A model generated the notes under the pieces. That model was not told the DNA's origin, did no database searches, and was given only the letters and a program-made list of their open reading frames with translations. The translations under genes were made by a program, and so were the position numbers. A DNA stretch of 64,000 nt from Magnetococcales bacterium (GTDB lineage Bacteria > Pseudomonadota > Magnetococcia > Magnetococcales > Magnetaquicoccaceae), in assembly GCA_015231755.1 (NCBI GenBank), contig JADGAZ010000006.1, positions 62,001 to 126,000 on the forward strand, written 5' to 3'. Positions 1 to 64,000 of this stretch are shown one piece after another; within the stretch, counting starts at the first letter, position 1; the number at the start of each line of letters is the position of its first letter.

Positions 1-1
1 G

Positions 2-379
2 CCGGTGGGGGCGGTGTTGACCGATGCGCTGGGTCGAATCCTCGGGGTGTGCGGCAATCTTTGCGTGAGCAACGCCGATCCGGTGGGACATGCCGAAATG
101 CGGGTGATGCGGCAGGTGGCCCGATGCCTCGACAATTATCGACTCACCGCAACCCGGATGGCCGTGTCTTTGGAACCGTGTCCCATGTGCCGCGAGGCCG
201 CCTCCCTGGCCAGAGTGGACCAAATCCGCTTCGCGGCGCGTCGGGAGGGTGGTTTTGCGGAGGTGGTGGATCCGTTTTTGGCTCAGGATGCGGAATATGG
301 GGCCTCTTCGGTGGCGTTGTTGCAATTTTTTTTCTCGGAGAGACGTGCGGACTTGAATTCTTCCGGAAAGTCTGTTTAA
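2..379 (+). CDS. tadA: tRNA-specific adenosine deaminase / nucleoside deaminase, 5'-truncated by window edge
   Basis: C-terminal part of a CDA-fold zinc deaminase. TadA converts A34 to inosine in tRNA-Arg(ACG). Visible motifs are the zinc-binding and catalytic H-A-E (in GHAEMRV) and the P-C-x-x-C motif (EPCPMC) that gives the two zinc cysteines. The C-terminal FF.ERR stretch is typical of TadA. The reading frame is open to the first base of the window and residues P-V-G-A-V-L match the family's N-terminal strand, so the true start lies upstream; the GTG at base 5 is an internal Val. A guanine or other nucleoside deaminase of the same fold cannot be fully excluded, but the size and the tail favour TadA. 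Confidence 0.8.
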   Translation, partial: PVGAVLTDALGRILGVCGNLCVSNADPVGHAEMRVMRQVARCLDNYRLTATRMAVSLEPCPMCREAASLARVDQIRFAARREGGFAEVVDPFLAQDAEYGASSVALLQFFFSERRADLNSSGKSV

Positions 380-460
380 ATCCCCTGATTCCGACGATGA
401 GGCGCTTGATTGAGTCGCCGCTCTTCGGAAAAGCCATCCGCGGTGGCGTTTTGGATTCGC

Positions 461-550
461 GGAGAGATGACCGAGCGGTTGAAGGTGCACGCCTGGAAAG
501 CGTGTGTACTCTAATCAGTACCGAGGGTTCGAATCCCTCTCTCTCCGCCA
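461..550 (+). tRNA. tRNA-Ser (anticodon GGA)
   Basis: Class II tRNA with a long variable arm. The 7-bp acceptor stem (ggagaga with tctctcc), the CACGC/GCGTG anticodon stem with loop CTGGAAA (anticodon GGA), the TTCGAAT T-loop and an encoded 3' CCA are all visible. It lies between tadA and the SRP RNA gene. Confidence 0.95.
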
Positions 551-608
551 TTATCCCACCCCATTGTCTGTCCTTTGGAAGTTCACCCTTCCTTGCTTTT
601 GGATCAGT

Positions 609-726
609 GGGCGGCGTTGATGGTCAGGTCATGCGCAACAAAAACCCGTGAACCCCGTCAGGACCGGAAGGTAGCAGCGGCAGCGGGACCTTTTGTGTGC
701 CGTATACCACCTGACCGGAGCCGCCC
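609..726 (+). ncRNA. ffs: Signal recognition particle RNA (4.5S, small bacterial type)
   Basis: The conserved SRP domain IV is present: a GTCAGGACCGGAAGG-type segment with the GGAA tetraloop, followed by GTAGCAGCGGCAGCGGG, the Ffh-binding asymmetric loop. The ends pair (gggcggc at 609-615 with gccgccc at 720-726), and inner arms ggtcaggt and acctgacc also pair, giving the single long hairpin of 4.5S RNA. Ends are set by this pairing. The location directly upstream of dnaX is common in proteobacteria. Confidence 0.93.
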
Positions 727-746
727 TTAATTTTCGGGTACTCCTC

Positions 747-2510
747 ATGTCCTCTTATGTTGTTCTGGCCCGTCGTTGGCGGCCGAGGAATTTTGATGCC
801 CTGGTCGGTCAGCAACATGTGGTGCGGGCCTTAAGAAACGCCATCTCCAGCGGAAGAGTGCCCCATGCGTTTCTTTTTTCCGGCACCCGGGGGGTGGGCA
901 AGACCACCTTGGCCCGGATTCTGGCCATGCGGCTCAACTGTCGCGACGCCCAGACCCCCGAACCCTGTGGTACCTGCGCCTCTTGTCAAGAGGTGATCGC
1001 CGGTTCTCATCCGGATGTCATGGAGATCGACGCCGCTTCGCGCACCAAGGTGGAGCAGATGCGGGAATTGTTGGAACTCGCTCCGTATGCGCCCTCCTCT
1101 TCGCCCTACAAAGTTTTCATTCTCGACGAAATTCACATGTTGTCCACCCAGTCCTTCAACGCCTTGTTGAAGACTCTGGAAGAGCCACCCTCCCACGTCA
1201 AGTTCATTTTTGCCACCACCGAACCGCGCAAGATTCCCGCCACCATTTTGAGTCGCTGTCAGCGTCATGACTTGAAACGGGTCACGGCGGCCCAGTTGAT
1301 CGGGCATCTGGAAAGCATCATGCAAAAAGAGGGGATCCCCTGGGATGCCGCCGCGTTGGAGGCGGTGGTCCGGGCTGCGGATGGATCGGTGCGGGATGGG
1401 TTGTCGTTGTTGGATCAGGTCATTGCCCACGGCAACGGCGAAGTGCGTCTGGAGGCGGTGCAGACCCTGCTGGGATTGACCGATCTGGAGGCGGTGGAGA
1501 GTCTGGTGGAGCATGTGCTGACCGGGCGTGGACCCGACGTGTTGAGTGCCGCCGACCGGTTTCACGCCGGAGGGGTGGAACCGGTCGCCTTGATGCGGGA
1601 TCTGCTGGATCTGGTGCATCGGCGGGCGCGGGCGCGGGTGACGGCCAATCCTGTCCCGACCACCGGACCGACTCTGGAACAGTTGCAGATGGTCTATCAG
1701 ACCTTCCTGAAGGGGGAAGGGGAGATCAAGGTGGCGGATCAACCCGCCCAGGCTCTGGAAATGGTCTTGTTGCGGGCCGCCTATTTGAAGCCGATTCCCG
1801 ATCTGGAGCAATTGATCGCCAATCTGGGGCCGGGTTCCGGTGCTCCTCCCGCGTTGGGTATCCCCGGGAATACCCGGAGGGGTTCCCCGGGACCAGGGGG
1901 GGCGGTTGCCCTGGGAACGGCGGGACCGTCCGTGTCAACCCTTCCGCTGGAACCGCCATCGGTGGCCTTGGTGACGGAGGCGGTTGCGACCACCCAACCC
2001 GGAGCCATCGTCATCACCACCCGGTCGGGTGGCGGGGAGGTCGGCACCGGAGAGCCTGAGAAGACTCAAGGGCTTCCCCCCGAGCTTGTGGTGGAGGATG
2101 TCGAGACATTGACTTCCTGGGAACGCCTGTTATCCTCCGCCACCGAGCGTTCCCCGGAGGTGGCGCGCAAGATGTGGGGCCAGTTGGCCTGTCTTTTTTT
2201 TGGTGTTCCCGCCGATGGCGGAGGGAGTTGTTTGCGTCTGCGCATGGTGGATGCCTGTTTCGGCACCCCGGAGCGGATGCGGGAGTTGATGGAAGGGGTG
2301 TTGCGGGAGTTGGGCCAGGGCGATATACGGGTTGTGGTCGAGTCCCCATCCGGTGCTCCCCGGCCCGAAACCCTTCAGGAACGGGCGGAACGGAAAGAAC
2401 GGGAGTTCCGGCTCAGACTGGAGCAGGAGATGAGTGCGCGGCCGGATGTGCAACGATTGATAAAAACTTTTTCCGCCAGAATGATCGCCGTGGAACCTTT
2501 GGGTTCATGA
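747..2510 (+). CDS. dnaX: DNA polymerase III subunit gamma/tau
   Basis: Clamp-loader ATPase of the replicative polymerase, 587 residues. The N-terminal AAA+ module is clear: RRWRP start, Walker A GTRGVGKTT, four zinc cysteines (C..C..C..C around CGTCASC), Walker B/DEIH, sensor 1 ATTEPRKIP and the SRC arginine-finger motif. A Pro/Gly-rich linker (about residues 370-460) leads to a C-terminal tau-like region. The ATG at 747 begins the conserved sequence; earlier in-frame codons fall inside the SRP RNA. I see no A-rich slippery site at the usual gamma/tau position, so only the full-length product is predicted. It is followed by ybaB and recR, the usual order. Confidence 0.95.
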   Translation: MSSYVVLARRWRPRNFDALVGQQHVVRALRNAISSGRVPHAFLFSGTRGVGKTTLARILAMRLNCRDAQTPEPCGTCASCQEVIAGSHPDVMEIDAASRTKVEQMRELLELAPYAPSSSPYKVFILDEIHMLSTQSFNALLKTLEEPPSHVKFIFATTEPRKIPATILSRCQRHDLKRVTAAQLIGHLESIMQKEGIPWDAAALEAVVRAADGSVRDGLSLLDQVIAHGNGEVRLEAVQTLLGLTDLEAVESLVEHVLTGRGPDVLSAADRFHAGGVEPVALMRDLLDLVHRRARARVTANPVPTTGPTLEQLQMVYQTFLKGEGEIKVADQPAQALEMVLLRAAYLKPIPDLEQLIANLGPGSGAPPALGIPGNTRRGSPGPGGAVALGTAGPSVSTLPLEPPSVALVTEAVATTQPGAIVITTRSGGGEVGTGEPEKTQGLPPELVVEDVETLTSWERLLSSATERSPEVARKMWGQLACLFFGVPADGGGSCLRLRMVDACFGTPERMRELMEGVLRELGQGDIRVVVESPSGAPRPETLQERAERKEREFRLRLEQEMSARPDVQRLIKTFSARMIAVEPLGS

Positions 2511-2547
2511 GTGGTCCAACACATTTGGCGAGTCAGGAGGAGTGGTT

Positions 2548-2868
2548 GTGAAAAATATCGGCGACATCATGAAACAGGCACAGGCCATGCAAGGCCGGAT
2601 GGCCAAGATGCAGGAAGAGTTGGCGGCGCTGGTTCTCACCGGGCACGCCGGTGGAGGCATGGTGCAGGTGGTGATCAACGGCAAGCAGGAAGTGTTGCGG
2701 GTGCGGATCGATCCTTCGGTGGTCAGCGGGGAAGAGATCGAAATGCTGGAAGATCTGGTGGCCGCCGCCTTCAACGACGCCCAGCGGAAAGTCCAGGAGG
2801 CCACCCGTGACAGCATGGCCCAGATCACCGGTGGGCTCAAGATCCCCGGATTGAATCTCCCATTCTGA
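2548..2868 (+). CDS. ybaB: YbaB/EbfC family nucleoid-associated protein
   Basis: Small dimeric DNA-binding protein of about 106 residues. Family features are KNIGDIMKQAQ at the N-terminus, a GGGMV turn, and the C-terminal GLKIPGL motif. Two GTG starts are possible. The second (2548) is 7 bases after a perfect AGGAGG at 2535-2540, while the first (2542) is only one base from it, so 2548 is preferred. It sits between dnaX and recR, 26 bases before recR, in the classic dnaX-ybaB-recR cluster. The role in nucleoid organisation or in RecFOR/RecBCD-linked processes is family knowledge, not seen here. Confidence 0.93.
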   Translation: MKNIGDIMKQAQAMQGRMAKMQEELAALVLTGHAGGGMVQVVINGKQEVLRVRIDPSVVSGEEIEMLEDLVAAAFNDAQRKVQEATRDSMAQITGGLKIPGLNLPF

Positions 2869-2894
2869 ATTCCTTAAGCATCCAGGAGTGCGCA

Positions 2895-3500
2895 GTGAAG
2901 GGATTGCCGTCGTTGGAACGGGCTGTGGTGGTGTTGTCCCGTTTTCCCGGGGTGGGTCCCAAGAGCGCGCGACGCATGGTGTATCATCTGTTGCGTCGGG
3001 GGCCGGATGCGATCCGGGAACTCCTCGACGCCCTGGAAGGGATCGGAGAGCGGATTCGTTCCTGTGACCGCTGTCACAATCTGTCCGAGGCGCCACTGTG
3101 CTGGATTTGTTCGGATCCGGCCCGGGATCCAACCCGGATCTGCGTGGTCGAAGAACCCTCCGATCTGTTGGCCATGGAAAAGGCCGGTCTGTTCAAGGGG
3201 GTGTATCATGTTCTGGGGGGGCGTTTGAGTCCCCTGGATGGCGTGGGTCCGGATGCGCTCCATTTGGCCTCTCTGGAGAACCGGTTGTCGGAAGGCGGAT
3301 TCGTGGAGTTGATCGTGGCCACCAATCCCACGGTGGAAGGTGAAGCTACCGCCCACTTCGTGGCGCAACTGGCGGAACCCTTGGTCTCACGGGTGACCCG
3401 CCTGGCCCACGGATTGCCCATGGGCGGGGAGTTGGAGTACCTGGACGAGTCCACTTTGTATCAGGCCATGGTGGGTCGCAGGGATTTTCGGCGGGATTAG
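2895..3500 (+). CDS. recR: Recombination protein RecR
   Basis: 201-residue RecR, the clamp-like partner of RecO/RecF in daughter-strand gap repair. It shows the N-terminal helix-hairpin-helix (LSRFPGVGPKSARRM), a four-cysteine zinc finger (CDRCHNL...CWIC), and a Toprim domain (VVEEPSDLLAMEK, then YHVLGGRLSPLDGVGP, and ATNPTVEGEATA). The start is GTG at 2895 with AGGAG about 8 bases upstream. Length is normal. Confidence 0.96.
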   Translation: MKGLPSLERAVVVLSRFPGVGPKSARRMVYHLLRRGPDAIRELLDALEGIGERIRSCDRCHNLSEAPLCWICSDPARDPTRICVVEEPSDLLAMEKAGLFKGVYHVLGGRLSPLDGVGPDALHLASLENRLSEGGFVELIVATNPTVEGEATAHFVAQLAEPLVSRVTRLAHGLPMGGELEYLDESTLYQAMVGRRDFRRD

Positions 3501-3521
3501 TCGGGAATCCTTCAGAAGGAC

Positions 3522-3550
3522 TTGAAATTTTTTTTGCGGTGCAATATAAT
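3522..3550 (+). promoter_or_regulatory. Sigma70-type promoter upstream of the POR genes
   Basis: TTGAAA (3522-3527) and a perfect TATAAT (3545-3550) are separated by 17 bases. About 160 bases remain to the ATG of the downstream oxidoreductase gene, leaving a long 5' leader in which I recognise no riboswitch. Confidence 0.7.
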
Positions 3551-3711
3551 CGATCCCCGTACCGCGTGACACGAGGGAACAGAGCTGAATTCGGATCGAT
3601 TGAGAAACGGGATATGCCAGGAAGGATATCGTCTATTTCTCAAGATGATTATCAGTCTGCCCCGGATCGATCCGGCACGAATGGAACCTTAACCCCTGGA
3701 GGGCGATTTCA

Positions 3712-5751
3712 ATGAGCGAGCAAGCAGCCCAATCAAAGGCGACATTTCCCTATCCGGGAAAGCCCGGTACCGGAGATGGATCCGATGCGGTCTCTTATGT
3801 GGAGACTCGGGCCACCGATGGAGCCGCAGCCTACCCGATCACATCGTCCACGAACATGGGCATGCTGTATCAGGTTGCAGTGGCCAATGGCTGGAAAAAT
3901 GTCTGGGGTACGCCGCTGGCCTGGATGGAACTGGAGTCCGAACACTCGTCCGCCTCTGCCTGCGAGGGCTTCGCCCTGGCGGGTGGCCGGGTCACTAACT
4001 TCACCTCCGGCCAGGGTCTGATCCTGATGAAGGAGGTGTTGTATACCATCTCCGGCAAACGGTTGCCCCAGGTGCTCAACATCGGTGCGCGGGCTTTGAC
4101 CTCTCAGGCCCTGAACGTCCACGCCGGTCATGACGATGTCATGGGTGTGGCGGATTGCGGCTGGGGCATTCTGTTTGCCCACAGTGTGCAGGCGGCGGCG
4201 GATCTGTGTCTGATCGCCCGTCGCGCCTCCGAGGATGCGTTGACCCCGATGATGAATGTCCAGGATGGTTTTCTGGGTACCCACACCATCGAAAATCTTC
4301 AATTTCCCGAAGATGAACTGATTCGTGAGTATCTGGGCAATCCCAGAGACAGGATCCGTGCGATCTTTGATCCGGCCCACCCGATGCAGATCGGTGTGGT
4401 GCAGAATCAGGATGCCTACATGCAAGGCAAGGTCGCCCAGCGTCATTTCTATGACAAGCTGCCCGGCCTCATCGAATCCGCCATGGATGAGTATTACCGT
4501 CTGACCGGACGGCGTTATTACATGGCCCAGCCTGTGATGATGGATGATGCCGAATATGCCATCATCGCCATGGGTACCACCGCCGAAACCGCCATCTCCA
4601 GTATCCAGGTGGTCCGGGAGCGGTTGGGGGTCAAAATGGGCGTGGTGATTCTCACCAGTTTCCGTCCGTTTCCCGCGGTTCAGGTCGCCAAGGCGCTCGG
4701 CAACTGCAAAGCGGTGGCGGTACTCGAACGGTGCGACATTCCCACCATGGTGGACAATCCCCTCACCACGGATGTGGAGGCCTCGTTGGCCAAGGCGGCC
4801 ATGGGTCTGCCGGGCTTCACCAAGATCGATCGGGTTCCGGTGGTCTTTTCCGGTGCGGCCGGACTCGGCTCCCGGGATGTGACGCCGGGCCATATGCTGG
4901 CTGTGGTCAAGAATATGATCGCCGGTCCGGTGGCGGGCAAGCGGTTCTTCACCCTGGGAATCGATCACGAAAGCGCTCTGCCCTCGGAAGAGGAACCGGA
5001 TGTGCGCCCCGCCGGATCGTTCTCGGTGCGCGCCCACTCGGTGGGCGGTTACGGCTCGGTGACCACCAACAAGATCATCGCCACCATGTTGGGGGACATT
5101 TTCGGATTCCGGGTGCAGGCCGCGCCCAAGTATGGCTCGGAAAAGAAAGGTCTGCCCACCAATACCTATCTGACGGTGATCCCGGAAGGCAAGATTCTGA
5201 CCCACTGCGAACTCAAACAGGTGGAGTTCGTGCCCTTGATGGATCCCACCACTTGGTACATGGGCAATCCGCTGGTGGGATTGCAACAAGGGGGGATCGT
5301 CTTCCAGCACACCGACGAAACCTCCGCCCAGGCTTTGTGGGAATCCTTGCCCCCTTACGCCAAGTATTTCATGAAGTCCAATCGGATTCGTTTCTATGGC
5401 GTGGACACCATCCAGATCGCCCGGGAGTCCTGCAAGAACGACTCTTCCCTGGTGCAGCGTTTCCAGGGTGTGGTGTTGCTGGGTGTGTTTTTGCGAGTCA
5501 CGCCGTTCCGCGAAAATGCCGGAATGACCGAAGAGGATTTGTTTGTCAAGGTGGCCAAACCCTTGACCAAATATTTCGGCAAACGTGGCTCCAAGGTGGT
5601 CGAGGACAACCTGGCCGCAGTCAAGAAAGGGTATCATCGGGTTATGGAGGTGACGCCCGAGATCATGGAAACCACACCCGCCGACCTGCTCGCTTTGGGC
5701 AAGGAGGAGTGGGACGCAAAAGGCAAGGACGTCAACGCGTTCTTCATTTAG
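3712..5751 (+). CDS. porA: Pyruvate:ferredoxin oxidoreductase, alpha-gamma fusion subunit
   Basis: 679 residues. It corresponds to domains I-III of NifJ-type pyruvate:ferredoxin oxidoreductase. Residues about 25-400 form the alpha part, with the TPP-contacting YPITSST motif, FTSGQGLILM, the RAL/HAGHDDVM region and a transketolase C-terminal-like section. Residues about 420-660 form the gamma part (AHSVGGYGSVTTNK, AAPKYGSEKKGLPTNTY). The cognate beta/ferredoxin subunit follows 46 bases later. In an rTCA autotroph the enzyme would run as pyruvate synthase, carboxylating acetyl-CoA with reduced ferredoxin. Start ATG is preceded by GGAGGG. Pyruvate as substrate is inferred from NifJ-like architecture; another 2-oxoacid is possible. 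Confidence 0.85.
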   Translation: MSEQAAQSKATFPYPGKPGTGDGSDAVSYVETRATDGAAAYPITSSTNMGMLYQVAVANGWKNVWGTPLAWMELESEHSSASACEGFALAGGRVTNFTSGQGLILMKEVLYTISGKRLPQVLNIGARALTSQALNVHAGHDDVMGVADCGWGILFAHSVQAAADLCLIARRASEDALTPMMNVQDGFLGTHTIENLQFPEDELIREYLGNPRDRIRAIFDPAHPMQIGVVQNQDAYMQGKVAQRHFYDKLPGLIESAMDEYYRLTGRRYYMAQPVMMDDAEYAIIAMGTTAETAISSIQVVRERLGVKMGVVILTSFRPFPAVQVAKALGNCKAVAVLERCDIPTMVDNPLTTDVEASLAKAAMGLPGFTKIDRVPVVFSGAAGLGSRDVTPGHMLAVVKNMIAGPVAGKRFFTLGIDHESALPSEEEPDVRPAGSFSVRAHSVGGYGSVTTNKIIATMLGDIFGFRVQAAPKYGSEKKGLPTNTYLTVIPEGKILTHCELKQVEFVPLMDPTTWYMGNPLVGLQQGGIVFQHTDETSAQALWESLPPYAKYFMKSNRIRFYGVDTIQIARESCKNDSSLVQRFQGVVLLGVFLRVTPFRENAGMTEEDLFVKVAKPLTKYFGKRGSKVVEDNLAAVKKGYHRVMEVTPEIMETTPADLLALGKEEWDAKGKDVNAFFI

Positions 5752-5797
5752 GGACTTGCCGGGTGCGGCTTGTGGCCGCGCCCCATGGAGGATCGTC

Positions 5798-7432
<1,635 letters not shown>

Positions 7433-7519
7433 TCGATCAGGGATCATGTATGATCCTGTCCAAAAGGCCTCATGAGGCCATTTCAATATCAGACGGATCA
7501 TGGGGAAGGAGCAAAAGCG

Positions 7520-8836
7520 ATGGAGGATCGGGTCATCAGTACCCCGGAAGGTAACTCCCCCGGAGGTTTGAAGTCCACCAATTTGGATATGCTGGAACGA
7601 CAGATCTTCCAGCGCGATGGCGTGTTTCAGGCGGATTTCCACTCCTGGCGGGTGGGGACCTTTTTTCAACGGGTCTACAGCACCACCCATCAGCGTGGTG
7701 TGGGTTTCGAGGCGTTTTGCCGCGCCATCGAGCCTGATGGCATGACCCGTTCGGCTTCATCCATCTTTTCGTCCATCTCCGATCCGGAAGATGTGATCCA
7801 GATGGATCGTATGCGTATGTTGTTGCACTTCAAGAACTTCATGGCCTCCGAGATCGAGGATCGCTGGCTGATCACCAATCTTCACCCCCGGGTCATGCTG
7901 GGCGTGAAGGATCCGGACGTGAAATTTCTGGCCGAGGTGCTGGAACATACCGGATTCCCGCCTCACCAACTGGTGATCGCTCTGCGGGAGCATGCGGGCA
8001 ATTTTGAAACCGTCCTGACCCGCACCATGGCCCAGCTCAAAGAGTTGGGATGTCTGGTGCTGTTTGATGATTTCCGCGCCGAATCGGCCAATCTGGATCG
8101 TTTGTGGCGGTTGTCGCCGGATATCGTCAAGCTGGATCGCTCCCTCATCGACAACGCCTTGAGAAGTGGTCGAGCCAAACGCATGTTGTTCAAACTGGTC
8201 TCCCTGATTCACGCCTCGGGTGGACTGGTGTTGATGGAAAAGATCGAAACCGAACAGGAGGCCTTCCTGGTGATGCGCCTGGAGGCCGATTTTGTCCAGG
8301 GACGTTATTTCGGCAATATGGAAAGTCGCGCCACCCGGCGCAGTGCCGTGGACTGGGATGGCGCCTTCCGCAATCTGGCCTCCCATTGTGAACGGGAGGT
8401 GTTCAAGGAGGTCCATCACCACAATCTGGAGATGGGGCAATACACCAACGAGTTCATGGAGTGCGCCTGGGCTGTGGCCGATGATGTTCCTTTGGAAGAG
8501 GCCGCGATCCGTCTGGTGAAAATGAATGGTGTGGAGCGGGTTTACCTGTTGGACCACAAAGGTCTCCAGGTCAGCCAGAACGTCTTTCCCGAAGAAAAAC
8601 TCAAACGGGTCGATCCCCGTCACAAGCCGTTGTGGGACTCCTATGGCGCCACCTGGACCCGGCGTACCAGTTTCTACAGCGCCATTCAAAATCCGGGGGT
8701 GGTGCAAATTTCGCCCCCTTATCGCTCCAATACCAGTCTGAACATTTGCACCACCCTTTCGGTGTCGCTCCGCAAGGGCAGTCATGCCTATGTTCTGTGC
8801 TGCGATGTGGAGTGGAATGAAGACAAGATTTTCTGA
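7520..8836 (+). CDS. Degenerate EAL-domain protein with C-terminal PAS-like sensor domain
   Basis: 438 residues. Residues about 30-275 look like an EAL fold: GFEAFCRAI stands where active enzymes have E-A-L-x-R, DDFRAESANL replaces the DDFGTGYSSL loop, and KLDRSLI and the VQGRYFG end are recognisable. The first signature Glu is followed by Ala-Phe rather than Ala-Leu, and part of the metal loop is altered, so catalysis is doubtful and c-di-GMP binding or a structural role is possible. The last 130 residues resemble the PAS-like domain attached to EAL proteins such as YkuI. ATG at 7520 follows GGAAGGAG. It ends one base before the next gene. Confidence 0.7.
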   Translation: MEDRVISTPEGNSPGGLKSTNLDMLERQIFQRDGVFQADFHSWRVGTFFQRVYSTTHQRGVGFEAFCRAIEPDGMTRSASSIFSSISDPEDVIQMDRMRMLLHFKNFMASEIEDRWLITNLHPRVMLGVKDPDVKFLAEVLEHTGFPPHQLVIALREHAGNFETVLTRTMAQLKELGCLVLFDDFRAESANLDRLWRLSPDIVKLDRSLIDNALRSGRAKRMLFKLVSLIHASGGLVLMEKIETEQEAFLVMRLEADFVQGRYFGNMESRATRRSAVDWDGAFRNLASHCEREVFKEVHHHNLEMGQYTNEFMECAWAVADDVPLEEAAIRLVKMNGVERVYLLDHKGLQVSQNVFPEEKLKRVDPRHKPLWDSYGATWTRRTSFYSAIQNPGVVQISPPYRSNTSLNICTTLSVSLRKGSHAYVLCCDVEWNEDKIF

Positions 8837-8837
8837 C

Positions 8838-9632
8838 ATGACCTCTGACCTGATCACAACCGTCCGCGATCAACTGAAACGATCGCGGACCCTCCCGACC
8901 CGGATCGATCTGCCGCTGAATCCTGAGGATTCGTCGCCCGGTCAGGCGTCTGGAGGGGTCTTGAAACTGGAGGAGTTCGAGCAGGAACTCCTCCTGTCCC
9001 CCTTGTTTACCCCCGGACAGGCGGAACGCGCCGCCTGTGAACCCGTGCTGCCCCGTGCTGGACTCACAGGCGAAGAGGTCGATCTTCTGATCGCCACCCT
9101 GGCCCGGGAGACCCCCTGTTTTCCGGTGACTTCGGGACAACGGAGTGGTTTTTGTCCGGTGCCCGAGGTGGTTGTGGCCCGTTATGTCCGTCTGTTGGGG
9201 CTGGATCAGCCGGTCTCGGCGGAAGCTTATGAATGGATCGATTCCCGGTTGGTGGGCGCGGACCGGGATTGGGTCATGAGTCTGGCCCGTCGTCTTGTGT
9301 GGCAAACTCCCAGCAGCGGGGAGTTGCTCTCCCGGGTATTGCGGGTCATGGCCCAGGGCAGCGCCATCACCACGGACAAGATGGGATTTGTGACCGAGTT
9401 TGTGCGTACCTATCGCTGCTTCACCGAGTCGGAGTTGATCCGGGGCTTGAAAAGCCTGATTGAATCCTACCGCATCGACGCTGACCATCCCACCTTCAAC
9501 AATCCGGCCCTGGAAGACAAACAGGGTGAGTCCATCCGCTCCCATCATTGCGACGAGGCCGTGCGCCTGCATCGCGTGGCCATGGCACGGGAGCTTCTCG
9601 CGGATTTTGGAAAAAATTCCAGGGTGCCTTGA
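8838..9632 (+). CDS. Hypothetical protein, 264 residues
   Basis: I do not recognise this family. The ATG at 8838 directly follows the stop of the EAL gene, so the two are probably translationally coupled. The sequence is soluble, has no signal peptide or membrane segment, and appears mostly helical. Histidines cluster near the C-terminus (RSHHCDEAVRLHRVAMA). Its position between a c-di-GMP-type protein and a fumarate reductase gives no firm clue to function. Confidence 0.7.
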   Translation: MTSDLITTVRDQLKRSRTLPTRIDLPLNPEDSSPGQASGGVLKLEEFEQELLLSPLFTPGQAERAACEPVLPRAGLTGEEVDLLIATLARETPCFPVTSGQRSGFCPVPEVVVARYVRLLGLDQPVSAEAYEWIDSRLVGADRDWVMSLARRLVWQTPSSGELLSRVLRVMAQGSAITTDKMGFVTEFVRTYRCFTESELIRGLKSLIESYRIDADHPTFNNPALEDKQGESIRSHHCDEAVRLHRVAMARELLADFGKNSRVP

Positions 9633-9733
9633 TCCTGGACCCGGTTCGTGGCATTCTTCACCCGTTTGATCGCATTCACGTAATTATGGATGATTGATTG
9701 GGTTTATGGAAGAAAGCCAACCTCGAACGGGTC

Positions 9734-10495
9734 ATGGCCGGATCATTGAATACAGCAACTCATCCCCCTTTCACGGTTTCCATTCGTTACGACGAGACTT
9801 GGCTGGAAGTCCCGTCCGGTAAAACCATTCTGTCCGCACTGGAGTCGGTGGGCATCGGCATGGTGCGGGGAGTGGGGTGCCGAGGCGGCATCTGTGGCGC
9901 TTGTGCGGTTTTGTATCGGGTTCCGGCCCAATCCCATACCATGTCCGCCGGTCTGATGTGTCAAGAGACCGTGCAACCGGGGATGGAGATTCTTCCTCTG
10001 CCTCATGTTCCCCATAAAAAAGTTCCCCACCACCTGGACCTCCCGGAGGATGAAACTCCGGCCTATCATGTTTTGCGTCTGTATCCCGAGGTCAATCACT
10101 GTGTGATGTGCGGTGAGTGTGTGCGCATGTGTCCCATGGATATCGATGTCATGGGATATGTGGGCATGATCAAACGGGGCGATCTCAAGGCCGCGGCCCG
10201 GGAATCCTTTACCTGCATTGGTTGTCAACTGTGCGTGATCCGCTGTCCGGCGAGCATCTCCCAGCCCAATGCGGCCCTGGCCGCCCGCCGTTGGTATGGC
10301 GGTCATCAGGAACCCCGCGCCGACCATTTGACCCGGATGCTGGAAAAGGTGGATTCCGGGCGTTACACTTCGGTTTTCCGCTGGATGCGGCATATGGATT
10401 CCATGGAGTTTCAGGCGCTTTATCTGCGTCGGGAACGGGAACCGGATGAGTCTCCTCCCGGTACTTGGCTGCCCGAAGATCAGTCGCTTCTCTAG
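9734..10495 (+). CDS. Fumarate reductase/succinate dehydrogenase-like iron-sulfur subunit (soluble, HdrC-like cluster pattern)
   Basis: 253 residues. The N-terminal plant-ferredoxin-like domain has C49, C54, C57 and C76 (CRGGICGAC...C) for a 2Fe-2S cluster. It is followed by two C-x2-C-x2-C-x3-C-P motifs (C123-C133 and C161-C171). Canonical SdhB/FrdB has one 4Fe-4S, one 3Fe-4S and one 2Fe-2S. Here both C-terminal sites look like 4Fe-4S sites in the arrangement of heterodisulfide reductase HdrC and thiol:fumarate reductase TfrB, but without a CCG domain. It would carry electrons to the flavoprotein encoded 11 bases downstream. No membrane anchor genes are nearby. The ATG at 9734 begins the conserved part; a TTG 12 codons earlier is an alternative. 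Confidence 0.78.
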   Translation: MAGSLNTATHPPFTVSIRYDETWLEVPSGKTILSALESVGIGMVRGVGCRGGICGACAVLYRVPAQSHTMSAGLMCQETVQPGMEILPLPHVPHKKVPHHLDLPEDETPAYHVLRLYPEVNHCVMCGECVRMCPMDIDVMGYVGMIKRGDLKAAARESFTCIGCQLCVIRCPASISQPNAALAARRWYGGHQEPRADHLTRMLEKVDSGRYTSVFRWMRHMDSMEFQALYLRREREPDESPPGTWLPEDQSLL

Positions 10496-10506
10496 GCTCC
10501 GACTCC

Positions 10507-12174
10507 ATGACAATTCCACCCTTGAACGTCTTTCCCGAAGCCCTGCGCGACTCCGCCCGAATGGTGCAACGGACGCGGGAGAGTCGTTTGACCCGTCGTC
10601 GCATGGGGGAGCGGATTGAGGCGTTGTCGTTGTCGGATCGTCGCGCCATGCTGGAGGAGTTCCATCCGGATCACCGGGTGGAGGGGCGTGGGGTGTTGTC
10701 CATCGGCCCCTCCAAGGGGATCGCGGTGCCGGTGGAACTGGTGGCGTTGCTGGAAGCGTGGCCCAGGCCCGTGGTCATGCCGTTGCTGGAGAAGAGTCGC
10801 GAAGCCGGTCTGCTGGTGCCGGAGGTGACCACCGATGTCTTGGTGATCGGCGGTGGCGGGGCCGGTACGGCGGCGGCCATTGTCGCCGCCGAGGCCGGAG
10901 CCCGGGTGATGGTGGTCACCAAACTGCGTCATGGGGATTCCAATACCGTCATGGCGGAAGGCGGCATGCAGGTGGCCGATCACGAATGCGACTCCCCGGC
11001 CCAGCATTTCCTGGATGTGATGGGAGGGGGTCATTTCAGCAGCAATCCGGAGTTGGTGGAGGCCCTGGTCACCGAAGGACCGGCTGTGCTGCGTTGGCTG
11101 GAATCCTTGGGCATGTTGTTCGACAAGTACCCCACAGGCCGTATGAAGGTGCGTCATGGGGGAGGCACCTCCCGCAAGCGGTTGCACGCTGCCGGAGATG
11201 TCACGGGGCTGGAGATGATGCGGGTACTCAAGGATCGCATGGAGTGTTTGAATGCGGTCACGGTCATGCCCTTTGCCCCGGCGGTGGAACTGCTTTCGGA
11301 TGAAAACGGTCGGGCCGTGGGGGCGATCCTGGAACAGTTGCCCAGTGGCAGACCCCTTGTGGTCGGAGCCAAGGCTGTGGTACTGGCCACCGGTGGATTC
11401 GGTCGGCTCCATCTGAGCGGGTTTCCCACCTCCAACCATCACGGGGCCACGGCGGATGGTCTGGTTTTAGCCTATCGGGCCGGTGTTCCCCTGCGGGATA
11501 TGCAGAACTGTCAATATCATCCCACGGGGGTGGTATTTCCGGAAAAATTGACGGGTCTGCTGCTCACCGAAAAGTTTCGTGGACTGGGGGCGCAACTCCT
11601 CAATCGCCACGGGGATGAATTCGTGTTCAGCCTGGAACCCCGGGATGTGACCACTGCCGCCATCATCCGGGAGTGTTCCGAGTTCGGCAATGGGGTGAAC
11701 GTGCCCAGTGGCGCGGTGGGGGTGTGGCTGGATATTCCTCTGATCGACCAGATTCATGGCCGGGGCACCATCGAACGGGAGTTTCCGGGGCGTTTCAAAG
11801 AATATTTGCGCATGGGATTGGATATACGTCAGGTGCCGTTACTGGCCTATCCCACGCTTCATTATCAAAACGGCGGGGTGGTGATCTGGCCCAATGGCGG
11901 CACCGACATGCCGGGACTGTTTGCCGCCGGGGAGATGACAGGCGGGGTGCATGGTCGTAACCGTCTGATGGGTAATGCATTATTGGAGATTCTGGTTTTT
12001 GGCCGTCGGGCCGGGGCCAGCGCGGCTGCGTTCGCCAAAGGCGTGAAGCATGCCCAGGAACCGGGATTGGGCCATCTGGATGCCTATCTGGATCAATTGA
12101 TGTCTGCAGGCATTCAACCGGGGCAAACCTCTCCCCGGTTGTTGCCGGCTTATGGGACGGTGCGTCCGATTTGA
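10507..12174 (+). CDS. Fumarate reductase/succinate dehydrogenase-like flavoprotein subunit (non-covalent FAD type)
   Basis: 555 residues. A roughly 105-residue N-terminal extension precedes the FAD Rossmann motif VLVIGGGGAGTAAA. Further family motifs are VMAEGGMQ, ATGGFGR, QYHPTG and the C-terminal GEMTGGVHGRNRLMGNALLE. In FrdA/SdhA the histidine of S-H-T-V carries covalent FAD; here the position reads S-N-T-V (Asn146), so FAD is probably non-covalent, as in NadB and soluble fumarate reductases. With the preceding iron-sulfur protein and directly upstream of sucCD-kor, it most likely reduces fumarate to succinate in the rTCA direction. The electron donor is unknown. NadB is an alternative but is less likely, because a separate nadB occurs at the window end. 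Confidence 0.8.
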   Translation: MTIPPLNVFPEALRDSARMVQRTRESRLTRRRMGERIEALSLSDRRAMLEEFHPDHRVEGRGVLSIGPSKGIAVPVELVALLEAWPRPVVMPLLEKSREAGLLVPEVTTDVLVIGGGGAGTAAAIVAAEAGARVMVVTKLRHGDSNTVMAEGGMQVADHECDSPAQHFLDVMGGGHFSSNPELVEALVTEGPAVLRWLESLGMLFDKYPTGRMKVRHGGGTSRKRLHAAGDVTGLEMMRVLKDRMECLNAVTVMPFAPAVELLSDENGRAVGAILEQLPSGRPLVVGAKAVVLATGGFGRLHLSGFPTSNHHGATADGLVLAYRAGVPLRDMQNCQYHPTGVVFPEKLTGLLLTEKFRGLGAQLLNRHGDEFVFSLEPRDVTTAAIIRECSEFGNGVNVPSGAVGVWLDIPLIDQIHGRGTIEREFPGRFKEYLRMGLDIRQVPLLAYPTLHYQNGGVVIWPNGGTDMPGLFAAGEMTGGVHGRNRLMGNALLEILVFGRRAGASAAAFAKGVKHAQEPGLGHLDAYLDQLMSAGIQPGQTSPRLLPAYGTVRPI

Positions 12175-12264
12175 AGTCGATGATGGGGTGGACCGCCCGA
12201 TTTGATGACTGCGAACGCAGGGAGGCTTGGACTTTGACCGTTGGAGTGAAACAGGTGACAGAAT

Positions 12265-13425
12265 ATGAACATTCATGAATATCAGGCTAAGAAAATTCTG
12301 GCCGGCTTCGGGGTGAAGGTTCCCCGTGGTCATGTCGCTTTTACCCCGGAAGAGGCTGTGAACGGAGCCAAGGAGTTAGGCTCATCCGTGTTCGTGGTCA
12401 AGGCGCAGATTCATGCCGGAGGCCGTGGCAAGGGTGGTGGTGTGAAGGTGGTCAAAAGCGTGGACGAGGTGCGTGAAGAGGCCAAACGCATGCTCGGCAT
12501 GACGTTGATCACCAAACAGACCGGTCCCGCCGGCAAAGAGGTGAAGCGGATTTATGTGGAGGAGGGATGCCGTATCGCCCGTGAGCTGTATCTGGGCATG
12601 GTGATTGATCGCGCCACGAGTCGTGTCACCATGATGGCTTCCACCGAGGGAGGCATGGAGATCGAAGAGGTCGCAGCCCGCACTCCGGAAAAAATTCTCA
12701 AAGAGGCCATTGATCCGGCGGTGGGATTCCAGGGCTATCAGGCCCGGAATCTGGCCTTCGGTCTGGGTCTGGTGGGTGGACAGGTCAACAAGGCGGTGCA
12801 GTTCATGACCGCCTTGTACAACGCCTTTGTCGCCACCGACGCCTCCTTGGCGGAAATCAATCCCCTGGTGGTCACCGAAGACGGGGATGTGATGGCCCTG
12901 GACGCCAAAATGAATTTCGATGGCAATGCCCTGTATCGCCACAAGGATTTGGTGGAGTTGCGGGATCTGGACGAGGAAAATCCCCGGGAAGTGGAAGCCT
13001 CTCGGCATGATCTTAACTACATCAGCCTGGATGGCACCATCGGGTGCATGGTCAATGGCGCGGGACTGGCCATGGCCACCATGGATATCATCAAGCTCAA
13101 GGGGGGCAGTCCTGCCAACTTCCTGGATGTGGGGGGTGGTGCCACCACGGAGTCGGTGACGGCGGCCCTGCGGCTGATTCTCTCCGATCCCAGCGTCAAG
13201 GCGGTGTTGATCAACATCTTTGGTGGCATCATGCGCTGCGACGTGATCGCCGATGGCGTGGTGGCCGCGGCCCGACAGGTGGATGTGCAGGTGCCCCTGG
13301 TGGTCCGGCTCGCCGGAACCAACGTGGATCTGGGCAAGGAGATTTTGCGTCAGTCGGGTTTGGCCATCATCCCCGCAGACGACCTGGACGACGCCGCCGC
13401 CAAGGTGGTGGCATCCATTCAATAA
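12265..13425 (+). CDS. sucC: Succinyl-CoA synthetase (ADP-forming) beta subunit
   Basis: 386 residues, normal length. The ATP-grasp N-terminus [11 protein letters not shown], the [17 protein letters not shown] nucleotide-binding segment, and the C-terminal [15 protein letters not shown] and RLAGTNV motifs are diagnostic. It forms succinyl-CoA from succinate, CoA and ATP, reversibly. It sits 13 bases before sucD and between fumarate reductase and KOR genes, which fits the reductive TCA direction. Confidence 0.96.
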
Positions 13426-13438
13426 GGGAGGGTTTTCC

Positions 13439-14311
13439 ATGAGCATTTTGGTTGACAAGAATACCCGGGTCATCTGTCAGGGCTTTACCGGGGCCAACGG
13501 AACCTTCCATTCCGAGCAGGCCATCGCCTATGGCACCCAACTGGTCGGAGGTGTCACGCCGGGCAAGGGTGGAACCCGTCATCTGGATCGTCCGGTCTTC
13601 AACACCGTGGCCGACGCGGTGCGTGAGACCGGTGCGGATGCTTCGGTCATTTTCGTGCCGCCCCCCTTTGCGGCGGATGCCATCCTGGAGGCCGCGGACG
13701 CCGGTTTGAAACTGGTGGTGTGCATCACCGAGGGAATCCCGGTGCTGGACATGGTCAAGGTGAAACGGTTCCTGGCGGGTCGCGTCACCCGTCTGGTGGG
13801 TCCCAACTGTCCTGGGGTGATCACGCCGGGAGCCTGCAAGATCGGTATCATGCCGGGTCATATCCACAAGGTGGGCAACGTGGGTGTGGTCTCTCGTTCC
13901 GGCACCCTCACCTACGAAGCCGTGGCCCAGACCACCGCCGTGGGATTGGGGCAGAGCACCTGTGTGGGACTGGGTGGAGATCCGATCAATGGCACCAATT
14001 TCATCGACTGTTTGTCGATGTTCCAGGATGACCCCCAAACCGAGGCGGTCATCATGATCGGTGAAATCGGCGGTACCGCCGAAGAGGAGGCCGCGGCCTG
14101 GATCCGGCAGCACATGACCAAGCCGGTCACCGCCTTCATCGCAGGAGCCACGGCACCCAAGGGTAAACGCATGGGTCACGCCGGGGCGATCATTTCGGGT
14201 GGCAAGGGGACCGCTGCCGAAAAATTCGAGGCTTTGGAAAAGGCTGGCGTTCACATTGCCCGCTCACCGGCCGAGATGGGAGTTGTTGTCAAACAGTCGT
14301 TGAAAAGCTAG
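13439..14311 (+). CDS. sucD: Succinyl-CoA synthetase alpha subunit
   Basis: 290 residues. CoA-binding Rossmann domain at the N-terminus ([19 protein letters not shown]), [10 protein letters not shown], and the phosphohistidine region with the active-site His in MGHAGAII. The ATG at 13439 follows GGGAGGG at a good distance; longer upstream reading frames have no homologous sequence. It is the catalytic partner of sucC and is followed by a hairpin before korA. Confidence 0.96.
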
Positions 14312-14322
14312 GATGGACAGTC

Positions 14323-14356
14323 GCCGCCCCAATTTCGATTGGGGCGGCATACTTTT
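14323..14356 (+). terminator. Hairpin plus T-run between sucD and korA (terminator or attenuator)
   Basis: GCCGCCCCAA (14323-14332) pairs with TTGGGGCGGC (14339-14348) around a 6-base loop, followed by TACTTTTT. This is a classic intrinsic terminator shape in the 66-base gap between two genes of the same pathway, so partial termination is plausible. Confidence 0.65.
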
Positions 14357-14377
14357 TCGGAAGGAAAGGAACGCTCG

Positions 14378-16096
14378 ATGTCTAAAGCAAATGACCTGAT
14401 CATCCGGGTTGCCGGAGAGGGGGGCGAGGGAATCATCTCGACCGGTGATTTCGTTGCCGCAGCCTGTGCCCGGGCGGGCTTGGAGGTGTATACCTTCAAG
14501 ACATTCCCGGCGGAGATCAAAGGGGGGTATGCCATGTACCAGGTTCGGGTCAGTTCCGAACGGGTGTACAATCAGGGTGACACCTTTGATGTTTTTTGCG
14601 CCTTTAATGGTGAGGCCTACGAGCTGAACAAGCATCTCCTCACCCCGGGGACCGCCTTTGTCTATGATTACCCGGGGGGAGATTTTCAACCCGACGCCAT
14701 CCCGGAAGGGGTGATCGCCTATCCGATCCCCATGTCGCAGGCTTCCAAGGAGTTGGGTTCGTATCGTTCCAAGAACATGGTGGCCATGGGTGCCCTCTCG
14801 GTGCTGTTCAACATCAGCGAGGAGACCTTGAAGCAGGTTTTGACCAACAAGTTCAAAAAGAAGGGCGACGAGATTCTGGGCTTCAACCTGAAAGCCTTTG
14901 AAAAGGGTAAAGAGCTGGGCGCCGCCTTGCAAAAGCAGGATGAGTGGCGGGTGGCGGATCCGGTGGAACCCAAGGATGTGATCATCATCTCCGGCAACGA
15001 CGCCGTGGGCATGGGCGCTTTGCTGGGCGGACTGGAATTTTTCGCGGCCTATCCCATCACGCCGGCCACGGAAATCGCCAAATTTGTGGCCATCCACATT
15101 CCCAAGCTGACCGGAACCCTGGTGCAGGCCGAAGACGAGATCGCCTCCATCGCCCAGGTGTTGGGTGCCTCCTATGCCGGTCGCAAAGCCATGACCTCCA
15201 CCTCAGGTCCAGGGCTTTCCCTGATGAGCGAGTTGCTGGGTATGGCTTCCATGGGTGAAATTCCCGCGTTGGTGGTGGATGTGCAGCGTGGTGGACCGTC
15301 CACGGGTCTGCCCACCAAACATGAGCAATCGGATCTGTTTTTGGCCATTCACGGCACCCACGGTGATGCGCCCCGGGTGGTGCTGTCGGTCGAGGACGTG
15401 AAAGACTGCGTGGACATGACCGTGGACGCCTTGAATCTCGCCGAACAGTATCAGTGCCCGGTGATTTTGTTGTCCGACGGTTCGCTGGCCTTTTCCACCC
15501 AGACCATTCCCGCGCCCAAGCCGGAGAACTATACCCTGGTCAATCGCAAACGGTGGGATGGGGAAGGCAAGTATTTCCGTTATGCCATGACCGAAGACCT
15601 GATCTCCCCCATGTCCGATCCGGGCACTCCGGGAGGCGAGCATATCGCCACGGGTCTGGAACACGGTGCCAGCGGCGCGCCGTCCTGGTCGTCGGAAAAT
15701 CACGAGGCCATGCACCGCAAGCGGTTCGGCAAGATCAGCGGTTTGGTGAATACCTACAAGCCGGTGGAAGTGGATGGCGAAGGCGAAGCCGATGTGGGTA
15801 TCATCGCCTGGGGCAGCACCATCGGTGTGGTGCGCGAATCCATCATGCGGTTGCGGGCCGAGGGGATCAAGGTCAAGGGATTCTATCCCAAGCTGATGTG
15901 GCCCATGCCTGTGGCTCAGTACGAGGCTTTCGCGGCCACCTGTAAAAAGATTCTGGTTCCAGAGGTCAATTTCCAGGGTCAACTGTCCCACTTTATCCGT
16001 GCGGAAACGACCATTCGTCCCATTCCCTACACCATCTGCGGCGGGCTGCCTTTCAATCCCGCGATGATCGTGAATAAAGTCAAGGAGGTGCTCTGA
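14378..16096 (+). CDS. korA: 2-oxoglutarate:ferredoxin oxidoreductase, gamma-alpha fusion subunit
   Basis: 572 residues. The N-terminal ~185 residues are the gamma domain (VAGEGGEGIISTGDFVA, EIKGGYAMYQVR). The rest is the alpha domain, with GNDAVGMGAL, the TPP-side AYPITPATEI motif, TSTSGPGLSLM and VDVQRGGPSTGLPT. This gamma-alpha fusion is the common KorA layout. Substrate 2-oxoglutarate/succinyl-CoA is inferred from the position directly behind sucCD and from the presence of a separate POR. ATG at 14378 follows GGAAGGAAAGG. The stop overlaps the start of korB by one base. Confidence 0.88.
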   Translation: MSKANDLIIRVAGEGGEGIISTGDFVAAACARAGLEVYTFKTFPAEIKGGYAMYQVRVSSERVYNQGDTFDVFCAFNGEAYELNKHLLTPGTAFVYDYPGGDFQPDAIPEGVIAYPIPMSQASKELGSYRSKNMVAMGALSVLFNISEETLKQVLTNKFKKKGDEILGFNLKAFEKGKELGAALQKQDEWRVADPVEPKDVIIISGNDAVGMGALLGGLEFFAAYPITPATEIAKFVAIHIPKLTGTLVQAEDEIASIAQVLGASYAGRKAMTSTSGPGLSLMSELLGMASMGEIPALVVDVQRGGPSTGLPTKHEQSDLFLAIHGTHGDAPRVVLSVEDVKDCVDMTVDALNLAEQYQCPVILLSDGSLAFSTQTIPAPKPENYTLVNRKRWDGEGKYFRYAMTEDLISPMSDPGTPGGEHIATGLEHGASGAPSWSSENHEAMHRKRFGKISGLVNTYKPVEVDGEGEADVGIIAWGSTIGVVRESIMRLRAEGIKVKGFYPKLMWPMPVAQYEAFAATCKKILVPEVNFQGQLSHFIRAETTIRPIPYTICGGLPFNPAMIVNKVKEVL

Positions 16097-16974
16097 TGTC
16101 CGTCGCCGCGTTGCACAAGAAAGAGATGGCTCCCAAAGAGTACAAATCCGACGTGAACGTTGTCTGGTGTCCGGGGTGTGGGCATCATGGCATCTTGAAC
16201 GCGATTTTGCGCTCGTTGTCCGAACTGGGTGTGGATCCGACCAATCTGGTCAATGTGTCCGGCATCGGATGTTCTTCCCGCACGCCCTATTTCATGCAGT
16301 CTTACAAGATGCACACCCTGCATGGTCGCGCCGGACCGGTGGCGACTGGGGTTCAGTTGGCCCGTCCCGACCAGTTGGTGTGCGTCACCGGTGGCGACGG
16401 CGATGGATTTGCCATTGGTGGGGGTCACATGCCCCACATGGCCCGCCGGAATGTCAACCTGACCTACATCCTGTTTGACAACGGCATCTATGGCTTGACC
16501 AAAGGGCAGTATTCTCCCACCTCTCGCCGGGAGTTGAAGGCCTATACCACCCCCTATGGCGGTCCGGACGATCCCATGAATCCGTTGCTGTACATGCTCA
16601 CCTACGGGGCCACCTATGTGGCTCAGGCCTTCGCGGGCAAGCCCAAGGTGTGCGCGGATCTGATCAAGGGCGCCATGGAACACAAGGGCTTTTCCTATGT
16701 GAACATCTATTCCCAGTGCGTCACCTACAACCGCATCGATACCATCCAGTATTATCGGGATTTGATGCGGGAGATTCCGGCGGATCATGATCCTTCGGAT
16801 CTGAGCGCCGCCATGGAACTGGCCCGTGGTGACACGGAAGGACATCGTCCCATGGGACTGCTGTATCAGGTGCAGCGGGAGACCCTGGACGAGCGTCTGG
16901 CCGCGATTGTGAAACAGGTCGGTGGACATCCGGATTTTGATCGGAACAAGATCATCAATCAGTACCGTCCCTGA
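16096..16974 (+). CDS. korB: 2-oxoglutarate:ferredoxin oxidoreductase beta subunit
   Basis: 292 residues. TPP-binding beta subunit with WCPGCGHHGIL (cluster and TPP cysteines), GIGCSSRTP, and the Mg/TPP motif TGGDGDGFAIGGGHM followed by DNGIYGLTKGQ(Y)SPTS, characteristic of KorB/PorB. The start codon overlaps the korA stop (TGATG), preceded by AAGGAGG. With korA it would reductively carboxylate succinyl-CoA to 2-oxoglutarate using reduced ferredoxin. A strong terminator follows. Confidence 0.92.
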   Translation: MSVAALHKKEMAPKEYKSDVNVVWCPGCGHHGILNAILRSLSELGVDPTNLVNVSGIGCSSRTPYFMQSYKMHTLHGRAGPVATGVQLARPDQLVCVTGGDGDGFAIGGGHMPHMARRNVNLTYILFDNGIYGLTKGQYSPTSRRELKAYTTPYGGPDDPMNPLLYMLTYGATYVAQAFAGKPKVCADLIKGAMEHKGFSYVNIYSQCVTYNRIDTIQYYRDLMREIPADHDPSDLSAAMELARGDTEGHRPMGLLYQVQRETLDERLAAIVKQVGGHPDFDRNKIINQYRP

Positions 16975-16990
16975 TCGCATACGGGTTGCG

Positions 16991-17047
16991 AAGCGGGTGT
17001 CCCCTTTTGGGAGGATCGGGAAGGGGACACCCGCTTTCAGATTTTGT
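16991..17047 (+). terminator. Intrinsic terminator after korB
   Basis: A perfect 16-base stem: AAGCGGGTGTCCCCTT (16991-17006) pairs with AAGGGGACACCCGCTT (17021-17036). It is followed by a moderately T-rich tail (TTCAGATTTTG). It closes the fumarate reductase-suc-kor unit. Confidence 0.8.
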
Positions 17048-17099
17048 ATGTGGATCGCAACCAGTTTTCCACCTGGATGGCTGTGTTTTTCTGTGCTAG

Positions 17100-17113
17100 A
17101 CTGTCTCGACAGT
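17100..17113. promoter_or_regulatory. Short inverted repeat upstream of the pentapeptide gene
   Basis: ACTGTC-TC-GACAGT is a perfect 6-bp inverted repeat located 35 bases before the pentapeptide-repeat gene, next to an AT-rich stretch. It could be an operator; no regulator is identified. Confidence 0.3.
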
Positions 17114-17147
17114 AATTTAATTGTAAATCCATTATTTCGATAACGCC

Positions 17148-17786
17148 ATGCGACGCTTTACAGAAAAACAGGACTTGATGGATGCGTTCGGCACACCGGG
17201 CGGAACGCTGGTGGATGCGGATTTGTCGTTCATTCAAGTAGAGGGTGTGGATCTTTCCGGGATGGATCTTTCCGGGGCCAATCTTTCCGGTGGGGCCTGG
17301 GTAGATGTCAACCTGGACGGGTGCGACCTGAGCAACGTGCATGTGGTGGAGTCCCAGTTCACCCGGGTGAATTTTCGGCGTACCCGACTTGATCATGCGT
17401 TGTGGCAGCGTGTCGAACTGAAGGGGTGTGCCTTCGAGCAGGTCGAAGCCTCTGAAGCCTCCTTTTTCTTGAGTGTGATGTCCGACACCGATTTCCGTCA
17501 TGCGAAGTTGATCAAGGCGCAATTTCTGGAAACCAATCTGGATCGCGCCGATTTCACGGGTGCGGATCTGTCGTTCGCCCAGCTGCGGGAATCTTCCCTG
17601 GAACAGACCCGGTTCATCTCTTGTGATTTGCGTGGCGTGGATTTTCGCAAGACCAATCTGCACCACGCCGAGTATCGTCATGTCTGCACCGACGACGCCT
17701 TGTATTATGGCAAACCCCCCTGGGGTGGAGAGACCATTCCCGGACGGGATTGGGTGCGTGATCTGTTGGTCTTTGACGGAGAGTGA
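17148..17786 (+). CDS. Pentapeptide repeat protein
   Basis: 212 residues. Successive A(D/N)LXX-type pentapeptides are visible (VDADLSFIQ, GVDLSGMDLSGANLSG, NLDGCDLSNV, NFRRTRL, LDRADFTGADLSFAQL, CDLRGVDFRKTNL), predicting a right-handed quadrilateral beta-helix covering most of the protein. The C-terminal ~30 residues (GETIPGRDWVRDLL) are not repeat. No signal peptide. Function unknown; family members range from DNA mimics to scaffold proteins. It lies 7 bases upstream of the SdhE-like gene, suggesting cotranscription. Confidence 0.8.
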   Translation: MRRFTEKQDLMDAFGTPGGTLVDADLSFIQVEGVDLSGMDLSGANLSGGAWVDVNLDGCDLSNVHVVESQFTRVNFRRTRLDHALWQRVELKGCAFEQVEASEASFFLSVMSDTDFRHAKLIKAQFLETNLDRADFTGADLSFAQLRESSLEQTRFISCDLRGVDFRKTNLHHAEYRHVCTDDALYYGKPPWGGETIPGRDWVRDLLVFDGE

Positions 17787-17793
17787 CGAAACC

Positions 17794-18090
17794 ATGCCAT
17801 TTCCGGAAGTGCCGATGGCCCGGAGCAGTGCGCAACGACGTTTGGTTTATCTGGCGAGTCGTCGGGCCATGGCCGAGATGGAGCGCATTCTGCACCGGTT
17901 TCTGGTCAGGGAATTGACGGAACTGGACGATGGCCAGTGCCAGCGTCTGGAATCCTTGCTCAATCGTGCCGACGCGGATTTGATGGACTGGATGGCTGGT
18001 CTCAAGCCGATGCCGGATGACCTGGAAGCCGATCTCCTGGCCCGTCTGATGGTGCATTCCCGGGAAGAGGGAATGGCCGTGGGGGAGTGA
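17794..18090 (+). CDS. SdhE-like FAD assembly factor (succinate dehydrogenase assembly factor 2 family)
   Basis: 98 residues (or 91 if the Met at 17815 is used). The pattern RRAMAEMERILHRFL, ELDDGQ, then DADLMDWMAG and PMP matches the SdhE/YgfY/Sdh5 fold, which promotes FAD attachment to SdhA/FrdA. The signature RGxxE reads R-A-M-A-E here, so the key Gly is replaced by Ala. The flavoprotein in this window also lacks the FAD-linking His. The protein may have lost flavinylation activity, or may serve another flavoprotein elsewhere. Moderate certainty, since this is a short divergent sequence. Confidence 0.6.
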   Translation: MPFPEVPMARSSAQRRLVYLASRRAMAEMERILHRFLVRELTELDDGQCQRLESLLNRADADLMDWMAGLKPMPDDLEADLLARLMVHSREEGMAVGE

Positions 18091-18255
18091 GGGGGATGCT
18101 GTTTTTTTGGCCGGGGTGCGTTTTAGGGTATGACAAGCGCGTGGGAATCGTTTACCATCATTATTTTTTGAATTGCAAGACTGGCTCAATCTCAAGCGAT
18201 TGGCTTACCTTTTAAACAATTTTCACACCATTATCCCCATTGCAAGGAGTGAGGC

Positions 18256-18897
18256 ATGAATCTGATTTTTATGGGACCTCCCGGTGCCGGAAAGGGTACC
18301 CAGGCACGTCAAGTTGCTGAAAAATATGGAATTCCTCAGCTTTCCACCGGTGACATGTTGCGGGCCGCGGTCAAGGCCGGCACCCCGGTTGGATTGCAGG
18401 CCAAAGCCGCCATGGAAAGCGGTGGTCTGGTGACCGACGCCATTGTGGTCGGGATCATCGGCGACCGGATCGCCGAGGCCGATTGCGCCAAGGGTTTCAT
18501 CCTCGACGGCTTCCCCAGAACCGTGGGACAGGCCCAGGCCCTGGACAGCATGCTGATCGAACGTGGCCTCAAGATCGATCAGGTCATCGACATCACCGCC
18601 GCCGACGAAGCCCTGGTGGGTCGCATCACCGGTCGTCGCACCTGCGGCAAATGCAGTGAGGGTTACCATATTCAGTTCAAGCCCACCGCCCAGGAGAACG
18701 TCTGCGACAAGTGTGGCGGCGCCCTGGTCACCCGGGCCGACGACACCGAAGAGACGGTGCGCAACCGTTTGTCGGTCTATCATGCCCAAACCGCCCCGGT
18801 GCTTGATTTCTATCGTGGCAAGGGGGAGATCAAAACCGTGGACGGCATGCAGGACATGGGCGTGGTTTTTGACGCTTTGTGCGCTATTATCGGTTAA
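18256..18897 (+). CDS. adk: Adenylate kinase (zinc-LID type)
   Basis: 213 residues. P-loop [23 protein letters not shown], and a long LID domain with four cysteines (CGKC...CDKC) that bind zinc as in Gram-positive-like long-form Adk. Catalyses ATP + AMP to 2 ADP. AAGGAG precedes the ATG. Nearby H+-pyrophosphatase suggests an energy-metabolism neighbourhood, but the genes are separated by 132 bases. Confidence 0.96.
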
Positions 18898-19029
18898 GCA
18901 AGAACTGGGCCATTTATGATCAATCCTCTCTTGAGATTTTCTATAAAGAGGGGTGACATGTCAGGAAAAATCAGGAAATCCGCGTCAGCGGGATTGTAAA
19001 ACCATTCATCGGGTAAGGGGTTTGAGGCT

Positions 19030-21063
19030 ATGGAAATGTCGATGGGAGCGTTGTACTTCGCCATACTGTGCGGAATCGGCGCAGTGGTGTACGGGTGGAT
19101 GACCAGGGAGTGGATCCTTGGCCTGCCCACTGGTACGGATCGGATGCGGGAAATTTCGGGGGCCGTGGAAGAGGGCGCGCGTGCTTACATGCGTCGTCAA
19201 TACACCACGATCGGCTATGTGGGCGGCGTGCTGTTCATGCTCATGGCCATGTTCCTGGACCTGAGCACGGCCATGGGTTTTGCCGTGGGCGCGGTGCTCT
19301 CCGGAGCTTCGGGCTTCATCGGCATGGGCGTGTCGGTCAAAGCCAACGTGCGCACCGCCGAAGCGGCCAAGAATGGCCTGGACGCGGCGTTGCAGGTGGC
19401 CTTCCGGGGTGGTGCCATCACCGGCATGCTGGTGGTGGGTCTGGGCCTGCTGGGTGTGGCGATCTTCTTTTTGATCCTCATCAAGGCAGCCGGCGGCGGC
19501 AACATGTCCCAACTGCTCAAGCCGTTGGTGGGTGTGGCCTTCGGTGGCTCGCTGATCTCCATCTTCGCCCGTCTGGGTGGTGGTATCTTCACCAAGGGCG
19601 CGGACGTGGGTGCCGATCTGGTGGGTAAAGTGGAAGCCGGCATCCCCGAGGATGACCCACGCAACCCGGCCGTGATCGCCGACAACGTGGGCGACAACGT
19701 GGGCGACTGCGCTGGCATGGCCGCCGACCTGTTCGAGACCTATGTGGTGACCGTGGTGGCCACCATGCTGCTGGGCGCCCTGCTGCTGCCCAAGTTCGGC
19801 AATGCCTTGGTTTATCCGTTGGTGCTGGGTGGGGTTTCCATCATCGCCTCCATCGTCGGTGTCTATTTCGTCAAGTATCTGCCGGGCAAAAAGATCATGA
19901 CCGCTCTGTATCGTGGTCTGGTCGTCTCCGGCGCCATCGCCGCCATCATCTATCTGCCGATCACCAAGTGGATCATGGCGGGCAATGGCCAATACAGCGT
20001 GGGGGCCATCTACGGCGCCACATTGATTGGTCTGGCCCTCACCGCCGCCATGGTGATGATCACCGAATACTACACCGCCACCGAGTACCAACCCGTGCGT
20101 GACATCGCCAAGGCCTCCGAAACCGGCCACGGCACCAACGTCATCGCCGGTCTGGGCGTCTCCATGAAGTCCACCGCCGCTCCGGTTCTCGCCGTGTGCG
20201 CCAGCATCCTCGCCGCTCATGAGTTGGCCGGTCTGTACGGCATCGCCGTCGCAGCCACCTCCATGCTCTCCATGACCGGCATCATCGTCGCCTTAGACGC
20301 CTATGGCCCCATCACGGACAATGCCGGCGGCATCGCCGAAATGGCCAATCTGCCCTCGGAAATCCGTGACATCACCGATCCTCTGGATGCGGTGGGCAAT
20401 ACCACCAAAGCGGTCACCAAAGGCTATGCCATCGGTTCCGCCGGTCTGGCCGCCCTGGTGCTGTTCGCTGACTACACCCATGAACTGGAGAAGTTCGCGC
20501 ACGGCATCACCTTCAGCCTGTCCGATCACTTGGTCATCGTGGGTCTGTTCATCGGTGGTCTGATGCCTTACCTCTTCGCGGCCATGGGCATGGAAGCCGT
20601 GGGACGTGCGGCGGGCAGCGTCGTGATCGAAGTGCGTCGTCAGTTCCGGGAAATCCCCGGCATCATGGATGGCACGGGCAAGCCCGACTATTCCAAGGCC
20701 GTGGACATGCTGACCAAAGCCGCCATCTCGGAAATGATCGTTCCTTCCTTGCTGCCGGTACTCGTGCCGGTGCTGGTCGGTTTCGCTCTTGGGCCGCAGG
20801 CTCTGGGTGGCGTACTCATGGGTACCATCATCACCGGTATCTTTGTGGCCATCTCCATGACCACCGGTGGTGGCGCCTGGGACAATGCCAAAAAGTACAT
20901 CGAAATGGGTAACTTTGGCGGCAAGGGATCCGAAGCCCACAAGGCGGCGGTCACCGGTGACACGGTGGGCGACCCCTACAAGGATACGGCTGGCCCGGCG
21001 GTCAACCCCATGATCAAAATCACCAACATCGTGGCCCTGCTGATCGTGGCCCTCATCGTCTGA
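19030..21063 (+). CDS. hppA: K+-independent H+-translocating pyrophosphatase
   Basis: 677-residue multi-pass membrane protein. The substrate site is intact: [36 protein letters not shown] and the C-terminal [15 protein letters not shown]. The K+-dependence determinant reads [10 protein letters not shown] (Lys where K+-dependent enzymes have Ala), so this is predicted to be K+-independent and proton pumping. It uses PPi from biosynthesis to build a proton gradient. Two close ATG starts exist (19030, 19039). Confidence 0.95.
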
Positions 21064-21086
21064 TTGTTGTTTATCCTGCCAGTCGT

Positions 21087-21121
21087 AAGGTCGGTCCCTT
21101 TTCATCCCGGGGGCCGACCTT
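21087..21121 (+). terminator. Hairpin after hppA
   Basis: AAGGTCGGTCCC pairs with GGGCCGACCTT across a short loop, 24 bases after the hppA stop. The T-tail is weak, so the hairpin is clear but efficient intrinsic termination is not certain. Confidence 0.5.
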
Positions 21122-21270
21122 CGGCTTAAGCTTCCACCAAGGGGTTCATCACTCGGTGGCTACGCTTGACAACCCGGTGCCATTCAATGAAGGATCGTCG
21201 CGCCCGTTCTTGCAATAGCCCGGTTGTCAGTCCATCCGCAACAGATTCTACCTTCAGGAGCTCAAGTACG

Positions 21271-23493
21271 ATGTCACAACCGGATATCATCTACACCAAG
21301 GTCGATGAGGCCCCCGAACTGGCCAGCGGTTCTTTTCTCCCCATCCTCCAATCGTTTACCCGCGTGGCAGGCATCACCATCGGGACCAGGGACATCTCAC
21401 TCGCGGGACGGATCATCGCCAATTTTCCGGAAAAATTGACTCCGGCGCAAAGACAGCCCGATGATCTGGCCGAGTTGGGTGAACTGGTCAAAACTCCGGA
21501 AGCCAATGTTATCAAGCTCCCCAACGTCAGCGCCTCGCTTCCCCAGTTGAAGGCCGCCATCAAGGAGTTGCAGTCCCAGGGATATGACATCCCCGATTTT
21601 CCGGACGATCCCAAAACCGACGAAGAGCGCGAAGCCCGGGCCCGCTACGACAAGATCAAGGGCAGCGCCGTCAATCCGGTCCTCAGAGAGGGCAATTCGG
21701 ATCGTCGCGCTCCGCTTTCCGTCAAAGCGTTCGCCAAAAAGAATCCCCATAAAATGGGTGCCTGGAGTCCGGATTCCAAAACCCATGTCGCCACCATGAC
21801 CAGCGGCGACTTTTTCGCCAACGAAAAATCCCTGACTGTCGGTGATGCGTCGGTGGGCAATGCCCGCATCGAGTTCGTGGGTGCCGATGGCGCGGTCACG
21901 GTGTTGAAGGACAAGGTGCCTTTGAAAAAGGCCGATGTCATCGATGGCACCTTCATGAGCGTCAAGCAGTTGCGTGCGTTCCTGGCCGAGCAGATCGACG
22001 ATGCCAAACAGCAGGGTGTGCTGTTCTCGTTGCACTTGAAAGCCACCATGATGAAGGTCTCCGATCCGATCATGTTCGGACACGCGGTGACGGTCTTCTT
22101 CAAGGATCTGTTCGACAAACACGCCGCCACCTTCGCCCAACTCGGCGTGGATCCCAACAACGGTTTCGGCGATGTGCTCGCCAAGATCGCCTCGCTTCCC
22201 GAGGCGCAACGTCAGGAGATCGAGGCGGACATTCAGGCCGGTTTCGCCAACGGTCCGACCCTTTACATGGTGGATTCGGATCGGGGCATCACCAATCTGC
22301 ACGTTCCCAGCGATATCATCATCGACGCTTCCATGCCCGCCATGATCCGTAACGGTGGCAAGGGTTGGGGTCCGGATGGCAAGGCCAAGGACACCAAGGC
22401 GGTGATTCCGGATCGTTGTTATTCCGGGGTGTACGATGCCACGGTCAATTTCTGTCGGAAAAATGGTGCCTTCAATCCCGCCACCATGGGCAGCGTGCCC
22501 AATGTGGGGCTGATGGCCCAAAAAGCCGAGGAATATGGCTCCCACAATACCACCTTCAAGGCTCCTGGCAATGGGGTGATCCGCGTCATCGACGCCGCCG
22601 GCACCACCCTGATGGAGCATACGGTGGAAACGGGTGACATCTGGCGCATGTGTCAGGCCACCGATGCGGCGATTCAGGACTGGGTGAAACTGGCGGTCAA
22701 TCGGGCCCGTCTGACCGGGACGCCGGCGGTTTTCTGGCTTAATGAGGCCCGTCCCCACGACGCCCAGTTGATTGCCAAGGTCACGGTCTATCTCAAGAAT
22801 TACGACACCTCGGGTCTGGATATACGCATCATGACCCCGGAGGATGCCGCCACCCTTTCCCTGCAACGCATGAAAGATGGCCAGGATACCATTTCGGTCA
22901 CGGGCAACGTGTTGCGGGATTATCTCACCGATCTGTTCCCGATCATGGAACTGGGTACCAGCGCCAAGATGCTCTCCATCGTTCCGTTGATGCAGGGTGG
23001 TGGACTGTTCGAGACCGGTGCCGGCGGTTCCGCGCCCAAGCATGTGCAGCAGTTTGTGGAAGAGGGGCATTTGCGTTGGGACTCTTTGGGTGAGTTTTCC
23101 GCCTTTGGAGCCTCGCTGGAACATTTGGCCCAGACCCGCAACAATCCCAAGGCCGCGGTTTTGGCCAAGACCCTGGATTTGGCCATCGGCAAGCTTTTGG
23201 ACAACAATATGTCTCCGGGCCGCGCTGTGGGCGAGAACGACAACAAAGGCAGCCACTACTATATCGCCAAGCACTGGGCACAGGCTTTGGCCGATCAGAA
23301 CGAGGACGCCGAGCTCAAGAGTCATTTTGCCGCCATGGCCCAGCAGATGGCCAGCCAGGATGCCCGGATTCTGGAAGAGTTGAAGATCGGCCAGGGATCG
23401 CGTATCGACCTGGGTGGTTATTATCACACCGATCCGGCCAAGGTGGCTGTGGCCCAGCGCCCCAGCCCGACCTTGAACGCCATTATCGGTTGA
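21271..23493 (+). CDS. icd: Monomeric NADP-dependent isocitrate dehydrogenase
   Basis: 740 residues, the size of the monomeric (IDH-II) class. Recognisable segments: [16 protein letters not shown] at the start, [27 protein letters not shown] (substrate region), [36 protein letters not shown], and [13 protein letters not shown]. Interconverts isocitrate and 2-oxoglutarate plus CO2; in the rTCA direction it would carboxylate the product of KOR. ATG at 21271 with AGGAG 10 bases upstream; the in-frame extension upstream has no family sequence. Confidence 0.94.
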
Positions 23494-23510
23494 TCGTGTT
23501 TTGACCTCAT

Positions 23511-23545
23511 GGGCCATGAATCCGTGTTTGGCGGATTCATGGCCC
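23511..23545 (+). terminator. Long perfect hairpin after icd
   Basis: GGGCCATGAATCCG (23511-23524) pairs perfectly with CGGATTCATGGCCC (23532-23545) around a 7-base loop, 17 bases after the icd stop. There is no long T-run behind it (TTATC), so it may terminate or may protect the mRNA end. Confidence 0.6.
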
Positions 23546-23564
23546 TTATCGGGAAGACGTGTCC

Positions 23565-24002
23565 ATGTCAGATCACCGACGGAGTCGCATGCCGGAGCAA
23601 TTTCGATTGGGGTGTCCTTCCATCGACACCCAGCACGAGTTGATCTTTGCCATGTATCATGAACTGCTTCGCTCGCAACAGCAGGGCGAGGACAGCTATG
23701 AACTCGAATTCGTTTTTCTCTCCCTCAACAGTTATGCGGGCACCCATTTCAGGCATGAAGAGGATTTCATGCGTGCCTGCGGGTTTCCCGGCACGGAATT
23801 TCATATCCGTGAACACCGCAGTCTGGCCCTGCAGGTAGGTCAGTTGCGGGGTCGGTTTGTTCTGGCCGGTTCCCAGGAGGAAAAACGGGCCATCGCCGGG
23901 GAAGTGGCGGTTTTTTTGCTCGGCTGGTTGGAACATCATATCGCCGAAGTGGATCGGGAGTTGTGTGAATACCTGCTTGAACAGGGAATCGACACGCCTT
24001 GA
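23565..24002 (+). CDS. Bacteriohemerythrin-like protein
   Basis: About 145 residues. Di-iron hemerythrin ligands are all present in order: CPSIDTQHELIF (His), THFRHEEDFM (His and Glu), FHIREHRSL (His-x3-His), and WLEHHIAEVDRE (His and Asp). It would bind O2 reversibly in the cytoplasm. ATG at 23565 is taken; a GTG two codons earlier is possible. It stands alone between icd and an unknown gene. Oxygen carrier or sensor roles are family possibilities. Confidence 0.88.
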   Translation: MSDHRRSRMPEQFRLGCPSIDTQHELIFAMYHELLRSQQQGEDSYELEFVFLSLNSYAGTHFRHEEDFMRACGFPGTEFHIREHRSLALQVGQLRGRFVLAGSQEEKRAIAGEVAVFLLGWLEHHIAEVDRELCEYLLEQGIDTP

Positions 24003-24261
24003 GGGGCTGGTGACTGGATTCCGGGTTTGAGTGGTCCATCTTGAATGTTTGGTTCTGCCGTTTTTTTCGGAAATGGCCGTCGTCATCCATTTTTTCCGGT
24101 TTTGCTCTCCGCTGGCCCGTCGGCACGCTGTTCTTGACTTTCCAATCCTGAATCCTGAGTATACAATCCGAACTGGAAAAATCCTGAAACGGGATGTTTT
24201 TTTGTTTTTCAGGTGTTTTTGAGTTGGTATGGATTCGATCATAGGATTTGGAGATGAAAAA

Positions 24262-24525
24262 ATGACCATTCAAGAAAACTATTGCGATACCTTTGGCAAT
24301 ATTGTTGTGACCGGCAATATTGTGCGTATCGAATTGTCCACCCTGGATCCTACCAGTCCGGATCAGAACAACCTGAAGCTGGAAACCCGATCCCGGCTGG
24401 TGATGCCGCTGGATGGCTTCTTGCGTGCCTATGGCATGAGCCGGCAGGTGATCGAGAAACTGGTGGAAGCCGGGGTGTTGCGTCAGACTCCCGCGGCCTC
24501 TGGGGGGACGGCCACCCAATCCTGA
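24262..24525 (+). CDS. Conserved-looking hypothetical protein, 87 residues
   Basis: Start ATG at 24262 with GGAG 8 bases upstream; an ATG 11 codons earlier lacks such a site. The sequence begins with a compact beta-like section (CDTFGNIVVTGNIVRIEL) and ends in a helical part (GFLRAYGMSRQVIEKLVEAG) with a short disordered tail. Cytoplasmic, no membrane segment. Codon use and composition look coding. I do not recognise the family. Confidence 0.65.
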   Translation: MTIQENYCDTFGNIVVTGNIVRIELSTLDPTSPDQNNLKLETRSRLVMPLDGFLRAYGMSRQVIEKLVEAGVLRQTPAASGGTATQS

Positions 24526-24589
24526 GGGTGGGGTTGTTTGGAAGAAAGCAAATCGGGATGATGGACTCAGGAGGGATGGTGGGGGCTGG

Positions 24590-25160
24590 GTGCGCGACCA
24601 GATCGATCGGCATGTCGCAGTCGAGGAGAAACGGGATTGGTTCTTCAATCTTTTCCCGGATTCCTTCTGGATCCTGGGTGGTGATGGGGTGTTGAACCGG
24701 ATCTATCCCGCCTTGGCCGTGGCCTTGTTGGGATAGACGGGATCGCCTGTTGCAGGCCGGCCATGGCCGAGGAGATCACGGCCCGCAAAAAGGCTGAAGC
24801 CGAATGGTGGGCTGCCAAGAATCTATTGCACCTGCAAATCGCCTGCATCAATCGCGTTCAGGGATTGTTGTTCATTGAGGCGTCCCATCCCGACGCGCTG
24901 TCTTATACCGGTTGTTGGAAAATCTGCGGTTGATCGGCAGTGTGTATGGTTTCATCACGGAAACCGTGCCCACGGAGGATGGATCGTTGGTGTGGCGTGA
25001 TTTGTCTATCTCCTGTCTGGTTGATGGCGCGGTGATTCATGCTCCGTTTGTGGACGCTGATCGTACCCGGGGGGCGCGTGGGGAGGTTGATGATGGTGTG
25101 GATTTGTGGTCAATGGAGTCAGGCAGGTTGTTTTGGAATGGCTGGAGATTGAAGTGCTAA
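24590..25160 (+). pseudogene. Decayed PAS/GAF-type sensor (histidine kinase or cyclase) gene fragment
   Basis: Three successive frames encode pieces of one recognisable sensor. Bases 24590-24736 give VRDQIDRH then RDWFFNLFPDSFWILGGDG (PAS-like), ending at a stop. Bases 24763-24930 give EITARKKAEAEWWAAKNLL and INRVQGLLFIEASHPDAL (linker into GAF). Bases 24906-25160 give LLENLRLIGSVYGFITE (GAF core). Such ARKKAEA linker and SVYGFI(A/T)E GAF segments are characteristic of hybrid sensors. Frameshifts, a stop and loss of all output domains show that it is dead. The later 3' part has no recognisable similarity. The intergenic DNA on to 25382 is AT-rich and empty. Confidence 0.72.
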
Positions 25161-25382
25161 TTAATTAATGTTAATTTGTGGTTTTCTGAGGGGCCGTTCT
25201 TGTTTTGGGAGCAGAGTGGACGGATTCGGTGCTTGGCGGAGTGGATTCTTTTGCTGTTGTGTCATGATGTTTGGCGATTTTTTTGCGGAATTTTCATAAT
25301 TGATGTGAGACAGACCGTGCGGAAATGGGGGGGGGTGTGATAACATTCCCGCATGATTTGGAAATGGGCAGGGGAATATCAA

Positions 25383-26018
25383 ATGATTAGAATTATAATA
25401 ATTGATGATCATGGTGTTATGCGTGATGGGCTGAAATCCCTGATCGGGCCGGAAATGGATATGTGTATTGTCGGTGAGGCGGAAACCGGCGGGCAGGCCC
25501 TGGCCCTGATCGGGAGCATGGATTGGGATGTGGCGTTGTTGGATGTCAATCTGCCGGATATCAACGGGTTGGAGGTGTTGCGACAGGTGCGGGCCTCCGG
25601 ATGTGACCGGAAGGTGCTGATTTTAACCATGTATCGGGATTTTCATCTGGCCAGAAGATTGATGCACAGCGGGGCCAGCGGTTTCATCGATAAGTCGTGC
25701 TTGTCGGGAGAACTGTTGCAGGCCATTCGGGTGGTGGCCCGGGGAGAGTTTTTTCTGACCGAAGATGTGAGAAATCATTTTTCCGAGCATGCGCCCCAGG
25801 CGCAATTCGGTCTGCCCCACGACCGGCTTTCGGCGCAAGAGTTCAATATTCTGCTGTTGATTTCCCGTGGATACACGGTCTCCCGCATCGCCGAGGAGTT
25901 GCATCTCAGTCCCAGCACGGTGACCACCTATCGTCGTCGCATCAAGGAAAAGCTCGGTATCGAAGGCTCGACAGCGGATCTGGTCCGTTATGCCATGGAG
26001 AATGCCTTGTCGCTTTAG
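25383..26018 (+). CDS. NarL/FixJ-family response regulator (REC-LuxR HTH)
   Basis: 211 residues. Receiver domain with IIIDDHGVMRDGL (acid pocket), phospho-acceptor Asp in VALLDVNLPDINGLEVL, a Thr in LTMY and Lys in GFIDKSC. C-terminal LuxR helix-turn-helix: LSAQEFNILLLISRGYTVSRIAEELHLSPSTVTTYRRRIKEKL. It probably activates or represses transcription after phosphorylation. ATG at 25383 follows AGGGG. No intact kinase gene adjoins it; the decayed sensor upstream is an obvious lost partner, so it may be an orphan. Confidence 0.9.
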   Translation: MIRIIIIDDHGVMRDGLKSLIGPEMDMCIVGEAETGGQALALIGSMDWDVALLDVNLPDINGLEVLRQVRASGCDRKVLILTMYRDFHLARRLMHSGASGFIDKSCLSGELLQAIRVVARGEFFLTEDVRNHFSEHAPQAQFGLPHDRLSAQEFNILLLISRGYTVSRIAEELHLSPSTVTTYRRRIKEKLGIEGSTADLVRYAMENALSL

Positions 26019-26299
26019 TTGGTTCAAGGGGAAAGGCGGGAGGGTGGCATGAGAATCCCCCGGTGCGGTGTTTGCCCCGTGGATGGTCGGCGTGTTGAGT
26101 GTGGTCATCATCCCTGACGGTGCCTTGAAGCCCTTCGACAGCAGTTCCGGGCGTTGTGCAACTCCCTGGTTTCCTCCTGGATCGTTTTGGTGATTTTCAT
26201 TCCGGCATTGGCCGGGATGATCTGGCTGTAATGCCGTACCCAGTGGCCACAGGAAGGTATTGATTGGCGGGGTAGCAGCCAGGAGGGAGAGAACCAACC
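26019..26299. other. Gene-poor stretch with a possible gene remnant
   Basis: No intact gene is visible. Bases about 26118-26231 on the plus strand read as a C-terminus-like peptide (CLEALRQQFRALCNSLVSSW and a hydrophobic segment ending in MIWL) with a stop just upstream and no good start or ribosome site. This could be the tail of a decayed membrane-protein gene. The remainder shows nothing I can support. Confidence 0.3.
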
Positions 26300-26334
26300 C
26301 TGTGGCGCGGAAAGGGATTATTTCCGCGCCACAG
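26300..26334 (-). terminator. Intrinsic terminator of the OmpA-like gene
   Basis: A perfect 14-bp stem, CTGTGGCGCGGAAA with TTTCCGCGCCACAG around a 7-base loop, lies just beyond the stop of the minus-strand OmpA-like gene. It could also stop readthrough from the response regulator side. Confidence 0.7.
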
Positions 26335-26366
26335 CACGTTGAAACATGGGCGTTGCGGTCCGGCTG

Positions 26367-27326
26367 TTACGGGAGGGGTTTGAGTTCCACCCGTCGGTTG
26401 ATGGCGCGGCTCACCGGGTCATCGGCTTTGGCCAGGGGTTGGGAGAAGCCGTAGCCTTTGGAGGTGAGGCGGTCGGCGGCAATGCCGCGGGAGGCCAGAA
26501 ATTCCCGTACCGCGTCGGCCCGTTGTTGCGACAGGAGGAGATTGGCTTTTTCGCCTCCGATGTTGTCCGTATGTCCTTGCACTTCGACTTTCACTTTCGG
26601 ATTGTCCGCCAGCACATCCACAGCCCGATTCAAAGTGGGCAGGGAGGTGGATTCGATTTTGGCGCTGCCAAAGGAGAACTGGAGATTTTCCAGCACCCAG
26701 CATCCCATCTGGTTGACCCGCGCCCCGATCGGGGTGTTGGGACATTTGTCCATATCGTTGTTGACCCCGTCGGAGTCCGCATCCAGGGGGCAACCGGTGG
26801 AATCGACCGCGGCGCCGTGGGGCGTGTTGGGGCACTTGTCCCGGTCGTCCGGAACCCGATCATGGTCGGAGTCCAGCGGGCATCCCATGGCATCCACCTT
26901 GACATCCCGGGCGGTATCCGGGCAACTGTCCTGGTAGTCCGGGACGCCGTCCAGGTCGCCGTCGAAGGGACAGCCGGGACGACCGATGGGGGTTTCGACC
27001 CGACCGAAATGTTCCGCCTGCCAATAGACCTTGACCCCTTTGGGGGTGCCGGGACATTCATCGCGATTGTCGAAAATGCCATCTCCATCCGAGTCGATCC
27101 CTTCTCCGCAGAAATAGCACTGGGTTCCGATGGAAGACAGGGATTGGTTGCCGGTCTGGGGATGCCATTGAAGCTGACCGTTGTTGCCCGTCCAGCCTTC
27201 GTTGATACGGGGCGAGGCGACTTGCCAGCTTTGCACTACCTGTTGTTGAGGAACGCAGGACGCCACCCCCAGGGAGAGGATACCCATGGAGAGCAAAGCC
27301 AGGGTTGAACGACGGGTCGATTTCAT
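26367..27326 (-). CDS. OmpA-family outer-membrane lipoprotein with thrombospondin type 3 repeats
   Basis: 319 residues. A signal peptide with lipobox (GVASC, Cys at about residue 24) predicts a lipoprotein. Residues about 75-215 contain DxDxDG-type calcium-binding TSP3 repeats (DSDGDGIFDNRDECPGTP, DGDLDGVPDYQDSCPDT, DSDHDRVPDDRDKCPNTP, DADSDGVNNDMDKCPNTP). The C-terminal OmpA peptidoglycan-binding domain shows VEVQGHTDNIGGEKANL and LSQQRADAVREFL with NRRVEL at the end. It tethers the outer membrane to the cell wall. Alone, minus strand, with its own terminator. Confidence 0.92.
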   Translation of the reverse strand: MKSTRRSTLALLSMGILSLGVASCVPQQQVVQSWQVASPRINEGWTGNNGQLQWHPQTGNQSLSSIGTQCYFCGEGIDSDGDGIFDNRDECPGTPKGVKVYWQAEHFGRVETPIGRPGCPFDGDLDGVPDYQDSCPDTARDVKVDAMGCPLDSDHDRVPDDRDKCPNTPHGAAVDSTGCPLDADSDGVNNDMDKCPNTPIGARVNQMGCWVLENLQFSFGSAKIESTSLPTLNRAVDVLADNPKVKVEVQGHTDNIGGEKANLLLSQQRADAVREFLASRGIAADRLTSKGYGFSQPLAKADDPVSRAINRRVELKPLP

Positions 27327-27435
27327 TGGAGTGATCCCTCAAGCTAAAAGATTTGGCCGGATGGATGAAGACGGCATGATCATGTTTGGAATATAATTCT
27401 CGCGGATTAAGCGCGTTGATGCAATGGTTATTCAG

Positions 27436-29169
27436 TCATCCCGTCAGTCCTATGGAAAAGGTTTTGCCGAGGATGGATTCAAATCCGGCGGCGTCCACCG
27501 GTTTGTGGAACAGGTAGCCCTGACCCATCTGACAGCCCCGGGTGCGCAGAAAATCGGCTTGATTGGCGGTTTCGATCCCTTCGCCGATCACTTGGTGGTG
27601 CATGGCGTGGGCCAGGGAGAGAATGGCCTGGATCAGGATGCTGGTTTCCGGATCCACGGAGATGTCGGGAATGAAGGTTCGGTCGATCTTGATACCGTTG
27701 ACCGGCAGGCGTTTGAGCACGCTCAAGGAGGAGTAGCCGGTGCCGAAGTCGTCCAGCCACAGATTGACCCCCAGGCGGCTCAGATGGTTGAGCATGGCCA
27801 TGGCCTTGTCTTCGTCTTCGGAGAGGATGTTTTCCGTGATTTCCAGGACCAGGGCGGTGGGGGGCAGACCGGTGGCGCGGAGGATGTCGGGGATTTTGTC
27901 ATCCGTGGAGAGTTCCCGGCAGCGGGTGCAGGAGATGTTGACCGAAATGAGGAAATCCTGGCTGTCCGGTCTTTGACGCCATTGCTGGGCCTGGGCGCAG
28001 GCGGTCTGGATGGTCCAGGCGGTGATCTGGCTGATCATGCCGATCTCTTCGGCCAGACGCACGAAAGTGCCGGGAGAGACGCTGCCACGGGTGGGATGCT
28101 CCCAACGCAGGAAACTTTCCGCGCCGATCAGTTTTCCGGAGGCCAGATTGATGATGGGTTGATAATGGACCACCAGTTGATTGCGTTCCAGGGCGTGGTG
28201 GAGATCTTTTTCCAGGGCCATGCGCTCTTCGGCTTCAGCGTGCATGTCCGGGGTGTAGAAACGATAGGCGTTGCGTCCGTCGCTTTTGGCGCGGTACATG
28301 GCGGTATCGGCGTTTTTGAGCAGACTGTCCAGATCCTGGGCATCGTCGGGACACACCGTGACCCCCACGGAACCGGAAATGAACGCCTCTTGTCCCATGA
28401 GAATGAACGGCTTCACCAACTGGGAGAGAATTTCGGCGGCCACCCGTTCCGCGAAGGGACCCCGGGCCATGTCCGGCAGGATCACGGTGAATTCGTCTCC
28501 GCCAAGGCGGGCTACGGTATCGGATTTGCGTACACACGACAGCAGGCGTTTGGCGGTCTGACGCAACAGGTCATCTCCGGCGGCGTGACCCAGGGTGTCG
28601 TTGACCCATTTGAAACGGTCCAGATCGATGAACATCAACGCCACCCGACTGTTGGCGCGTTTGGCGCGGATCAGTTCCCGGTTCAGCCGGTCCAGGAACA
28701 GGCTGCGGTTGGGCAGGCCGGTCAGGGTGTCATAGTTGGCCTGACGGCGCATCTCCTCCTCGCCCCGTTTGAGTTGGGTGATATCCCGCAAGGTGGTGAT
28801 CAGCGCGGGTGCCCCCTGAAACAGGGTCCAGCCCGTGGCGGTATCGATGATCGCGCCCCGGTCGTCGCAGCGGGTCAGTTCCATGTCGGCGGTCCAACGG
28901 CGCTGGGTCATGGGAGGCTGGTCGTCGATGGATTGCAACAACCGTTTCCAGGCGTCGTTGTTGAAAAACGCGATCAAAGACGTACCGATCAATTCATCGG
29001 CCTCTCCAAGCCCTAAAATGGCCGCTGTGACTCGATTGGCCAGTAGAATGATGCCGTCACGATGGATCAGGAGTCCATCCGGCAGATTTTCGATCACACG
29101 CCGGCAATCGTCCAGGCTGGTTGGTCCGGTCACGTCACCGGTCGTCGGAGTGTCGGGATGATCCGTCAT
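27436..29169 (-). CDS. PAS-GGDEF-EAL c-di-GMP signalling protein
   Basis: 577 residues with no membrane segment. PAS domain (about 20-130; VIENLPDGLLIHRDGIILLAN), GGDEF domain with intact LGGDEF and the FIDLDRFKWVNDTLGH nucleotide site, and an EAL domain with DDFGTGYSSL, KIDRTFI and GEGIET. The first EAL signature reads A-E-S-F-L-R rather than E-A-L-L-R; the catalytic Glu is kept, so phosphodiesterase activity is possible. The diguanylate cyclase site looks active. ATG at 29169 follows AAGGAAG on the minus strand; the longer frame upstream is not conserved-looking. Confidence 0.9.
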   Translation of the reverse strand: MTDHPDTPTTGDVTGPTSLDDCRRVIENLPDGLLIHRDGIILLANRVTAAILGLGEADELIGTSLIAFFNNDAWKRLLQSIDDQPPMTQRRWTADMELTRCDDRGAIIDTATGWTLFQGAPALITTLRDITQLKRGEEEMRRQANYDTLTGLPNRSLFLDRLNRELIRAKRANSRVALMFIDLDRFKWVNDTLGHAAGDDLLRQTAKRLLSCVRKSDTVARLGGDEFTVILPDMARGPFAERVAAEILSQLVKPFILMGQEAFISGSVGVTVCPDDAQDLDSLLKNADTAMYRAKSDGRNAYRFYTPDMHAEAEERMALEKDLHHALERNQLVVHYQPIINLASGKLIGAESFLRWEHPTRGSVSPGTFVRLAEEIGMISQITAWTIQTACAQAQQWRQRPDSQDFLISVNISCTRCRELSTDDKIPDILRATGLPPTALVLEITENILSEDEDKAMAMLNHLSRLGVNLWLDDFGTGYSSLSVLKRLPVNGIKIDRTFIPDISVDPETSILIQAILSLAHAMHHQVIGEGIETANQADFLRTRGCQMGQGYLFHKPVDAAGFESILGKTFSIGLTG

Positions 29170-29312
29170 GCTGTTCTTCCTTAAGATTTGGTGATCCGCC
29201 CATCTTGATATGTATTGCTGAATGACGAGATGGAATGATAGCAAAGATCGGATCGTTTTTGATACCCCGCAAGCCGCCATGGGGCATGCGATTTTTTGAA
29301 ACGAGGTGATGC

Positions 29313-29666
29313 ATGGGTTTGTTTGGAGGGGTTATCCTGCTGATTTCCTTTGTTCTGGTGCTGGTGCCGTTGCTGGGGGGCTATTTGACGGTGTTGCCCG
29401 GTGTTCTGGCTTTTTTTGTGGGGCGGGCCAGCGCGCCCGCCGCGTTGATCGGGGTGGGAATCAACGCGGTGCATCTTTTGTTTCTATCGGACTTCATCCG
29501 GTTCAATGCCATGGCCGGCCTGCGGGATGGGATCTATCGGCCGACGCTGATCTACGTCGGATTGGTGCTGGTACAGGTGGCGTCCGGGTTGGTGATCGGA
29601 TGGCGTCATTATTTCGGTCGGGAGGATTGGGCCGAGGATGCCGATTCCAATCGCGGCGACAGGTGA
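29313..29666 (+). CDS. Small hydrophobic membrane protein, unknown function
   Basis: 117 residues with about three hydrophobic segments (residues 3-37 as one or two helices, 43-60 and 78-96) and a short charged tail. A GAGGTG ribosome site precedes the ATG. The 3' end overlaps the convergent esterase gene by 58 bases. Family not recognised; the glycine-rich first segments resemble small inner-membrane proteins of unknown role. Confidence 0.6.
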   Translation: MGLFGGVILLISFVLVLVPLLGGYLTVLPGVLAFFVGRASAPAALIGVGINAVHLLFLSDFIRFNAMAGLRDGIYRPTLIYVGLVLVQVASGLVIGWRHYFGREDWAEDADSNRGDR

Positions 29667-30317
29667 CGCCAGACATTCTCCAACACCACCCGATAGCCGG
29701 CCTCCGTGGGATGGATGCCGTCGGGTTGGTTCAAGCCGGGCTTGCCCGCCACCCCCTCTAGAAAAAAGGGAATCAGTTCCGCTCCGCTCTCTTCCGCCAC
29801 CTCGGGATAGATGGCCTGAAACCGGGAGTCGTGACCCGCTCCGTAGTTGGGGGGCAGACGCATGCCTCCCAGCAGCAGGAGCGATACCCCGGACTGGCGC
29901 AACCGGGTGGTGATGGCCAGCAGATTGTGTTTCATGTCGGTCAGATCCAGTCCCCGCAGTCCGTCGTTGGCCCCCAGAACCACGATGGCGATGGTCGGCT
30001 TGGAGCGCAGGGACCAATCCAGACGACGCAGGGCGCCGGCTGTGGTATCCCCGGAGAGTCCGGCGTTGACCACCCGGTGGGGATATCCGTGTTCCCGGAG
30101 TTTGTTTTGCAGCAAGGCCGGATAGTCGGCTCCCGGAGGCACGCCGAAACCGGCGGTGAGGCTGTCTCCAAGACAAAGAATCACCGGGGTTTCAGAGGCG
30201 GTTGCCAGGGTTGCGCACATGAGCAAAACTCCCATAACAAGGGTGAGGGACAACCGTGCACCACGGGTGTGACGGTGAAAAGGTCGGAATGGACCAGACA
30301 GGGACAGGGAGTGGAAG

Positions 30318-30325
<8 letters not shown>
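29609..30325 (-). CDS. tesA: SGNH-family periplasmic esterase/lysophospholipase (TesA-like)
   Basis: Up to 238 residues. SGNH blocks: GDSLTAGFGV (nucleophile Ser), Gly in NAGLSGDTT, GANDGLRG (Asn), and DGIHPTEAGY (Asp/His). A hydrophobic signal-like segment ends at TLATA, predicting periplasmic export. The ATG at 30325 overlaps the start of divergent ybbA and gives a 24-residue basic N-region; an in-frame TTG near 30255 would give a more typical signal peptide. It hydrolyses fatty acyl esters or thioesters. Divergent tesA/ybbA pairing as in E. coli supports the assignment. Confidence 0.87.
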
Positions 30326-30986
<661 letters not shown>

Positions 30987-31054
30987 GACAATCCCTTTCG
31001 ATGTCACCGGATACCGGGGGCATGGGCTGCCGCAAGAACCAAGGCGAGGAAAGC

Positions 31055-31714
31055 ATGAAAGAGGTCGAGGATTTCAAGACAAGCGAAGCCTGGAGAATTT
31101 TCCGCATTCAGGCCGAATTGATCGATGGCATTGAGTCGTTGCGGGGGCTGGGTCGGGCGGTGACCATTTTCGGTTCCGCCCGCACGCCGAAGGAGTCCCG
31201 TTATTACAAACTGGCCCACAAGGTGGCCAGGGCGTTGTCGCGCCAGGGAATCTCGGTGATCACCGGCGGCGGGCCGGGGATCATGGAGGCGGCCAACCGG
31301 GGATGCTATAAAAAAGGGGGCATTTCCGTGGGGTTGAATATCGAACTGCCCTTCGAGGAGCATTCCAATCCCTATCTGGATATACGCATGGCCTTTCGGT
31401 ACTTTTTTGTGCGCAAGCTGATGTTCGCCAAACATGCGGAGGCGATGGTGGTCTTTCCTGGCGGCTTCGGTACCCTGGATGAACTGTTCGAGGCGTTGAC
31501 CCTGGTTCAGACCCGCAAATCCCGTCCGTTTCCCATGATCCTGTTCGGTTCGGAATACTGGAAAGGGCTGGTGGATTGGATGCGCAATACCCTGTTGGCC
31601 GCAGGAACCATCTCTCCGGAAGACCTGGATCTGTTTGTGATCACGGATGATCCGAAGCAGGTGGTACGACTGGTCACGGCCCATCTGAAGGCGTGTGACA
31701 GGGGGAAAAAATGA
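31055..31714 (+). CDS. LOG-family protein (putative nucleotide 5'-monophosphate phosphoribohydrolase)
   Basis: 219 residues. Rossmann-like fold with FGSARTP, TGGGPGIMEAANRG and the catalytic PGGFGTLDELFE motif (PGGxGTxxE) typical of LOG proteins, often misannotated as lysine decarboxylases. These release a base from nucleoside monophosphates (cytokinin activation in plants, or AMP/purine nucleosidase action in bacteria). ATG at 31055 follows GAGGAAAG; the sequence before it is not family-like. It starts 68 bases after ybbA. Confidence 0.9.
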   Translation: MKEVEDFKTSEAWRIFRIQAELIDGIESLRGLGRAVTIFGSARTPKESRYYKLAHKVARALSRQGISVITGGGPGIMEAANRGCYKKGGISVGLNIELPFEEHSNPYLDIRMAFRYFFVRKLMFAKHAEAMVVFPGGFGTLDELFEALTLVQTRKSRPFPMILFGSEYWKGLVDWMRNTLLAAGTISPEDLDLFVITDDPKQVVRLVTAHLKACDRGKK

Positions 31715-31732
31715 GATGAATATGTAACAGCC

Positions 31733-31756
31733 CGCAAAAATTTTGCATTTTTTGCG
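31733..31756 (+). terminator. AT-rich hairpin after the LOG gene
   Basis: CGCAAAAA and TTTTTTGCG pair around TTTTGCA, 18 bases after the stop. A weak intrinsic terminator is likely. The remaining ~130 bases before the chemoreceptor gene show no clear promoter. Confidence 0.45.
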
Positions 31757-31885
31757 TAAGTTGATCGACCGGATATTGTGATGGCATGGATCTTTGTAGT
31801 AATGATATCAGGGTATGCGGTTGGTTCGCGTCGCAGGATGTTGTCTCCTTGTGTGCAATGAATGGGACTGAAGGGGGTGAACCGC

Positions 31886-33448
31886 ATGGCCGTGACTTCA
31901 AGGCTGAAACATTCCATTGGCATCCGGTTGTTGCTGGTGGCCGGCATTGCGGGAACCGGGAGTCTGCTCGGGATGGGGGGGATCGCGCTCCATCGGATGC
32001 AGGCGGGCATCGTCGAGCAATCCGAGCAGAACGTGCGACAACTGACCGAAACCGCATTGCGGGGAATCGAGTCCATCATGCTGGGGGGCAATTCGGATGT
32101 GGCCCGTCGTTACGCCGAAAGCCTCAAGGGGGTGAAAGGAGTCGATCTCTTCCAGGTGCTGCGGCTGGATGCGCAGGAAGCCTTCCGTGCGGAGAATGGC
32201 GCCAGTCCGAACGAGAATGGTTATGTTGGGTTTACCCATTTTGATTCCGGAAAGGTTAGTCCGGAGTTTGCCAAGGCGGTGGAAGGGCAGCAGCCGGTTT
32301 CTGTGTTGAGTCAGGGGGAGGATGGCTTCACGCGGGTGAATTATTGGGTGCCCCTGATCAACAAACCCGAGTGTCACGCCTGTCACGGTCCAGACCACCA
32401 GGTGCGGGGTGTGTTGCATCTGACCCTCTCCTTAAGCGAATCGGAAGCCCGGATTCATCGGGTGCGGGGGGAACTCGGAATGGCGCTGGTGGCGTTTTTG
32501 GCGTTGTTCTTGTGGTCCTCCTGGGAGATTTTCAAGCGGCTGGTGACCCGTCCTTTGTCCCGGATGCGGGGGGTGATCGAAGTGATCGCCGCCGGGGATC
32601 TGCGTCCCCGCCTGAGCGTCGCCCCGGGGGCGCGGGATGAGGTGTCGGAGATCGGGCGCCATGTCAACACCATGGCCGACAACCTGGAGGAGACTATTTT
32701 GACGGTTCAGGAGCAATCCCGGACCTTGTCGTCGGGGATCGGGTCGTTTCTGAAGGTGCGGGAGGAGTTGGAACAGGGAACCGGGCAGACTACATCGGTT
32801 TCCGAGGAGGTCGCCCGCTTCATGCAGGTCATCATCGGCGGCATCTGGGAGAGTGTGGAACGCTCCAAATCCGCCGAGCAGGTGGCCCGACAGGCCGCCG
32901 GTCGGGCGGTGGAGGGGGGTGAGACCGTGCGCGAGGCCATTGCCGCCATGGCCGAAGTGGCGGAGAAGACCGGCATCATTCAAGAGATTGCCCGTCAGAC
33001 CAATCTGCTGGCCCTCAATGCCGCCATTGAGGCGGCCCGGGCCGGGGATGTGGGTCGAGGCTTCGCCGTGGTGGCGGGAGAGGTGCGCAAACTGGCGGAA
33101 CGCAGTCGGGACGCCGCCGAAGAGATCGGTCAGATCACCGCCAGCACCCTGGCCACGGCCAAACGGGTGGGGGATGTACTGGAGGAGTTGGTGCCCTGGA
33201 TCACCCGTACCGCCGAGGAAGTGCGACGGATCGATCAGCTGTCCGGCAATCAAAACGACAGCGCGCGACGGATCTCCGAGGCGGTGAGCCGATTGGATCG
33301 GGTAGTGCGGGATAGCGTATTCACCTCGGGACGGGTGAGCGATATCGCCCAGGAGTTGCGGGTCGCTTCCGACCGGTTGGAACACTCCATCGCGGTTTTC
33401 AAGTTGCAGGAAGGTCGTTCGGTCCCCGCCGGCAACCCGGAGGCGTGA
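31886..33448 (+). CDS. Methyl-accepting chemotaxis protein with periplasmic c-type haem motif
   Basis: 520 residues. TM1 about 12-34, periplasmic sensor 35-196, TM2 about 197-213, a HAMP-like segment ([19 protein letters not shown]), then a cytoplasmic signalling domain with the conserved hairpin tip ([37 protein letters not shown]). The sensor carries C163-H-A-C166-H167, a CxxCH covalent haem-attachment motif, just before TM2 (PECHACHG). Haem binding would make it a redox, O2 or NO sensor. ATG at 31886 follows GGGGGTG. It converges on a second receptor with the same motif. The signalling domain seems short of the usual C-terminal methylation helix length. Confidence 0.92.
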
Positions 33449-33508
33449 AATCCACCCGGATCCGCGTGAGGGGGCGGATGGGATGGCGTCAGGCTGGGGT
33501 GTGGACCA

Positions 33509-36346
33509 TCAGACGGGCTTCTTTTTGGATTCCATATGGTTGCGGTAGGCCATGTCCGATCCCTGGATGTGGTGGATAAGCCAGTTGCGCAGGAATTGCA
33601 ACACATCGCTGGACAGGGCAAAGGGATCGTCGAGCAGTTTTTGCTGATAGATCACCACCTGATCGCAAAACTGGCGATGTTCCTCCTTGTGGGCCTCTTG
33701 TCCGGGAAAGCCAATGGACTCCAGGTACCGTTCCTCGCGGGCAAAGTGGGTACGGGTGTAGTTGAGCAGATTTTCCACGATCTGGTTGAGCAGAGACTGC
33801 CCCTTGCCCAACTGCACCGCGGCGTGGAGTTCGTTGATCAGGCTGATGAGTTGCCGGTGGTCCGCATCCAACGGGGGTACGTTGACCGCCATTTTTTCCG
33901 TCCAGGTGATCAACGGACGGTAGGCGCCCACACTCTCCCGGCCCAGATAAATCTGATCGAGTTGCTCGAAAAAGGTGTGCTGTAACGCGCAGAAAAAGCG
34001 CATGGCATCGGCGGCGGCCTGTTCGTTGCGTTGTGCGCCGAGTCGCTGGATCACCTCGTCGCAGGTCTGATGGATCTGCTGGTGGGTCTCTTTCATGCGC
34101 TGGAACACCGGGCGTGCGCCGAGTTCCGCTTCGGCGGTCCGTTCCCAGGCGCATACCGCGCACAAGGCGTTGACATCGGTGACCGTTAAAGGAACGTCTC
34201 CATGGGTGGCCTGCTCCAGGCGGCCCAGCAGGTGGAGAATGGATTCTTTCAGTTTGCGGATGTCGAACAGTTCGGGACCGATATCCAAGGAGGATTGGGC
34301 GGCGTAAAGCGCGTCGCTGATGTTGCTGGCCACATCCCCCAGGGCGTGGAAATGGTTGACCGTGCCATGCAAACGCCCCACGGCTTTCAAGGCGTCCTGC
34401 ATGCTGCGACGCACGGTATCGGAGGCGGCTTCCGTGGTGGTGAAGGAGGAGAGCACGGTCCGGACAAACTGAAGCGCTGCGTCCGACTGTTCCGCCATGC
34501 CGCTCGCCGAACCCGCCACCACGGAACTGGTGGTGGCAATCTCCGCCGTGCCCAGGGCCGCTTCGGAGGCGGAACGGGCCACCTGCTGGGCGGCGTTGTT
34601 CAGGGTGTCGGCATTCTGGGTCACCATGGTGGTGGCCGCTGTCACCTCCGACATGGCTTCCGCGATCCCCTGGATCATCACATGCTGTTCGTCTACCGCG
34701 TGCAGGATTTCGCTGTTGGCCGCGTTGATTTTTTCCACGATCACCGTGATCTCTTTGACCCGTTCCACCACGTTGGCGGTTCCGGATTGGATGTCTTCGA
34801 TCTTGAGAGAGATCTGATGGGTGGCGCGACCGGTTTGCAAAGCCAGTTCCTTGACCTCGTTGGCGACCACGGCAAACCCTTTGCCCGCTTCGCCGGCCCC
34901 GGCGGCTTCGATGGCGGCGTTCAAGGCGAGCATGTTGGTCTGTTCCGCGATGGCCTGGATCATCTCCACCACGTTGCCGATCTCGCTGGCCGAATTGGAA
35001 AGGTCATCCACCGCCGAGAAGGCCTCCAGGGCGTAATCGTGGGCCTGGCGGGAGTCGTGATTGGCGTTTTCGCAGCGTTGACCCACCCCGGCCAGGGAAG
35101 TGGTCATCTCTTGAATGGAACTGGCCACACGGGTCACGGAGTGGCTGACCTGACTCAGGCTGTGATTCACTTCGTTGAGGTTGGTGGTCATCTCTTCGGC
35201 GGCCATGGCCATGGTGGTGACGTTTTGACTGGCATGGTCGGCATTGCGGGCGGTTCCCTGGATGCCATTGGCCACGCTTTCCGCTTCCGTGGCGATGGCG
35301 GAAATGTTGTCCAGGGATTGATTCAACAGTTGCATCATGTGGTGGATTTCGGCAGCCAAGCGGTCATTTTCATCCGCCACCCCCCCGGAGAGCTTTTGAA
35401 TCCCCGAGGCGTCGGCGCCAATGGCGGCGCGCAGTTTCAGGACTTCCCGGATGAAGGCGGTAATGCTGCCGGATTGCAGGTTGATCATGCGGATCGTCTC
35501 GATGAGTTTTTCTTTGAGCCGATTCACATTGACCGCGATGGCGGTGATTTCGTCGTCGCCGGGAGTGGCGATGCGACTGGTCAGGTTGCCGTTGGCCACC
35601 TCTTCGATGGCGGAGCTGATGGATTGCAACGGCGCTCTCAGCGACCGGGCCAGGAAAGCCCCCAGCAACACCAGAAACAGTCCCACCGCGCCAATGATGC
35701 CCAGAATGGCCTGGGTGCGTGCCTGGGCGATTTCTTGTTCCATGGCGTTCAGGGAGACGGTCAACTGGAATACCCCCCGCACTTCATGATCCCCCCCGTG
35801 GCAGGCGTGACAACGGGTATGGTTGAGTAGAGGCATCAACAGGGTACGCTGGTTGCCGTTTTCCCCGATCTCGATGAAAGAGGCGGGTTTTTTCTCCTGG
35901 ATCGCCTGCTTGAAGGCGTCAAGAATGGCGCCTTTGGCCTCGAAGCCCGGTTCTCCTTCGGGATGAAAGGCCTCGCGACCGTAGCGATTCAGAATGCGAA
36001 ATTCGAGCAGTCCGGGGACTTTTTTGAGGTTGTCGGAATAGTTGCGTGCAATATCCGCATAGCCGGCCAGCATGATGGTCTGCAATCCCTGACCCGCCTG
36101 TTCCGCCAGTTTGAGGATGCTGTCTTCGTTTTGTTGCAGCAGATTTTTTTCCATCCCGTGGATCAGGAATCCACCCAGGATGGACAGGCTGAGGATTCCA
36201 ATCACCCCCACCACAGCCAGAATGCGGAAACTGACCGTGCGGAAGGCCTGGATGCGGCGAATGGATCGGATGATGCGGGAAAGTCTCGGAATGGTGTGCT
36301 CCGAATGCGTTTTTTGGTCCTGGCCAACGAAACGATTGTGCAACAT
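33509..36346 (-). CDS. Chemoreceptor with periplasmic CxxCH haem motif, CZB-like domain and C-terminal hemerythrin domain
   Basis: 945 residues. TM1 about 42-63; periplasmic sensor with C179-H-A-C182-H183; TM2 about 213-233; HAMP-like; a long coiled-coil region and MCP signalling tip ([38 protein letters not shown]). About 695-765 resembles a CZB zinc domain ([20 protein letters not shown]). The last ~130 residues are hemerythrin: [35 protein letters not shown]. The design suggests haem sensing outside and di-iron O2 sensing inside, coupled to chemotaxis. ATG at 36346 follows GAGGT. The two receptors share similar sensor modules ([17 protein letters not shown] versus [16 protein letters not shown]) and probably arose by duplication. 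Confidence 0.92.
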
Positions 36347-36407
36347 TGGTCGTTTACCTCAACGTCGGATCTGTCAGATGAACCGTATAATCTTCATGAT
36401 TATGAAA

Positions 36408-36433
36408 TGATCGGTATGCGTTTCTTGGGTTGA
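36408..36433 (-). promoter_or_regulatory. Possible sigma28-like promoter for the hemerythrin chemoreceptor
   Basis: On the minus strand, TCAA (36433-36430), 14 bases, then ACCGATCA (36415-36408) resembles the flagellar sigma28 pattern TAAA-N15-GCCGATAA. It lies about 60 bases before the start codon. Match and spacing are imperfect. Confidence 0.3.
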
Positions 36434-36642
36434 TTGGCATCAATTCATATCTTTACGTGTGCACGGTAAAATGATCTGCACACCTTGGCAAGGGAAATTT
36501 GCAAATTCATCCAAGTGAGCATTTCTGGAGGCGCGCTCCTCTTGTGATGGACAGGGGATGGGATGCTCCTCGCTGTTTCACCCGTTGACCCCGGTCAGTG
36601 GTGCAACGTCGTTTTCCAACCGTTCAGGATGGGGAGGTTTTG

Positions 36643-36744
36643 ATGGGAACAGTCAATAAACCGGTCCTTCCTTTTCTCAGGAAGTGCGATTGTTGTCGCC
36701 ACGGGTGCAGAGGGCATCCGGAAATCAGTTCTATTGGTGATTGA
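36643..36744 (+). CDS. Possible 33-residue Cys-rich small protein
   Basis: ATG at 36643 is preceded by GGGGAGG at ideal spacing. The product contains a compact basic Cys/His patch (KCDCCRHGCRGHPE). The stop overlaps the -35 box of the next promoter. There is no other support, so it may be spurious. The surrounding 36347-36642 stretch is otherwise empty apart from the minus-strand promoter region. Confidence 0.25.
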   Translation: MGTVNKPVLPFLRKCDCCRHGCRGHPEISSIGD

Positions 36745-36769
36745 CTTTGTCCGGGTCTGTTTGTATGTT
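36741..36769 (+). promoter_or_regulatory. Sigma70-type promoter of the Ala/Pro-repeat gene
   Basis: TTGACT (36741-36746), 17-base spacer, TATGTT (36764-36769); the start codon is 48 bases further on. Good consensus match and spacing. Confidence 0.65.
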
Positions 36770-36817
36770 CTTCGGTAATGTTTCTCACACCGTATTCGGA
36801 AAAAGAGGAGTAGTGCT

Positions 36818-37354
36818 ATGCAAAAATTTCAAGTGCGCAGTTCCTGTGCTGTTGCCGCGGCTTTCACGTTAGGTCTGTGTGGGATCTCGCCGACTTTGGT
36901 GGATGCCGCTCCTGATGCCGCCGCCCCGGCTGCTGCTGCCCCGGCTGCTGCTGCCCCGGCTGCTGCTGCCCCGGCTGCTGCCGCCCCGGCTGCTGCCGCC
37001 CCGGCTGCTGCCGCCCCGGCTGCCGCTGCCTCGGCCGCTGCTGCCCCGGCCGCTGCTGCCCCGGCTGTTGTCGGCAGTTATGATGTGTCCGGTGTCAGTG
37101 CTGTGGACAAGTCCAATTTTGAAGGTGTCGCCCTCGTCACCAAGAAAGGTGAGGCTTATCAGGTCAAGTACGAGGACTCTGAAGGCAAGTATACTGGTAT
37201 CGCTTTTATGACCGGCAATACGCTGGGTATCGCCTATTCCGGTGAGAACAAGCCCACCATTTGTCTGATGGAGCCGGATGGAACGGGCTGGAAGGGCCAA
37301 TGCATTGAACAAAGCGAAACGTTCCTCAGCAAAGAGAGCTGGAAACGTCGCTGA
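36818..37354 (+). CDS. Exported protein with Ala4-Pro repeat stalk and small C-terminal domain
   Basis: 178 residues. Signal peptide (MQKFQVRSSC to LVDA), then about ten AAAAP units (residues 33-83, one with Ser for Pro), then a ~95-residue domain (SYDVSGVSAVDKSNFEGVALVTKKGEAYQVKYED...) that looks like an all-beta fold. The Ala/Pro part should be an extended stalk, as in TonB-like or wall-spanning linkers. The C-terminal domain resembles periplasmic proteins of unknown function in which KxGxxYxVxY strands recur. GAGGAG precedes the ATG. Own promoter and terminator; monocistronic. Function unknown. Confidence 0.8.
   Translation: MQKFQVRSSCAVAAAFTLGLCGISPTLVDAAPDAAAPAAAAPAAAAPAAAAPAAAAPAAAAPAAAAPAAAASAAAAPAAAAPAVVGSYDVSGVSAVDKSNFEGVALVTKKGEAYQVKYEDSEGKYTGIAFMTGNTLGIAYSGENKPTICLMEPDGTGWKGQCIEQSETFLSKESWKRR
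36914..37066 (+). repeat. 15-bp tandem repeat encoding AAAAP
   Basis: About ten near-identical 15-base units (GCTGCTGCCCCGGCT-like, varying only in third positions). Such repeats change copy number by slippage, so stalk length may vary between strains. Confidence 0.9.
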
Positions 37355-37371
37355 TCGGGTCTTTTGGGGGT

Positions 37372-37456
37372 CGTTATCGTGGTTTGACCACACCACGATA
37401 ACGGTCTGATGGTCATGAAACCTGGAGCTGTCTTGAATGGCGGCTTCAGGTTTTTT
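37372..37456 (+). terminator. Two hairpins after the Ala/Pro-repeat gene
   Basis: The first hairpin pairs CGTTATCGTGG with CCACGATAACG (37372-37403). The second pairs AAACCTG (37418-37424) with CAGGTTT (37447-37453) and runs into TTTTTT, a weak intrinsic terminator with a long loop. Confidence 0.55.
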
Positions 37457-37489
37457 ATTGGATGGGGTCTGATCCGGAACTGTCGAAAC

Positions 37490-37513
37490 AAAAACGACCA
37501 CCCGAAGGTGGCC
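37490..37513 (-). terminator. Terminator downstream of tRNA-Lys
   Basis: On the minus strand GGCCACC and GGTGGTC form a stem (one G-U pair) around TTCGG, followed by a T-run (complement of the A-run at 37490-37494). It is located just 3' of the tRNA. Confidence 0.6.
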
Positions 37514-37536
37514 GTCCATGTTTCGTTTTTTTTGAT

Positions 37537-37612
<76 letters not shown>

Positions 37613-37819
37613 GTACTGGGTGTCAATCGATTTCATAAAAATGCCATTTCCTGGTCTGGGAGTCAAGCAAAAAATGCGGGTGGTCTCGCAGCAAAAAAGT
37701 GTGCGGTCCCCTTGACGTGGGGTGGATGGGGTGTGTAATCGATGGCCAGGATCGTTTGAAAACGTTTTTGCCGATTCGTTCTCCGCTTCTCTTCCCCCGG
37801 GTGAAAAGGGGTCTTTTCG

Positions 37820-39589
37820 ATGATGTGGCAGGCATGGTTGTCGTTGGGTGTGATTTTGGTTTGTGTGCTGCTTTTGGCCAGAAATCGTCATTCGGCGGAT
37901 GCGGTGTTGCTCGGGGGGGTGACCTTGCTGCTGTTGTTTGGTGTGCTGACCCCCAAACAGGCCTTGGCCGGCTTGGCCAATGAAGGCATGGTCACGGTCG
38001 GAGTGCTGTATGTGGTGGTCGCGGGATTGGAGGAGACCGGTGCCGTGCGCTGGATCTCCGATACCATCCTGGGACAACCCCGTTCCCTGCGTCATGCCCT
38101 CTGGCGCATCGCTTTGCCTATCCTGGTGATTTCGCCCTTTCTCAACAATACCCCGGTGGTGGCCATGTTCATTCCGGCCATTGGCGCCTGGGCGGCCCGC
38201 CATCGGCTCCCCATGTCCGGATTGATGATGCCATTGGCCTTTCTGACCTCCGCCGCCGGACTCTGTACCCTGGTGGGATCCAGCACCAATCTGGTTGTGC
38301 ACGGTTTGTTGCTTGCGCCTTCCGGGGGGCGGGGGTTTTCCTTGTGGGAACTGGCGGCCATCGGTCTGCCGGTGACGGCAACGGTGCTGGGGTATGTCCT
38401 GATCACCGGCAATCGCTTTTTGCCTGCGCGGCATACGGTCTCCGAATCCTTTGCCAATGTCCGGGAATACACCGTCGAAATGGTGGTGCAACCCGGTGGG
38501 CCTCTGGAAGGCAAATCCATCCGCGAGGCGGGCCTCAGACAGTTGCCGGGTCTGTTTCTGGTGGAAATCCGCCGGACCCGGGAAGTGCTGCCCGCGGTCT
38601 CTTCCCACCAGATTCTCCACGGGGGGGATCGATTGCTGTTCACCGGCGTGGTGGATTCCGTGGCCCATTTGCGCGCCATGCGGGGCCTGCTGCCCGCCAC
38701 GGATCAGGTGTTCAAACTCGATGCCCCGGCCCGGGAACGGGTCATGGCCGAGGCGGTGGTCTCCGACTCCTGTCCTTTGGTGGGGCGTACCGTGCGGGAT
38801 GGACGGTTTCGCACCCTTTATAACGCCGCCATCCTGGCCGTGGGCCGCAATGGAGAAAAATTGCCCGGTAAAATCGGAGATATCACCCTGCGCCCCGGGG
38901 ATCAGTTGTTGTTGGAGGCGCATCCCTCCTTTCTCGACCAGTATCGTTTGACCCGGGATTTTCTCCTGGTGCGCAATGTGGAACATTTTCATCCGGTGCG
39001 CCATCAGCGGGCACCGGTGGCTTTGGGGATTTTATTCGGTTTTGTCGCCATGGCCACCCTGGGAGGGCTTGCCACGCTGGAGGCGGCACTTTTGTCCGCC
39101 GGTCTGATGTTGCTGACCGGTTGTGTCACCAGCGGTGAGGCGCGTCGGGCGGTCGAATGGCAGGTGCTGCTGGTGATCGCCGCTTCCTTCAGTCTGGGTA
39201 TCGCCCTGGAAACCAGTGGCGCGGCCCGTTTTCTGGCCACCCGGCTGATTCAATTCATGGACCAGGATCCCTGGACTTCGTTGGCTGCGGTCTATCTGGT
39301 CACCGCGCTTTTGACCCAGATCGTCACCAACAACGCCACCGCTGTATTGATGTTCCCTATCGCCATGGCTACAGCCAGGGATTTGAATGTCTCGGTCATG
39401 CCCTTTGCCGTCGTGGTGCTGGTGGCGGCCTCTTCCGCTTTTGTCACGCCGATTGGTTATCAGGTCAATTTGATGGTGCAAGGGGCGGGAGGTTATCGTT
39501 TTATGGACTATATGCGTTATGGTTGGCCGCTTTTCTTTTTGGTTGGAATCGTTACCGTGACTTTGACTCCCTGGATCTGGCCTTTTTGA
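37820..39589 (+). CDS. SLC13/SAC1-like anion:Na+ symporter with two TrkA-C domains
   Basis: 589 residues. N-terminal membrane half (several helices up to about residue 200, with SPFLNNTPVVAMFIP and TLVGSSTNLVVHG), a cytoplasmic insert of two TrkA-C (RCK-C) domains (about 210-375; LEGKSIREAG, LVGRTVRDG, LRPGDQLLLEA), then a membrane C-terminal half (TQIVTNNATAVLMFPIA, TPIGYQVNLMV). The paired re-entrant N-N-x-A/T motifs are typical of divalent-anion symporters such as SAC1/SdcS-like sulfate transporters. Substrate (sulfate or another dicarboxylate-like anion) is inferred only. Confidence 0.87.
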   Translation: MMWQAWLSLGVILVCVLLLARNRHSADAVLLGGVTLLLLFGVLTPKQALAGLANEGMVTVGVLYVVVAGLEETGAVRWISDTILGQPRSLRHALWRIALPILVISPFLNNTPVVAMFIPAIGAWAARHRLPMSGLMMPLAFLTSAAGLCTLVGSSTNLVVHGLLLAPSGGRGFSLWELAAIGLPVTATVLGYVLITGNRFLPARHTVSESFANVREYTVEMVVQPGGPLEGKSIREAGLRQLPGLFLVEIRRTREVLPAVSSHQILHGGDRLLFTGVVDSVAHLRAMRGLLPATDQVFKLDAPARERVMAEAVVSDSCPLVGRTVRDGRFRTLYNAAILAVGRNGEKLPGKIGDITLRPGDQLLLEAHPSFLDQYRLTRDFLLVRNVEHFHPVRHQRAPVALGILFGFVAMATLGGLATLEAALLSAGLMLLTGCVTSGEARRAVEWQVLLVIAASFSLGIALETSGAARFLATRLIQFMDQDPWTSLAAVYLVTALLTQIVTNNATAVLMFPIAMATARDLNVSVMPFAVVVLVAASSAFVTPIGYQVNLMVQGAGGYRFMDYMRYGWPLFFLVGIVTVTLTPWIWPF

Positions 39590-39629
39590 ATCCGGGCCGA
39601 AATTAATTTACCCCACAGGATCTATTTTG

Positions 39630-39638
39630 TGTTATAAT
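39630..39638 (+). promoter_or_regulatory. Extended -10 promoter upstream of the CHAT-RTX secretion operon
   Basis: TG-T-TATAAT is a perfect extended -10 element 88 bases before the first gene of the putative operon. The -35 region is poor (TTACCC at 39608, 19-base spacing), as is usual for extended -10 promoters. Confidence 0.5.
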
Positions 39639-39725
39639 GCCTAATGCCGAATATTGATGGCATGAACCGGATGTTGGGATTCTGCCCATCAATCATGTTA
39701 ACGAAATTCATGGAGTGCATGGCGC

Positions 39726-40037
39726 ATGCAGGCATCGCAACAAGATCATCTGGCCTCGCTGACCGCGGGATTCCGGGATGGGTTGGGGGAACTGGTGAAA
39801 ACCCTGCTGCCCGACTTGGCGCGCAAGGTCATCCAGGAAGAGATCGACCGCATTCGCGCCGAGGAAATGGCCTTGCCGGGTGATGACGCGCAACGGGTCG
39901 CCGTGATCCGTGACGCCTTTTTACCCCTTGTGGAGCGTATTGCCCGTGAGACCACCCGTGAAATGGTGCTGGAACATCTGCCCGAGGTGGCCGAACGGCT
40001 GGTGCGCGCCGAGATCGAACGGATCAAAAATGGCTAG
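39726..40037 (+). CDS. Small helical protein with two repeated LP..A/E.(V/I)..EI.RI segments
   Basis: 103 residues, highly charged and helical. Two related segments, KTLLPDLARKVIQEEIDRI and EHLPEVAERLVRAEIERI, point to an internal duplication. The second resembles the C-terminal helices of DUF2497/PopZ-like proteins and similar tails in other proteobacterial proteins. No signal peptide. GGAG lies 8 bases before the ATG. It precedes the TPR-CHAT gene by 45 bases and may be the first gene of its operon. Function unknown; an oligomerisation or polar-scaffold role is speculation. Confidence 0.65.
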   Translation: MQASQQDHLASLTAGFRDGLGELVKTLLPDLARKVIQEEIDRIRAEEMALPGDDAQRVAVIRDAFLPLVERIARETTREMVLEHLPEVAERLVRAEIERIKNG

Positions 40038-40082
40038 TGGACCGGATGCATCCAGCCCTTAAAAGCCCCCTGGAGAGATGAA

Positions 40083-43000
40083 ATGATCGGTGCGAATCAA
40101 GGTCCGTCGGGTTCGATGTCAGCCGCGAGGCGTGTTTTCATGGTATGGAGCCTCTTGGTCTGGGGGCTTTTTTTGGGCCCCGGGTCCGGATGGGCTGCGG
40201 ATCCGGCTCCGGTCCAGTCCAAGGATGGGGTGACCGAAGCCCTGCAACAGGCGGTCGAGGCCGAAGCGAAACGGGATGCGTCGGCTTGGGAGCGTTTCTT
40301 GAAGGCGGCCCGCTTGGCAGCCGAGGCCAAGCGTCAGAAGGAACTCGCCACCAGCAATGAAGCCATTTTGCGGCTGCGTGAGGCTCTTCCGGAGCGGTTC
40401 AACGCAAAGATGGCGACCGTGACCGCATTGTCTGCGGAAAAATCGGCCTCTGCGGGGGCTTGGTCCGCCTTGAACCAGGAAGCCGCCGCGTTGATGGCGC
40501 GCGGGGATGCGGCTGGAGCCTTGGCCCGGGGGGGCAAGGCTTTGGAAATGGCCAAAACCGAATTCGGTCCCAAGCATTTCACGGTATTGGTGGCGTTGCG
40601 GGAGCAGGCTTTGTTGCACTATCAGGCCGGGGCGGTTCCCGAGGCGGAGGCGGGACTGGCCAAGGCTTATGCTTTGGGCGTGGAGATTCTGGGGGCGGAC
40701 CATCCTGAAACCCTGAAAGTGCAAGCCTTGCAGGCGGATCTGGCGGAAGCCGGGGGGGGCTTGGCCAAGGCGGTCGAGATCCGCAAGGCGGTGCTGGCGG
40801 CATGGGAGGGGGCTGTGGGGGCCGATCATCCCGTCGCTCTGGACGCGGGCATGACTCTGGCGCGACTGCTGGTGAATTCGGGCAATCTGGATCCGGCGCT
40901 CCAGTGGCTGGAGGCCGCCCGTCCCCGTTTCGACAAGAGTCTGGGATCCTGGCATCCCCGTCTGGCGGAGTGTCTGACCCTGACCGCCGCGGTCGTCGGG
41001 CGCAAGGGGGATATCAAAGGGGCGTTGGCCTTGTACGAGCAGGCGGACGGGATTCACCGGGTCGCCTTGCCGGCTGGAACGCCGGCGGTGCTGACCGCCC
41101 GGGTGGAGGCGGCGGAGTGGATTCGTCGGGATGGCCGTTTCGACGAGGCCCGAAAGATTCTGGAGGAGGTCATGGGCCTCGCCAAGAAGGATGCCGCATC
41201 TCAACCGTTGCTGGTCCAACCGCTGCTGGATGCCCAGGGGGCGTTGGTGCAGGTGTTCGAGGATCAGGGGGAATACGACAAGGCGGAGCCTTTGATTCAG
41301 GAGGTGTTGAAGGGCGAACAGGCCATGCTGGGCGCGGATCATCCCAATCTTCTGGCCACCCGGAATCGTTTGGCGGGGATTTATCGCCGTCAGGGCAAAC
41401 TGGCGGAGGCGGAAAAGCTTTACGCTCAGGTTCTCGACGGGTATCGCAAGGTGCTGGGCACCGAGCATCAGGCCTCGATCAACCTGATGAACAATCTGGG
41501 TCTGGTGTATGAGAACGAAGGTCTTTACGACGAGGCCGAGCCTTTGTTGCGTGCCGCCTTGCAAAGTTCCCGCAAGCTTTCCGGGGAGGATCATCCCGAA
41601 ACCCTGGCCACGTTGAACAATCTGGCTTTGTTGCACGAAAGCCAGGGCAATTTCGACAAGGCGGAGCCGTTGTATCAAAACGCCATCGCCATATCGACCC
41701 GCAAACTGGGGGAGAAGCATCCGGACGCTTTGGCGTTCGTGAACAATCTCGCCTATCTGTATCTGTTGCAGCAGAACTACAAGGAAGCGGCACCTTTGTT
41801 TGAAAAGGTGCTGGCCCATTGGACCATCATTCATGGGGAGTCCCATCAAAAGACCCTCAAGGCCATGAACAATCTCGCCCGGGTGCGACACAAGCTCGGG
41901 GCGCGGGATGAGGCGGAAAAGCTGTTCAAGAAGGCCCTGGAGTTGCGCAAGTCGGCTTTGGGGGAGCGGCACATGGATGTGTTGCGTTCCATGCGGGATC
42001 TGGGTGCCTTGTATCTGGACATGGGGCGTCTGCCGGAAGCCGAGGAGTTGCTGAAAAAGGCGTTGGAGCTGGATGAACAGGTGTTGGGCAAGCAGCATCC
42101 CTACACCTTTGAAACCCTCAACACCCTGGCGGATGTGCTGGAGGCCAAGAAGGACAAGGCCTCCATCCAGCAGGCCTATGGATTGCGACGGGAAGGGTTC
42201 ACGCGCCGCACGGAGTTTTTGAATCGCATGTTGTGGGCCACCGGGGACAATGCCCGGGAGGGGTATGTGCGGCTGCATCGGGAGGAGTTCAACACCTTCC
42301 TGTCGATGGTGGCCCGTCAGGAGTCGGTTGCCGGGGGGGAGGCGTTGCTGGAGGTGGGTTTGCGGCGCAAGGGATTGCTGCTCAAGATCACCGCCGAGAT
42401 GCGCCAAGTGGTGCAGATGGCCAAGAATCCCCAATTGGAAGTGATCGGGCGTCGTTTGACCACCGCCCGCAAAAAACTGGCCGCCCTGACCCTCTCCGGC
42501 CCGACGCCGGAGACCAAGGAGAACCATCTGCGGGTGTTGCACGAACTCGAAGAGACTGTGGACAAGCTGCAACTGGATCTGGGGCGGGAGAGCAAGCGGT
42601 TCCGCCGGTCCACGGATCCCCTCACCCTGGAAAAAATGGTCCAATACCTCCCGGAAGACGCGGTATTGGTGGATTTTATCACCTATGCGGAGCATGGCAG
42701 AAACCGTCTGGTGGCGGGAACCGTGCGTCGCGAGAAGGGCAAACCGGTCTTTGCCTTGGTCTCTTATCGGACCGACATGGATGAGATCCAAAAGGTCATT
42801 GTGGATTATCGCACCGCCATCCAGGATGAACATCTGGATCCCGAAGATCTGATCAAGGCCGGACAAGAGACCCACGAGGTGGTCTGGGCGCCTCTCAAGG
42901 AGGCGTTGGGGGAGCGCAAGGTGGTGTATGTGGTGCCGGATGGACTGCTGAACATTCTGCCCTTCAATGCCCTGGTGGATGAGGAAGGGGCTTATCTGGC

Positions 43001-43919
43001 CAAGACCCTGGATCTGCACATCCTCACCTCCAGTCGCGATCTGGTGCCTTCGGAGATTCCGGCGGCCCAGGGGGGCTTGATGATTCTGGCGGGTCCGGAT
43101 TACGACTCGGACAAGGTGGTGGATCGTCAGGTGCTTCAGGAGATCGAGGGCAAACGTTCCGCCTCCGGCGAGTTGAAAGAGGGCATGCGGGCCTTTTCCC
43201 AGGGCATGCGCGGGTTGCACTTCGATCCGTTGCCGGGTGCCGAAAAGGAGGGAAAACTGATTCTGGGTCAGGCCGGAGATCCGAAGAAGACGGGTCAATC
43301 CGGGGATCCGAACCAAAACAATCGACTGTTTCTCAAGTTCGATGCCCAGGAGAAGGTGGTGCAATCCATCGACGCTCCTCCGGAAGTGCTGCATATTGCC
43401 ACTCATGGATTTTTTCTCAAAGCCGATGACAGCTTGAGAAAGCGGCTTTTGAAAATGCAGCGCGGTGGCGAGGTCAGCATTCCCCCGCCCGGTGACAATC
43501 CCTTGTTGCGATCTGGTCTTGCTTTTGCAGGCATCAACAGCAACGCCGCCTTCCTTGGAGAGATCGATACCCGCAACGATGGGGTGTTGACAGCTTTGGA
43601 GGTGTTGGGTCTGGATTTGACCGGAACCCGGTTGACCGTGCTGTCCGCGTGCGAAACCGGTCTGGGTGAGATTCACGAAGGCGAAGGGGTCTACGGTTTG
43701 CGTCGTTCCTTCCAGGAAGCGGGTTCGGAATCGGTGATCGCCTCGTTGTGGGAGGTGAGCGACGCAGGTACCCAGGCCTTGATGACCGGCTTGTACAAGC
43801 GTCTGCTGAATGGCAAGACCCCCCACGAATCCTTGCGTGAGGCCCGTTTGGAGTTGATGGATTCTCAGGAGTGGTCTTACCCGTACATCTGGTCTGCATT
43901 CATGCTGGTGGGAAAATAA
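40083..43919 (+). CDS. Exported TPR-CHAT protein (putative caspase-like protease)
   Basis: 1278 residues. A signal peptide (hydrophobic VWSLLVWGLFLGPG, cut near GWAA) predicts export. Residues about 130-720 hold many kinesin-light-chain-type TPRs (repeated pattern EAEPLL...LG.DHP.TL...NNLA.L). A helical linker follows, then a C-terminal CHAT domain (about 920-1278) with the His/Cys pair of clan CD peptidases: H1108 in HIATHGFF and C1190 in LSACETGLG. The domain should therefore be catalytically competent. CHAT proteins relate to caspases and separase; TPRs usually choose the partner. It ends 16 bases before the giant FecR-RTX gene, implying that the two act together. A start at 40119 is possible, but 40083 has GGAGAG behind it. 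Confidence 0.88.
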   Translation: MIGANQGPSGSMSAARRVFMVWSLLVWGLFLGPGSGWAADPAPVQSKDGVTEALQQAVEAEAKRDASAWERFLKAARLAAEAKRQKELATSNEAILRLREALPERFNAKMATVTALSAEKSASAGAWSALNQEAAALMARGDAAGALARGGKALEMAKTEFGPKHFTVLVALREQALLHYQAGAVPEAEAGLAKAYALGVEILGADHPETLKVQALQADLAEAGGGLAKAVEIRKAVLAAWEGAVGADHPVALDAGMTLARLLVNSGNLDPALQWLEAARPRFDKSLGSWHPRLAECLTLTAAVVGRKGDIKGALALYEQADGIHRVALPAGTPAVLTARVEAAEWIRRDGRFDEARKILEEVMGLAKKDAASQPLLVQPLLDAQGALVQVFEDQGEYDKAEPLIQEVLKGEQAMLGADHPNLLATRNRLAGIYRRQGKLAEAEKLYAQVLDGYRKVLGTEHQASINLMNNLGLVYENEGLYDEAEPLLRAALQSSRKLSGEDHPETLATLNNLALLHESQGNFDKAEPLYQNAIAISTRKLGEKHPDALAFVNNLAYLYLLQQNYKEAAPLFEKVLAHWTIIHGESHQKTLKAMNNLARVRHKLGARDEAEKLFKKALELRKSALGERHMDVLRSMRDLGALYLDMGRLPEAEELLKKALELDEQVLGKQHPYTFETLNTLADVLEAKKDKASIQQAYGLRREGFTRRTEFLNRMLWATGDNAREGYVRLHREEFNTFLSMVARQESVAGGEALLEVGLRRKGLLLKITAEMRQVVQMAKNPQLEVIGRRLTTARKKLAALTLSGPTPETKENHLRVLHELEETVDKLQLDLGRESKRFRRSTDPLTLEKMVQYLPEDAVLVDFITYAEHGRNRLVAGTVRREKGKPVFALVSYRTDMDEIQKVIVDYRTAIQDEHLDPEDLIKAGQETHEVVWAPLKEALGERKVVYVVPDGLLNILPFNALVDEEGAYLAKTLDLHILTSSRDLVPSEIPAAQGGLMILAGPDYDSDKVVDRQVLQEIEGKRSASGELKEGMRAFSQGMRGLHFDPLPGAEKEGKLILGQAGDPKKTGQSGDPNQNNRLFLKFDAQEKVVQSIDAPPEVLHIATHGFFLKADDSLRKRLLKMQRGGEVSIPPPGDNPLLRSGLAFAGINSNAAFLGEIDTRNDGVLTALEVLGLDLTGTRLTVLSACETGLGEIHEGEGVYGLRRSFQEAGSESVIASLWEVSDAGTQALMTGLYKRLLNGKTPHESLREARLELMDSQEWSYPYIWSAFMLVGK

Positions 43920-43935
43920 GAAGGAGTCGTCCGTC

Positions 43936-46900
43936 ATGGCCAAGCGCATTGAACTTACCCCGTTTCGTCCCCTGAATATCGATTCGCAGGTGCTGGATCG
44001 TGCCCACGAGGGGTCACGGATCGTGGTTCCGGGCGACGACATGATGTTGCGGGCCGAGTTTCAGCGGCAGGGTGCGGATTTGATGCTGCGGGGCACCGGA
44101 GAGCACGCCGGTCAATCGGTGGTGATCCCTGGATACTTCTCGTTGACCACGCCGCCGGATCTTCTGACCTCCGCCGGAGCGCGCATCACCGGGGATCTGG
44201 CGACGCGTCTGGCCGGACCGCTGGTGCCAGGGGTCTACGCCGAAGCCGCCGCCTCTCCCGGGCAGACGGGAATCGGCACCGTGGATTCGGTGAAGGGTGA
44301 AGCCGTTGTGATTCGTTCCGGGGTGCAGATCCCCATCACCCAGGGCATGGCCTTGCTGGAAGGGGATATTGTCCAGACCGGCGCCAAAGGAAGCGTGGGT
44401 CTGATCTACGCCGACAAGTCCACGGTGGCCTTGGGAGACAATGGCCGTCTGGTGATCGAGTCCATGCAGTTCGATCCGGCTGCCGGAACCGGCAAATCCT
44501 CCACCAATGTGGTGCAGGGTGTGTTCACCTTCACCAGCGGCGCCGTGGCCAAGCTGGGTCCGAATAACATGGTCTTCAAGACCCCGGTGGCCGAAATCGG
44601 CATCCGGGGTACCACCGTGGCGGGGCAGGCTCAGGCCGAGGGCAAGGAAAACACCATCACCTTGCTGCAAGACGCGGATGGTGGCGTGGGTCAGATTTCG
44701 GTCACCAACTCGGCGGGCACCCAGGTGCTCAGTCAGATCAACCAGACCACGACGGTCAAGAGTTATTCCGCGCCGCCGGCCCAGCCGTACATCATGCCGG
44801 CCTCCCAGATCGCGCAACGCTACGGTTCCGCCACCCAGTCGTTGCCGCCCCCCCAGGTCATTCCCACCACGACGAAGAGCGACGACAAGCGTGCCGGTGA
44901 GGCCGCCGCCGACAAGAAAGACGGGGAAGGTAAAAAAGACGGCGAAGGCAAAAAAGACGGCGAAGGCCAGAAAGAAGGGGAAGGCAAAAAAGACGGCGAG
45001 GGCCAGAAAGAAGGGGAAGGCAAAAAAGACGGCGAGGGCAAGAAGGAAGGCGAGGGCGACGGGAAAAAGGACGGAGAAGGCAAGAAAGAGGGCGAAGGCG
45101 ACGGCAAAAAGGACGGCGAGCTTCCCAAAGACGGCGAACACAAGGGTGACGCCAAGGTCGGGACTGAAGGGGCCACAAAGGATGGTTCGGGTTTGACGGG
45201 TGGAGATCCGCAGCATGCGGGTGATCCGGTGAATCTCGGAGCCGGAGATCCGGGAATGCACCCGGGAGCCGAGTCTCAGAAAACCGGGTCCCAGGGGGCT
45301 GAAGCGACTCCTCCCGCGCAGGCTCCCATGTTCACACCGGTGATCAATACGTCTGCGGTGGTTCCCGGAACCACGCTTCCCGTTCCCGGTACGGGAACGA
45401 CCCTTGGTGGGACCCCTGGGGCGACTTCGGGTGGGACTTCGGGTGGAGGAACGGCGCTGGAAACGATTCAGACTGCAATCAACAACAGTCTGGCGGCGGG
45501 CCAGAATGCGGTCCAGTCTCCCACCGGGGTTCAACAGTCCACGCCTCCTGCCACTCCGATCATCCCGGTTGTGACCAATCCACAAACCCAGACCCCAACC
45601 CAGACGGGCGAGGCCCGCTCCTTCAAGGTCGCGGACGATTATATCGTGGGTGCGCGGGTCTATATCGATGTCAATAAAGATGGGGTCGCCCAGGAAAATG
45701 AATTTGTCGGCACCACGGGTTCGGGTGGAACGATCAGCTTTACCAGCAGCCTGCAAGGCAACATCATCGCCGTCGGCGGGGTGAACGAACAGACCGGCAT
45801 TTCAAATACCATGGTTCTGCGTGCCGCCAGTGGTTCTTCGATCGTCAATCCGTTGACCACGCTGGTGCAGGAACTGTCGGAGCAGCAACCGCAGGGTTCC
45901 GAGCCGACGTTGGCCGAGAATACGGTCAAGACCATGCTGGGTCTGCCCAACAGCGTCAATCTTTCCACTTTCGATCCCCTGTCCACCCCCTCGGACGCCA
46001 ATGCGGTCACGGTGCAAAAGGCGATTGCCCAGATCGTGACCCTTGCCATCTCCTCCACCTCTTCCGATGCGGCGGTGGATGCCTTGACGACGGCCATTTC
46101 CAATTCCACCGGAGCAGATCCCATCGATCTGGCGAGTGAAGCGGTCCTCACCGAGATTTTTCCCACCACCGTGCTGACATCCGCCGTGCTGCCCCAGGTT
46201 TTGGTGGCGATCAATACCATCAAGAACGCCACCAGCATGAGTGATCTGTCCGATCACGATCCCACCGGATCGGTGGTGATCAGTGGGAGTGCCACCCAGG
46301 GTCAAACCCTGAGCGTGTCCAACACCCTTGAGGATGCCGATGGCTTGGGAACCGTGTCTTATCGGTGGCTGGCCGATGGCGTGGCCATTGCGGGGGAGAC
46401 AGGCAGCACCCTGAAGTTGACCCAGTCCCAGGTGAACAAGGTGATCACGGCCCAGGCGGTTTACACCGATGCCCGTGGCCAATCCGAAAGCGTCACCAGC
46501 GATGGGACCGGTCAGGTCGCCAATGTCAATGATGACCCCACCGGCAAACCGATCATCTCCGGTACGGCCCAGTTGGATCAGACCCTGACGGTCAACACGG
46601 CGTCGCTGGCCGACGTGGATGGCCTCGGGAGCTTGCACTATCAATGGTATGCCGGTGATCAGGCCATCTCCGGGGCGACCTCTTCTTCTCTGGTGCTCAC
46701 CGAAACCACGGTGGGCAAGGTGGTCACCGTGCAGGTGAGCTACACCGACCTCCAGGGTACTTCCGAAAGTCTTACTTCGTCCGGCACCGACGCGGTGGTG
46801 GATCCCAACAACCATGCTCCCACCGGAAGCGTCACGATCAGTGGCACACCGGTCGAAGACGGCACCCTGACAGTCGCCAATACCCTGGCGGATTCGGATG

Positions 46901-49900
46901 GCCTGGGCACCATCACCTATCAATGGATGGCCAATGGCAGCAGCATCCTGGGGGCCACAGGGGACTCCCTGCTTTTGACCCAATCCCACGTGGGAAAAGT
47001 GATCACGGTAAAGGCGCTTTATACCGACGAGAACGGCTTTCCCGAAAGCGTCACCAGTGCGGCCACCGGCACTGTGGCCAACATCAACGACGCCCCCACC
47101 GGTGAACCGGTGATCGTCGGCACCGCCACCCAGGGTCACACCTTGAGCGTGAACCATGCGGCGATTGCGGACCCGGATGGTCTGGGGGTGTTGAACTATC
47201 AGTGGTACGCGGGCGGGGAGGCGGTCTCTGGCGCGACGGGAAGTTCCCTGCTTTTGACCCAGAGTCAGGTGGGGAAGGTGATGACCGTGGAGGTGCGTTA
47301 CACCGACCTCCAGGGTACCGCGGAGAGTCTGATTTCCGCTGGATCTGCCACGGTCGCCGATGCCAACGACGCGCCCACCGGAAGCGTCGTGATCCTGGGG
47401 GCCACCGGTTCCGGCTCTCAATATGCGTCCGCGGTGCATGATTTCAGTTCCCAGTGGTCCACGGGCAGTTGGTCGGCCAGTCAGGTGCTGGGGGCGCCGA
47501 ACACTTTCGGTTACGGGGACATCTCCACCTCATGGGCGCCTTCTCCGAGCAACGCGGGCATCGAACATGTCACCGTTTTGTTCGATACCCCGGTGCATGC
47601 CACCGGAGCCACCATCCGTGAGACCTACGGCAATGGTTTTGTCACCCGGATCGACGCGATGGATCTGGAGGGGGTGCTGCACACCGTGTGGAATGGCGTG
47701 GATCCGAGTCAGCCGGGGCAACCGGTGGATTTCCAGGCCAACTGGAGTGCCACCGAGTTTTTGGTGAAAGGACTCAAGGTTTATGTCGATACCGCCCACA
47801 ACAGTTCAGCCTGGGAGGAGATCGACGCGATCCAGTTGCACAGCGGTGATCGCATCGCCGAAGGCCAGACCCTGAACGCCACCCATACGCTGGCGGATCT
47901 GGATGGCATCGATACCTCAACCCTGGCGTATCAATGGCTGGCCAACGGGAATCCGATTGACGGGGCCACGGGAGAGACCTTGCTGCTGTCGGCTGCCGAG
48001 GTGGGCAAGGTGATCCAGGTGAAGGTGAGCTATACCGATGGCGCCGGCAACCTGGAGCATGTCACCAGCGATCCCACCAGCATGGTCGCCGATGTCAACG
48101 ATCCCCCCACCGCCACCGGGATGGATACCGCCGAATCCCTCAACGAAGGCGCGCCGGCTTTCAGCCTGCACGATATCGTGGTCACCGATGCGGATCCCGG
48201 TGAGATCATCACCGTCACCTTGACCCTTTCCAACGCTCAGGCCGGTGACTTGAGCACCGCCACTGCCGGAACTTCGACCTCCCACTTCGATGGCACCACC
48301 TGGAGCGCCACCGGTTCGGTGGAGGATGTCAATGTGCTGCTTTCCGGGGTGAATTTCATCCCCGATGCCAACTGGGCCCAGGATTTTTCCATCTCCACCA
48401 TGGTGACGGATGATTTTGTGATCCTCAACGGCACCAAGAGTGTCACGGTCACCCCGGTCAACGACGCCCCGACCGTCGCCAATCTGAACGCGGTGGTGGG
48501 CATTACCCCGGAGACTGCGGTTTACGATCTGCCCAACCTGATCATCCAGGATGTGGACAGTTCCCAGGTGACCGCCACCCTGACCCTGCCCCAGGGCGTA
48601 GGGGGAACCTTGTCCACGGGAACCTCCAACGGGGTGACTTCGACCTTCAGTGGCTCGATCTGGAGCGCCAGTGGCGCGATAGCGGATGTCAATACCCTGC
48701 TGGCCGGGGTGACTTTTACTCCGGGAACGGGACTGACCCAGACCGTTCAGATCGCCGTTTCGGTGAGCGATGGGGTGGCCGAGGCCGTGACCGGCTTTCT
48801 GGGGTTGAGAACCATTCTGCAAGGTACCTATGGCAATGACACCCTCACGGCTCCCAACGCCGATGGCTGGGTGATCCAGGGGCTGGATGGCAACGACACC
48901 CTCACCGGCGGCGGTGGGGCGGATACCCTGGATGGCGGATCGGGGGATGACCTTCTCGACGGTGCCGCCGGCGCGGATATCCTGAAAGGTGGCAATGGCA
49001 ACGACCTGTTTGTGATCGGCCCGGCCCCGGGTGGCCCGGAGCTTTCCAAAGCGGACGTGATCCAGGATTTCAGTCCCCAATCGGACCGGATCGGTCTGAA
49101 CGGCACCTTGACGTACAGCGATCTCTCCCTGACCCAGGGTGACGGGGTCAACGCCGGGGATACCCTCGTGCGTTTGGCCAGCGGTGGGGATATCCTGGCC
49201 ATTTTGCAAGGAGTCACCGCCACCGATCTCAATGCCCTGCATTTCATTCGCATGACCCAAACCCCTCTGACCGTGATCGGCACCTCGGGTGACGATTTGC
49301 TCACCGGCGGCATGGGCAACGACACCTTCGACGGATTCGGGGGCAACGACTCCCTGCACGCCGCTGGTGGGAACGACCTGATCCGGGTGAGCGACAAGAG
49401 CGGGGCGTTTCTGGATCACATCAATGGCGGGGGCGGCTTCGATACCCTGTCGGTTCAGTATGCGGGCATGACGGATCTGAACAGTTTCGTTTCCCGCAGT
49501 TTCACCAACGGAACCCATCTGTGGACCGATGCCAATGGGGGGGCCATCTCGTTCAAGAACATCGAGGCGGTGCAGGTGGGAGAGCATACCTATCAGATCG
49601 GTCAGACCGCTCCGAACAATTCCATGAGTTCCATCGGCTCTTCTGGATACTTCCTGTATTCGACGGAGACCAACCAAGCGATCCTGTATGATGGCGGACT
49701 GTCCTACAACGCGTTCAACGCGCCGCTCTTTTTCCCAGGTTCTCCGGTTTCCACCACCATTATCGGCACGTCGGATGATGATCTGATCCGTGGCACCACC
49801 GGCGCGGATACGATCACCACCGGGGCAGGGCGGGATTTCGTCAGACCGGGTCCGGGTGCGGATACCGTGCGGCTGGAAGGGGACAACGATGTGTTGTTCC

Positions 49901-52900
49901 TGGAAGGAACTTCCTGGAACGATACCCTGCTGGATGGCGGCGATGGGGCGGACTGGCTCCACTTCGGTTACAATGGCCAGTATTCGGGCGTCACTTTTTC
50001 GTTGGCCGATGCCACGGCGCTGCACTTCGAGAATCTTTTCGGCTCCGAGTCCGGCGATACCCTGACCGGTGATGCCAACGACAATGAAATCCGTGGGGCT
50101 GCGGGTTCGGATTACCTGATGGGTGGCGCGGGTAACGATACGTTGTATGGGGATCAAGGTCCCACGTCCGAGTACTGGAACGATTATATCTATTATTACA
50201 ATCTGACCTACTGGAGCTATGGCGCCTCCGGAGATGACGTGCTCAATGGCGGCAAGGGCTCGGATATCTTGGCCGGCGGCGGTGGGCAGGACACTTTTGT
50301 GCTGGATGCCAGCGTGGTGGGTCAGGCCGGTGGCAAATTCGTCATCGATGGCAGCGATACCATCACCGATTTTGATGTCACTCAAGATGTGATCGATCTG
50401 GCGGGTGTGCTGACCGGTTTGGGCTATACGGGCACCACGCCCTTTACTGCCGGTTGGCTCAAATTAGAGCAGGTGGACACCAATGCGGTCATCCGGGTGG
50501 ATGTGAGTGGTCTGGGAACCGATTATTCCACCACTCTGCTCACCTTGAACAACGTCACCACCAGCGATGCATCCAGCAGAATCTTGTTGGGGGTCGCCAA
50601 CAAGGTGATGAACGGAGATCAGTCCGCCAATACGTTGCAAGGCGGTCTCGGTGACGACACCCTCTCCGGTCTGGGGGGTAACGACACCCTGTCCGGTGAT
50701 TACGGCAACGATCAACTCCTGGGCGGTGCGGGCAATGATGCCTTGTCCGGCAACACCGGGAATGATTCTCTGTATGGCGGAGATGGATCGGATTCTCTGT
50801 ATGGCGGATCGGGCAACGATCTGCTGGATGGCGGCTCGGATGGCAGCACGGACTATCTGTCTGGCGGGGAGGGTGACGACCTGTTGATCGGTCAGGGAAC
50901 CCTCTCGGGAGAAGGGGGCAACGACAGCCTGAGGGGCAGTGGCTGGCTGCATGGCGGCGCAGGCGACGATTTCGTGTTGGGTGGCGATGGCTCCGATACC
51001 CTGATTGGCGGGGCCGGTTCGGATACGTTGAACGGTGGATTGGGCAACGATACGTTTGTCATGGATTCGTCGTCGTTGCGCGTCGAGTACGGGTACAATC
51101 AGGAATCGGTCTGGAACGAGACCGTCACGGTGGATGGCGTCGACCGCATCGAGGATTTCTCCGCGGGAGATACCCTGGATCTGAGTGGTCTGCTCAGTGC
51201 CGTTGGTTATTCCGGCAACAATCCCTTCGGGGATGGTTGGCTGACGGCTGTGCAGGTCGGCACCGATACCGAAATCCGGATGGATCTGACAGGAACCGGC
51301 AAGAATTTTTCCTCCACTGTGGTTGTGCTGAGTCATGTCACCCCGCTGGATCTGGTGACTGGCCTGCTGCCCGGTGGGCCAGTGGTCACCGTGGTTTTGC
51401 AAGGGGATGCGGCTGCCAACATCCTGAAGGGTGGTGTTGGGGATGATACGATTGCCGGTGCGGGTGGTGATGACCAGATCACGGGTGGCGCCGGCAACGA
51501 TCTGTTGTCCGGGGATTCCGGCAATGACACGCTGTACGGCAATAACGGCAACGACACCCTGAACGGCGGTTACGGCCAGGATTCCCTGTATGGCGGTGCG
51601 GGGAACGATATCCTGGAAGGAGGGGATGTCGGTTATGGCTATAATTACTATTATGGCTATTACAATGGAGACTCCCTGTATGGCGAGGCGGGTGATGACA
51701 CCCTGACCGGTTATGGTTCTCTTTCCGGTGGAGACGGTCGGGATATCCTGAATGGCTCCGGGTATTTGTCCGGTGGCGCCGGGGATGACACCCTGACCGG
51801 AAATGGATCGCTGTATGGTGATGACGGGAACGATATTCTGGTGGCCTCCGATGGGGACGACAGCTTGAACGGTGGAGCCGGTTCGGACACCCTCACCGGC
51901 GGTGAGGGGACCGATACCTTTATCCTGGATTGGAACAGCATGGTTTATGACTATGCCCTCTCCAAGTATGTGGTCAGCGGCAGCGACACGATTACCGATT
52001 TTACCGTGGGTGACCGGCTGGATGTGACCGGGATCCTGAATCACGCGGGCTACAATGGTTCCAATCCTTTTGCCGACGGGTGGTTGCGGGCCGAGCAGGA
52101 GGGCAGCGACTTGGTGATCCTCCTGGACCCCAAGGGAACCGGTCTTGATTTCACGACCAGGCTGGTGACGTTGAAAAACGTGACCGTCCAGGATCTGCTG
52201 CTCAACATGTTGCCGGGTGGACCGATCCTCAACATGAATCTGACCGGGGACGCGGGTGCCAATACCCTGACCAGCGGCAGCGGCAGTGATACCCTGGCGG
52301 GCCTGTCGGGGGATGACAACCTGACGGCCGGGTCCGGTGACGATACCCTCATCGGGGGATCGGGCAATGACACGCTGCATGGCGATGCGGGCAATGATCA
52401 ACTGTCGGGTGGATATGGTTCGGATTATCTGTATGGCGGTGCGGGCAACGATACCCTGGATGGTGGCGGATTTGGATACAATTCCTATTATGGTTATGGG
52501 GATCAACTGTATGGGGAAGATGGGGACGATACCCTGACCGGTTACGGTACGTTGTCGGGGGGGGCGGGCAATGACACTCTGAACGGCATTGGCACCTTGT
52601 ATGGTGGAGACGGCAACGACACCCTGACCGGCAATGGTTCCCTGTACGGAGAAGCCGGTGATGATACCCTGATCGCCAGCGGCGGGGATGATACCCTCAA
52701 CGGCGGAGCCGGTTCCGACACCCTGACCGGTGGTGATGGTTCGGATACCTTCGTGATGGATTGGGGGACGGCTACTTATGATTACACGTTGTCCAAATAC
52801 GTGGTCAGCGGGAGTGATACCATTACCGATTTCACCCTGGGCGACCGGTTGAATCTGTCGGGTGTGTTGAATCAGTTGGGTTATTACGGTTCCAATCCCT

Positions 52901-55900
52901 TTGGAGAAGGATGGTTGCGGACCGAGCAATCGGGCAGCGATCTGTTGATCCGTCTGGACTCCACCGGAGCCGGCACCGATTATTCCGTTATCCTGGTCAC
53001 CCTGAAAGGGGTCACCCAGTCCGATCTGGCGGGAGCCTTGTTGCCGGCGGGTCCGGTGATCGATCTGACGTTGACCGGGGATCGGGGCAGCAACAGCCTG
53101 ACGGGTGACGCGGGCAACGATATCCTGACCGGTCTGGGGGGGAATGATACCCTGACCGGCAACGCGGGCAACGATACCCTTCTGGGCGGATTCGGCACCG
53201 ATTACCTGTATGGCGGTGCGGGGGATGACACCCTGGATGGTGGCTCCGAGAATGCCGGGGATATCCTGTATGGGGAAGCCGGCAACGACACCATGACGGG
53301 TCATGGGTATCTGTATGGTGGCGCGGGCAATGACACCTTAAGTGGCAGTGGCACCCTGTATGGCGAAGCGGGCCAGGATATTCTGAACGGCAGCGGTCAG
53401 TTGTACGGTGGAGCCGGCAACGATACCCTGACGGGCAGCGGTGGGGATGATCAACTGAGCGGTGAGGGCGGTTCGGACACGCTGACCGGTGGTGGGGGAT
53501 CGGATGTCTTTTATATGGACGGGTCTTCCTTCACCTATGATTACACCCTGGGCAAATATGTGGTGGACGGCAGCGATACCATCACCGACTTTGCCATCGG
53601 GGACAAACTGGATCTGTCTGGTGCGTTGAGCCGTTTGGGTTATTACGGCAGCAGTCCCTTTGCGGACGGATGGGTCAAGGCCGAACAGGTGGGGAGCGAT
53701 CTGGTGATCCGCGTGGATCCGACCGGATCGGGCACCAATTACAGCGTCACCCTGGTCACGTTGAACAACATGACCTCGGATGCGCTGGTGGGCGGTGTCG
53801 TGCCGGGTGGCCCGGTGACCAGTCAGGTGCTCAACGGTGATTGGCAGGGCAATATCCTGACCGGCGACAACGGCAACGACACGCTGAACGGATTTGGCGG
53901 GAACGATACCCTCACGGGCGGAGGCGGCGCGGATACCCTGAATGGCGGCGGTGGCAACGACACCCTGTACGGGAACGCCGGCAACGACACCCTGAATGGG
54001 GGGTATGGCTCGGATTATGTGTACGGTGGAGCGGGTGACGATACCATCGTCGGCGGTGGCGGGAACAATGCGGATGTCCTGTATGGCGAGGCCGGCAACG
54101 ATACGATCGGTGGTCAAGGCAGTCTGTACGGTGGCGACGGAGACGATCATCTCACCGGCAACGGAGTGCTGTATGGCGAGGGCGGCAACGACACCTTGAC
54201 CGGAAGCGGATCCCTGTCCGGCGGTGTCGGCAACGATACCCTGACGGCCTTTGGAGGAGATGACTCCCTGAATGGCGAGGGCGGCTCGGACACCCTGACC
54301 GGTGGAGACGGTGCCGACTCGTTCACCATGGATTGGTACAGCATCACCTATGATTATACGCTGGGCAAATATGTGGTGGATGGCAGCGACATCATCACCG
54401 ATTTCGGGGTGGGGGATTCCCTCAATCTGTCCGGTGCGTTGAGTCGGGTGGGGTATTACAGCTCCAATCCCTTCGGGGCCGGGTGGCTCAAGGCGGAACA
54501 GGTGGGGAGTGACACCCAGATCCTCATCGACATGACGGGACAAGGGACCAACTATTCGGGTCTGCTGGTCACGTTGCAGAATGTGGCGGCCACCAATTTG
54601 CTCACGGGTTCGATGTCCGGTGGCATTTTGAAATACGTTGCCGGAGACGGCTCCGAACTGGGCACCACGGTAACCGGCACCACGGGCAACGATACCTTGC
54701 ACGGCTGGGCCGGCAACGACACGCTGTCGGGTGGCAACGGGGATGATACCCTTTATGGGGATTCCGGCAACGATACCCTGAACGGCGAAGCGGGTCAGGA
54801 TACTGTGTCGGGGGGATACGGCTCGGATACCCTGTATGGCGGCGCGGACAACGACACCTTGAACGGTGGCGATGATGGCAGCACCGACTATCTGTATGGT
54901 GAAGCGGGTGATGACGCGTTGACCGGTCATGGGTATCTGTACGGTGGCATCGGCAACGATACCCTGATCGGCCATGGTCAGTTGTCCGGTGATGCGGGCA
55001 ATGACCATTTGACCGGATCCGGCACCCTCACCGGTGGAGACGGGGACGACACCCTGACGGGTGCGGATGGGGACGACAGCCTGACGGGTGGTGCCGGTGC
55101 GGACACCCTCACCGGTGGCGCGGGAACCGATACCTTCACGCTGGATTGGTATTCGGTCACTTATAACAGTACCTCGTCCAGTTATGTCGTGGATGGCAGC
55201 GACGTGATCACCGATTTTTCCATCGACGACAAACTCGATTTGAGCGGCGCGTTGAATCATATCGGTTGTTACAGCGCCAATCCCTTCGTGGATGGCTGGT
55301 TGCAGGCCGATCTGGTGGGAACCGATCTGATCATCCGTGTGGATTTGAACGGGGGCGGGGATTCCTACTCCGCCACGCTGGTCACCTTGAACAACATCTC
55401 GTCCCTGACGGCATTGGGAAGCATTCTGCCTGGCGGTCCGGTGATCGATCGGGTGCTGGATGGCACCGGTGGGAACGATACTCTGACCGGGGGCAGTGGC
55501 AGCGATACCATCACCGGTTTCGGGGGCAATGACACCCTCACCGGCAATGAAGGCAATGACACCCTGTCCGCTGGTTCCGGCAACGATACGGTGTATGGCA
55601 ACGGGGGCAATGACACCCTCACGGGTGGATATGGCGTGGATACCCTGTATGGTGGCGCGGGCAACGACACCCTGGATGGGGGGAATGACATCAGCAACGA
55701 TACCCTCTATGGCGAGGCCGGGGACGATACCCTGACTGGCAACGGTTATCTGTATGGTGGCGATGGCAACGACAGTCTGACTGGCACGGGCCACCTCTAC
55801 GGAGATGCCGGCAACGATACCTTGACCGGCAGCGGTACCCTTTCGGGTGGCGCGGGTACCGATACCCTGGTGGGCGGGGGTGGCGATGATACCCTAAGCG

Positions 55901-58900
55901 GGGATGCGGGCTCGGATACCCTGACGGGTGGAGGGGGAGCCGATACCTTTGTCATGGATTGGTATAGCATGCAGTATAATTATACCTTGTCCAGATATGT
56001 GGTGGATGCGGATGTGATCACCGACTTTTCCCTTGGGGACAAGCTCGATCTGTCGGGTATCATCTACAATCTTGGTTATTACGGCAACACCCCCTTTGAG
56101 GATGGCTGGTTGCAGGCCGAACAGGTGGGCAACGATCTGCTGATTCGGTTGGATCCCAACGGGGGGGGAGACGGTTATACGGATCTTTTGGTCACCTTGC
56201 AGAATGTCTCCTCGGTGGATGTGTTGGACGGCGTGTTGCCGGGAGGCCCGTCGGTTGACCGGATCCTCACCGGGGACGGCAAGAACAACACCCTGGTGGG
56301 TGGCAGCGGCAAGGATATTCTGTCGGGTCTGGGAGGAAACGATGACCTGACGGGCAATAACGGGGATGACACCCTTTCCGGTGGGGCCGGCAACGATACG
56401 TTGCGCGGCAATGGCGGCAATGACACCCTTTCCGGCGGATACGGCACCGATTATCTGTACGGCGGCGATGGAAACGACACCCTTGCCGGCGGAAGCGATG
56501 GCAATTGGGAATATCTGTATGGCGAGGCGGGGAACGATAGCCTGGAAGGTTATGGCAACCTCAGTGGTGGCAATGGAAACGATACCCTGCAAGGCAGCGG
56601 CTACCTGTACGGGGATGACGGTGATGATACCCTGACCGGCAGCGGGACTCTGGCTGGCGGTTATGGCTCCGACACGCTGGTGGGATCGGATGGGGATGAT
56701 TCCCTGAACGGTGGTCAGGGTTCGGATACCTTGACCGGTGGCGCTGGAAAAGACACGTTCACCATGGACTGGTCGGCGTTGCAGTATGATTACACCCTGG
56801 CCCGGTATGTGGTGGACAGCGATGTCATCACCGACTTCGCCGCCGAGGATCGACTTGATCTGTCGGGCGTGTTGTCGAATTTCGGTTATTACGGCACCAC
56901 GCCTTTCGGGGATGGTTGGCTCAAGGCCGAACAGGTGGGCAACGATCTGGTCATTCGGCTGGATGCCAACGGCGGTGGCGACAACTTTGCCGACACCGTG
57001 GTGACCCTGCTCAATGCCACACCGCTCACGATCCTGGCCAGCATTCTGCCGGGTGGACCGGTGGTGAATCAGACCCTGACCGGCGACGCCGGCAACAACA
57101 CCTTGGTGGGTGGCAGTGGCAATGACACCCTTTCCGGACTGGGTGGCAATGATGACCTGACGGGCAACGACGGGGACGACACCCTGACGGGAGGAGGGGG
57201 CAACGATACGCTCCGGGGGAATGGGGGGGCGGATACCCTGTCCGGTGGATTCGGTTCGGATTCGTTGTATGGCGGCCTGGGCAACGATACCTTGAGCGGC
57301 GGTACCGATGGCAGTTGGGATGCGATGTATGGGGAGGACGGGGATGACACCGTAATCGGCCTGGGTTATCTGTATGCCGGCGCGGGCAACGATACCTTGC
57401 AAGGCGGCGGTTATCTGTACGGCGAAAACGGCAATGACACCCTCAGTGGCCGAGGCTATCTGAACGGAGGGGATGGGAACGATGTTCTGATCGGCTCCGA
57501 TGGGGAAGATTCCCTGCGAGGAGATCGGGGGTCGGATACCCTGACCGGTGGCGCGGGAGCGGATCTGTTCGTCATGGATGGTTCCCTGCTGCTGTACGAT
57601 TATACCCTTTCCCGTTATGTTGTCGACGGCAGCGACACCATCACCGACTTCACCGCCGAAGACCGGCTCGATCTGTCGGGAGTGTTGCAGAATTATGGGT
57701 ATTACGGTTCCAATCCCTTCGGAGAAGGGTGGCTCAAGGCCGAACAGGTGGGGACGGATCTGGTGATCCGTCTGGATTACAACGGGGGTGGGGACCATTA
57801 TGCGGATACCCTGGTCACGTTGCAGAATGTCAGCCTGGATGTTCTGGCCACCAGCATCCTGCCGGGCAGTGTGCAGGTGAACTACAGCCAGACCTCCGCC
57901 AGCGATCATTTCGTGGGCAACGGATTGGATACCCATTATTTCTGGGATCAGAACAGCACCTTTGCCGGCAATGACTCCATTCAGGATTCCGGGGGGCATG
58001 ACGCGTTGCAGTTCGGGAATCTGCACGATGTGGCCATGCGCATCGGAACCTCCACCACCGCCGGTTCCGACAATCTGCTGGTGCAAATCGATACCGGCAT
58101 CCTGCCTGCCGGGGGGGGAACGGCTTCGTTGACCTTTGCCGCGCCGGAGAGTCAGATCGATCTGGCTCGCAGCATCGAGGAGATTCAGGCCACGGATGGG
58201 GCGCTCAACAGTTCGGGCAGTTCATCGTCGGTGAAAATGTACGATGTGGCTCCAGGTACCGGTCCCGCCGGGATCACGGCGGATCATCCGGCTTATGTGG
58301 TGGTGGGTGACGCGGGCAACGATCGTTTGGATGTGAGCGGGTTGCATGATGCCCAATATACCCTGGTGTTGGGACGCGCCGGCAACGATACCCTGGTGGG
58401 ATCGGCGGGTCAGGATACCCTGGTGGGGGGCGTTGGCGATGACCTGCTCCAAGGCGGCGAGGGCCAGGATACCTTGACCGGTGGCGCGGGTGCGGATGTG
58501 TTCCATTACGGCAGCGTCGCCGAGGGTTCCGGATCGTTTTCGTTGGTGGATCAGATCACCGACTTCACGCCGGGACAAGACAAGATCCGCTTGATGGACA
58601 GTGGGTTCGGATCGATTCAGTCCCAGGCTGGTGGCAAGTTGACCGAAGGGGTCAATTATGTGGAGATCGCCTATTCGGCGGCCTCTGTGAACGACCTGCA
58701 AACCGCCATGCAGAATGGGGTGTTGGATGGACTGGCCAAGAGTGCCGGCGTGGCTGGGGGGACGGATTATCTGGCTTTTCTGACTTTTACCGACAACGAT
58801 GGGGGAACGGACAGTGGGCAATGTCTATTGTATGACGCCGATGCCAATGCCGCCGGGGGTGTGACGGTACTGGCCGAGTTGCCCCATGTGACGGCGACGC

Positions 58901-58932
58901 AATTCTCCCATACGGATGTGACGTTTGGTTGA
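43936..58932 (+). CDS. Giant type I-secreted FecR/Ig-like/RTX surface protein (4,998 residues)
   Basis: Domains in order: N-terminal ~115-residue module typical of large T1SS proteins (GADLMLRGTGEHAGQSVVIPGYF); FecR domain about 116-255 (TVDSVKGEAVV, FKTPVAEIGIRGTT); Lys-Asp-Gly-Glu linker 327-404; a dockerin/Sdr-like segment about 560-680 (GARVYIDVNKDGV, NPLTTLV); five Ig-like repeats about 770-1392, the fifth interrupted by a ~150-residue beta-sandwich-like domain; two cadherin-like repeats about 1393-1625; then RTX nonapeptides (GGxGNDTLx) to about 4645, organised in roughly ten ~270-residue modules. The C-terminal region (about 4645-4998) with a final RTX block and DFTPGQDKIRL is a probable T1SS signal. 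It should bind calcium outside the cell and act in adhesion or as a surface layer. There is no classical signal peptide. Export genes follow directly. Confidence 0.9.
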   Translation: MAKRIELTPFRPLNIDSQVLDRAHEGSRIVVPGDDMMLRAEFQRQGADLMLRGTGEHAGQSVVIPGYFSLTTPPDLLTSAGARITGDLATRLAGPLVPGVYAEAAASPGQTGIGTVDSVKGEAVVIRSGVQIPITQGMALLEGDIVQTGAKGSVGLIYADKSTVALGDNGRLVIESMQFDPAAGTGKSSTNVVQGVFTFTSGAVAKLGPNNMVFKTPVAEIGIRGTTVAGQAQAEGKENTITLLQDADGGVGQISVTNSAGTQVLSQINQTTTVKSYSAPPAQPYIMPASQIAQRYGSATQSLPPPQVIPTTTKSDDKRAGEAAADKKDGEGKKDGEGKKDGEGQKEGEGKKDGEGQKEGEGKKDGEGKKEGEGDGKKDGEGKKEGEGDGKKDGELPKDGEHKGDAKVGTEGATKDGSGLTGGDPQHAGDPVNLGAGDPGMHPGAESQKTGSQGAEATPPAQAPMFTPVINTSAVVPGTTLPVPGTGTTLGGTPGATSGGTSGGGTALETIQTAINNSLAAGQNAVQSPTGVQQSTPPATPIIPVVTNPQTQTPTQTGEARSFKVADDYIVGARVYIDVNKDGVAQENEFVGTTGSGGTISFTSSLQGNIIAVGGVNEQTGISNTMVLRAASGSSIVNPLTTLVQELSEQQPQGSEPTLAENTVKTMLGLPNSVNLSTFDPLSTPSDANAVTVQKAIAQIVTLAISSTSSDAAVDALTTAISNSTGADPIDLASEAVLTEIFPTTVLTSAVLPQVLVAINTIKNATSMSDLSDHDPTGSVVISGSATQGQTLSVSNTLEDADGLGTVSYRWLADGVAIAGETGSTLKLTQSQVNKVITAQAVYTDARGQSESVTSDGTGQVANVNDDPTGKPIISGTAQLDQTLTVNTASLADVDGLGSLHYQWYAGDQAISGATSSSLVLTETTVGKVVTVQVSYTDLQGTSESLTSSGTDAVVDPNNHAPTGSVTISGTPVEDGTLTVANTLADSDGLGTITYQWMANGSSILGATGDSLLLTQSHVGKVITVKALYTDENGFPESVTSAATGTVANINDAPTGEPVIVGTATQGHTLSVNHAAIADPDGLGVLNYQWYAGGEAVSGATGSSLLLTQSQVGKVMTVEVRYTDLQGTAESLISAGSATVADANDAPTGSVVILGATGSGSQYASAVHDFSSQWSTGSWSASQVLGAPNTFGYGDISTSWAPSPSNAGIEHVTVLFDTPVHATGATIRETYGNGFVTRIDAMDLEGVLHTVWNGVDPSQPGQPVDFQANWSATEFLVKGLKVYVDTAHNSSAWEEIDAIQLHSGDRIAEGQTLNATHTLADLDGIDTSTLAYQWLANGNPIDGATGETLLLSAAEVGKVIQVKVSYTDGAGNLEHVTSDPTSMVADVNDPPTATGMDTAESLNEGAPAFSLHDIVVTDADPGEIITVTLTLSNAQAGDLSTATAGTSTSHFDGTTWSATGSVEDVNVLLSGVNFIPDANWAQDFSISTMVTDDFVILNGTKSVTVTPVNDAPTVANLNAVVGITPETAVYDLPNLIIQDVDSSQVTATLTLPQGVGGTLSTGTSNGVTSTFSGSIWSASGAIADVNTLLAGVTFTPGTGLTQTVQIAVSVSDGVAEAVTGFLGLRTILQGTYGNDTLTAPNADGWVIQGLDGNDTLTGGGGADTLDGGSGDDLLDGAAGADILKGGNGNDLFVIGPAPGGPELSKADVIQDFSPQSDRIGLNGTLTYSDLSLTQGDGVNAGDTLVRLASGGDILAILQGVTATDLNALHFIRMTQTPLTVIGTSGDDLLTGGMGNDTFDGFGGNDSLHAAGGNDLIRVSDKSGAFLDHINGGGGFDTLSVQYAGMTDLNSFVSRSFTNGTHLWTDANGGAISFKNIEAVQVGEHTYQIGQTAPNNSMSSIGSSGYFLYSTETNQAILYDGGLSYNAFNAPLFFPGSPVSTTIIGTSDDDLIRGTTGADTITTGAGRDFVRPGPGADTVRLEGDNDVLFLEGTSWNDTLLDGGDGADWLHFGYNGQYSGVTFSLADATALHFENLFGSESGDTLTGDANDNEIRGAAGSDYLMGGAGNDTLYGDQGPTSEYWNDYIYYYNLTYWSYGASGDDVLNGGKGSDILAGGGGQDTFVLDASVVGQAGGKFVIDGSDTITDFDVTQDVIDLAGVLTGLGYTGTTPFTAGWLKLEQVDTNAVIRVDVSGLGTDYSTTLLTLNNVTTSDASSRILLGVANKVMNGDQSANTLQGGLGDDTLSGLGGNDTLSGDYGNDQLLGGAGNDALSGNTGNDSLYGGDGSDSLYGGSGNDLLDGGSDGSTDYLSGGEGDDLLIGQGTLSGEGGNDSLRGSGWLHGGAGDDFVLGGDGSDTLIGGAGSDTLNGGLGNDTFVMDSSSLRVEYGYNQESVWNETVTVDGVDRIEDFSAGDTLDLSGLLSAVGYSGNNPFGDGWLTAVQVGTDTEIRMDLTGTGKNFSSTVVVLSHVTPLDLVTGLLPGGPVVTVVLQGDAAANILKGGVGDDTIAGAGGDDQITGGAGNDLLSGDSGNDTLYGNNGNDTLNGGYGQDSLYGGAGNDILEGGDVGYGYNYYYGYYNGDSLYGEAGDDTLTGYGSLSGGDGRDILNGSGYLSGGAGDDTLTGNGSLYGDDGNDILVASDGDDSLNGGAGSDTLTGGEGTDTFILDWNSMVYDYALSKYVVSGSDTITDFTVGDRLDVTGILNHAGYNGSNPFADGWLRAEQEGSDLVILLDPKGTGLDFTTRLVTLKNVTVQDLLLNMLPGGPILNMNLTGDAGANTLTSGSGSDTLAGLSGDDNLTAGSGDDTLIGGSGNDTLHGDAGNDQLSGGYGSDYLYGGAGNDTLDGGGFGYNSYYGYGDQLYGEDGDDTLTGYGTLSGGAGNDTLNGIGTLYGGDGNDTLTGNGSLYGEAGDDTLIASGGDDTLNGGAGSDTLTGGDGSDTFVMDWGTATYDYTLSKYVVSGSDTITDFTLGDRLNLSGVLNQLGYYGSNPFGEGWLRTEQSGSDLLIRLDSTGAGTDYSVILVTLKGVTQSDLAGALLPAGPVIDLTLTGDRGSNSLTGDAGNDILTGLGGNDTLTGNAGNDTLLGGFGTDYLYGGAGDDTLDGGSENAGDILYGEAGNDTMTGHGYLYGGAGNDTLSGSGTLYGEAGQDILNGSGQLYGGAGNDTLTGSGGDDQLSGEGGSDTLTGGGGSDVFYMDGSSFTYDYTLGKYVVDGSDTITDFAIGDKLDLSGALSRLGYYGSSPFADGWVKAEQVGSDLVIRVDPTGSGTNYSVTLVTLNNMTSDALVGGVVPGGPVTSQVLNGDWQGNILTGDNGNDTLNGFGGNDTLTGGGGADTLNGGGGNDTLYGNAGNDTLNGGYGSDYVYGGAGDDTIVGGGGNNADVLYGEAGNDTIGGQGSLYGGDGDDHLTGNGVLYGEGGNDTLTGSGSLSGGVGNDTLTAFGGDDSLNGEGGSDTLTGGDGADSFTMDWYSITYDYTLGKYVVDGSDIITDFGVGDSLNLSGALSRVGYYSSNPFGAGWLKAEQVGSDTQILIDMTGQGTNYSGLLVTLQNVAATNLLTGSMSGGILKYVAGDGSELGTTVTGTTGNDTLHGWAGNDTLSGGNGDDTLYGDSGNDTLNGEAGQDTVSGGYGSDTLYGGADNDTLNGGDDGSTDYLYGEAGDDALTGHGYLYGGIGNDTLIGHGQLSGDAGNDHLTGSGTLTGGDGDDTLTGADGDDSLTGGAGADTLTGGAGTDTFTLDWYSVTYNSTSSSYVVDGSDVITDFSIDDKLDLSGALNHIGCYSANPFVDGWLQADLVGTDLIIRVDLNGGGDSYSATLVTLNNISSLTALGSILPGGPVIDRVLDGTGGNDTLTGGSGSDTITGFGGNDTLTGNEGNDTLSAGSGNDTVYGNGGNDTLTGGYGVDTLYGGAGNDTLDGGNDISNDTLYGEAGDDTLTGNGYLYGGDGNDSLTGTGHLYGDAGNDTLTGSGTLSGGAGTDTLVGGGGDDTLSGDAGSDTLTGGGGADTFVMDWYSMQYNYTLSRYVVDADVITDFSLGDKLDLSGIIYNLGYYGNTPFEDGWLQAEQVGNDLLIRLDPNGGGDGYTDLLVTLQNVSSVDVLDGVLPGGPSVDRILTGDGKNNTLVGGSGKDILSGLGGNDDLTGNNGDDTLSGGAGNDTLRGNGGNDTLSGGYGTDYLYGGDGNDTLAGGSDGNWEYLYGEAGNDSLEGYGNLSGGNGNDTLQGSGYLYGDDGDDTLTGSGTLAGGYGSDTLVGSDGDDSLNGGQGSDTLTGGAGKDTFTMDWSALQYDYTLARYVVDSDVITDFAAEDRLDLSGVLSNFGYYGTTPFGDGWLKAEQVGNDLVIRLDANGGGDNFADTVVTLLNATPLTILASILPGGPVVNQTLTGDAGNNTLVGGSGNDTLSGLGGNDDLTGNDGDDTLTGGGGNDTLRGNGGADTLSGGFGSDSLYGGLGNDTLSGGTDGSWDAMYGEDGDDTVIGLGYLYAGAGNDTLQGGGYLYGENGNDTLSGRGYLNGGDGNDVLIGSDGEDSLRGDRGSDTLTGGAGADLFVMDGSLLLYDYTLSRYVVDGSDTITDFTAEDRLDLSGVLQNYGYYGSNPFGEGWLKAEQVGTDLVIRLDYNGGGDHYADTLVTLQNVSLDVLATSILPGSVQVNYSQTSASDHFVGNGLDTHYFWDQNSTFAGNDSIQDSGGHDALQFGNLHDVAMRIGTSTTAGSDNLLVQIDTGILPAGGGTASLTFAAPESQIDLARSIEEIQATDGALNSSGSSSSVKMYDVAPGTGPAGITADHPAYVVVGDAGNDRLDVSGLHDAQYTLVLGRAGNDTLVGSAGQDTLVGGVGDDLLQGGEGQDTLTGGAGADVFHYGSVAEGSGSFSLVDQITDFTPGQDKIRLMDSGFGSIQSQAGGKLTEGVNYVEIAYSAASVNDLQTAMQNGVLDGLAKSAGVAGGTDYLAFLTFTDNDGGTDSGQCLLYDADANAAGGVTVLAELPHVTATQFSHTDVTFG
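44914..45147 (+). repeat. Low-complexity KKDGEG/QKEGEG repeat within the giant gene
   Basis: About a dozen hexa- to octapeptide units of K/Q-K-D/E-G-E-G(-D-G), coded by A/G-rich tracts. A strongly charged, disordered linker separates the FecR region from the extracellular repeats. Confidence 0.9.
46246..48110 (+). repeat. Ig-like repeats (about 95 residues each) with one interrupted copy
   Basis: Four full copies of the pattern PTGxxxIxGxAxQxxTLxV...DxDGLGxxxYQWxAxGxxIxGATG...VGKVxTVxVxYTD, at about 46246, 46530, 46815 and 47095. A fifth starts at about 47370, is interrupted at 47407-47855 by an unrelated domain, and resumes at RIAEGQTLNATHTLADLDG. Confidence 0.85.
48820..57870 (+). repeat. 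RTX region with about ten tandem ~270-residue higher-order modules
   Basis: Within the RTX nonapeptides, a conserved end-block (DTFxMDW...YDYTLxKYVVDGSDTITDF..GDxLDLSG...GYYGxNPFxDGWLxAEQVG..L.IR.D..G.G..Y...LVTL.NV...LPGGP) recurs near 50290, 51050, 51910, 52750, 53500, 54320, 55130, 55940, 56750 and 57560. Spacing is close to 810 bp over most of the run, showing tandem duplication of whole modules. Confidence 0.88.
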
Positions 58933-58957
58933 CGGGGGGTCGGTTTTTCGGTACAAA

Positions 58958-58979
58958 CTTTGCAAAGTACTTTATAAAG
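58958..58979. promoter_or_regulatory. Two adjacent 10-bp palindromes before the TolC-like gene
   Basis: CTTTGCAAAG (58958-58967) and CTTTATAAAG (58970-58979) are perfect palindromes separated by two bases, in the 93-base gap before the exporter genes. Possible operator or promoter element; no regulator known. Confidence 0.35.
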
Positions 58980-59025
58980 GGTATTTTGCTTTACTGGCCA
59001 TGACCAGCAAGAAGGAGTTGTCTCC

Positions 59026-60546
59026 ATGAAGGTAGGACGTTCGTGTTGTGTGGCCCTGTTGGCGGTGGCCGCATTCCTGACCCCGGATTCAAGTGTGCGC
59101 GCCGAGACGTTGCGCGAGGCGGTGGATGGAATTTTGCAACGCCATGATCGCATTCTGGCCGCCAGGGCCGATGTCTCCGCCAGCGACGAGCGGGTTTCGG
59201 AGCGGTTCAAGACCAGTTTCTTGCCCACGTTGAGCCTCACCGGCCACTATGGCCATGAGCGTCGCATGCAGAAGAGTCCCGGAACCAACACCGACATGGA
59301 GTCCAGGGAGTTGGATGTGCGGTTGACCCAACTGCTGTGGGACTTTGGCAAGGCCAACGCGGCGGTGGATGTGGCCCGGTTGCAAAAAGACCAGACTGTG
59401 GCCGCCTTGGATACCGCTCAACAGAATCTGATTCTCGACGCGGCCACGGCCTACTATCAATTGCGGCGCACCAACAATGTGCTGCGGTTCGCGCGCCAAT
59501 CCGTGGAGAATATCAAGCGCCAGGGCGAAGTCGAGGATGTGCGTGTCGCCTTGGGTCGTGGTTACTCCACCGACGTGTTGCAGGTCAAGACCCAGTTGGC
59601 CGGGGCGCGGGCGCGGGAGGTGCAGGCCACCGGAGCCGTGGCCCAGTCCGAAGAGCGTGTACGCACGGTCTTTTTGCGAGAGGCGGTTGAAATCCTCAAG
59701 TTGACCCCTCCGGACGAATCCTTCCTCAATAATCTCCCCAAGAGTGTGGATGACTCCGTGGCCGTTGGAGTCAAGAAGAATCCCCAGTTGAATCAATTGC
59801 GTCTTCTTGCCGACATGCTGGTTTCCCAGAAGCGGGCCGTGGAACGCAACAATTTCTTTCCCACCATCAACGGTATTGTGGAGCGCAAGTTCAAGGACAA
59901 GGTCCAGGGTGTGGACGAGTTCGAGGACGAAACCTTTGGCAAGGTGGAGATGAACTATCCCCTCAACCTGGGCATGGCCTCCTTGAACAGCGTTTCGGCG
60001 GCAGGACAGGATCTGGAAGCGGCCCAGCGTCGTTATGACGATACCCGTCGTCTGATCGAGGAGCAGGCCCGGGTGGCTTGGCACAACCTCAACACCGCCC
60101 GCGCCAATGCCGAGTTGCTCAACAGTCAAGCCAACATTGCCCAGAAGTTCTTAGAGTTGGCCCGGGAAGAGCGCAAGATGGACAAGCGTACCCTGCTGGA
60201 CATCCTCAACGGTGAAACCGCTCTGATCAATGCCCGTTCGGATGCGGCCTCGGCGGATACCGACGTGATCATCGCCGGTTTCACCTTGTTGCAGGCCATG
60301 GGTTCTTTGGAGCCTGGGGTTTTGGAAAGCGGCAAGGGTGCCCCGGCCAAAAATGATGCCAATGCCATGCCTTCTTCACCGGTTGGCGGCGCGGTGAACA
60401 AACCGGCTCCGGCTCCTGCCAAACCCCAGGAGGCGGCCAAGAAACCCGCTGACAAGGAATCGGACAAGAAATCGGCTGCCACCCCGGACAAGAAATCCGG
60501 CAAGGCCGACGCCAAGAAACCGGCAGTGCAAAAACCGACTCCATGA
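59026..60546 (+). CDS. TolC-family outer membrane protein of the type I secretion system
   Basis: 506 residues. Signal peptide (VALLAVAAFLTP, cut near VRA), then two repeats of the outer-membrane efflux protein fold: ETLREAVDGILQRHDRI and VTQLLWDFGKANAAVDVA in the first half, AVGVKKNPQLNQLR and TRRLIEEQARVAWHNLNTA in the second. Residues from about 436 form an unusual Lys/Ala/Pro-rich tail, absent from ordinary TolC. AAGGAG precedes the ATG. The stop overlaps the ABC gene start (ATGA). It would be the outer-membrane duct for the giant RTX protein. Confidence 0.9.
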   Translation: MKVGRSCCVALLAVAAFLTPDSSVRAETLREAVDGILQRHDRILAARADVSASDERVSERFKTSFLPTLSLTGHYGHERRMQKSPGTNTDMESRELDVRLTQLLWDFGKANAAVDVARLQKDQTVAALDTAQQNLILDAATAYYQLRRTNNVLRFARQSVENIKRQGEVEDVRVALGRGYSTDVLQVKTQLAGARAREVQATGAVAQSEERVRTVFLREAVEILKLTPPDESFLNNLPKSVDDSVAVGVKKNPQLNQLRLLADMLVSQKRAVERNNFFPTINGIVERKFKDKVQGVDEFEDETFGKVEMNYPLNLGMASLNSVSAAGQDLEAAQRRYDDTRRLIEEQARVAWHNLNTARANAELLNSQANIAQKFLELAREERKMDKRTLLDILNGETALINARSDAASADTDVIIAGFTLLQAMGSLEPGVLESGKGAPAKNDANAMPSSPVGGAVNKPAPAPAKPQEAAKKPADKESDKKSAATPDKKSGKADAKKPAVQKPTP

Positions 60547-62216
60547 CGGTTCTGCTCAAGCAACTGTTTTCCCGCCCTCTGTTCGCGGTTGAGCTTCTGG
60601 CGGTCTCCCTGTGCATTCATCTGCTGGGGTTGGCCTCTTCGGTCTACGTGATCCAGGTGCTCAACCGCTATGTCTCCCACGGACTCGATTCCACACTGGT
60701 CACCCTGACGAGCGGGGTGATTCTTTCGGTGGTGATGGAGTTCGGTTTTCGTCAGGTCCGCACGAAACTCGCTCAGGGCGTGACGGTGCGTCCGGATTAT
60801 CAACTGGGCGTCCGTCTCTTCGAGCGGGTTGTCACCACCCGCGCCGGCAGCATTGATCGTCTTGGACCCGCTTCCCAGCGGGAGGTGGTGGCCAGTCCGG
60901 GCGTGGTGGGGCGCATCCATGGCCCGGCCAATCTGGTGGCGTTGATCGATGTCCCCTTTGCCCTGGTGTTTGTCAGCGTGCTGTTCATGGTGCAACCCCC
61001 GCTGGGTTTGGTGGCCTGCGGCTTTTTGACATTGGCTTTTCTGGTGTCGATTCTGGGTCATCCCTTTTTGCGCGGACTGCTCAAGGAGCACTCCGTGGCC
61101 AGCGCCGAAGTGGGTGCCTTGGGGGGATCCTCCATGCGGGCCGCGGACGCGGTGCGGGCCTTCAATGCCGCCGGTTTTCTGCTGCGTCGTTTTCGGGATC
61201 GTCATGCCGGCGCGATTCAGCTTCAGCGCCGGATCGAGGCCAGACGGGAGTTGATCCAGACCGCGGCCCAGTCCCTCGGCGCCTTGATGAGCGTGTTCGT
61301 GATCGCCGAAGGGGCCAGACTGGTGGTCGCCGGACAAATGGATGTGGGCTTGCTGGTGGGCTCGAATATTCTGGCTTCACGGGCCATGGCCCCGATTCTG
61401 CGATTCGCGCAACTGGGCGCCGCCCTGACCGAGGCCCGGCGTGCCATGGAGACCTTGGGGAGTTTTTCCCGTCTGCCACTGGAACGGGCCGGCGGCGCTT
61501 TGGTGAAGAATTATACCGGTCGTCTGGAACTCAAGGAGATCGCCTTCGCCCACGACGACGGCTCGGATCCCTTGTTTGAATCCCTGACGCTGACCCTGCC
61601 TCCCGGCTCTTCGCTGGTGGTTTCCGGCGCCAACGGTACGGGCAAGACCACCCTGGCCCGGATCCTGTTGGGCTTGCTGGAACCGACCCGGGGACAGATC
61701 CTGGTGGATGGAGTCAATCTGGATCAGCTTTCCCTCGCCTGGTGGCGGCGACAGGTGGTGTATCTGCCCCAGGAGCCGGAATTCATCGAAGGAACCATTC
61801 GTGACAATCTCACCTCCCTGGATCCGGAGTGGAGCGAGGAGGGCATGAACGTGGCCATCGCCGAAGCGGGCCTGGCCAAATTCCTCCACGACAGCCCCAA
61901 GGGATTGGATACCCCGTTGATCAACGGTGGCACCCATCTGGCCGTGGGCATCCGCAAACGGTTGGCCCTGGCCCGGGCGTTGGGTGGCGAGTCCCGGTTG
62001 GCGGTTTTCGACGAGCCGCTGGAAGGCATGGATCTGCCGGGACGGGAGGCGGTCACCACGGTACTGAGCCGCATGGCCCGCATGGGTCGGAGCGTGATCG
62101 TTTTTTCTCACGATGCCACCTTGATCCGGGGGGCGGATCTGATTTTGAACCTCGACAAGAAACCGGTTCCCGAACTGCGCGTCAAGGCGCCCCGCCCGCC
62201 GGAGAACACGCCGTGA
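60543..62216 (+). CDS. Type I secretion ABC transporter (permease-ATPase fusion)
   Basis: 557 residues, PrtD/LapB-like without an N-terminal C39 peptidase domain. About five to six membrane helices (residues 12-330), then an ATPase domain with Walker A GANGTGKTT, Q-loop YLPQEPEF, Walker B LAVFDEP and H-loop FSHD. The ABC signature, normally LSGGQ, reads LAVGI (in THLAVGIRKRLALARAL), an unusual loss of the conserved Ser and second Gly. It could still work if the asymmetry of the site is tolerated. The start overlaps the tolC stop, and HlyD overlaps its end (GTGA), so the three are translationally coupled. Confidence 0.88.
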   Translation: MTVLLKQLFSRPLFAVELLAVSLCIHLLGLASSVYVIQVLNRYVSHGLDSTLVTLTSGVILSVVMEFGFRQVRTKLAQGVTVRPDYQLGVRLFERVVTTRAGSIDRLGPASQREVVASPGVVGRIHGPANLVALIDVPFALVFVSVLFMVQPPLGLVACGFLTLAFLVSILGHPFLRGLLKEHSVASAEVGALGGSSMRAADAVRAFNAAGFLLRRFRDRHAGAIQLQRRIEARRELIQTAAQSLGALMSVFVIAEGARLVVAGQMDVGLLVGSNILASRAMAPILRFAQLGAALTEARRAMETLGSFSRLPLERAGGALVKNYTGRLELKEIAFAHDDGSDPLFESLTLTLPPGSSLVVSGANGTGKTTLARILLGLLEPTRGQILVDGVNLDQLSLAWWRRQVVYLPQEPEFIEGTIRDNLTSLDPEWSEEGMNVAIAEAGLAKFLHDSPKGLDTPLINGGTHLAVGIRKRLALARALGGESRLAVFDEPLEGMDLPGREAVTTVLSRMARMGRSVIVFSHDATLIRGADLILNLDKKPVPELRVKAPRPPENTP

Positions 62217-63523
62217 GCCGGTCAGCGGAGAGCACCGTCAAGGCCGACGACATCGACGATGGGGTGGGATGGACCCATCATCTGGTGGTATTGCTTTTTA
62301 TTGGTTTGGTGGCCTCCTTGATGGTCTGGGGGGCATGGGGGCTGCTTGATGTGGTGAGCTTTGCCCAGGGTGAGGTGATCCCCTCCACCCAGATCAAACA
62401 GGTGCAGCACCTGGAAGGGGGGGTGATTCGGCGCATTCTGGTCAAGGAGGGGGAGTCGGTACGCAAGGGACAACCCCTGGTGGAGTTGGAAAGCGTGGCC
62501 AGCGATGCCGATGTGGGGGAGTTGTCGGCCCGTCTGGCCTCTTTGGAGGTGGATAACGCCCGCTTGCAAGCCGAGATCGTTAGTGCCAACACCCCGAATT
62601 TTCCGGCGGATCTGAAGAAAAATCATCCGGATCTGGTCAAGCGTGCCGAAGAGTTGTTCGCCAGCAACCGTCATCGTCGCGAAGAGAAGCTCGCGGGCTT
62701 GCGGGAGAGTCTGGTGGGCCATCGACAGGCGGTGCAGGAGATTCAGACTCGCATCAAGAATAACAAAAAACGCCTCTCCCTGGTGGAAGAGCAGGTTTCC
62801 ATCAGCGGCAAATTGCTGGAAAAAGACATCACCAACCGTTACTCCCATCTGGATTTGCTCAAAGAGACCCACCAGATCAAAAGCGCCATCGAAGAGGATG
62901 GCATGGCCCAGTTGCGCGCCGAGGCTTCCGCCAAGGAGGCCCAGGCCAATCTGGCGGCGGTGGGGCATGAGTTCGAGGAGGCCGCACGGGAAAAATTGGC
63001 GGAAAATCGTCGCCAGATGACGGAACTGACGGTGCGTTTGCAAAAATTCCAGAACAATTTGTCCCGGACCGTGTTGACCGCTCCGGTGGATGGTGTGGTC
63101 AAGACCCTTTATCTGGTGACCGAAGGCGGGGTGATTCCCCCTGGTGGCACGGCCATGGATCTGGTGCCTGGTGAGGACCGGTTGGTGGTGGAGGCCAAAT
63201 TGCCGATTCAGGATATCGGTTATGTGAGCGTGGGACAGCCTGCGTTTGTCACCCTGACCTCCTCGGATGCCTCACGCTTCGGCAAGTTGTCCGGCACCGT
63301 GGTGCAGATCAGCCCGGACGCCTTGGCCACCAAGGAGGGCGTTCCTTATTACAAGGTGCGGGTGGAGACCGAGCATGCCTATTTTCAGAAAGGGAAAATG
63401 AACTATCGGCTGTTTCCGGGCATGGTGGTGCGCTGCGCCATTCATACCGGTCAGCGGTCGGTGTTGGACTACCTGTTTTATCCCTTCATCAATTTCATGG
63501 ATGCGGCGTTGACAGAGCGGTGA
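62213..63523 (+). CDS. HlyD-family periplasmic adaptor of the type I secretion system
   Basis: 436 residues. One N-terminal membrane segment (about 25-47), a lipoyl-like hairpin (GEVIPSTQIKQVQHLEGGVIRRILVKEGESVRKGQPL is the classic HlyD signature region), a long coiled coil (about 90-300), and the C-terminal beta-barrel (LTAPVDGVVKTL...GVIPPGGTAMDLVPGEDRLVVEAK, then IGYVSVGQPAFV). The GTG start overlaps the ABC stop; nothing upstream in this frame fits the family. It bridges the inner-membrane ABC and the TolC-like channel. Confidence 0.93.
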   Translation: MSRSAESTVKADDIDDGVGWTHHLVVLLFIGLVASLMVWGAWGLLDVVSFAQGEVIPSTQIKQVQHLEGGVIRRILVKEGESVRKGQPLVELESVASDADVGELSARLASLEVDNARLQAEIVSANTPNFPADLKKNHPDLVKRAEELFASNRHRREEKLAGLRESLVGHRQAVQEIQTRIKNNKKRLSLVEEQVSISGKLLEKDITNRYSHLDLLKETHQIKSAIEEDGMAQLRAEASAKEAQANLAAVGHEFEEAAREKLAENRRQMTELTVRLQKFQNNLSRTVLTAPVDGVVKTLYLVTEGGVIPPGGTAMDLVPGEDRLVVEAKLPIQDIGYVSVGQPAFVTLTSSDASRFGKLSGTVVQISPDALATKEGVPYYKVRVETEHAYFQKGKMNYRLFPGMVVRCAIHTGQRSVLDYLFYPFINFMDAALTER

Positions 63524-63621
63524 GTTTCCCGGCCTGATTGCTGGTCTCGGATGGCGGACGACCGATGGCCCGGACGACCGATGGCCCGGCAGGGCGGCGA
63601 GTCTTGGTCCGTGATGCGGAT

Positions 63622-64000
63622 TCAAATATCGGTGATGGGCAGGATGGTATCGTGATTCCAGGCCGCGTCGTCCCGATTGGGATAGTCGGTGGTGAAATGC
63701 AGACCCCGGCTTTCCTTGCGGTGAATGGCGGAACGGATGATGAGGGAGGCCACCAGGGCGATATTGCGCAGTTCCAGCAGATCCCGGGAGATGCGGCAGT
63801 TCCAGTAGTATTCGTTGATCTCTTCTTGCACCATTTCGATGCGGCGTCGGGCGCTGGCCAGACGACGGTTCGAGCGGACAATGCCCACATAGTTGCCCAT
63901 GAAACGGCGGATTTCGTCCCAGTTGTGGGAGACGAGCACCGCCTCCTGGCAGGGATGACAATCGAAGCTGTCCCACAACGGAATGTCGGGATGGGCGAAA
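63622..64000 (-). CDS. nadB: L-aspartate oxidase, C-terminal part (5' end beyond window)
   Basis: The last ~125 residues of NadB. The stretch IRRFMGNYVGIVRSNRRLASA, a helical region ending EEINEYYW, DLLELRN, and RSAIHRKESRGLHFTTDYP matches the FAD-fumarate reductase-type C-terminal helical domain of NadB. It catalyses aspartate to iminoaspartate for NAD synthesis. The frame is open to the window edge (AHPDIPLWD is upstream of the first start-like codon), so the gene is cut by the boundary. The 98 bases between hlyD and nadB hold no gene. Confidence 0.88.
   Translation of the reverse strand, partial: FAHPDIPLWDSFDCHPCQEAVLVSHNWDEIRRFMGNYVGIVRSNRRLASARRRIEMVQEEINEYYWNCRISRDLLELRNIALVASLIIRSAIHRKESRGLHFTTDYPNRDDAAWNHDTILPITDI

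Follow-up and report, generated by a model that had tools for sequence, protein, structure and literature searches.

A Magnetococcales chemoreceptor joining a predicted periplasmic haem-c Cache sensor to a remodelled CZB-like domain and a C-terminal hemerythrin

One gene in a 64,000-nucleotide stretch of Magnetococcales DNA (the window) encodes a chemoreceptor which carries, in a single polypeptide, a periplasmic CxxCH motif (residues 179-183), an MCP signalling domain, a homologue of the CZB domain and a C-terminal hemerythrin domain with all of its ligands. This architecture, already outlined in a preliminary description of the sequence, was borne out by domain profiles, membrane topology and an alignment to the hemerythrin structure 2avk. 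By origin the protein is a chimera, composed of a haem-c Cache-type sensor and a Magnetococcales receptor type with CZB-derived and hemerythrin domains behind the MCP (CZB-Hr receptors). With a rough probability of 0.55 we read it as a receptor weighing redox state or NO outside the cell against O2 inside; PMC13370339 is counted among the literature support for this model. The term “three-sensor” is used throughout the text. We are aware of the fact that it should better be worded as “three potential sensors”.

In the mechanism we infer, a receptor dimer would operate inside a chemosensory array. Ligation of the periplasmic haem (His183/Met92) would shift with its redox state or with NO binding, and this outside signal would pass via the second transmembrane segment to HAMP. 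The cytoplasmic di-iron hemerythrin at the chain end would bind O2 or be oxidised by it, while the CZB-derived helical bundle, located between signalling hairpin and hemerythrin, would couple the latter to the kinase-controlling tip. A rebuilt Cys2His2 site in this bundle (C729, C732, H755, H759) might bind zinc or serve as a thiol switch. Weighing outside redox/NO against inside O2 would guide the cell to the oxic-anoxic boundary. The features are as follows.

33509-36346, minus strand: whole receptor gene, intact open reading frame, 945 aa including stop
36356-36360, minus strand: Shine-Dalgarno-like GAGGT, 9 bases upstream of the ATG
36149-36247, minus strand: transmembrane segment 1, residues 34-66 (hydropathy; helix in the model)
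35717-36157, minus strand: predicted periplasmic sCache_heme sensor, residues 64-210 (PF21563, PDB profile matches, model and Foldseek)
36071-36073, minus strand: Met92, expected to ligate the haem distally, as Met60 does in GSU0935 (alignment to 3b42)
35798-35812, minus strand: CHACH, residues 179-183, CxxCH haem-c attachment motif (sequence; conserved in the class)
35633-35722, minus strand: transmembrane segment 2, residues 209-238 (hydropathy)
35504-35656, minus strand: HAMP domain, residues 231-281 (PF00672, 45 bits)
34577-35068, minus strand: MCP signalling domain core, residues 427-590 (PF00015, 110.8 bits)
34052-34267, minus strand: remodelled CZB-like domain, residues 694-765 (canonical-CZB HMM, hhalign, alignments)
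34151-34162, minus strand: CxxC, with Cys729 (the CZB zinc Cys) and Cys732 (new, at the usual Gly position; alignments)
34070-34084, minus strand: HxxxH, with His755 and His759, the remaining pair of conserved zinc-ligand His in CZB (alignments)
33533-33913, minus strand: hemerythrin domain, residues 812-938, with all seven ligands to iron (NF033749, 2avk, Foldseek)
31862-33448, plus strand: convergent neighbour, a 528-aa MCP that carries a haem sensor of the same kind (domain matches)

The receptor gene is real and under purifying selection. Its relatives, the named ones being Magnetococcales MAGs, span 91% to about 30% identity, and since the whole architecture recurs in them, a pseudogene or a chance open reading frame was ruled out. 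Compared with the 91% orthologue, dN/dS was 0.13 overall and 0.07 for each of the haem and hemerythrin domains. Promoter and terminator scans yielded nothing exceeding shuffles. At the MCP tip the receptor has a Gly (Ser in genome G016) at the position of an Arg in the 528-aa neighbour MCP (AARAGD). This change is common to CZB-type receptors of the class (loci L063, L082, L068, L067), which is why a trait specific to the three-sensor receptor was rejected; it may be the mark of a separate signalling class.

The N-terminal sensor is, judged from its sequence and model, a single-haem-c Cache domain of the Geobacter GSU0582/GSU0935 type, with a predicted haem. Pfam PF21563 matched residues 89-200 with 28.2 bits (cut-off 27), and the CHACH motif is periplasmic by topology, as it is flanked by the hydrophobic segments 34-66 and 209-238. 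The sensor was combined with relatives from named MAGs of Magnetococcales into a profile, which retrieved from the PDB two periplasmic haem sensors of Geobacter, 3b47 (E 3.8e-9) and 3b42 (E 6.1e-7), followed by an unrelated helicase at E 0.05. The same two structures were the top Foldseek matches of the AlphaFold sensor model (pLDDT 84), and Tll0287 (5b82) was also recovered. In a residue-by-residue alignment to 3b42, Met60 of GSU0935 fell on Met92 of the receptor. Both the distal Met and the CxxCH were invariant in the sensors of the class (59/59 each). The host genome encodes CcmE for haem-c maturation and attachment, which is compatible with a covalent haem on the predicted sensor and is supportive only.

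At the other end of the chain, the hemerythrin domain scored 47 bits with Pfam Hemerythrin (PF01814) and 132 bits with the NCBIfam bacteriohemerythrin model NF033749. Its ligand set H-HxxxE-HxxxH-HxxxxD is complete (H830, H867, E871, H886, H890, H926, D931), all seven residues align with the DcrH hemerythrin 2avk (E 4.7e-18), and the model shows the four-helix fold (Foldseek to 2avk, TM 0.86 on target). As the DcrH hemerythrin binds O2 with a Kd of 0.3 uM (PMC9388753), this domain is by analogy the firmest O2-sensor candidate in the receptor. Among the three-sensor relatives, the hemerythrin ligands are reduced to 5/7 in genome G008 (G008:C7, L070) and to 0/7 in G016 (G016:C100, L071), while haem motif and CxxC/HxxxH persist in both. 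The loss of ligands in two of the eight proteins indicates that this receptor type can do without the O2 arm. Across the class, the hemerythrin HxxxH starts with Gln instead of His in 10 of 56 CZB-Hr receptors (e.g. L063, L124), possibly giving an altered iron site.

Between signalling hairpin and hemerythrin, the segment 694-765 was found homologous to canonical CZB at the level of profiles. Pfam CZB (PF13682) scored 14.7 bits (E 0.04), below its cut-off of 29.4. An HMM trained on nothing but 26 canonical class CZBs gave 39 bits on the receptor, where 200 shuffles reached no more than 5.7; with the relatives (37-47 bits) included, shuffles stayed at 8 or below. The hhalign comparison of the segment to canonical CZB reached 99.4%. 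An unrelated helical linker was rejected on these scores. A PDB search with the segment by itself gave no match, and Foldseek of the tail model, which is only moderately confident (pLDDT 78, pTM 0.47), matched hemerythrin and no CZB structure; the homology consequently rests on profiles. The “CZB-like” label of the preliminary description holds for this homology, whereas the canonical 3His/1Cys zinc site is not conserved. Taking H..C-x-x-G-x-W..HxxxH as reference motif, the first zinc His is an Ile, the Cys and the HxxxH are kept, two residues are deleted directly ahead of the zinc Cys, and Cys732 replaces the Gly that the Cys motif has at position 4. According to Perkins 2021 (PMC8262984), position 4 is almost always Gly, as a side chain there would clash with the residue three before the Cys. 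The deletion lies in the stretch where this clash would occur, and a link between the two changes is therefore conceivable.

The four residues of CxxC and HxxxH stay unchanged throughout the eight three-sensor proteins, even at about 30% identity, and within alignment columns 28-65 nothing but the two Cys is invariant. All four are retained in G008 and G016 despite the lost hemerythrin ligands, and the rebuilt site therefore seems to be under a constraint of its own. Between zinc binding and a thiol switch, we lean to zinc.

Of the 48 class genomes, 8 hold the haem-MCP-CZB-hemerythrin build. Besides the window genome these are G030 (91% identity), G028 (67%), G021 and G022 (53%), G008 (33%), G016 (32%) and G031, in which the gene is split by a contig break; G034 holds an N-terminal part ended by the contig end. 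The parts themselves are common, with PF21563 in 45/48 and a CZB-hemerythrin tail on MCPs, usually with a degenerate zinc site, in 47/48 class genomes. A scan of genome contigs with a single peptide pattern from the start of the CZB-like domain yielded seven relatives, all Magnetococcales MAGs, a result with which distant relatives elsewhere remain compatible. Across 399 genomes of the phylum, the matches listed show the full CZB-Hr tail only in class genomes, the listed matches from outside the class covering the hemerythrin part alone. PF21563 is present in 15 genomes outside the class, and none of 14 haem-sensor proteins from there (15 stretches, 12 genomes, haem profile) had a CZB or hemerythrin domain. 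The combination is hence as unusual as had been proposed. Haem sensor, CZB and MCP-hemerythrin are each already known singly, and their combination is rare; together with the rebuilt metal site it looks specific to this bacterial group, as far as the genomes searched indicate. When the cytoplasmic half was placed in a tree, the seven three-sensor proteins usable for it nested among CZB-Hr receptors without a haem sensor (SH-aLRT 99) and apart from haem-MCP-CZB receptors (SH-aLRT 89). From this nesting it follows that the haem sensor was joined to the CZB-Hr receptor type. The haem-domain tree was poorly resolved and too weak to name the sensor donor. In the openly searchable literature no CZB-hemerythrin MCP was found; a 2016 hemerythrin survey names MCP-Hr, HAMP-MCP-Hr and Cache_1 cases (PMC4919030).

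What the outer arm senses decides between the preferred reading and a receptor in which DcrA and DcrH are in effect united in one chain, haem and hemerythrin both sensing O2 in a two-compartment aerotaxis system. The intact, DcrH-like hemerythrin would fit the latter, as would the proposal (PMC8396549; also a title cited in PMC13401364) that the haem-c MCP DcrA is an O2/redox sensor. However, GSU0582 and GSU0935 act as redox-linked Met/water switches which bind NO and CO (PMC8396549), and a HAMP-linked, signalling-type member of the family, named sCache_heme in a 2026 preprint, bound NO tightly, released it slowly like NO sensors and did not form a stable O2 complex (PMC12889525). Due to this behaviour the outer haem arm is, by analogy, better read as a redox/NO than as an O2 sensor. 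O2 sensing by the haem domain, as suggested earlier, is thus not supported, and we consider two-compartment O2 sensing unlikely. NO is a realistic cue for the receptor, since the host genome encodes a cd1 nitrite reductase (506 bits) and the cell thus probably makes NO itself.

Among 56 CZB-Hr receptors of the class, gathered by similarity and including the split G031 protein, 46 are missing one or more canonical zinc ligands, and each of the 56 keeps at least 6/7 hemerythrin ligands. With the zinc site decayed in most of them, a CZB domain can serve as a plain spacer, and the window receptor has lost its first zinc His, too. Only the two ends would then sense, the CZB-derived segment being a helical relic of an ancestral CZB receptor. 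Against this stands the invariance of CxxC and HxxxH in 8/8 three-sensor proteins, including the two with decayed hemerythrin, which makes a mere spacer rather doubtful in our view. CxxC is rare among Magnetococcales MCP-CZB-Hr receptors without a haem sensor: all four canonical zinc ligands are found in 10 of the 56, and two of these ten also have the second Cys, one of them from the window's own genome (C7, locus L040). A rebuilt CZB, in which the helix-1 zinc His was exchanged for a second Cys to give a Cys2His2 zinc or thiol switch within a CZB-hemerythrin tail invented in the class, would allow one chain to integrate haem redox/NO, thiol/zinc and O2; for this tentative extension we put the chances at a little under even. 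Finally, the receptor might be redundant and drifting, an array filler whose combination of domains has no specific use. Class genomes do hold many MCP-like stretches with varying sensor content, and the hemerythrin has decayed in G008 and G016. Yet the low dN/dS, in particular that of the haem and hemerythrin domains, and the retention of the ligands of all sites within the window's bacterial family argue against drift and render this explanation very improbable. We therefore keep the haem-Cache/CZB-Hr reading.

Compared with known systems, the receptor resembles DcrH of Desulfovibrio vulgaris in its order of periplasmic domain, TM-HAMP-MCP and C-terminal hemerythrin, with seven aligned ligands and a fold matching 2avk. 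It differs by the haem-c motif of its outer domain and by the CZB homologue (694-765) between MCP and hemerythrin, as none is described for DcrH (PMC9388753). With GSU0582/GSU0935 of Geobacter sulfurreducens it shares the periplasmic single CxxCH, the distal Met and HAMP-MCP, but these have no hemerythrin or CZB tail in their published description (PMC8396549). DcrA of D. vulgaris is likewise a periplasmic haem-c MCP with proposed redox/O2 sensing; as described in PMC8396549, it has a cytoplasmic PAS domain, and no hemerythrin is mentioned there. The CZB receptors TlpD and McpA as well as DgcZ have the homologous CZB sequence with zinc Cys and HxxxH, whereas the receptor lost the first zinc His, exchanged the position-4 Gly for Cys and lost two residues before the zinc Cys. 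Moreover, a hemerythrin follows its CZB, a partner not listed for CZB by Perkins 2021 (PMC8262984). Closest are the Magnetococcales MCP-CZB-Hr receptors without haem sensor (e.g. G000:C19, 926 aa), which have the same cytoplasmic half at about 36-43% identity and fall in the same clade, but carry other N-terminal regions and mostly a degenerate zinc site.

The host genome (3.84 Mb, 44 contigs) contains 20 hemerythrin domains, 11 CZB matches and four PF21563 matches. It is of magnetotactic type, as indicated by eight magnetochrome domain matches on two contigs. A triple magnetochrome protein lies on the same contig about 22 kb before the window (G000:C6:39828-40184), the remaining matches being on contig C22. 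The receptor is a testable candidate for how magnetotactic cocci find the oxic-anoxic boundary, and it could report on conditions outside as well as inside the cell; its role in magneto-aerotaxis remains inference. For Magnetospirillum, the first such complex of an aerotaxis receptor became known only in 2025 (PMC12442639). The presence of the CZB-hemerythrin tail in nearly every class genome points to a lineage-wide oxygen-sensing design. CxxC/HxxxH, a naturally remodelled CZB metal site, helps to ask if CZB senses via the zinc pool or via thiol oxidation.

Only 60 bases separate the receptor gene from the convergent gene of the 528-aa MCP, in which the domain search found no CZB and no hemerythrin. 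Within the genus, three genomes (that of the window, G030 and G031) preserve the pair, the 528-aa MCP adjoining the C-terminal half of the split receptor gene in G031. Two haem receptors of different build thus travel together. Elsewhere in the window, a single-domain bacteriohemerythrin of 147 aa is encoded at 23559-24002 (plus strand). A small protein without a Pfam match, located at 36818-37354 (plus strand), has a signal-like N terminus and an Ala-Pro repeat of low complexity (AAAPAAAAP). A 1278-aa protein with TPR repeats followed by a CHAT domain is encoded at 40083-43919 (plus strand), and a very long open frame of 4998 aa lies at 43936-58932 (plus strand). Long antisense open frames at 40119-44042 and 36869-39004 (both minus strand) are probably a by-product of high G+C codon use.
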